IMG/VR virus record: IMGVR_UViG_3300026534_000064
Coordinates: 1 to 23,997 of that record
DNA length: 23,997 nt
Origin: a virus
Direction: 5' to 3' (one strand)
Positions within the stretch are counted from its first letter, which is position 1. Each line of letters starts with the position of its first letter. Both the position numbers and the translations under genes were made by a program. Shown one piece after another: positions 1-23,997 of the stretch. Under the pieces are notes generated by a model. The model did not search any database. It worked only from the letters and a program-made list of their open reading frames with translations, and was not told the DNA's origin.

Positions 1-44
1 ACCGGCCTCAGACAGCGCAGCGCGCGGTAGGCCACTCACAATGT

Positions 45-121
<77 letters not shown>

Positions 122-336
122 ACAAAACCACGCAAAACCAAATAGTTAGAACGCGACAAAAACAGTCGTGTATAAACGTTGGCTGTTTACATCAACGCCA
201 CCTCAACGTTTGGTGCGCCCTCCAGAGCAATATCGTCGATCGGCGGAAGAATCGCTGTTTTTCAACGGGTTCGAAGTGATAAGCTCTGTGCATCATTGGC
301 GATCGCACGATTCATTACATCAGAAAGGATTTACCG

Positions 337-1287
337 ATGATCCGGGACATTATCCCCGATATCCACGGGCAGGCAGACAAGCTGACCGAACTTCTGAGCA
401 AACTCGGGTACCGCGAAACCCGCGGCACCTGGCGGCATCCGGAACCCGGGCGCTCGGTCGTGTTCCTGGGCGATTTCATCGACCGTGGGCCGGAGAACGC
501 CCGGGGGCTGCACATTGTTCGCTCCATGATCGATGTGGGCCATGCGCAGGAGATCATGGGCAATCACGAACTGAACGCCATCCATTTTCACACGCGGCAT
601 TCGTCGACCGGCTTGCCGCTCAGGGCACACAACGCCAAGAACCTCAAACAGCACGCGCGTTTTCTGGACGGCCACCCTGTTGACAGCGATGCTGCGCGCG
701 ACGCGATTGCGTGGATGAAAACCCTGCCTCTGTGGCTGGAATTCCCGGAGTTTCGGGTGATCCATGCCTGCTGGGATAGAAGAGCCATGGTAGGCGCCGA
801 ACGGCATCTGAACGACGCGCGCCTGGACGATCAGGCTGTGGAATGGTCTGCGGATCCCGACCACCCGCACTTCCAGGCGGTCGAAGTGCTGGCAAAGGGG
901 CCAGAGGCGCAACTGCCCGACGGCACCACATTCACCGACAAGGACGGGCATGAACGCCCGGAAATCCGCATGGCATGGTGGAAGACGGATGCGCGGACTT
1001 GGCAGGACATTGCCATCTGCGTACCCGACCCGGAAGCCCAGCTGCCCGCCGGCGCCCTGACTGCCGACATCGGTTATGAGCCCTACCCAGCGGACGCCAA
1101 GCCGGTTTTCTTCGGCCACTACTGGTTGAACGGGGAGATCGTCCTGCAGGCGCCCAACGCGCTGTGTCTGGATTACTCGGCGGGCAAGGAAGGACCGCTT
1201 GTCGCCTATAGTTTCCAGGAAGGAGCGCGTAAGCTCGATCTTGGAAATGTCGCCGTGGGGTGGCCTCAAGCGGATAACGAGATTTAA
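337..1287 (+). CDS. PPP-family metallophosphoesterase
   Basis: A 316-aa cytosolic phosphatase of the calcineurin-like superfamily. The metal-binding signatures stand in order: D8-x-H10-G (DIHGQ), GDFIDRG at 45-51 (the PPP-type GDxxDRG), and GNHE at 75-78. Later histidines (HACWD near 145 and FGHYW near 265) probably complete the di-metal site. Relatives hydrolyse phosphoprotein or dinucleoside polyphosphate substrates; the substrate here cannot be told. The ATG at 337 has AAAGGA seven bases upstream. The 3' end overlaps the start of the helicase gene by about 41 bp, so the two are probably one transcription unit and may act together. The 215 bp between the tRNA and this gene show no other gene. 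Confidence 0.85.
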   Translation: MIRDIIPDIHGQADKLTELLSKLGYRETRGTWRHPEPGRSVVFLGDFIDRGPENARGLHIVRSMIDVGHAQEIMGNHELNAIHFHTRHSSTGLPLRAHNAKNLKQHARFLDGHPVDSDAARDAIAWMKTLPLWLEFPEFRVIHACWDRRAMVGAERHLNDARLDDQAVEWSADPDHPHFQAVEVLAKGPEAQLPDGTTFTDKDGHERPEIRMAWWKTDARTWQDIAICVPDPEAQLPAGALTADIGYEPYPADAKPVFFGHYWLNGEIVLQAPNALCLDYSAGKEGPLVAYSFQEGARKLDLGNVAVGWPQADNEI

Positions 1288-4231
1288 GCTTTTGAACCGA
1301 TTGCAAAAACGTCCCCTTCTTGGATTGCTCGCAGATCCATTTGGCAAATGCCCGCAGGCCATGGAACTCGATGGAGATTTCCTGCGGGCTACGCGGCGTG
1401 GCATTGTCACATCGATGCCGTTGGAGGCACTAACATCTCCGCCTGAAATCAGGAAAGGGATGCTGGGCACCGCCCTGACCATCGAGTCTGGCGGACATGG
1501 CGACGTCACCCTGAAGGGGGCGCGCTTTTCGGATGCGCGGGCGTTCTCGGAAGAGGTGAGGAGCGCGTGGGTTCGGTTCAACCTGCTTGCCCTTGAAAAG
1601 GAAGCGGATCGTCTGGAAAGAATCCTCGCTGGAGTGAGGGCGCTGGAGGCACCCTCCCGATACCCGGCGGCGTGCCAAATTGCACCCTTGCTTGACGACA
1701 CCCGTGCCCTTGATGCCTCGCTGCTGTCAAAACTCCGGACCGAGGTCATCGGCGCCGAGGCAAACGAGCGTATTGCCCCCGTTCGGAATTTCTTAGCCGA
1801 CCCGCGGAAAGCGCGGGCCAATGGTATCGCCACCTTCGTCACTGCCGAACTGAACCGCTGGAAAGAGTTCTTCGACACGATCGAAAGCAATCCGCTGACC
1901 CCGGAACAGCGGCTATCCGTCGTCGTGGATGAGGATGCGACGCTCGTCCTGGCCGGGGCGGGATCGGGCAAGACCAGCGTCATCACCGCAAAGACGGCCT
2001 ATCTGGTCAAGGCAGGTATCCGGCAGCCGGACGAAATCCTGCTACTGGCATTCGCCAAGAACGCGGCTGAGGAGATGTCGGAAAGGGTCGAGGCGCGCTC
2101 CGGCGTGCCGATCGTGGCGCGGACCTTCCACGCCATTGCCTATGACATCATTGGCGTCGTCGAAGGATCGAAACCGGCGCTGGCTGACCACGCCACCGAC
2201 GACATGGCTTTCTCCAACCTGATCAAGCAGATCCTCAGAGACCTGGTGCATGCGCTATCAGAGGTCTCGACGGTGATCGTCGAGTGGTTTGCCCATTTCT
2301 TCGTTGAGCCGAAGAGCGAATGGGATTTCAAGACCAAGCATGAATTCTATTCGCATCTGGAAAGCCAGGACCTGCGCACGTTGCAGGGTGAAAAGGTCAA
2401 GAGCTACGAAGAACTGCAGATTGCCAACTGGCTTTACGAAAACGGCATCGGATACGAGTACGAACCCGTCTACGAGCACAAGGTCTCTGAAAATGGCAGA
2501 CGCGACTATCAGCCCGATTTCCGCCTGACCGAGAGCGGGATCTACATCGAGCATTTCGGGGTGCGTCGTCAAAAAACGTGGGATGGTAGCGAGCGATTGG
2601 TCACGGCCCCATTTGTGGATCGAGACGAGTATCTGGCCGGCATGGAGTGGAAGCGCAAGGTCCACGCCGAGCATGGAACCACCTTGATCGAAACCTACAG
2701 CTATGAGCGGCAAGAAGGGCGCCTGTTGACGGGGCTTGCAGAGAAGTTGGCCCCGCACGTCACACTGAAGCCACGTCCGGCGGACACGATCTATGACCGC
2801 ATAGTCGAGCTCAAGCAGGTCGATGACTTTTCGAAGCTGCTCGGCACGTTCCTGCGAAAGTTCAAGAGTGGCGCCTACACCCTGGAGGATTGCGAAACCA
2901 AGTCCGAGCGGGTGAAGCTGGGCAAGCGGGCCAAAGCGTTCCTCGACGTGTTTGCGCCGGTTTTCGAGGAATATCAGAAGCGGCTTGGCGGTCGGATCGA
3001 CTTTGAGGACATGATCCTGCGTGCCGCGCGTTACGTTGAAACCGGCCGCTATGTCAGCCCGTTTCGCCACATCCTGGTTGACGAGTTTCAGGACATCTCG
3101 CAAAGCCGCGCCCGGCTGGTGAAGGCGCTGAAGGCCCAGCATCCGGATGTCCGCATCTTTGCCGTGGGCGACGACTGGCAGTCGATTTTCCGCTTTGCCG
3201 GTTCCGATATCCATCTCATGCGCCATTTCGGCCGCGAATTTGGCGGACGCTTTGATGGTGAGGACGGGGTGCACAGGACCGTCGATCTCGGCCGCACCTT
3301 TCGGTCGGTCGATCAGATCGCCTTTGCGGCACGAACCTTCGTCCTGAGAAACCCGGCACAGATCGAAAAGAAGGTCATTCCGGCAGGGACGGCAACTGAA
3401 CCGGCAATCAGGATCGTGTCTGTATCGAAGGGCGAGAGCGAACAAGAGCTTTCCGGGGTGCTCGCGGCAATCGCTGCCAAGCTGGAGGAAGGCGCAACAC
3501 CTGCAAGCGTGCTGCTCCTCGGGCGGTATCGCTTCCTTGAACCTGACATGCGCAAGCTGAAGCGCCGTTTTCCGCAACTGCGGATAAGCTTCAAGACCAT
3601 CCATGCCTCGAAAGGTCTGGAGGCCGATCATGTGATCCTTCTGAACGCCGACAGTGGGCGGACCGGGTTCCCCTCGGAAATCGTCGATGACCCTCTACTT
3701 TCTCTGGTCTCGCCGGAAGAAGAGGCTTTCCATAACGCCGAGGAACGGCGCGTCATGTATGTCGCCATGACGCGGGCCCGTCACACCCTGACGATCCTCG
3801 CATCCAACGCGCGACCATCATCCTTTGTCACCGAGCTGAAAAAAGACCCCGACTACGGCATTGCCGCGCCACAAGGCGCGGAGTCGGAAGCCCATGTTTG
3901 CGGCGAGTGTGGCGGGCGGCTGCTGGGAGTGACAGGGAAGGATGGCCGCATCTGGTATCGCTGCGAGCATGTTCAGCATTGCGCAAACCTCCTGCCTGCC
4001 TGTCCGTCCTGTGAAACCGCGCTTCCGCGCCGCGCGGATGGCGCTGCCGAAGCTCGATGTGGCTGCGGCGCCAGCTATCCATCCTGCCCGGAATGCGAAG
4101 ACGGCTGGCTGGTCGAGCGCAGAGGGCGATACGGTCGTTTCCTCGGCTGTGTTCGATATCCCGCGTGCGTCGGGAAGGCCCGAATCCCGTCCAAAGAACG
4201 GCGCGCTTCGGCGATGAAGTCAAAGCGTTAA
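1247..4231 (+). CDS. UvrD/helicase IV-like SF1 helicase with nuclease-like insert and zinc ribbons
   Basis: About 994 aa from ATG 1247; the frame is open from a TTG at 1199, so the exact start is uncertain. SF1 helicase motifs appear in order: Walker A GAGSGKT (about 236-243), DEFQD Walker B (about 612), GDDWQSIFRFAG, TIHASKGLEADHV and VAMTRARHTL. Between motif I and the DEFQD motif is an insert of about 200 aa with YQPDF near residue 421 followed by IYIEHFG. This is the layout of a PD-(D/E)XK nuclease, but H replaces the usual lysine, as I recall for helicase IV-like proteins. The C-terminus (about 884-965) carries several CxxC pairs ending in a topoisomerase-type zinc ribbon (RRGRYGRFLGC). 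Probable role: 3'-5' DNA unwinding in repair or defence. It overlaps the phosphatase gene. Confidence 0.88.
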   Translation: MSPWGGLKRITRFKLLNRLQKRPLLGLLADPFGKCPQAMELDGDFLRATRRGIVTSMPLEALTSPPEIRKGMLGTALTIESGGHGDVTLKGARFSDARAFSEEVRSAWVRFNLLALEKEADRLERILAGVRALEAPSRYPAACQIAPLLDDTRALDASLLSKLRTEVIGAEANERIAPVRNFLADPRKARANGIATFVTAELNRWKEFFDTIESNPLTPEQRLSVVVDEDATLVLAGAGSGKTSVITAKTAYLVKAGIRQPDEILLLAFAKNAAEEMSERVEARSGVPIVARTFHAIAYDIIGVVEGSKPALADHATDDMAFSNLIKQILRDLVHALSEVSTVIVEWFAHFFVEPKSEWDFKTKHEFYSHLESQDLRTLQGEKVKSYEELQIANWLYENGIGYEYEPVYEHKVSENGRRDYQPDFRLTESGIYIEHFGVRRQKTWDGSERLVTAPFVDRDEYLAGMEWKRKVHAEHGTTLIETYSYERQEGRLLTGLAEKLAPHVTLKPRPADTIYDRIVELKQVDDFSKLLGTFLRKFKSGAYTLEDCETKSERVKLGKRAKAFLDVFAPVFEEYQKRLGGRIDFEDMILRAARYVETGRYVSPFRHILVDEFQDISQSRARLVKALKAQHPDVRIFAVGDDWQSIFRFAGSDIHLMRHFGREFGGRFDGEDGVHRTVDLGRTFRSVDQIAFAARTFVLRNPAQIEKKVIPAGTATEPAIRIVSVSKGESEQELSGVLAAIAAKLEEGATPASVLLLGRYRFLEPDMRKLKRRFPQLRISFKTIHASKGLEADHVILLNADSGRTGFPSEIVDDPLLSLVSPEEEAFHNAEERRVMYVAMTRARHTLTILASNARPSSFVTELKKDPDYGIAAPQGAESEAHVCGECGGRLLGVTGKDGRIWYRCEHVQHCANLLPACPSCETALPRRADGAAEARCGCGASYPSCPECEDGWLVERRGRYGRFLGCVRYPACVGKARIPSKERRASAMKSKR

Positions 4232-4291
4232 GATACCCACTTGCGCCGCTGGAGACCGCGCCTTGGAAGGCGGATTGAAGCCTGCCCCCGC

Positions 4292-4666
4292 TCACCCGTC
4301 ATTCAATACCATCCTCCCCAGCAATCCCTGATCGATTTCCGGATCATCCCAGGCGCCCGCGGCCGCAGCCCACCGGTCGATTGTTTCCCGCAGGCCCGGA
4401 TCGTCAGCCATCAGGTGGAAGGTGTAGAGCCGATTGACGATCTGGCGCATCAGCGCGCGCATGGTCTCGTCGCCGAGATGCGATATCTCGGTCCAAGGGA
4501 TTTCCCGGCCTTCGGCATCAATCACCGTGACGTCAGAATAATCCCCGGTCTTGCTGACCGGCGGGATGCCGGCATGCAGGTCTTCGAGTATTGTATTGCG
4601 CACGCACAGCATGGCGAGGGTTTTGGCCAGCTTGGCCGCAATGCGTTTTTCGTCGGCTTCGTTCAT
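4292..4666 (-). CDS. conserved hypothetical protein at prophage end
   Basis: A 124-aa soluble acidic protein with no signal peptide or membrane segment; I do not recognise a named domain. It is the last leftward gene of the prophage operon and faces the helicase gene tail to tail across about 60 bp. Its style (a short charged N-terminal helix rich in K and A, then a conserved-looking stretch containing RNTILEDLHAG) matches small accessory proteins I associate with alphaproteobacterial prophages, but this is only an impression. The ATG at 4666 has only a weak upstream purine run. It may mark the physical prophage end or belong to the flanking host DNA. Confidence 0.65.
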   Translation of the reverse strand: MNEADEKRIAAKLAKTLAMLCVRNTILEDLHAGIPPVSKTGDYSDVTVIDAEGREIPWTEISHLGDETMRALMRQIVNRLYTFHLMADDPGLRETIDRWAAAAGAWDDPEIDQGLLGRMVLNDG

Positions 4667-4727
4667 CCCGCGATCATAGCGCTGGATGGCCGTAAGGGAC
4701 AGTCAGGCGCAATTCCCGTGTCCAGGA

Positions 4728-5009
4728 TCACCCGAACACCTTCAACTTCACCGCCACCCCTGCGATCAGCGCGAGCAGCAACCCGGTGGTGATCAGCCGC
4801 ACAATGGTCTGCCAGACAGTCCGCCGCGCCATGCGCAAGGATGCCAGCAGGGTGCGCAGGTCGCGGATGTCTACGGCTGCCTCGGGCCCCTCGAGGCCGA
4901 CATCGGCGAGTGCCTTGCGGGCACCCTTTTCGGCGGCGCGGGCCAGGATGGCCTCGAAATCTTCCTCGGGCATGCGGACAAAACCCGCGTCCTTGTGCGG
5001 TGGGGTCAC
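4728..5009 (-). CDS. DUF6127-like small membrane protein
   Basis: A 93-aa protein with a soluble, alanine- and glutamate-rich N-terminal helical part (MPEEDFEAILARAAEKGARKAL-like, residues 13-34) and one C-terminal membrane segment (about 70-88, rich in L, I, A, V). It starts at a GTG with AAGGA seven bases upstream; an internal ATG at residue 13 is an alternative. The layout fits the DUF6127 family of small prophage proteins downstream of the tail genes. Function is unknown; a membrane-anchored accessory or superinfection role is possible but unsupported. It lies 27 bp after the DUF2793 gene. Confidence 0.65.
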   Translation of the reverse strand: MTPPHKDAGFVRMPEEDFEAILARAAEKGARKALADVGLEGPEAAVDIRDLRTLLASLRMARRTVWQTIVRLITTGLLLALIAGVAVKLKVFG

Positions 5010-5036
5010 GGTCGTTTCCTTATCGATAGTTTGGGA

Positions 5037-5777
5037 TCAGACGGTCGGCACCGTCGGCATCAGATACTGGATGGCAATGCGGACATCGCCACCGGTGAAG
5101 TTGCCGCCGTTGGCGGTCAGCACAATCGGCGTGGGCGCATAGAATGCTTGCGGCCCGATCACCCCGACATTGGTGCTACCGGCGGCCACGCCGAGCGAGC
5201 CACCAAACTTGGCGGGTTCGCCGGCGATGCCGCAATCCCATGAGGTAGCTCCCAGCACGGCCGCGACAGTGCGGGTCGAGACCGCCAGCACGATGGCGCG
5301 GTCGGGGATGGCGATGGTGGAGGTGACGGTTGGACCGGTAAGCTCCGCCAGCAGCTCTTCCTCCACGTGCAGCCCGATGGCGGCCCCGCTCGCCCCCTGC
5401 GCCACCTCGACTGTAGGAGCCCGCACCAGCAGGTTCAGGGCCGTATCGAGCGAGAGCCACGCCCCGCCCACGCGCACGAACAGCACGCCCTGATCGTCGA
5501 TCCAGACCCGCCAGCCTTCCTGCGGGATCAATCTCACCCACGCCCCGCCGGTGAACAGCACCACGTCGCCGTCCCACCCGGCCCAGGCCCCTGTGGCGCC
5601 GGCGGCCACGATGTAGCGCTCGCCCTCGACCGGGCTAGCCGGGGGCGCGGGCAGATCACGGTCCTTCGCCGAGAGCTGGACTAGGCCGTCGAGGAGGGCC
5701 AGTGCCTCGTTGACGGTGACGTGCTTCTGGGCCTGGGCGGCGGCAAGCAGCGGCAGGGCGAGATTGGGCGTGGTCAT
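5037..5777 (-). CDS. DUF2793 phage tail-associated protein
   Basis: A 246-aa protein starting with TTPNLALPLLAAAQAQKHVTVNEAL, where the AQAQKHVTVNEAL part is the strong DUF2793 signature. Family members follow the tail-tip gene in alphaproteobacterial prophages and are thought to be tail fibre or tail-tip accessory proteins. Residues 1-110 form the DUF2793 core, with several tryptophan-rich turns (WAGWDGD, GAWVRL, GWRVWID). The rest (about 120-246) is rich in T, V, G and A, like a beta-structured receptor-facing module. A good GGAGG lies before ATG 5777, and the gene overlaps the upstream tail-tip gene by 4 bp (ATGA), so translation is coupled. Confidence 0.88.
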   Translation of the reverse strand: MTTPNLALPLLAAAQAQKHVTVNEALALLDGLVQLSAKDRDLPAPPASPVEGERYIVAAGATGAWAGWDGDVVLFTGGAWVRLIPQEGWRVWIDDQGVLFVRVGGAWLSLDTALNLLVRAPTVEVAQGASGAAIGLHVEEELLAELTGPTVTSTIAIPDRAIVLAVSTRTVAAVLGATSWDCGIAGEPAKFGGSLGVAAGSTNVGVIGPQAFYAPTPIVLTANGGNFTGGDVRIAIQYLMPTVPTV

Positions 5778-8700
5778 GGCGTGGCCTCCGTGATGGTGAG
5801 GGTGGTTGCAAGCGGCACGCCACGGCCCAGCGCGCCGAGCTGGAAGATGCGGACGGACAGGCTGGCGACCGGTGCGCCGAAATCGGCGGTCTGCATGGCG
5901 GCGGTGTAGAGGAAGCTCGGTGCAGTGAGACCAGTGACGGTGCGCACCACCGCACCGGCGTTCAGGATTTCCAGATCATAGCTTTCCGATGCTTCCGACA
6001 TGGGCACCTCCGCCAGTACCCAGCTGTCGGACGAGAGCGCCCGATCACGGCGGAGCCAGCGGATGGAGAGGTCGCCGTTTGCCTCACGCCGCATGTGCGC
6101 CTGTGCCGGCGCAAATGGCACAAGCCCGCGCCCCGAGGGCGTGAACGCGAGCGTCTGCATGATGGCGCCCGAGGGTGCGACATTGCCCGGCCCGATGCGC
6201 CAGTTCCATGGGATGCCGAGATCGGCTTCGGAGATCGAGATGGGCTGGACGGCGGTGTCGAGGATCACCACCCGCGCACCGGTGGTCGCCGGGTTGCCCA
6301 TGGCATCTTCCGTGCCCCGCTGCCCGCGCAGAAGGCGGGTGAGCCGATAGCGCCCGGTTGCCACGAGTTCCGCGTTCCCGAACTGGACGATCTCCCAGGC
6401 ACCTGGCGCACTTTCCACGGCCAGCGCGTTGGCGCCGTTCAGAAGCTCGGTATCGGTGACCGAAGCCAGCGTGCCCGAGGTGAGGTCCAGTAGCAGTTCG
6501 CTGCCCGCGTCAAACCGCCAGAGCGGCCCGGTGGGCAGATCAGCGGCCAGAACCCCCATGTGCGCCGGCGCTCCGATGGTGTCGAGCAGCTGGAAGCCGG
6601 ACGTGTCGACACTCCACCAGACCGCCCCGGTGCCGTACCACGGCCTCGCGAACACCGCCGCGTAAGGGCGATGCGCCGGCACCGTGTCGGCCAGCTGTGG
6701 CAGATCCATCAGAGCGATGTCAGCCGGCCCGAAGACGGTCGGCTCGGCCAGCTGCGGATCCCGACCCTTGCCCGGCGGCAGATCATAGAGCGCGGCGTCG
6801 ACGCGGATCGCTTCGATCACGCGCGCCCCGGAATCGGAGATGCGGGAAATCCCATATTCGACCCGCCGCCCGTCGTGATCAAGGGCGATCACGTCACCCG
6901 GGTCCAGCGCGAGGCGCGAGGGCGGCAACCGGGCGGTCAGCGTCTCGCGCCCCACCCAGGCCTCCATCAGCGCCCGGCGGCAGCGGCGGTCGGCTTCTTC
7001 CAGCGATACCGCCAGCGGGAAGGTCTCGGAGGATACCCGCGCCGCCTGCACGGTGGACCGGCGGGCTTCGACGGTGGCCGCGTTGTATTCTTCATCGGCC
7101 CGCACCAGCTGCCATTTGAGGGCTTGGGGCAGTTCGGTCTCCTGGCCCCTGGTGAGTTCCATGACCTCGGCCTGCCCATTGCCAACCATCTGATCCGGCG
7201 CAATGGTCACAACCACTGCCCGGCCGCGGGCACGAAACACGATCTGCCCACCGCTTTCCACCGCATCGAAGCCGAAATGGCGGGCCAGCACCGCGATCGA
7301 GGCGCGGAGGCTTTCCAGCGCGGCCACGGTGAAGCCCGGCACGATGTCGGAAAGCTCGGAGACATCCACGAGGCTGTCGTCCAAACCGGCCGCCCGGCAC
7401 AGGTCCCGCACCAGCGCGCCCAGCGAGACCTGCCCGAGCCGCCCGCCCATCCAGTGCCCCAGCCGCCAGTTGGCGGCGTCCGACCAGACATCGGCGCGCG
7501 CCGGGAAATCCGGAAAGGGCCGGGCATCCCAGGTCCAGAGTGCCGCCTCGCCGGTCTCGATCATCGGCGCGCCATAAACTGTTGAGACCGGGTTTTTCGT
7601 CGCATCGCCCCAATAGCCCAGCGTCGCTTCGACGTAGGCGCGCTGGATTGCCTCGTCCTGCCAGCCGCGCGAGAAGTACGGCAGGGCGCTTTCCGAACTC
7701 TTCGGATCGTAGAACACGTTCGGCTGGTTGGTGCCGCGATCCACGGCGGGGCAGCCGAACTCGGTGAAGCGGATCGGCTTGGCTTGCGGCGCCCAGCCGG
7801 TGGTGGACTGGCCCCAAGGCAGCACCTCGACGCCGTAGACCACGATGTCCTCGCCCGCGGTCGCCGAGCGCGGCCCGATGCGGAACCCCGCCGAGCCCGA
7901 CAGGCCCGCAGTGACGTCAAGGGTGATCTTCCACAGACCCGGATACACTTCCGTCTGGCTGGTGGCATTGATCACATGCGCCCCGGCCGCGGTGCTCTCC
8001 CACCCACCGATGGTACCAAAGAAGGACGCATGATCGGCGCCCGCGCCCAGCGCGAGATAGAGCGCGAAGTCCCCCGAACTGCCCGGAGCCACGAATGCCG
8101 CGATGGTCACCCGCTCGCCGGCCGTGAGCGTCCGATACCCCGGCGTTGCCCCGTGCCAGGTAGCCCCGTCAGAGGCGACGAGCGCTGGACTGGTAAACGG
8201 CCCGAAACTGCCGGTGGTGGCCGTGATGGTGACCGAGGACGGGTTCTTCGCGTAGGAACTCGGGTCGGCGCAATTCTGGAACCAGCCGAAGCGCACGCCG
8301 GCCAGGCGATCATGGTGCAGGTTCTGCCACCAGCTCCGCATGTCCTTCGGACGGAACAGCCATGGCTCGCCGTAGAAGCCGTCGCTGATCGGCGTCCTGA
8401 CCTGCGCATCACGGTCGGCATCGGCAGCATAAAACCAGTCGTAGCCCTCGCCGCCCTCGATGTTGGCCTTGAGATAGTCGAGATCCCGCACGGATGCCCA
8501 GCCGGCCTGGGCGTCCGCGTGATCGGTGCTGTCGCGCCAGTCGGAAAGCGGCAGATAATTGTCGATGCCGATGAAGTCGATGGCCGGGTCGGCCCACAGC
8601 GGATCGAGGTGGAACAGCGCATCTCCGGAGCCGTCCTGCGGCTGGTGGCCGAAATACTCGCTCCAGTCGGCGGCATAGCTGATCTTCGTGCCGGCCCCTA

Positions 8701-10207
8701 AGATCGAGCGCACGTCGGCGGCCAGCTGCTTCATGGCCGCAACCGCCGGATATGTGGTGGCGCTGTCGCGGATAGTGGTGAGGCCGACAAGCTCCGAGCC
8801 GATCAGGAAGGCGTCGACACCGCCCGCCGCCTTGCACAGATGCGCGTAGTGCAGGATCATCCGCCGGAAGCCCCAGTCATTGCCGCCGGTCCAGGTGACA
8901 CTCTCGCCGCTGACCGCGAAATCGGAGATCTGCGCGTTGCCGAAGAAGGCAGATACCTGCGTGGCCGCATCCGCCGTCTTGTCGACCGTGCCGGCAAACC
9001 CCGTCGCCGGCGAACAGGTGATGCGCCCGCGCCAGGGATGGGCCGGCTGGCCGACCGTGGCGGCATTGTCGCTGTAGGGATCGGGCAGGCTGTTGCCCTC
9101 CGGAATGTCCATCAGCAGGAAGGGATAGAAGGTCACCCGCAGGCCGCGGGCCTTCATCTCCTGAATGGCCTGTACCACCGAGAAATCCGTCGGCGTCCCG
9201 CCATAGTTGGTCCTGCCATCGGTATCCAAGCTGATCAGGTGGGCGCCGGCGCGATCCACCCCGTTCACGGACCATGTCTTCGGCGTGGTCGTCTTTGTGG
9301 CGGTCTCGACGCCGGGCTTCAGCTGACAGTTGCCCGCGCGCAGGTCGAGGCCGAACCAGCTTACGACCAGAGAGACATTCCCGATATTGGGCGCCGCCGC
9401 CTGCAGGTTGTCGAGCGATGCCAGGATGTCAGGCTGGCCGGTAGCGTTGTTCACGTTCTCGGAGGTCGTGTTGCCGCCTGAACCCCGGGTGATCGGCTCG
9501 GTCGCGTAGACGAACTCGCCGGAGCCCGGAATAATGGTGATGGACCTGACCATCCTCTCGGCTGTGTCCGCTTCCAGCAGCGGCCGGAACACCTCGAAGG
9601 AGAGCTGTGGGATGCGGTTGCCGAAGGGCGTGAGGTCGAGATCCTCGAACATGACGTAGGCGGTGCCCCGGTAGGCCGGGGCATTGCCTGTGCCCATCCT
9701 GGCCTCGATGAAGGGATCGGGCATTTGCGTCTCGTCGCCCTTGTAAAGCCGCCAGGTGACGCCCGACAGATCCAGCGGCTTGCCGTCCGCCCACACCCGC
9801 CCGATGCCGGAGATCGGCCCTTCGCAGAGCGCCACGGCGAAGGACGCGGTGTAGCTGTAGGTCGTGGTGGTGACCTTCGGCCTGCCGCCCTTGCCGCCAC
9901 CCGAGGTCGAGGTGCTGACATGCTCGGTGAAGTCGGTCGCCCATATGATGTTGCCTCCCATGCACATCCGGCCCCAGATGCGCGGGATCACCGCGCCTTC
10001 GGTGGATGTGGTGACGGCAAGGTTTTCCAGCCGCGCACCCTCGATCCGCTGGCCGGGCGCCAATGATGAGACGATCCAGCTGTCGACCAGCGATCCCGCC
10101 ATGGAGCCGATGACCCCACCGATGACGGCCGAGGACACGCCAAGGATGCCGCCGCCGATGGATGCCCCGATTGCGGAGCCGGCGGAGGCGAGAAGGATCG
10201 AGGCCAT
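5774..10207 (-). CDS. tail-tip/host-specificity protein with TIM-barrel domain (GTA gp15-like)
   Basis: A 1477-aa protein of the GTA/phage TIM-barrel tail family, which forms the distal tail hub and probably contacts or digests the cell envelope. Residues 1-50 are a glycine/alanine-rich hydrophobic segment as in tail-hub proteins. The TIM-barrel-like region runs from about 330 to 900 with landmarks FLIGSELVGL, FIGIDNYLPLSDWRD, GEPWLFRPKD and FTEFGCPAVDRGTNQPN. The rest is the phage-tail part (about 950-1200), then beta-rich C-terminal modules. The barrel is interrupted at about 650-803 by a Ser/Thr/Gly-rich segment that resembles a carbohydrate-binding beta-sandwich. It starts 3 bp after the NlpC/P60 stop. 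Confidence 0.92.
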   Translation of the reverse strand: MASILLASAGSAIGASIGGGILGVSSAVIGGVIGSMAGSLVDSWIVSSLAPGQRIEGARLENLAVTTSTEGAVIPRIWGRMCMGGNIIWATDFTEHVSTSTSGGGKGGRPKVTTTTYSYTASFAVALCEGPISGIGRVWADGKPLDLSGVTWRLYKGDETQMPDPFIEARMGTGNAPAYRGTAYVMFEDLDLTPFGNRIPQLSFEVFRPLLEADTAERMVRSITIIPGSGEFVYATEPITRGSGGNTTSENVNNATGQPDILASLDNLQAAAPNIGNVSLVVSWFGLDLRAGNCQLKPGVETATKTTTPKTWSVNGVDRAGAHLISLDTDGRTNYGGTPTDFSVVQAIQEMKARGLRVTFYPFLLMDIPEGNSLPDPYSDNAATVGQPAHPWRGRITCSPATGFAGTVDKTADAATQVSAFFGNAQISDFAVSGESVTWTGGNDWGFRRMILHYAHLCKAAGGVDAFLIGSELVGLTTIRDSATTYPAVAAMKQLAADVRSILGAGTKISYAADWSEYFGHQPQDGSGDALFHLDPLWADPAIDFIGIDNYLPLSDWRDSTDHADAQAGWASVRDLDYLKANIEGGEGYDWFYAADADRDAQVRTPISDGFYGEPWLFRPKDMRSWWQNLHHDRLAGVRFGWFQNCADPSSYAKNPSSVTITATTGSFGPFTSPALVASDGATWHGATPGYRTLTAGERVTIAAFVAPGSSGDFALYLALGAGADHASFFGTIGGWESTAAGAHVINATSQTEVYPGLWKITLDVTAGLSGSAGFRIGPRSATAGEDIVVYGVEVLPWGQSTTGWAPQAKPIRFTEFGCPAVDRGTNQPNVFYDPKSSESALPYFSRGWQDEAIQRAYVEATLGYWGDATKNPVSTVYGAPMIETGEAALWTWDARPFPDFPARADVWSDAANWRLGHWMGGRLGQVSLGALVRDLCRAAGLDDSLVDVSELSDIVPGFTVAALESLRASIAVLARHFGFDAVESGGQIVFRARGRAVVVTIAPDQMVGNGQAEVMELTRGQETELPQALKWQLVRADEEYNAATVEARRSTVQAARVSSETFPLAVSLEEADRRCRRALMEAWVGRETLTARLPPSRLALDPGDVIALDHDGRRVEYGISRISDSGARVIEAIRVDAALYDLPPGKGRDPQLAEPTVFGPADIALMDLPQLADTVPAHRPYAAVFARPWYGTGAVWWSVDTSGFQLLDTIGAPAHMGVLAADLPTGPLWRFDAGSELLLDLTSGTLASVTDTELLNGANALAVESAPGAWEIVQFGNAELVATGRYRLTRLLRGQRGTEDAMGNPATTGARVVILDTAVQPISISEADLGIPWNWRIGPGNVAPSGAIMQTLAFTPSGRGLVPFAPAQAHMRREANGDLSIRWLRRDRALSSDSWVLAEVPMSEASESYDLEILNAGAVVRTVTGLTAPSFLYTAAMQTADFGAPVASLSVRIFQLGALGRGVPLATTLTITEATP

Positions 10208-10210
10208 GGG

Positions 10211-10750
10211 TCAGCTCACTGGAAAGCGGAAGGCGAAGGCGATGCGACGGCGCCAGGGGTCGGTCATTGGCTCTTCGATGACCCCGGTACGCTCGTAGGC
10301 GTGAATGAAACGGGTACGCCCGCTGCGGTACGAATGCCCACCATGATCGCACCGCGACGACAGAATCCCCGCATGCTTGGCAATCGCCCCCCGGCGCATT
10401 CGGAACAGCACCACGTCGCCGGTGCGGACCTGGGCAACGGCAACCTCCACCATCGCCGCCCGTGCAGCCTCGGCCAGCACCTCGACAGGGCCGGTCTCGC
10501 CCCAATCCCTTGAATACGGTGGCACCGGCATCGGTTCCGGGCCGACGACTTCCCGCCACACGCCCCGGATCAGCCCGAGGCAGTCGCAGCCGACGCCCTT
10601 CACCGACGCCTGGTTGTGATAGGGCGTGCCGATCCAGCTTCGTGCGGCGGCAACCACCGCGGCGTTTCCTGATGGGCTTCGAGTGGCGGAAGATTTGGAT
10701 TTGGTACCTTTTGGCATCATTACCGATCTGTATGCTCCGTAATACCGCAC
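10211..10750 (-). CDS. NlpC/P60 tail peptidase (GTA gp14-like), N-terminus altered
   Basis: A 179-aa cell-wall peptidase of the NlpC/P60 family that accompanies phage and GTA tail tips and cuts peptidoglycan during DNA entry. The catalytic cysteine is in GCDCLGL (about residues 53-59) and the histidine in KHAGIL (about 125). The conserved family part begins around VVAAARSWIGTPY. The preceding 30 residues (GTG at 10750, or ATG at 10720/10717) are lysine/serine-rich, unlike the family, and come from AT-rich DNA shared with the inserted cassette. No convincing ribosome binding site precedes any of these starts. The insertion of 10839-12654 seems to have separated this gene from DUF2163 and replaced its start. 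Confidence 0.88.
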   Translation of the reverse strand: MRYYGAYRSVMMPKGTKSKSSATRSPSGNAAVVAAARSWIGTPYHNQASVKGVGCDCLGLIRGVWREVVGPEPMPVPPYSRDWGETGPVEVLAEAARAAMVEVAVAQVRTGDVVLFRMRRGAIAKHAGILSSRCDHGGHSYRSGRTRFIHAYERTGVIEEPMTDPWRRRIAFAFRFPVS

Positions 10751-10762
10751 GTTGGTGGGCGT

Positions 10763-10832
10763 TTGATCCTTATTTGATGCTAGATTATGACATTAACAGG
10801 TATTATTTAGTAAGTGTAATCCCGCTTGGAGG
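10763..10832 (+). promoter_or_regulatory. AT-rich putative promoter and ribosome binding site of the HTH operon
   Basis: An AT-rich gap of 88 bp between the divergent NlpC/P60 and HTH genes, in sharp contrast to the GC-rich phage DNA. It contains TTGATC (10763-10768) and TTGATG (10774-10779) as possible -35 boxes and TTATGA (10785-10790) or TATTAT (10801-10806) as possible -10 boxes; none of the pairs is ideally spaced. A clear GGAGG (10828-10832) stands six bases before ATG 10839. An autoregulatory operator for the HTH protein could lie here, but I see no perfect palindrome. Confidence 0.35.
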
Positions 10833-10838
10833 CAAATC

Positions 10839-11846
10839 ATGAAACAACCCATCCGCCCAGCAACACTGAAAGCCATGCGCGAACGTCGGGGGCTGTCGCA
10901 AGCAAAGCTTGAGGCCCGCAGCGACGAGATGCGCCTGAAGGTCGGCATCGCCACCATCAAACGCATTGAGACTTGGACCAAAACCGATGTGTACATGGCC
11001 AGTACGGCTGTTGCGGAAAGGCTGGCGAAAGTTCTCGGCGTCGCTGTCGAAGACCTGGCCAAAGAACCCTCGGCCGACAGCTTTGATCGGTCAAAAAAGC
11101 TCAGAAAGCTTGGCATGCGGCAATTACGCGCGGCTGTGCACGAAAACACTTCCCTTGCCTTCCGGATGGTCGAACATCTTTATGGCATCCCGGTTCGGGC
11201 ACAGATCGAGATGGCGCCGCTCTGCATGGCACTTCTGGCTGAAGGCAGCCTTGCCTGGCGCAGAAAGAGATTGGCCGAAATCGAGCAGAAAGCAGAAGAA
11301 CTCATGTCGCTCGGTGGCGGAAACTTTTCCTTCGCCCATGCCGTGTACCGTACGCAGGACGCCGCCTGCGAAGAGGAAGAGTCAATCCGCAAGCGCGACG
11401 TGTTCGGCCGGGAAGTCGCCGAAGACACCTACGATCTGGGCTACGATCCAAACACCAACAACCCCTTTGCCGACTACCTGAGGGAACTGGCGCGGAACCT
11501 GGACGAGGCGGATTTCGCACTGGACCCCGACGGTATTCGCGAAATTGGTCTCCACGGTTTCCCGGAATATCGGATCGGCGCGGTGATGCTGGATGAACTT
11601 ACCGGCGGCAACGCGGACGCGGAATACGCGCTGGCATGCGGCCACGTCAAGCTTGCCGACATCCCGGATGAGTTGCTCGGCGAAGACAACACCGAAAAGC
11701 GCATCGAATGGATCGTATCGCATATCCCTGAAGAGGAACTGGCGGATCGCAGGGAGGCGCGGGCAGAACTCCAGAAGCTGTTTTCCAGCATCGACATAGA
11801 TATCTCGACGAGCGATCGCGATAACCAAGGGGGGCATTCAAAGTGA
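10839..11846 (+). CDS. XRE-type HTH protein with long C-terminal domain
   Basis: A 335-aa cytosolic protein. Residues 9-72 form a Cro/C1-type helix-turn-helix (LKAMRERRGLSQAKLEARS, then IATIKRIETW and AERLAKVLGV). The remaining 260 aa are acidic, helical and without a motif I recognise; repeats with a TPR-like feel (ALLAEGSLAWRRKRL, EYALACGHVKLADI) suggest a sensor or oligomerisation domain. It is the first gene of a three-gene operon on the strand opposite to the phage late genes. Its stop overlaps the next start (GTGA). Likely role: autoregulator and possibly antitoxin or sensor of the cassette. This is inferred from position and the HTH only. Confidence 0.8.
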   Translation: MKQPIRPATLKAMRERRGLSQAKLEARSDEMRLKVGIATIKRIETWTKTDVYMASTAVAERLAKVLGVAVEDLAKEPSADSFDRSKKLRKLGMRQLRAAVHENTSLAFRMVEHLYGIPVRAQIEMAPLCMALLAEGSLAWRRKRLAEIEQKAEELMSLGGGNFSFAHAVYRTQDAACEEEESIRKRDVFGREVAEDTYDLGYDPNTNNPFADYLRELARNLDEADFALDPDGIREIGLHGFPEYRIGAVMLDELTGGNADAEYALACGHVKLADIPDELLGEDNTEKRIEWIVSHIPEEELADRREARAELQKLFSSIDIDISTSDRDNQGGHSK

Positions 11847-12142
11847 TTCACGATATTGCACTCACCAATCATGCAGAACAGCGAATGCGACAAAGAGGAA
11901 TCCGTGACGCCGACATCGGCCTGTTGCTGACAGTCGCGGAACGTGTTTCCGAAGATGCCCTTTTGCTCACCCGGCAGAGGGCCGCTCGGGAAATCGAGCG
12001 TCGTCGTCGCGAAATCCAGCAGCTCGAGAGGTTGCGCGGGACCAGGCTGATCATCGAAGATGGTGCGCTCGTCACCGTCTATCATGAGCATCGCTCGGGA
12101 AACCGCGCCAAGCGGGCGTTTCGGAACAGGAGGAAATCATGA
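11843..12142 (+). CDS. DUF4258-like small protein, candidate RNase-type toxin
   Basis: A 99-aa basic protein starting at GTG 11843, preceded by a G-run (GGGGGG) as ribosome binding site. Its N-terminus has the DUF4258 pattern: a T-x-H-A-E-x-R-x-x-Q-R-G-I motif (residues 8-20), then a helix, a strand (TRLIIEDGALVTVYH) and an arginine-rich tail. DUF4258 proteins are related in fold to RelE-type toxins and often sit beside HTH proteins in toxin-antitoxin-like pairs. Here it lies between an HTH gene and a DNA-binding-like gene with 4-bp overlaps on both sides (GTGA and ATGA). Toxin activity is inferred, not shown. Confidence 0.68.
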   Translation: MIHDIALTNHAEQRMRQRGIRDADIGLLLTVAERVSEDALLLTRQRAAREIERRRREIQQLERLRGTRLIIEDGALVTVYHEHRSGNRAKRAFRNRRKS

Positions 12143-12654
12143 ATACGGAAGTTCATTTCACGGCAGGAATTCTCGTACCTCTTGATGAGCAGACAGTGGC
12201 AAGGCTTCTGTCGCAGCAAAATGCCGGCGAGTCCCTTGCCGATGTGATTGATCGCCTGTGTTCTCGTGAAGAGGCGACCGTTGATTCCCGCGTGATGCCC
12301 ACCGCGATCGAGCCGATGGCGGGGAAGTACAAGGCGACGTTTCTTGGAGAAACCGTCAGTGGAGAAACCCTGCCTGCTCTTTTCTCACGGATCGTCGACA
12401 TGGTCGCTGAGATCGACCCGGCCGCACTTGAAAGGCTGGCAAACATGAAGGCTCGGACCCGGAGATATGTTGCCCGGACCAAAGAAGTGATCCACCCGGG
12501 CCGCCCCGACCTTCCAGTCATGCGCACTCGCACGGGCTGGTGGATCAGCGCGAATGTGGGAACGGAAGACATTGCCCGGAACCTGCGTGCGCTTGCAGAC
12601 GCTGCAGGGCTGTCTTTTGGGCGCGACATTCGATTTCCTTCAGGCAAGGATTGA
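12139..12654 (+). CDS. protein with SeqA-like two-domain layout
   Basis: A 171-aa protein with a strong AGGAGG before ATG 12139. Residues 10-45 (ILVPLDEQTVARLLSQ, then GESLADVIDRL) look like a ribbon-helix-helix dimerisation unit, similar to the start of SeqA (GESASDILRRML). Residues 75-168 follow the pattern of the SeqA C-terminal domain: a helical lead ending in ARTRRYVA (SeqA: GRTRVYFA), a basic loop, TGWWISANVGT (SeqA: TPYWVITNTNT) and a terminal helix. SeqA binds hemimethylated GATC and delays re-initiation. The match is from memory and remote, so the function is a hypothesis. The stop codon abuts the DUF2163 stop on the other strand with no gap. Confidence 0.6.
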   Translation: MNTEVHFTAGILVPLDEQTVARLLSQQNAGESLADVIDRLCSREEATVDSRVMPTAIEPMAGKYKATFLGETVSGETLPALFSRIVDMVAEIDPAALERLANMKARTRRYVARTKEVIHPGRPDLPVMRTRTGWWISANVGTEDIARNLRALADAAGLSFGRDIRFPSGKD

Positions 12655-13539
12655 TCACAGCACACCCCCGGTATTCGAATCGCCCTTGGCCGCGTACCGG
12701 ATCACGGTGTCCTGGCCCGGAATGTGCGGGAAGCCCCGGAAATTGGCCGCGTTGGCGAACTTGGCCTTGCAGGTCTCGAAGGTCTTGTCGCAACCGGCGG
12801 TGATGTCGAACGTATCTCCCACAGCAATGGCCGGCACCGGGGCTCCCAGCAGTGTGATGGTCACGTCCGTCGATCCCACCGCGTGGGTCATGATCTCGGC
12901 CTTGCGCCCCGCATTGGCGCCGCCGGTCCAGGTGAGCATGCCCAGCGCGAACCAGCCGTCGGCGAAGCCCGAGAGCCCCGAGGTGGTGAAGGCCCGGTCG
13001 CTGTCGACCGTCACGACCGTTCCGCTACCCTTGTAGGCGGGATCATTCAGATTCACCCCGCAGCGCGCATCGCCGAGCGCCGCGTCGCAGCTCGCCTGAA
13101 ATGTCCGCCCGACGCTCTGACCCAGCACATGGGCCAGCGGGCGCATCTCGGCCACGAACTGCACCTGCCCGCGGCGCACCTGGCCGATGGCACCCCGGCG
13201 CATCAGCACGCGCTGACTTACGTCCTGCCAGTTCACGCGCCAGATCTCGACCGCCGCATTGTCCCAGCGCCCGTCGAGAATGTCGGTCTCGGTAATGGTG
13301 GTGGAGGTCAGAACGCCTTCGGCATCCTGCGCATCGACCGAGAGGTCAGAGCCGGAGCGGATTTCTGAGGCGGTGAAGCCGGATTCCGGCTGAAACGTCG
13401 TGCCGTCAAACGTCAGCGCCAGGTCATGGTCGGTGAAGCCGAACACCTGCCCGTCTGAACGGGTCAATCGCCAGCACCAGGCAAGTGTTGTGGTGCCGCC
13501 GTCGAGATGGGCCTGCAGGCCAGTGGGGAGGGTCTTCAT
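12655..13539 (-). CDS. DUF2163 phage tail protein (GTA gp13-like)
   Basis: A 294-aa distal tail protein of the DUF2163 family (BR0599-like), probably part of the tail-tip hub and stabilised by bound metal or disulphides. Typical features are the N-terminal LQAHLDGGTTTLAWCWRLTR, a cysteine-bearing segment FQASCDAALGDARCGVNL near 150-165, and the C-terminal CDKTFETCKAKF...NFRGFPHIPG signature. The complete C-terminus shows that the adjacent insertion did not truncate it. It overlaps the spanin-like gene upstream by 4 bp. In GTA clusters the peptidase gene follows directly; here 1.9 kb of foreign + strand genes separates them. Confidence 0.92.
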   Translation of the reverse strand: MKTLPTGLQAHLDGGTTTLAWCWRLTRSDGQVFGFTDHDLALTFDGTTFQPESGFTASEIRSGSDLSVDAQDAEGVLTSTTITETDILDGRWDNAAVEIWRVNWQDVSQRVLMRRGAIGQVRRGQVQFVAEMRPLAHVLGQSVGRTFQASCDAALGDARCGVNLNDPAYKGSGTVVTVDSDRAFTTSGLSGFADGWFALGMLTWTGGANAGRKAEIMTHAVGSTDVTITLLGAPVPAIAVGDTFDITAGCDKTFETCKAKFANAANFRGFPHIPGQDTVIRYAAKGDSNTGGVL

Positions 13540-13775
13540 CGGCAGGTTCCCGTCATGCGGTCGTCGAGATCGGCGATCCAGCGTGCCCAGGTTGGCGGGA
13601 CGGTGGCAATGGTCTGCGCCGGAGGTCGCGCGAGCCGCGCCTCGCCATAGGCCGCGCAGCCCGCATCACCAGCGCCCATCGTTGCGGCGCAACCGCTCAG
13701 CAGGATCAGAATTGCGACCGTCGCGAACCGCCTTGCGCCCCGCCTCCAGCTTTCTGAGCGTCTCTTCATATGCAT
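13536..13775 (-). CDS. Rz1-like outer-membrane spanin lipoprotein
   Basis: A 79-aa lipoprotein: basic start (MKRRSESWRRGARR), hydrophobic stretch FATVAILILLSG and lipobox LSGC, followed by an alanine/proline-rich region (LARPPAQT) and a short tail. That is the design of phage o-spanins, which link the outer membrane to the inner-membrane spanin during lysis. GGGAGG at 13785-13790 lies nine bases before ATG 13775; the in-frame ATGs at 13817 and 13769 fit less well. Its first 110 bp overlap the i-spanin gene in another frame, as in Rz/Rz1 pairs. It is coupled to DUF2163 through a 4-bp overlap. Confidence 0.72.
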   Translation of the reverse strand: MHMKRRSESWRRGARRFATVAILILLSGCAATMGAGDAGCAAYGEARLARPPAQTIATVPPTWARWIADLDDRMTGTCR

Positions 13776-13893
13776 CGCGTTCGGCCTCCCGTTTACGTGC
13801 GCGCTTTCCCTCCACACGGCCCCAGAGGCGGCCGAGCACCAGCCCCCCGAGCGCGCCCAGCGCTGCCACCAGCCAGATCAGGACCTCAGCCAT
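13666..13893 (-). CDS. Rz-like inner-membrane spanin
   Basis: A 75-aa protein with one N-terminal transmembrane helix (VLIWLVAALGALGGLVLGRLW, residues 4-24) followed by a highly charged coiled-coil-like helix (KRARKREAERDAYEETLRKLEAGRKAV). This is the i-spanin design: a membrane anchor with a periplasmic coiled coil. An in-frame upstream extension to 13983 exists, but it overlaps the real small gene before it, and the ATG at 13893 gives the sensible N-terminus. It partly overlaps the lipoprotein gene in another frame. Very short for an Rz, so it could alternatively be a holin accessory. Confidence 0.65.
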   Translation of the reverse strand: MAEVLIWLVAALGALGGLVLGRLWGRVEGKRARKREAERDAYEETLRKLEAGRKAVRDGRNSDPAERLRRNDGRW

Positions 13894-13987
13894 CGCCCTG
13901 TTCTCCCCGTGCCGCGGCGACACACAGGGCGACGACCAGAACACCAAGGCAGCCGCCCAGGATGAATCCTGCAAGAAACTCAATCAT
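13886..13987 (-). CDS. tiny single-pass membrane protein (DUF3789-like)
   Basis: A 33-aa frame that starts with ATG at 13987, overlaps the end of the holin-like gene by 8 bp and ends inside the start of the i-spanin gene (GATGGCTGA). The peptide begins MIEFLAGFILGGCLGVLVV and continues ALCVAAARGEQGDG: one membrane helix with a short charged tail. It resembles the very short DUF3789-type proteins I recall near phage lysis genes. It is too short for standard gene finders. A role in lysis timing (holin modulator) is inferred from the position alone. Confidence 0.6.
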   Translation of the reverse strand: MIEFLAGFILGGCLGVLVVALCVAAARGEQGDG

Positions 13988-14210
13988 CGCCGCGGAACCC
14001 CCGTTCGATCCGATCGCGCAGGCCGATCAGGCCGAGACCGAGGAAGATCAGCCCGGCGGGCGAGGCGTCACCGGTGCCGGCGAACAGCGCCACGAGGCGG
14101 GACAGTTCGCCCAGCGCGCCCGTGGCGGGCAGGGCAACGGAGGCGATGCCGGTGAGCATGGCAAGGCACCCCGCCCACCATGTGAGCGAGGTCGGTCGGA
14201 TGTAGCGCAT
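13980..14210 (-). CDS. holin-like membrane protein
   Basis: A 76-aa protein with two predicted membrane segments (WWAGCLAMLTGIASVALPA, residues 11-29, and AGLIFLGLGLIGL, about 52-64) and a charged C-terminus (RDRIERGFRGDD). Size, topology and position directly after the endolysin gene fit a phage holin or pinholin that releases or activates the lysozyme. An AAAGGAGC ribosome binding site overlaps the lysozyme stop region. No holin family signature is recognisable, so the call rests on topology and context. Confidence 0.65.
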   Translation of the reverse strand: MRYIRPTSLTWWAGCLAMLTGIASVALPATGALGELSRLVALFAGTGDASPAGLIFLGLGLIGLRDRIERGFRGDD

Positions 14211-14215
14211 GGGGA

Positions 14216-14878
14216 TCAGCTCCTTTTGAACAGGCGAGAGAGGATGGTGGCCAGCCGGGCGAGAAACCCGGTCGGCATAGCGGGTTCGAATGTGGATGGG
14301 GGCGGTGCTGGCGTCGGGCGAAGCAGCGACAGGGCCTGCGTCTCGGTGAGCCGACGGACGCGGCGCGAGAAGTCGACGCGTCCCTGCGCGTCTACGCCCC
14401 AGACCGGGATCGGACCGCTGGGATAGCGGCCATCGCGGAACAGGTCCCGCTCGGCTTCGCGCCGCGAGATCACCGAGGCCGGCCGCCGCCAGTACAGAAA
14501 CGCGTTGGCGGCGCGGGCGCGATTGCCCGTATTGAGATGCCGGGTCAACGCCGCCCGGGCAATGCCGCTGGTGTTGTAATGGAAGCTGACCAGCGCATCG
14601 AATTCGTGGGGCTCGAGCGGAACCGTGATGGCGCGCCGTACCTCGGCTTCGTATCGCTCGAGATCGGAGCGGAACAGGTGGAACGCCCTGCGGATCGCGG
14701 CGTCGATATCTGCGGGCATGCCCCGGGGCATGATGGCCGGGTCCGGGTCACCGGCGGCTACCGTGTGACCGATCCCGAAGGTCCAGGTGCCGGTGGCATC
14801 GAGATAGGGTGCGGGCACGATACCCTCGTGCCGGGCAAGGGCCAGCAGCCCGCGGTTGGTCATTCTCTGTGCGGTCAT
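14216..14878 (-). CDS. phage lysozyme/endolysin (GH24)
   Basis: A 220-aa muramidase of the T4-lysozyme class that cleaves peptidoglycan at the end of the lytic cycle. The catalytic pattern E-8x-D-5x-T is exact: E18, D27, T33, followed by FGIGHT (34-39). Later conserved parts include EFDALVSFHYNTS (about 93-105) and RREAERDLFRDG. The C-terminal 50 residues hold a proline-rich linker (PTPAPPPS) and a basic amphipathic tail (FLARLATILSRLFKRS), which could associate with membrane or cell wall. No signal peptide, so export would need the holin. Its start overlaps the DUF2460 stop by 4 bp. Confidence 0.9.
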   Translation of the reverse strand: MTAQRMTNRGLLALARHEGIVPAPYLDATGTWTFGIGHTVAAGDPDPAIMPRGMPADIDAAIRRAFHLFRSDLERYEAEVRRAITVPLEPHEFDALVSFHYNTSGIARAALTRHLNTGNRARAANAFLYWRRPASVISRREAERDLFRDGRYPSGPIPVWGVDAQGRVDFSRRVRRLTETQALSLLRPTPAPPPSTFEPAMPTGFLARLATILSRLFKRS

Positions 14879-15501
14879 CTGCGAACCTCGATGAGCGGAA
14901 TGGAGGTGATGGAGCCGAGGCGCTCGATGTCGAGCGTCACATCCAGTGTGTCGGTATCGAAGCGGACCGGCACGTCAAACTCGAAACCTGCGGTGATAAT
15001 GGCGCCCGATGCAGGGGCGGTGGTGAAGGTGACGATGCCGGTCGTGGTGTCGACCGACCAGCCGGAGGATTGAACGCTCCCACCGACGGCGACCTTGACG
15101 GTGCCCGCGACCGGCTTGGTGATGTTGCGGGTCCAGCTCTGGCTGCCGGAGGTGTAGCTCTTCGTCAGCTGAAACGCGGTTTTCGTGCCGTCCCCGGTGC
15201 CGATGTTCTGATCGGTCGCCGCCGGTGTCTGCGACGGCAGGCAAGACTTGTAGTCCGCCCAGTCCTTCCAGCGGAAACCGTAGAGCCGCCCGTTCCGCGC
15301 CTCAAAAAAGGCCACCACGGCCGCGAGGTCGTCGGCACGGCGGATACCGTAGGCAGCGTCATAGCGCTGACGGGAGTTTGCCCAGTTGGCGTTACGTTCC
15401 TCGTCGCCCGAGGCAAGTTCCACGATCTGCGTGCGCCGTTCTGGCCCGCCGCGCGCGCCACGGCTGATGTTGTCGGGGAAACGGACTTCGTGGAAAGCCA
15501 T
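14875..15501 (-). CDS. DUF2460 phage tail protein (GTA gp12-like)
   Basis: A 208-aa distal tail protein of the DUF2460 (TIGR02217) family. The N-terminus MAFHEVRFPDNISRGARGGPERRT is the family hallmark, followed by SRQRYDAAYGIRRADDLAAVVAFFEARNGRLYGFRWKDW-type conserved stretches in pieces and a beta-rich C-terminal half ending in RLGSITSIPLIEVR. In Rhodobacter-type clusters it follows the tape measure and precedes DUF2163. Here a lysis cassette is placed between them. A strong GGAGGGGG precedes ATG 15501. Very likely part of the tail-tip ring. Confidence 0.93.
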   Translation of the reverse strand: MAFHEVRFPDNISRGARGGPERRTQIVELASGDEERNANWANSRQRYDAAYGIRRADDLAAVVAFFEARNGRLYGFRWKDWADYKSCLPSQTPAATDQNIGTGDGTKTAFQLTKSYTSGSQSWTRNITKPVAGTVKVAVGGSVQSSGWSVDTTTGIVTFTTAPASGAIITAGFEFDVPVRFDTDTLDVTLDIERLGSITSIPLIEVRR

Positions 15502-15504
15502 GGC

Positions 15505-17634
15505 CTACATCCCCCTCCGGCCGAGCGACACCGCGCGGGCAATGTCGGCGGCAACCTGGGCGCGGCTCTGCCGGAAGCTCTCGGCGTCGCGGGTCTGGAT
15601 ATTGATGGTGATGTTTTGGGAGCTGCCCGCACCTGCTGCCACCTCGCGCCGGGACAGGACACGCTCGCCCCTTTGCAGGATCGCCGGAACTTCGTCCGGT
15701 CTGAAACCCGCCCACCCACCGCCGTGCATCCGGGGCGCGCCGGCGAAGGCCATCACCGGCACCACGCGCTGGGGCGCTGTTGCGCCCACCATGCCGCCCG
15801 CGTGCATCACCGGCGCAAAAATGCTTCCCAGACCACCCAGCGCGCCGGCCAATGCATTGGCCAGCGGCCCGAGGATGAACCGGCGCGCCGAAAGCTGCGC
15901 CAGATCGGCCAGGATCGAGGTCACCAGCGAGCGGAAGTCGAGCTTGCCGGTGCGCACGAACTCGCCGATGGCCTGCTCCGCGCTGCGGAAGGCACTCACC
16001 AGCGTGTCGCCGAGTCCTTTGCCAAGTTCCATCGCCCTGCTCGCGTAGTTCTTCAGCGACGTGGTAGCGGTTTCCCATGCAGCCTTCGCGACATCGGCCG
16101 CCTCGTCGGCAGCACTGCCGGCCCGGGCGACGCTCGTGGCCAGCCGCCCGGCGGCATCAACGGTGCGGTCCAGTGCTTGCGCGCCATCATCCCCCGCGCC
16201 CTTCATCGCGTCGCGCAGGGCAGTCATCGATTCCAGGGGCCGCGTGATATTGCCGGCAAGAATATCCGCCTGATCGCCCAGGTTGCCGGCGTAGTAGCGG
16301 AACTCGTCTGCCGTCCTGCGCAGCTGGTCCACGGCCTGGCCGGCAAAGGCGGCATCCAGCCCGATATCCATCGCCAGCCCGTCCATGCCAGGGATCTTGA
16401 ACAGCGCGCCCGAGATGGTCTTGAGAAACCGCGCCCATTTGTCCTGCATGGCGGCGAGCGCATCGAACCAGGTGGCCTTGAGGCGGTTGCCGACGGCGCG
16501 CATGCGCAGCACGATGCTCCACGCCCCGTCGCCGATGCGGGTCCAGACCTCGACCGCTACGTCCTTGAGCAGGCCGAGTGCGGTGCCAAAGCCGCCCGCG
16601 CCGCGCGCGAGCCGCCCGAACCAGTAGATCAGTTCCCCGGCCCCGACGATCAGCGCCCCGATCCCGGTGCGGATGATGGCCGCGCGCAGGACCTTCATGG
16701 AAAGCGCCAGCTTGCCGACACCCAGCGCCGCGGCGGAGAGCGAGGCGACGAGACGGACGCCCAGAACGCCGGCAAAGATGGCGGCGATGGTGGCCAACTC
16801 ACCGATATGATTGAACAGCCCCTTGATGGCGCGCCCGAGCGGGCCGGTAGTCTTGCCGACAGCCGCAAAGACATCCGCCATTGCCTCAAGCGCAGGTGCC
16901 GCGGCGACGGCCAGCTGGTTGGCAATGCCACGCCACAACAGCCCCATGCGGGCGAGCGCATCATTGGTACGCTGGATCCGGGCGGCGTCCTGTTCCGACA
17001 CCGCCACCCCGAAATCCTCCACGTCCTTCGTGGCCTGTCTGAGCGTGGCACTGTCGATGCGTGAGAAGATCAGGCCTGCGCGCGCGCCGAAGATTTGCGA
17101 GGCGACCGCGGCGCGCTGTGCCGCAGGGATGTATTTCTGGATCGCGCCCTGGATGGTGGCGAGCTTCTCGTCGATCGTCAGCTTCGCAAGATCAGAGGCC
17201 GACAGGCGCAACTGCTCGAGTGCCTTCACCGCCGGGCCTGTCCCCTGCGCCGCCTGGCTCAGGCTTTTGGTCATCATGATGGTGGCCTGCTCGACCTCTC
17301 CCTGCGACACGCCCGCGAGATCGGCGGCGCGCGCCAGCACCTGCAGGCTTTCGGTGGTGGTACCGAGCGAGGCCGCGAGCTTGGCCTGTTCGTCGATCAC
17401 CTGCAGCCCCGAACGCACCATTGCCACTCCGGCGCTGACCGCAGCGGCGGCCATGATCCCGGCGGCGATCTTCGCGCGCCGCGCAAACTTCGCCAGCTTC
17501 GCATTGGCGATCTCCATCTCGCGCGAGGCCTTGCCAAAACCGCGCTTGCCAGCGTCACCGATGCCCTCGAGCTCAGCCCGCACCTGCTTGCCACCCACCG
17601 CAGCCAGGCGGACGCTGACGCGTCGTTCAGCCAT
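15505..17634 (-). CDS. tail tape measure protein
   Basis: A 709-aa protein that sets tail length and is ejected with the DNA. The start is ATG 17634 (MAERRVSVRLAAVGG), overlapping the end of the GT frame by 8 bp; the frame is open further upstream, but that part is only the shadow of GT. The N-terminal 60 residues are coiled and basic, followed by an alanine-rich membrane-like segment (AAGIMAAAAVSAGVAMV, near 50). Another hydrophobic block (IAAIFAGVLGVRLVASLSAAALG) lies near the middle, and the C-terminal part is rich in G and A (FILGPLANALAGALGGLGSIFAPVM). Its length would predict a fairly short tail. Confidence 0.9.
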   Translation of the reverse strand: MAERRVSVRLAAVGGKQVRAELEGIGDAGKRGFGKASREMEIANAKLAKFARRAKIAAGIMAAAAVSAGVAMVRSGLQVIDEQAKLAASLGTTTESLQVLARAADLAGVSQGEVEQATIMMTKSLSQAAQGTGPAVKALEQLRLSASDLAKLTIDEKLATIQGAIQKYIPAAQRAAVASQIFGARAGLIFSRIDSATLRQATKDVEDFGVAVSEQDAARIQRTNDALARMGLLWRGIANQLAVAAAPALEAMADVFAAVGKTTGPLGRAIKGLFNHIGELATIAAIFAGVLGVRLVASLSAAALGVGKLALSMKVLRAAIIRTGIGALIVGAGELIYWFGRLARGAGGFGTALGLLKDVAVEVWTRIGDGAWSIVLRMRAVGNRLKATWFDALAAMQDKWARFLKTISGALFKIPGMDGLAMDIGLDAAFAGQAVDQLRRTADEFRYYAGNLGDQADILAGNITRPLESMTALRDAMKGAGDDGAQALDRTVDAAGRLATSVARAGSAADEAADVAKAAWETATTSLKNYASRAMELGKGLGDTLVSAFRSAEQAIGEFVRTGKLDFRSLVTSILADLAQLSARRFILGPLANALAGALGGLGSIFAPVMHAGGMVGATAPQRVVPVMAFAGAPRMHGGGWAGFRPDEVPAILQRGERVLSRREVAAGAGSSQNITINIQTRDAESFRQSRAQVAADIARAVSLGRRGM

Positions 17635-18294
17635 GTTCCTGTTCCAATCGTTCGTTGAATTTGGCGACCATTGCCGCTTCGATCGCGGGCAGAAGCTCCG
17701 CAACCGCGACGCCTGGCACGCCCAGCGCCCCGGCCAATGCCAGCGCCGCGCCCATGTCCCAGCCGATGATCGCGCCAGAGGGGGCGATGCGCAGCTGCCC
17801 GCCGAGACGGCCGACAATGTCCCAGATCTGCATGCCGTCAAGGGTCTGCGGCCCGTTCAGGACTTGCGGGCAGTCCGAGCAGATTTGTGGGCAGGCCGCG
17901 CAATATCCCTCGCCCCCGCCGAAGACCCAGTCGGCGAGGGCGGTGAGGCGTTTTTTTCCTGCTCCAGCAGCAGGCCTTTTGCGACATAGCCGGTCTGGAA
18001 GGCTTCAAACAGCGGCCAGAGGTCGAGCAGGGCCTCGATGGCCTCGGGGCTGACGGGGATGGGATTGCCCTCGGCATCGCCAACACCCTCCCAGTCAAGC
18101 ACCGCAACCCGGGCCAGCGCCTTGGCGAAGGCCAGTGCGCTTCCCTCGTCGCCTGCATTCTCGTCCAGCGCCTGTACCGCCGGGTCATTGCGCGCGGCTA
18201 CCATCATGGCGGTGGTCAGTGGGCGCAGTTGCACCCGCACCCCATGACCGAGATCCAGCCACGTGGGTTCATTGGAAAGATCGAGTTTCAGCAT
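17627..18294 (-). CDS. tail assembly chaperone GT, made by -1 frameshifting
   Basis: A -1 slip at A AAA AAC (17956-17950) joins the first 115 residues of G to 107 residues encoded in the other frame, giving about 222 aa. The T part begins RLTALADWVFGGGEGYCAAC and continues with a second pair CSDC (two CxxC units, a possible metal site), then MQIWDIVGRLGGQL and ends EQEHG. An ATG at 17833 inside this frame has no ribosome binding site, so independent translation of the last 68 residues is unlikely. In lambda, GT bridges tail tube subunits and the tape measure; the same role is expected here. Confidence 0.75.
17857..18294 (-). CDS. tail assembly chaperone G
   Basis: A 145-aa protein from ATG 18294 (MLKLDLSNEPTWLDLGHGV), 3 bp after the tail tube stop; an in-frame ATG at 18336 lies inside the tail tube gene and is less likely. 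The content is soluble and helical. By position between tail tube and tape measure it is the lambda gpG analogue that coats the tape measure during tail assembly. Past the slippery site near residue 115 the zero-frame tail becomes a low-complexity S/P/A/R-rich run (NASPPSPTGSSAGARDIARP), typical of the terminated product of a frameshift gene. Confidence 0.8.
   Translation of the reverse strand: MLKLDLSNEPTWLDLGHGVRVQLRPLTTAMMVAARNDPAVQALDENAGDEGSALAFAKALARVAVLDWEGVGDAEGNPIPVSPEAIEALLDLWPLFEAFQTGYVAKGLLLEQEKNASPPSPTGSSAGARDIARPAHKSARTARKS
17907..17957 (-). promoter_or_regulatory. -1 programmed frameshift signal: slippery heptamer plus hairpin
   Basis: On the minus strand the run of seven A (17957-17951) followed by C gives A AAA AAC in register with the zero frame (GAA AAA AAC). 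Nine bases later CCCTCGCC (17940-17933) pairs perfectly with GGCGAGGG (17914-17907) across an 18-nt loop. Slippery site, spacer and 8-bp GC-rich stem are the three canonical parts of a -1 frameshift signal. Confidence 0.75.
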
Positions 18295-18296
18295 GG

Positions 18297-19235
18297 TCAA
18301 TAACTGCTCACCTGGTTCTTGAGAACGATTGTGCACATCTGCCCGGCCACGGAGTCGTAGGCCGCCTGCCAGTCGAAACTGGCCTGGATGCCCTGCGGCC
18401 CCTGGATCTCGATGCGTGGACGCGGCAGGTAGACCGCGTGCGCCGTGATGGTCAGGTTGACATTGGCGGAGATCACCCAGGAGAACTCCAAAGACGCGGA
18501 ACTGCCATTCAGCGCCTGATCCATCAGCGTGGTGTCGGCGAAGCGCACATCGATCTTGCCAGTCAGCGCGGCAATGGAGGGATCGGCCCCGTCGATACGG
18601 CCATCGCTGCGGATGGTCTCGATGCGCTCGACGTTGTTGGAATAGGTCAGGTCGGCCGAGACGATATTGCCCAGCGCCGTGCCGTTGCGCTTGATCGCGC
18701 CGTTGAAGTGGCCGAAGCGCTGCAGCGCATAACCGGTGGGCGTGCCGGCCGCCGAGGCGGTGGCCACGTTCTCGCCTTGGGCCACCAGCTTCACGTCAGC
18801 CGTTAACAGGCCGGAGCGCTGCATTTGCAGGCTCAGCTGATCCAGCACGCAACCCGTGTACATGGCAAAACGCGGGATCTCGGGCATCGCCACCTCGATG
18901 GCCATGCTGGGGAGGTCCCACGAACCCGACTTGAAGGTGTGAGTCTTGTTGGAAGTCCCGGTGGTGGTGGGATTGCCGAACGCCGCCTTGAGCCAGAAGC
19001 CGAAGGCCTCGGCGTCCAGTGGCACCTTGATGTCGCCATCTGCCGTCACCGCATCCTTGATCGGGGCCAGCGGGTCGCGGCCGTAGCCGAGCAGTTCGGA
19101 GGCAAGCAGCGGCTGTTCGGCCCCAAGCGAGGCGCTGGCAAAGGGCATCTGCATGAAGCCGGAGGCCGGCGCGGTGCCATAGGTGGTTTCGAACGCGGCC
19201 GCGAGCTGCGACCGCGCGCCTTGGGCGCGGGGCAT
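18297..19235 (-). CDS. major tail tube protein
   Basis: A 312-aa structural protein and the likely tail tube subunit. It starts at ATG 19235 with AAAGGA seven bases upstream. The N-terminus (RSQLAAAFETTYGTAP) and the VPLDAEAFGFWLKAAFGNPTT stretch around 95-115 are typical of siphophage tail tube proteins; the rest alternates beta-strand-like segments (IEVAMPEIPRFAMYTGCVLDQLSL, SADLTYSNNVERI, LEFSWVISANVNLTI). No membrane or signal segment. The position just upstream of G/GT and the tape measure supports the call. It would be among the most expressed late proteins. Confidence 0.87.
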   Translation of the reverse strand: MPRAQGARSQLAAAFETTYGTAPASGFMQMPFASASLGAEQPLLASELLGYGRDPLAPIKDAVTADGDIKVPLDAEAFGFWLKAAFGNPTTTGTSNKTHTFKSGSWDLPSMAIEVAMPEIPRFAMYTGCVLDQLSLQMQRSGLLTADVKLVAQGENVATASAAGTPTGYALQRFGHFNGAIKRNGTALGNIVSADLTYSNNVERIETIRSDGRIDGADPSIAALTGKIDVRFADTTLMDQALNGSSASLEFSWVISANVNLTITAHAVYLPRPRIEIQGPQGIQASFDWQAAYDSVAGQMCTIVLKNQVSSY

Positions 19236-19263
19236 TGTTCAGTCCTTTCGGTTGATGTGGAGA

Positions 19264-19692
19264 TCAAGTTAGGGGATCGGCCGTGGTGTAGTGCAGGATT
19301 ACCGGCACGACCGCGGCCTTCAGGCTCGCCGCGCCCTCGACGGGCAGATCGACGGGGCGCGGCGCTTCCGCCTCGACCCAGTCGCAAAGCCCGCCCAGCG
19401 TGCGGTCGGCGGAAAGGGCAGAACCGATATCGGAGACCAAGGTGTCGAAGGCAGCATCGCGCTCGGCAGGCGTCTTGCCCTGCATGACTACCTCCAGCTC
19501 CGCGCGGTGTTCATAATGATACCGCAGCGGCGACAGCGTCACCTCCGGCTCGCCGGGTTCGCCATCGCGCAGGATCACAAGTCCGCCTGCCGGCACGCGC
19601 TCGGGCAACAACTCGCTGCGCAGGACGGTGGCGGGCACGGTTTGCAGCGTCGCAAGCAGGGTGTGCAGGATAGTTTCTCGGGGTGTGGGCAT
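19264..19692 (-). CDS. minor tail / tail completion protein
   Basis: A 142-aa protein with start ATG 19692 (MPTPRETILHTLLATLQTVP). The open frame extends to 19869, but that part lies in the inserted AT-richer DNA. It has a helical start and beta-rich core (VTLSPLRYHYEHRAELEVVM, VVPVILHYTTADPLT), like the tail terminator or neck proteins located just before the tail tube gene; relatives in Rhodobacter prophages are, as I recall, sometimes misnamed acyl-CoA transferase. The upstream 30 bp lack a clear ribosome binding site, perhaps because the viperin cassette was inserted immediately before it. Confidence 0.75.
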   Translation of the reverse strand: MPTPRETILHTLLATLQTVPATVLRSELLPERVPAGGLVILRDGEPGEPEVTLSPLRYHYEHRAELEVVMQGKTPAERDAAFDTLVSDIGSALSADRTLGGLCDWVEAEAPRPVDLPVEGAASLKAAVVPVILHYTTADPLT

Positions 19693-19796
19693 GATTGTTT
19701 CTGGTTCTTGTGGCGGTTGATAGAGTTCGGGATTTCGGCCCAAGTACGACTGCGAGAACGGCGTTTGCGACATCTGCGAGCGGATCGGCAGGACTT

Positions 19797-19802
19797 TATA
19801 AT
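19797..19802 (+). promoter_or_regulatory. possible -10 box upstream of the viperin gene
   Basis: A perfect TATAAT at 19797-19802 in the 272-bp divergent gap (19693-19964) between the minor tail gene and the viperin gene. The matching -35 at 17-bp spacing (CTGCGA, 19774-19779) is poor. It would leave a leader of about 155 nt before the viperin start. The rest of the gap shows no gene. Confidence 0.3.
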
Positions 19803-19964
19803 CGTCGATTCGATGGGCGGAGGGCAGACTTTCTATGTGGCCTGATCGATTGATTGGTTGGGTCACCATTCTTCAACAGGTCACAGGCAATTTGTCCTGA
19901 CAAACCCACATCAATTGTCAGACGCAGCCGCATATGTGTGAGGCATCAACGAATGGAGATGCTC

Positions 19965-20852
19965 ATGCGAACCAACCATCAAATTGTCATTAACTGGCAC
20001 GTAACCGAAGCCTGTAACTACCGGTGTCAGTATTGCTATGCGCATTGGACGCGCCCCGATTCATCCGAGCTTTGGCGTGATCCTGTTTCTTGCGATGCTC
20101 TGATAAATGAGCTTTCGCAGTTCTTCCTCGCGGATACCACCATCTGGGCGAAAAGCCATAATATCCCGGCCCGGCTCAACATTGCGGGTGGTGAACCGAC
20201 GCTTTGGCAAGATACTCTGCTCCGCACAGTGAATCTTGGCGCAGAAAATGGTTTTGAGATCAGCCTGATCAGCAACGGAAGCCGGCCGAAAACTCTTCTC
20301 GCGATTGCTGAGAAGAGTTCATTACTTGGCATCAGCGTTGACGCTACCGATGCAGATCGAAACGCTAGGATCGGGCGTGCGGATCGTAAAGGCATCCAGA
20401 TTGCCAATAGCGATTTGATCAAGTTGGTGCGCGACCTGCGTGCAAAAAACCCGAACTTGAAGATCAAGATCAATACCGTCGTGAATGCGGAAAACGTGAG
20501 CGACGATTTTTCATCGTTCATCACTGCCATCGCACCAGACCGCTGGAAAATCCTCCGTATGCTTCCTTCTTATACTGATGCCCTTGCTGTCGATGCCGAG
20601 GCATTCCGGCGGTTTGTCTCACGTCACCGTTCGGTGAAGCCCGTCCCGTCTGTTGAAGACCATGAGGAGATGTCGCGTTCCTACCTGATGATCGATCCGC
20701 ATGGGCGCTTTTTCCAGAACAGGCCCGACGGTAAGGGCTATGATTACAGCGCCCCGATACTGGAGGTCGGTGCGGCTGCCGCGTTCTCGCAGATCCCGTT
20801 TTCTTTGGAAAAGTTCCAGCGGCGCTATCGCATGTCGGAGGTATGGGCATGA
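19965..20852 (+). CDS. prokaryotic viperin (pVip), radical SAM ddhNTP synthase
   Basis: A 295-aa radical SAM enzyme. Viperins use SAM and a 4Fe-4S cluster to dehydrate CTP or other NTPs to 3'-deoxy-3',4'-didehydro nucleotides, chain terminators that stop phage RNA synthesis. The cluster motif is C17-NYR-C21-QY-C24. SAM- and substrate-site landmarks match animal viperin in order: NIAGGEP (72-78), ISNGS (102-106), ISVDATDADRNARIGR (123-138; viperin ISCDSFDEEVNVLIGR), KINTVVN (168-174; KINSVIN), RWKILR (193-198; RWKVFQ), SYLMID (239-244) and a tryptophan next to the C-terminus. GGAG six bases before ATG 19965 selects this start over in-frame ATGs at 19953 and 19959. The N-terminal amphipathic helix of animal viperin is absent, as expected. 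Codon use is AT-richer than the tail genes around it. Confidence 0.93.
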   Translation: MRTNHQIVINWHVTEACNYRCQYCYAHWTRPDSSELWRDPVSCDALINELSQFFLADTTIWAKSHNIPARLNIAGGEPTLWQDTLLRTVNLGAENGFEISLISNGSRPKTLLAIAEKSSLLGISVDATDADRNARIGRADRKGIQIANSDLIKLVRDLRAKNPNLKIKINTVVNAENVSDDFSSFITAIAPDRWKILRMLPSYTDALAVDAEAFRRFVSRHRSVKPVPSVEDHEEMSRSYLMIDPHGRFFQNRPDGKGYDYSAPILEVGAAAAFSQIPFSLEKFQRRYRMSEVWA

Positions 20853-21043
20853 AGTACTGCGCAAACAAGGACTTCAACTGCGAGATCCGCAAATTGGTTC
20901 GCAAGAGATGGCGTTTTGTGAGGCGACGCAAGCACGGACTATTGATATCACCGTGCGGGGGAACGGTTTGCGTGCCAACGACACCAAGTGACAGACGCGC
21001 GCTCAGGAATTTTCAACGCGATGTCAGGCATGCGACTAAGTGA
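20849..21043 (+). CDS. small HicA-like basic protein coupled to viperin
   Basis: A 64-aa very basic protein (run of K and R in RKLVRKRWRFVRRRKHG). GGAGG at 20837-20841 is seven bases before ATG 20849, and this ATG overlaps the viperin stop as ATGA, so the two are translationally coupled. Residues 20-61 follow the pattern of HicA-type double-stranded-RNA-binding-like folds: a K-H-G turn (28-30, at the place of the catalytic histidine), a strand and hairpin (LLISPCGGTVCVP), then TPSDRRALRNFQRDVR as the terminal helix. No HicB partner follows. It may be an RNA-binding or RNase partner of the viperin, or an unrelated small toxin. Confidence 0.65.
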   Translation: MKYCANKDFNCEIRKLVRKRWRFVRRRKHGLLISPCGGTVCVPTTPSDRRALRNFQRDVRHATK

Positions 21044-21084
21044 TTGGCGTCCCGGCCTGGAAGATGGAAATCCGTTGTGGGACC

Positions 21085-22128
21085 TTACTCGACCGCTTTC
21101 AATACCTCGCTCAACGCAAGGTCAAACACGCGGTCGGGATCGGACACGCCACCCTTCACAAGGTACTGATGGCTTCGAGTGATAAAGCTGACATAACAGA
21201 GGCCAAGATCGAGGCGCTCATGCAGGTCGCAACCCACCTCGCCCACATGTGACTTTTCAACCGATCGTTCGAGAGCTTGGCGCATTTTTGGGAGCGGAGG
21301 GCAAACCCGTCCATTGGCAACCTTGGACCATTCAATACGAATGTTTTCGGCATATTCCGGATGCAGGCGCTCATCGAGTTGGTTTGAAAGCGACTGGTAA
21401 AATTCGGTCTTGGTGCGATAGCCCAACCTGTTTCGCGCAGTGTCCATCCATCGACCCAAAGCAAGCCGTGGTCCTTCACGATCTGAGCTTCCCAAAACAA
21501 GGCGTTTCATCATAACCAGCGCATCGTTCTTATTCGGCATTGTTTCGAACAGAAAAGCAAGAAGCAGCAGGGTTGCGACATATATGTGGAGGGGTGCCAT
21601 CGCGCTTTCTGAATCTCCAGTATTGCTCCCCAACACCCGATCGGCACAATTGTGATATAGCACTGCACCACTAGCAGAACTCGGAACTCTGCGTAGCTCG
21701 GCCGCGAAAGCTTGCACCCCATCCCTGCGGGCAACAGAATGAAGGTTATTTGACGCACCCACGACGTCACGCAACAGCGCAACCGTTTCCGGGGCGAACT
21801 GGCGAATGGTGCTCTCTGCGAACCCCCACGGCCCCATGGCAACCACATCGGGCGGTACATTCGCCGGGTCCGGGATGCCCAGTTGATGATGCTCTAAAGA
21901 AAAGTCACATAGCTTGTTAAAAGCCTTTTCGGTCATTCCTCCGCTGAGGCGCGCCCGGTCATAGGCACGTCGAAGAGCCTGATTCCCTTCTGGCCCTGGG
22001 AGCTGTGGGCCGAAAAAGTGATCCTTGATTGAAACCCCGAGCATGGCGGCATAGTCATCCGGATCAAGCAACAGTCGCAGATACCGGTCGATTTCGACAT
22101 TTTCGTTCTGCGCCATATTTTTCTTCAT
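21085..22128 (-). CDS. unknown 347-aa protein facing the viperin operon
   Basis: I do not recognise a family. The start ATG 22128 has GAAGG nine bases upstream. The protein is soluble and helical, except for a hydrophobic stretch at about 188-204 (LHIYVATLLLLAFLF) that could be a single membrane segment or a buried helix. The region near 275-300 (RIEWSKVANGRVCPPLPKMRQAL) recalls an HTH-like recognition segment. It ends 41 bp from the end of the small HicA-like gene, convergent with it. Base composition is AT-richer than the phage genes, like the viperin. It could be a regulator or third component of the viperin cassette, or an independent moron. Confidence 0.75.
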   Translation of the reverse strand: MKKNMAQNENVEIDRYLRLLLDPDDYAAMLGVSIKDHFFGPQLPGPEGNQALRRAYDRARLSGGMTEKAFNKLCDFSLEHHQLGIPDPANVPPDVVAMGPWGFAESTIRQFAPETVALLRDVVGASNNLHSVARRDGVQAFAAELRRVPSSASGAVLYHNCADRVLGSNTGDSESAMAPLHIYVATLLLLAFLFETMPNKNDALVMMKRLVLGSSDREGPRLALGRWMDTARNRLGYRTKTEFYQSLSNQLDERLHPEYAENIRIEWSKVANGRVCPPLPKMRQALERSVEKSHVGEVGCDLHERLDLGLCYVSFITRSHQYLVKGGVSDPDRVFDLALSEVLKAVE

Positions 22129-22148
22129 GGATTACAACCTTCGCAACT

Positions 22149-22169
22149 GAAAATAGTAGAACTATTCTC
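22149..22169 (-). promoter_or_regulatory. palindromic operator candidate upstream of the 347-aa gene
   Basis: A 21-bp inverted repeat centred 31 bp before the start codon. Its core AATAGT-N3-ACTATT is perfect, and the outer GA/TC pairs extend it. AT-rich DNA surrounds it, and the position overlaps where the promoter should be. It fits a dimeric repressor, possibly the downstream protein itself; this is inferred. Confidence 0.5.
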
Positions 22170-22470
22170 GGGTTTCCCGGAGCGGACAGGCCATATTGAG
22201 ACAACCCTGTGGCGACTCTTGGACATCTATCATCGCAGGATTCTGCATGGAGGAGGGTCCCAAAGCGGTTACACGCGCCGAGCCACCACGGATTCGCAGG
22301 GTGGATCAGCACAGCTTCCAATTGATCTCTTTATGTTATGGCAACCAGAGCATTTCGGAAGTGCGGAACCTGTGCGTTGCCGTCAATGATGCATTCCGTA
22401 GCTTCCACAACTTTTAGGGCTTCTATCCATCTCTCACCGCAGACAGATCAAAGAGTGGCCCCGGGTCGAT

Positions 22471-22485
22471 AGCACTAATTGTGCT
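22471..22485. repeat. small hairpin flanked by TGGCCCCG repeats
   Basis: AGCAC and GTGCT form a 5-bp stem around TAATT. TGGCCCCG occurs on both sides, at 22456 and 22501, inside similar AAG-rich contexts. It could be a relic of the end of an inserted element at the cassette boundary; no transposase remains. Confidence 0.3.
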
Positions 22486-22542
22486 GTGTACCATAAAGTC
22501 TGGCCCCGACGCGACCCTGGCCTCCTGTTCGTGCCCGACAGC

Positions 22543-23172
22543 CTAACAATCGTTGCCCTCCCATTTTTCGACAATCAGCCCCGGCACCTTGCCCGCAACC
22601 CTCTCCACATCCCGCGCCAGATCGAGCCGCTTGCGCAGCTTGACCTGCGGCACCAGCAGGAAGATCGGCACGGTGGCGCGGCCCCGGCCGGTTTTCGAGC
22701 GCGACGCCACACCGAGCCCCCGGCTGCTGAGCCGCCCATCGGCGACGAGCAGGCTGGGCCCGCGCCGGCGGTAGACGAAGCGCAGGCGCATGCCGCGCCG
22801 CCTTTCCCATTCGCCCGGGGTCAGGCGCGCGCCACCGCGGCCCTTGCCTGCGGCGGGCAGCGGGATTGCCAGCCAGAAGCCAGCCTTCGAGCGGATCAGC
22901 ACGCCCCGGTCATGGGCCGAGAGGATCTCGGGCGCGTTTGACCACACGAAGGCGGCGGCGTCGAGGCTGTCGGTGTGCTGCGGATAGGTGCGGTTGCGGA
23001 TCGTGCGCGGCAGGCGATGACCCAGCCCTGCGCTCGCGATCTGCTGGCGCCATGCCTGCTTCAATTCGCCCCCGGCCTCGGCCATCGCTGCCTTCACGGC
23101 CCGCTCCCCGGCCTTCAACTCGGCGTGCAGCATGGCCACGAGATCAGGCTCGAAGTCGACCTTGAGTTTCAT
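22543..23172 (-). CDS. DUF6441 phage neck/tail protein
   Basis: A 209-aa basic protein of the DUF6441 type, found between head-tail joining and tail tube genes of alphaproteobacterial prophages; probably a minor tail or neck protein like HK97 gp10. The N-terminal half is helical (ELKAGERAVKAAMAEAGGELKQAWRQQI). The central part contains FVWSNAPEILSAHDRGVLIRS and GFWLAIPLP, and an arginine-rich block (RLTPGEWERRRGMRLRFVYRR) precedes PIFLLVPQVKLRKRLDL. It ends KWEGNDC. The normal next gene (minor tail, 19264-19692) is now 2.8 kb away because of the viperin cassette. A DUF4365-like gene has been placed just upstream. Confidence 0.83.
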   Translation of the reverse strand: MKLKVDFEPDLVAMLHAELKAGERAVKAAMAEAGGELKQAWRQQIASAGLGHRLPRTIRNRTYPQHTDSLDAAAFVWSNAPEILSAHDRGVLIRSKAGFWLAIPLPAAGKGRGGARLTPGEWERRRGMRLRFVYRRRGPSLLVADGRLSSRGLGVASRSKTGRGRATVPIFLLVPQVKLRKRLDLARDVERVAGKVPGLIVEKWEGNDC

Positions 23173-23191
23173 CTGACCACATTCATGGCAT

Positions 23192-23659
23192 TCAGGTGGT
23201 GTCGCTCAGACCGAAGATGTCTATTGCCGCACGTGCGAACCGATACGGCTCGAGTTGAGGGAGCCGCGCCCTGGAAAGGTTCAGGCCGAATTCGGGCTTG
23301 CTGGCTTTTCCTTCATAATCTCGATCAACGAAGAGTTTGTCCGGTTGCGTCCAACGTGATGCCGGGATGAGATATTGGTCTGGCGTACGGCTATCTTCGA
23401 ACAGGGTGAGAGCAAGAAGGAGATTTGGCCGCAGGCGAAAGACCTCTTTGTGAACAAACACGTAGTTGAGTTTCCGAACGGATTTCACCTGCACATCCCA
23501 ATATCTGTCCGGCTCCTGCCGTACCACGAAATCGATCCCGCGATCATCGACTTCGGCGGAATAGACATCGAGGCCCAGCATCACGAATTGCATTTTGGTG
23601 TAGTATTCGGCGTATCGGCCTATTTGCAGATGATTCAGCCGGCTCCAATCGTGTTTCAA
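23192..23659 (-). CDS. DUF4365-like PD-(D/E)XK domain protein
   Basis: A 155-aa protein starting at TTG 23659, chosen because GGAGG lies five bases before it and the next in-frame ATG would remove the first conserved helix. The PD-(D/E)XK pattern is visible: E18 in the helix GRYAEYY, D43 in RGIDFVV and Q57-V-K59 in WDVQVKS. The Q in place of E is usual in DUF4365 as I recall. Such domains occur in restriction-like and phage defence proteins, often fused to other parts; here it is alone. It sits between two phage neck genes on the same strand in AT-richer DNA, so it is probably an accessory gene. Nuclease activity is not proven. Confidence 0.72.
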   Translation of the reverse strand: MKHDWSRLNHLQIGRYAEYYTKMQFVMLGLDVYSAEVDDRGIDFVVRQEPDRYWDVQVKSVRKLNYVFVHKEVFRLRPNLLLALTLFEDSRTPDQYLIPASRWTQPDKLFVDRDYEGKASKPEFGLNLSRARLPQLEPYRFARAAIDIFGLSDTT

Positions 23660-23701
23660 CCAAACCTCCAGAATTAATTAAAGTGCGCCGTCAAGACCTG
23701 T

Positions 23702-23992
23702 CTACGCCAGCACCAGTTCGAGCGTCCAGAGCAAGCGATCCCGGTCCCGCTTCGGCTCACCCTGGATAGTGAAGTTTTCGGTGCCAATGCTGATACCATC
23801 CCCCGGCTTCGGGTTGGGCATCTCGGAGGTTCGCACATCGACCAGCGTTGTGTCCGACAGGATCTGCGCAGACCCGAAAGAGGTGACCTCGTCCGGCGCC
23901 TTGCGGATCACGCGGATGGGCTGTGGTGCGCCACCGGCCGGATACCAGGTGGCGTCGACCGCCATGTTGATATCCGCGAAGATCGCATCCAT
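23702..23992 (-). CDS. head-tail joining protein (gpFII-like), probable
   Basis: A 96-aa small beta-rich protein with start ATG 23992. It begins MDAIFADINMAVDATWYPAGG and ends RDRLLWTLELVLA; the central part PNPKPGDGISIGTENFTIQGEPKRD looks like the strand-loop-strand of head-tail attachment proteins. In lambda-like systems this gene bridges the head completion genes and the tail genes, and that is its position here: just upstream of DUF6441, with head genes expected beyond the right edge. The family call rests on size, position and general pattern. Confidence 0.65.
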   Translation of the reverse strand: MDAIFADINMAVDATWYPAGGAPQPIRVIRKAPDEVTSFGSAQILSDTTLVDVRTSEMPNPKPGDGISIGTENFTIQGEPKRDRDRLLWTLELVLA

Positions 23993-23997
23993 GGCCG

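What the first reader, a model, noticed from the sequence alone, without database searches (positions are those of the whole stretch)
337..4231. PPP phosphatase overlapping a nuclease-insert helicase next to tRNA-fMet
The two genes overlap by about 41 bp and lie between a tRNA and the prophage end. The helicase combines SF1 motors, a PD-(D/E)XK-like insert with H in place of K (IEHFG), and zinc ribbons. A phosphatase-helicase pair in this location could be a defence or repair module. Helicase IV-like proteins alone are known; the tight pairing with a PPP phosphatase is what is unusual.
Basis: partly seen in the sequence, partly recalled or inferred. Interest (0 to 1): 0.5.

Follow-up and report, generated by a model that had tools for sequence, protein, structure and literature searches.

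The report
Prophage helicase-nuclease beside an unrelated phosphatase
A DNA-unwinding enzyme with a built-in DNA-cutting domain sits at the end of a bacterial virus integrated at a tRNA gene, where related viruses carry changing anti-virus genes; the phosphatase next to it is a chance neighbour, but the helicase looks like an untested defence protein.

Summary
Both genes are real, but the finding's main point fails. The helicase starts at a conserved TTG (1292), four bases after the phosphatase stop, so there is no overlap. The pair is not conserved: among 83 other helicase loci the phosphatase occurs near one, on the opposite strand. In 341 Rhodobacterales genomes the helicase occurs in 30 and the phosphatase in 16; two have both, on different contigs (1.4 expected).

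The helicase is the interesting part. It is accessory (about 9% of the sample) and in 16 of 84 loci lies directly beside the same phage late-gene module. A relative shows the whole element: a roughly 54-kb prophage between tRNA-fMet and a 47-bp copy of the tRNA's 3' half, with the helicase at the tRNA end. The gene between tRNA and helicase varies. Of 73 nearest non-phage neighbours, at least 10 match known defence or WYL-regulator models at E<=1e-20; of 73 control genes, none do. The insert folds (pLDDT 94) like Vsr/EDxHD-type endonucleases.

Best reading: a temperate-phage cargo gene encoding a UvrD/helicase IV-like motor with an embedded Vsr-like nuclease, probably acting against competing mobile DNA. 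Defence is inferred, not shown.

The parts
45..121 (+). tRNA-fMet (CAT); its 3' half (about 45 nt, tRNA nt 33-77) is the integration core
   Evidence: ARAGORN; copies of this core delimit elements in relatives
122..336 (.). left arm of the element between tRNA and phosphatase; window 75-452 is 94.7% identical to L002, where it follows an integrase, a PDC-S46 gene and the core
337..1287 (+). PPP-family metallophosphatase, 316 aa; variable cargo slot
   Evidence: Pfam Metallophos 2.1e-7; weak NCBIfam matches to Pnkp, PrpE and ApaH, all below cut-off; nearest solved chain 4j6o
1292..4231 (+). UvrD/helicase IV-like SF1 helicase with embedded nuclease, 979 aa, TTG start
2369..2749 (+). Vsr/EDxHD-like nuclease insert (protein residues 360-486; E374, D409, E420-H421, K454 and E467 invariant in 48 sequences)
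3899..4171 (+). three Cys-rich zinc ribbons (residues about 870-960), the last a topoisomerase C4 type
   Evidence: Zn_ribbon_Top1 1.1e-9; invariant Cys at 870, 873, 891, 897, 904, 907, 923, 925, 932, 935, 953, 959
4728..23992 (-). siphophage late module, reading towards the helicase: tail fibre-like, 1477-aa tail protein (phrog_4271), tail assembly, tape measure and minor tail genes, among genes without a match

Best explanation
The window is the tRNA-fMet end of a temperate siphophage integrated in the 3' half of tRNA-fMet. The phosphatase and helicase are two separately acquired cargo genes in the interval between the attachment site and the phage late genes; they are not a functional unit. 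The helicase is a single-protein helicase-nuclease. Its motor is of the UvrD/Rep/helicase IV kind; a Vsr/EDxHD-like nuclease sits in the region between the N-terminal motor motifs and motif II (subdomain 1B by analogy with UvrD), and zinc ribbons at the C terminus probably hold DNA. Most likely it is expressed in the lysogen from its own TTG-started gene, loads on single-stranded or branched DNA of an incoming or replicating phage or plasmid, translocates, and cuts the DNA, protecting the lysogen and so the prophage. Shown: gene structure, prophage location (whole element seen in a relative), accessory distribution, defence-gene neighbourhood, predicted fold, invariant active-site-like residues. 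Inferred: nuclease activity, substrate, expression in the lysogen, antiviral effect.
For: Location: 16 of 84 distinct helicase loci (window included) have the same phage late genes directly downstream. 12 of the 48 close loci (window included) have a complete tRNA-fMet (7) or a 45-48-nt 3' fragment of it (5) within 5 kb upstream. In G003 (L019) the element runs from tRNA-fMet 49-125 through a SoFic gene, helicase 1717-4650, late genes, terminase, and an integrase at 47468-48721 to a core copy at 54133-54179. Accessory: 30 of 341 genomes. Defence neighbourhood: of 73 nearest non-phage, non-IS neighbours in 44 loci, 10 named proteins hit PADLOC at E<=1e-20 (SoFic in L016, L019, L047; WYL in L014, L029; HmaC in L020; type I REase in L050; ZorD in L086; PD-T4-3 in L049; AriAB in L041), against 0 of 73 control genes; Fisher p 0.0014 for 10 against 0. 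Fold: insert pLDDT 93.8; structural matches to I-Bth0305I (Z 9.9, 91 aligned, rmsd 2.3), Vsr (Z 8.4), TnsA (Z 7.8). Motor: Rep Z 28.2, PcrA Z 26.9. Conservation: Walker A, DEFQD, E374, D409, E420, H421, K454 and E467 invariant in 48 sequences.
Against: No functional data. Of the 73 neighbours PADLOC reports only a minority, two of the ten named hits are WYL regulators, and the three SoFic hits come from related prophages, so they are not independent. The control stretches come from arbitrary Rhodobacterales genome positions, not from other mobile islands, so general island enrichment is not separated from defence enrichment. A canonical catalytic Lys is missing at the ExK place (F422). Foldseek gave no match at E<=0.001 for the insert (best relevant I-Bth0305I 0.062, prob 0.99), and by sequence no solved chain is significant. 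In 68 of 84 loci no late module was detected downstream, though many contigs are short. In G004 and G069 no tRNA-fMet lies in the 120 or 100 kb fetched.
Confidence: 0.6

Rival explanations
1. One reading: phosphatase and helicase form a two-gene defence or repair module.
For: Same strand and a 4-nt gap in the window. One other locus, L066, has a 52%-identical phosphatase as the nearest called gene, about 1.7 kb from a 60%-identical helicase, but on the opposite strand. A phosphatase homologue on a Marinobacter plasmid sits beside a WYL protein and near a DEAD/DEAH helicase.
Against: In 83 other helicase loci (71 with at least 1000 nt upstream) only L066 shows the phosphatase. In 27 helicase-bearing genomes the phosphatase is in 1, the genome of L066. 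In 341 genomes: helicase 30, phosphatase 16, both 2 and on different contigs; 1.4 expected, Fisher p 0.64. None of 18 phosphatase loci, with short flanks, shows a helicase.
Confidence: 0.05
2. The helicase serves the phage itself: replication, recombination or packaging of its own DNA, with the nuclease resolving branched intermediates.
For: It lies inside the prophage. The insert has a weak resemblance to phage endonuclease I (Pfam 20 bits, below the 29.1 cut-off), a junction-cutting enzyme (recalled).
Against: It is transcribed towards the late operon's end on the opposite strand and lies far from the integrase-side genes, which in G003 are at the other end. Most homologues have no phage late genes downstream (68 of 84), and some sit beside Zorya, type I restriction or Mza genes.
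Confidence: 0.15
3. The helicase is a host DNA-repair gene of the helicase IV kind caught next to a prophage.
For: It scores 434.6 bits with the NCBI helicase IV model.
Against: Below that model's cut-off of 543; in only 30 of 341 genomes; the tree mixes Rhodobacterales and Hyphomicrobiales (at least 6 label changes forced by starred branches); inside an integrated element in G003.
Confidence: 0.1
4. The helicase works with a neighbouring defence system as an accessory subunit rather than alone.
For: It stands near Hma (L020), Zorya (L086), type I restriction (L050) and Mza genes (L008).
Against: The neighbours differ from locus to locus, and no single partner recurs outside related prophages.
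Confidence: 0.1

Closest known systems
E. coli helicase IV (HelD) and UvrD/Rep/PcrA
   Same: SF1A motor, helicase IV-like N-terminal region, high scores with UvrD and helicase IV models; structural match Z 24-28
   Different: Carries a nuclease insert of about 100 residues and C-terminal zinc ribbons; falls below the helicase IV equivalog cut-off; accessory, not core
Vsr / EDxHD endonucleases (Vsr, I-Bth0305I)
   Same: Fold of the insert (Z 8.4 and 9.9); invariant helix Glu, Asp in PDF, and a His next to the second acidic residue
   Different: Embedded in a helicase; here the second strand reads E-H; activity untested
Gabija GajB
   Same: UvrD-like helicase in phage defence; PADLOC GajB models hit at 145.7 bits
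   Different: No GajA (OLD nuclease) partner next to it; the nuclease is built in
ARMADA YprA helicase-Vsr fusions (PMC12458937, passages read)
   Same: Helicase plus Vsr-type nuclease in an anti-phage context
   Different: YprA is a DEAD/DEAH-box helicase with a C-terminal nuclease in a multi-gene system; here a UvrD-type helicase with an internal nuclease
KKP, prophage kinase-kinase-phosphatase module (PMC11341870, passages read)
   Same: A phosphatase carried by a prophage as defence cargo
   Different: PP2C phosphatase with two kinases; here a PPP-type phosphatase, with a helicase and no kinase as its neighbours in the window

Membership tests
UvrD-like SF1A helicase | UvrD N- and C-terminal domain models above cut-off | tested here: met
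   PF00580 149 bits (cut-off 23), PF13361 53.6 (25.6)
Helicase IV (HelD) equivalog | NCBIfam NF008276 at or above 543 bits; Pfam Helicase_IV_N at or above 24.5 | tested here: not met
   434.6 bits and 22.2 bits
PD-(D/E)XK nuclease, canonical | Asp plus (D/E)xK on successive strands | tested here: not met
   D409 and E420 invariant but the K place holds F422; an invariant K454 lies in the next helix and could be a migrated Lys (inference)
Vsr/EDxHD endonuclease | Fold | tested here: met
   Z 9.9 to I-Bth0305I over 91 of 97 target residues, 8.4 to Vsr; Foldseek E only 0.062 for I-Bth0305I
Vsr/EDxHD endonuclease | E, D, xH, D catalytic residues in register | tested here: inconclusive
   E374, D409 and H421 invariant; the last position would be E467 rather than D; no residue-level superposition was available and the motif register is recalled
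Gabija | GajA (OLD nuclease) encoded next to GajB | tested here: not met
   The upstream gene is a metallophosphatase; the gene downstream has no Pfam match
Two-gene phosphatase-helicase system | Conserved adjacency and co-occurrence | tested here: not met
PrpE / ApaH / Pnkp phosphatase equivalogs | NCBIfam curated cut-off | tested here: not met
   50.7 of 340, 37.4 of 176, 65.8 of 750 bits
PPP-type metallophosphatase | Pfam Metallophos above cut-off and intact metal ligands | tested here: met
   32 bits, cut-off 21.5; ligands invariant in 19 sequences
Prophage cargo (moron) at a tRNA attachment site | Gene lies between the attachment core copies of an integrated element | tested here: met
   Met in relative G003; in the window itself only the tRNA end is present, the other end lies outside
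Anti-phage defence system | Reduces phage or plasmid propagation | not testable with these tools
   Only neighbourhood evidence

The most novel reading that the evidence does not exclude
A so far undescribed, widespread single-protein immune system: a UvrD/helicase IV-like motor with a Vsr/EDxHD-type nuclease built into the region that should touch duplex DNA ahead of the fork. It is carried by a family of tRNA-fMet-integrating temperate phages as their standing defence gene, beside a slot that swaps further defence genes.
Probability: 0.45. Interest if true: 0.55.

Novelty: new variant of a known kind. Interest (0 to 1): 0.36.

Why it matters
If true, it adds a one-gene helicase-nuclease to the defence genes carried by temperate phages, shows a prophage end at tRNA-fMet that works as an exchange slot for defence genes in Rhodobacterales, and gives a function to a class annotated only as 'UvrD-helicase domain-containing protein' on plasmids of other bacteria. 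It also corrects an apparent gene pair that would have misdirected experiments.

Tried and rejected
The two-gene module was tested by co-occurrence and adjacency and rejected. The 41-bp overlap was rejected by the conserved TTG start. Helicase as housekeeping was rejected. A Gabija reading was rejected for want of GajA. The phage endonuclease I resemblance of the insert is below the Pfam cut-off and its PDB sequence match is not significant (E 0.21), so it is kept only as a weak hint; that phage endonuclease I does not stand among the 50 listed structural matches says nothing either way. Literature: ten searches were submitted and nine ran; titles and abstract starts in those listings name no such helicase. 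Passages only were read of PMC3943268, PMC12458937 and PMC11341870. I do not claim that it is nowhere in print. The helicase loci are the best 80 of 144 confirmed relatives in genome contigs plus those of viral contigs, duplicates removed. The neighbours of the 36 more distant helicase loci were not scanned with PADLOC, because the full list of 136 neighbours exceeded the residue limit; 73 of 136 were scanned. The control list was cut from 117 to 73 genes to match. The 30 proteins were picked by eye.
Full report
What is there. The window is a virus record of 23,997 bases. It begins 44 bases before a tRNA-fMet (45-121). A phosphatase frame (337-1287) and a helicase frame ending at 4231 follow on the same strand, and from about 4.7 kb to the end phage genes run on the opposite strand: tail fibre-like, a 1477-aa tail protein, tail assembly, tape measure and minor tail genes. 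The overlap is not: the helicase homologues share an N-terminal sequence whose first codon is TTG in 51 of 56 loci where the place could be read (sequences). In the window this is TTG 1292, four bases after the phosphatase stop.

Is the pair real? Three tests say no. First, 83 other distinct helicase loci were read (84 with the window), 71 of them with at least 1000 nt upstream; the phosphatase appears in one, L066, about 1.7 kb away on the opposite strand, although there it is the nearest called gene. Second, of 27 genomes carrying the helicase, one (that of L066, G023) carries the phosphatase. Third, in 341 genomes drawn from the order of Rhodovulum (L015), the phosphatase occurs in 16 (E<=1e-20) and the helicase in 30 (E<=1e-180). 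Two have both, on different contigs; chance gives 1.4 and Fisher's p is 0.64. L002, a virus contig, shares the window's arm from the attachment core into the phosphatase (window 75-452, 94.7%) and then diverges inside that gene, another sign that the phosphatase is a passing cargo gene. Three plasmid relatives of it that I looked at sit in unrelated surroundings (38 plasmid records matched).

What the helicase's home is. I divided the 84 loci by identity to the window into 48 close (66% or more, window included) and 36 more distant ones. In 16 of 84 the same phage late genes lie directly downstream. In 7 of the 48 a complete tRNA-fMet lies within 5 kb upstream, and in 5 more a 45-48-nt fragment of its 3' half. 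The genome of L019 (G003; Cereibacter ovatus by the title) shows the whole arrangement: tRNA-fMet 49-125, SoFic-like gene, helicase, late genes, terminase, integrase at 47468-48721, core copy at 54133-54179, then two more stretches each ending in another core copy at 69141 and 76459. So elements pile up at this tRNA, and the helicase is inside the first, at the tRNA end. Between tRNA and helicase the gene changes: phosphatase here; a ParE-type toxin with a small partner gene in L007, L015, L035, L038, L039; SoFic in L016, L019, L047. Results against a simple picture: in G004 and G069 only pieces of the late module lie beside the helicase and no tRNA-fMet is in the 120 or 100 kb fetched, and most loci have no late genes in reach. 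These may be remnants or other carriers.

Defence neighbourhood. I first picked 30 neighbouring proteins by eye; several are strong matches: HmaA, HmaB and HmaC in L020, ZorA-D in L086, type I restriction in L050, type III methyltransferase in L022, MzaB/MzaC in L008, PDC-S46 in L002, PD-T4-3 in L049 and AriAB-like in L041. To avoid selection I then took the nearest upstream and downstream gene of at least 100 aa within 4 kb, leaving out phage-late and IS clusters, for the close relatives: 73 genes from 44 loci. 54 PADLOC models hit members at E<=1e-20; 10 proteins can be named, two of them WYL regulators. A control of 73 genes from 20 arbitrary stretches of genomes of the same order gave no hit. 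Fisher's p for 10 against 0 is 0.0014. The three SoFic genes share descent, and the control does not represent mobile islands, so this is strong but not final.

The protein. The motor matches Rep, PcrA and UvrD (Z 24-28). The helicase IV equivalog model scores 434.6 bits against a cut-off of 543, so it is helicase IV-like, not helicase IV. The predicted structure is good (mean pLDDT 82.9), and the insert folded alone is better (93.8). Its best structural matches are the homing endonuclease I-Bth0305I catalytic domain (Z 9.9, rmsd 2.3, 91 aligned), two chains of a mitochondrial ribosome (Z 9.5 and 9.2), Vsr (8.4) and TnsA (7.8). Foldseek itself gave nothing at E<=0.001. PMC3943268 (passages read) describes I-Bth0305I as the exemplar of the EDxHD family, with a metal-dependent mechanism like PD-(D/E)xK enzymes. 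In 48 sequences E374, D409, E420, H421, K454 and E467 never vary. The three zinc ribbons keep all their cysteines.

How it probably works. By analogy with UvrD (recalled), the insert lies where subdomain 1B meets duplex DNA; so a motor pulling along one strand would carry the nuclease at the junction. I infer cutting of branched or replicating foreign DNA, in the interest of the prophage. Helicase-Vsr combinations are known in defence: PMC12458937 (passages read) describes a predicted active Vsr-type nuclease at the C terminus of YprA helicases in ARMADA. Phage tests are missing.

Spread. The helicase tree mixes Rhodobacterales and Hyphomicrobiales (8 changes of the label, at least 6 forced by supported branches; a quick tree with some long branches), in line with mobility. 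More distant homologues are on 48 plasmid records, all under 60% identical and 28 of them Acinetobacter, and on 5 phage records.

Verdict.

Noticed in passing
window 1292; 51 of 56 helicase loci: The rare start codon TTG is kept at the same place in 51 of 56 homologues, which hints at deliberately low translation.
   Followed up: partly
window 10839-12654 +: A small group of genes on the opposite strand, the first with a helix-turn-helix, interrupts the tail gene cluster between the 1477-aa tail protein and the tail assembly gene; it looks like a second cargo slot.
   Followed up: no
L002 5740-6627: A chimeric gene: the first codons of the window's phosphatase joined to another reading frame, directly after an attachment core, a PDC-S46 defence gene and an integrase.
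   Followed up: partly
G003:C28 49693-53705 (L138): At the integrase end of the same prophage lie a 350-aa and a 987-aa gene that look like further cargo; not identified with any family search.
   Followed up: no
G003:C28 54133, 69141, 76459: Tandem elements at one tRNA-fMet, each closed by a copy of the 45-47-nt tRNA 3' core.
   Followed up: partly
window 5774-15501 -: The tail module (1477-aa tail protein, 294-aa and 208-aa genes) recalls gene transfer agent tail genes in order and size (recalled likeness), but the tape measure gene is long.
   Followed up: no
L122 (Marinobacter plasmid pMAQU02): A homologue of the phosphatase sits near a WYL protein, an STY4851 family protein and a DEAD/DEAH helicase, so the phosphatase may have defence contexts of its own.
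   Followed up: no

Follow-up and report, generated by a model that had tools for sequence, protein, structure and literature searches.

A probable frameshifted tail assembly chaperone

The G/GT frameshift of phage lambda was reportedly described by Xu, Hendrix and Duda in 2004, and the lambda slippery site is G_GGA_AAG. The lambda G protein and the rarer GT, in a ratio of about 30:1, bind the tape measure protein, the T part recruits the tube protein, and neither G nor GT stays in the virion (PMC5009743). In another phage cluster 6-7% frameshifting of the tail chaperone has been determined experimentally (PMC3711429), and papers on Rhodobacter capsulatus phages mention a tail frameshift (PMC8601537, PMC4882933).

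The window, by which we mean the whole stretch of DNA analysed, is a virus record of 23,997 bases with a tail module on the minus strand. It resembles lambda in having a zero-frame chaperone, a -1 shift near the 3' end and a T extension, all between the tube protein and tape measure genes; unlike lambda it has A_AAA_AAC as the slippery site, a conserved 12-bp hairpin and a four-cysteine module in T, and neither G nor T gave a sequence match with lambda proteins. The R. capsulatus phages RcKemmy, RcDormio and RcKai encode homologues of both proteins, about 43% identical for G and about 50% for T, in the same gene order and with the four cysteines, deposited as joined CDSs, although their slippery site is G_GGA_AAC and their stem is re-paired with different bases. 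The mechanism is known already from lambda G/GT, and the Rhodobacter phage relatives are annotated likewise; added here are a corrected hairpin, a cysteine module that is family-wide, and a proposed role for the Pfam families DUF7697 and DUF1799, namely as T domains encoded through a frameshift. Judged from the sequence and its relatives, programmed -1 ribosomal frameshifting of the lambda G/GT type, as the initial annotation had proposed, is very likely in the window: the slippery site and hairpin are conserved, and the relation of the frames, the order of the genes and the matches to known families all agree.

Organization of the tail module

The minus-strand order is tail tube protein, G, T and tape measure protein, so that the chaperone pair lies between the tube protein and tape measure genes as in lambda-type systems.

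18297-19235, minus strand: tail tube protein, adjoining G upstream (PF18906, E 9e-62)
17857-18294, minus strand: G, the chaperone read in the zero frame; 145 codons long (match to phrog_313 'tail assembly chaperone', E 3e-25)
17627-17956, minus strand: T, extension in the -1 frame; 109 codons counted from the slip site, then a stop
17857-17956, minus strand: dual-coding overlap of the G tail and the T start, 100 nt, of equal length in 153/181 relatives
15505-17634, minus strand: tape measure protein, 709 aa (PF09718, E 5e-18; phrog_8462, E 4e-129)

Homologues of G are 28-91% identical. The -1 frame, described in the initial annotation as open and ending at the start of the tape measure gene, does stay free of stops from a point upstream of the heptamer as far as the T stop at 17629-17627, and the tape measure ATG (17634-17632) gives an 8-nt overlap. 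The 100-nt dual-coding overlap contains both the hairpin and most of the four-cysteine module.

Slippery site and hairpin

The proposed recoding signals lie in the 3' part of G.

17950-17956, minus strand: slippery heptamer A AAA AAC in the G zero frame (codons GAA AAA AAC), at the identical codon in 181/183 relatives
17911-17942, minus strand: 12-bp hairpin with an 8-nt loop, beginning 7 nt past the heptamer; probable frameshift stimulator (RNAfold and relatives)
17907-17940, minus strand: 8-bp stem of the initial annotation, an alternative register (17940-17933 with 17914-17907)

The heptamer has the X XXY YYZ form and is read in the zero frame of G, as the initial annotation had it; it occupies 17956-17950 on the minus strand, and the -1 frame is open for T. 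Relatives were collected from IMG/VR, from one-per-species bacterial genomes and from phage records, giving 183 non-redundant loci. At the G slip codon 175 of these have A_AAA_AAC, four G_GGA_AAC and two A_AAA_AAA; of the exceptions, L011 has a one-base deletion that leaves one A fewer, and in L032 the T alignment begins late, past an in-frame break, with the G frame still reading EKN at the slip codons. The lambda-type signal is thus kept across homologues (heptamer 181/183, hairpin 165/181), although these counts are not independent events, since the sequences are related; when they were clustered at 80% identity, 14 of 20 representatives had 12/12 pairs. Away from this site, AAAAAAC turns up once per 62 kb of coding strand in the related loci (66% G+C), and codon usage does not explain the conservation, since among synonymous codons GAA, AAA and AAC have shares of 46, 42 and 70%. 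GGAR-like bases precede many of the sites, yet they are variable, and we make no claim for a Shine-Dalgarno-like upstream stimulator.

The initial annotation had paired a perfect 8-bp stem nine nucleotides downstream of the heptamer. The two arms, CCCTCGCC and GGCGAGGG, are literally there, but they form neither the favoured nor a conserved fold, and the check by conservation that had been suggested for both elements bore out the heptamer and not this stem, which is complete in just 7/181 relatives and was rejected for that reason. It is replaced here by the 12-bp hairpin predicted by RNAfold, CGCCCUCGCCGA(8-nt loop)UCGGCGGGGGCG, all 12 pairs of which are formed in 165 of the 181. Since the stem overlaps conserved coding sequence, the null model was one in which the T-frame codons were randomised synonymously; all 12 pairs arose in 0.3% of the randomised sequences as against 91% of the real ones, and the mean folding energy over 45 nt was -18.3 kcal/mol for the randomised and -26.0 kcal/mol for the real sequences. 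Substitutions in the stem are mostly one-sided with the pair retained (C-G to U-G, G-C to G-U), two-sided re-pairing being seen in a few relatives, such as RcKemmy with CUU opposite AAG, and at one stem position 171/181 have glycine encoded by the rare codon GGG (9%). For the window alone RNAfold gives a stability that exceeds that of shuffled sequences modestly, with z = -1.0 over 81 nt and z = -2.8 over a core of 52 nt. In locus L023 the heptamer is kept and the downstream fold differs. The relatives constitute a large natural set of variants in both slip site and hairpin.

T-domain families

Two features of T lie past the slip site.

17870-17902, minus strand: four-cysteine module CAACPQICSDC (CxxC-x3-CxxC), conserved in relatives
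17630-17785, minus strand: DUF7697 domain (PF24752), T residues 58-109 (Pfam E 2e-23; phrog_11212)

DUF7697 and phrog_11212 match the C-terminal 52 residues of T above cut-off, with 82.3 bits for DUF7697 against a curated cut-off of 27 bits, and every one of the 44 aligned members has a DUF7697 match at the E-value applied. Both models cover solely the part past the cysteine module, and both are annotated as of unknown function. In a wider sample of DUF7697 loci the heptamer was found in 37/42. The wider loci include two decayed copies (L229 and L241), two matches that fall below the cut-off and are not T (L232 and L248), and a copy truncated at a contig end (L261). The DUF7697 profile also has a match above cut-off in the control genome of Caulobacter vibrioides.

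No DUF1799 (PF08809) profile match was found for the window T, and the best E-value among the 44 members was 0.0017, with none reaching the cut-off of 26 bits. The two T families are nevertheless linked by profile-profile comparison (hhalign probability 91%, E about 1e-6), and at certain loci both profiles match at one place within one genome. Among 29 DUF1799 loci sampled across the phylum (L263-L290 and L292), a slippery heptamer is present in the T frame in 29/29 (19 AAAAAAC, nine GGGAAAC and one AAAAAAG). DUF1799 thus has a homologous T domain and the heptamer in common with the window T; unlike the window, it lacks the four-cysteine module (CxxC occurs in the T of 1/29 loci) and has almost no overlap in 24/29, where the zero frame stops directly past the heptamer, as in A_AAA_AAC_TGA. 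It is because of this early stop and the near lack of CxxC in DUF1799 that the module, the long overlap and the hairpin mark out the DUF7697 branch.

Since the two families are homologous and DUF1799 has the heptamer at every sampled locus, both look like frameshift-encoded T domains of tail assembly chaperones, and two Pfam families of unknown function thereby gain a function that can be tested. Where a -1 frameshift leads into such a domain, gene prediction may overlook the slip site or may report a gene that is separate and truncated; in the paper on phage VarioGold a DUF1799 protein is listed as a separate gene past the tail chaperone, with no frameshift mentioned. In a literature search of partial coverage this was the one paper found to name DUF1799, and none was found on DUF7697; we make no claim of priority.

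Translation of T

Within the first 60 codons of the window's T frame the only start codon is the ATG at 17833, which has no Shine-Dalgarno-like sequence, in keeping with the earlier reading that the internal ATG has no ribosome-binding site. T is conserved from the slip codons onward, and its most conserved residues, KKRL.AL.W.FGGG..YC..C, stand before this ATG. Among the 181 relatives there is no conserved T-frame start, 47 lacking any start among codons 1 to 60 and 171 lacking one that is preceded by a Shine-Dalgarno-like site; together with the position of the most conserved residues, this supports a frameshift fusion. Homologues that lack the heptamer and encode two separately started proteins, named in the initial annotation as the finding that would speak against it, were looked for; the intact relatives keep the heptamer and have a T without a conserved start.

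It is accordingly scarcely credible that T is a separate protein, made from an internal start or by coupled re-initiation, with the overlap incidental. An ATG does exist, and the Nostoc and Synechococcus phage records show two separate genes; both of these records, however, have A_AAA_AAA at the site, and in the window the conserved cysteine module precedes the ATG. An internal start was ruled out on the lack of any conserved start codon in the relatives. Transcriptional slippage, in which RNA polymerase would add or drop an A on the seven-A run of the window so that some mRNAs join both frames, finds a precedent in the slipping of bacterial RNA polymerase on A runs, described for runs of nine (PMC5009743). 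We consider it very unlikely, and it is disfavoured as a general mechanism because G_GGA_AAC, which has no long homopolymer, replaces the A run in four close relatives, several distant DUF7697 loci and 9/29 DUF1799 loci; the downstream RNA hairpin, moreover, is conserved, with a spacing typical of ribosomal frameshifting.

With programmed ribosomal frameshifting, the majority of ribosomes would read G through to its stop at 17857, while a minority would pause at the 12-bp hairpin and move back by a single base on A AAA AAC, where the slipped tRNAs would re-pair with AAA AAA and reading would continue into T. The conserved signals suggest that the product is a G-T fusion, and the DUF7697 domain with the four-cysteine module that precedes it would be translated by shifted ribosomes alone. 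By analogy with lambda, G and GT would coat the tape measure protein and the T part would recruit the tube protein encoded directly upstream; the GT:G ratio, the binding and the fate of the products we infer to be as in lambda.

The zero frame in most relatives runs for about 32 codons onward from the slip codons, and in a structural model of the window G the tail past these codons is of very low confidence, as disorder would give. This tail seems dispensable, since in several relatives (L023, L225, L231, L236, L243 and L255) the zero frame stops one codon past the heptamer. A long T frame in L136 reflects merely a lost stop codon.

The four-cysteine module

The two CxxC units seen in T in the initial annotation prove to be family-wide: the spacing is CxxC-x3-CxxC in 167 loci and CxxC-x9-CxxC in 13, together 180/181 relatives. 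In the wider DUF7697 sample, 37/37 heptamer-bearing loci have at least four cysteines near the T start, often with longer loops, as in YCRECVDRGELCARGQPGLNGKLCP. Cysteine is otherwise rare in T, at 0.08 per protein past residue 45. A conserved module is thereby defined that would be made by shifted ribosomes alone.

The module is probably metal-binding, with zinc the simplest reading and, as a suggestion of the initial annotation, a reasonable one. Two conserved cysteine pairs, as in zinc ribbons and knuckles, are present in 180/181 close relatives, although no match of T to a known zinc ribbon was found by PDB fold or sequence search. It is possible, if unlikely, that the cysteines instead bind an iron-sulphur cluster or form disulphides, with the frameshift unaffected. 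Some siphophage tail-tip proteins bind Fe-S clusters, and sub-threshold Pfam resemblances of single members include an Fe-S domain beside zinc ribbons; none of these resemblances reaches the curated cut-off, however, and the variable loop between the cysteine pairs fits a zinc knuckle or ribbon better. A literature search on zinc in tail assembly chaperones gave keyword matches with neither term in title or abstract.

A more speculative and rather improbable reading is that tail-length control is metal-dependent, the assembly competence of GT, and not of G, depending on zinc or redox state. If this were true, the module would be present in the shifted product alone, as an insertion that follows the slip site and precedes a T domain like that of DUF1799, and one overlapping stretch would encode both the module and the hairpin that sets the dose.

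Structure comparisons and other genes

Searches of the PDB by sequence and by fold with G and T gave no significant match, and a search of NCBIfam gave none. The T model has a pLDDT of 73.8, a moderate confidence. Among its best viral fold matches, the named ones are tape measure chaperones from enterobacterial siphophages, Enterobacter phage F20 (Foldseek probability 0.99) and Klebsiella phage Solomon (0.90), with TM about 0.5 and weak E-values of 0.03-0.16.

Three long frames on the minus strand (331-1986, 2258-3631 and 21085-22128) match neither Pfam nor PHROGs. Past the tape measure gene lie genes for DUF2460, phage lysozyme, phiJL001 Gp84-like baseplate hub, NlpC/P60 and GTA_TIM-containing tail proteins. 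The lysozyme gene (PF00959; 14216-14878, minus strand) is flanked by the DUF2460 tail gene on one side and by the gene for the Gp84-like baseplate hub on the other, in a GTA-like tail-tip module. The 1477-aa tail protein encoded at 5774-10207 (minus strand) contains GTA_TIM, Phage-tail_3 and Rcc01698_C domains and is similar to the Rhodobacter gene transfer agent's large tail-tip protein.
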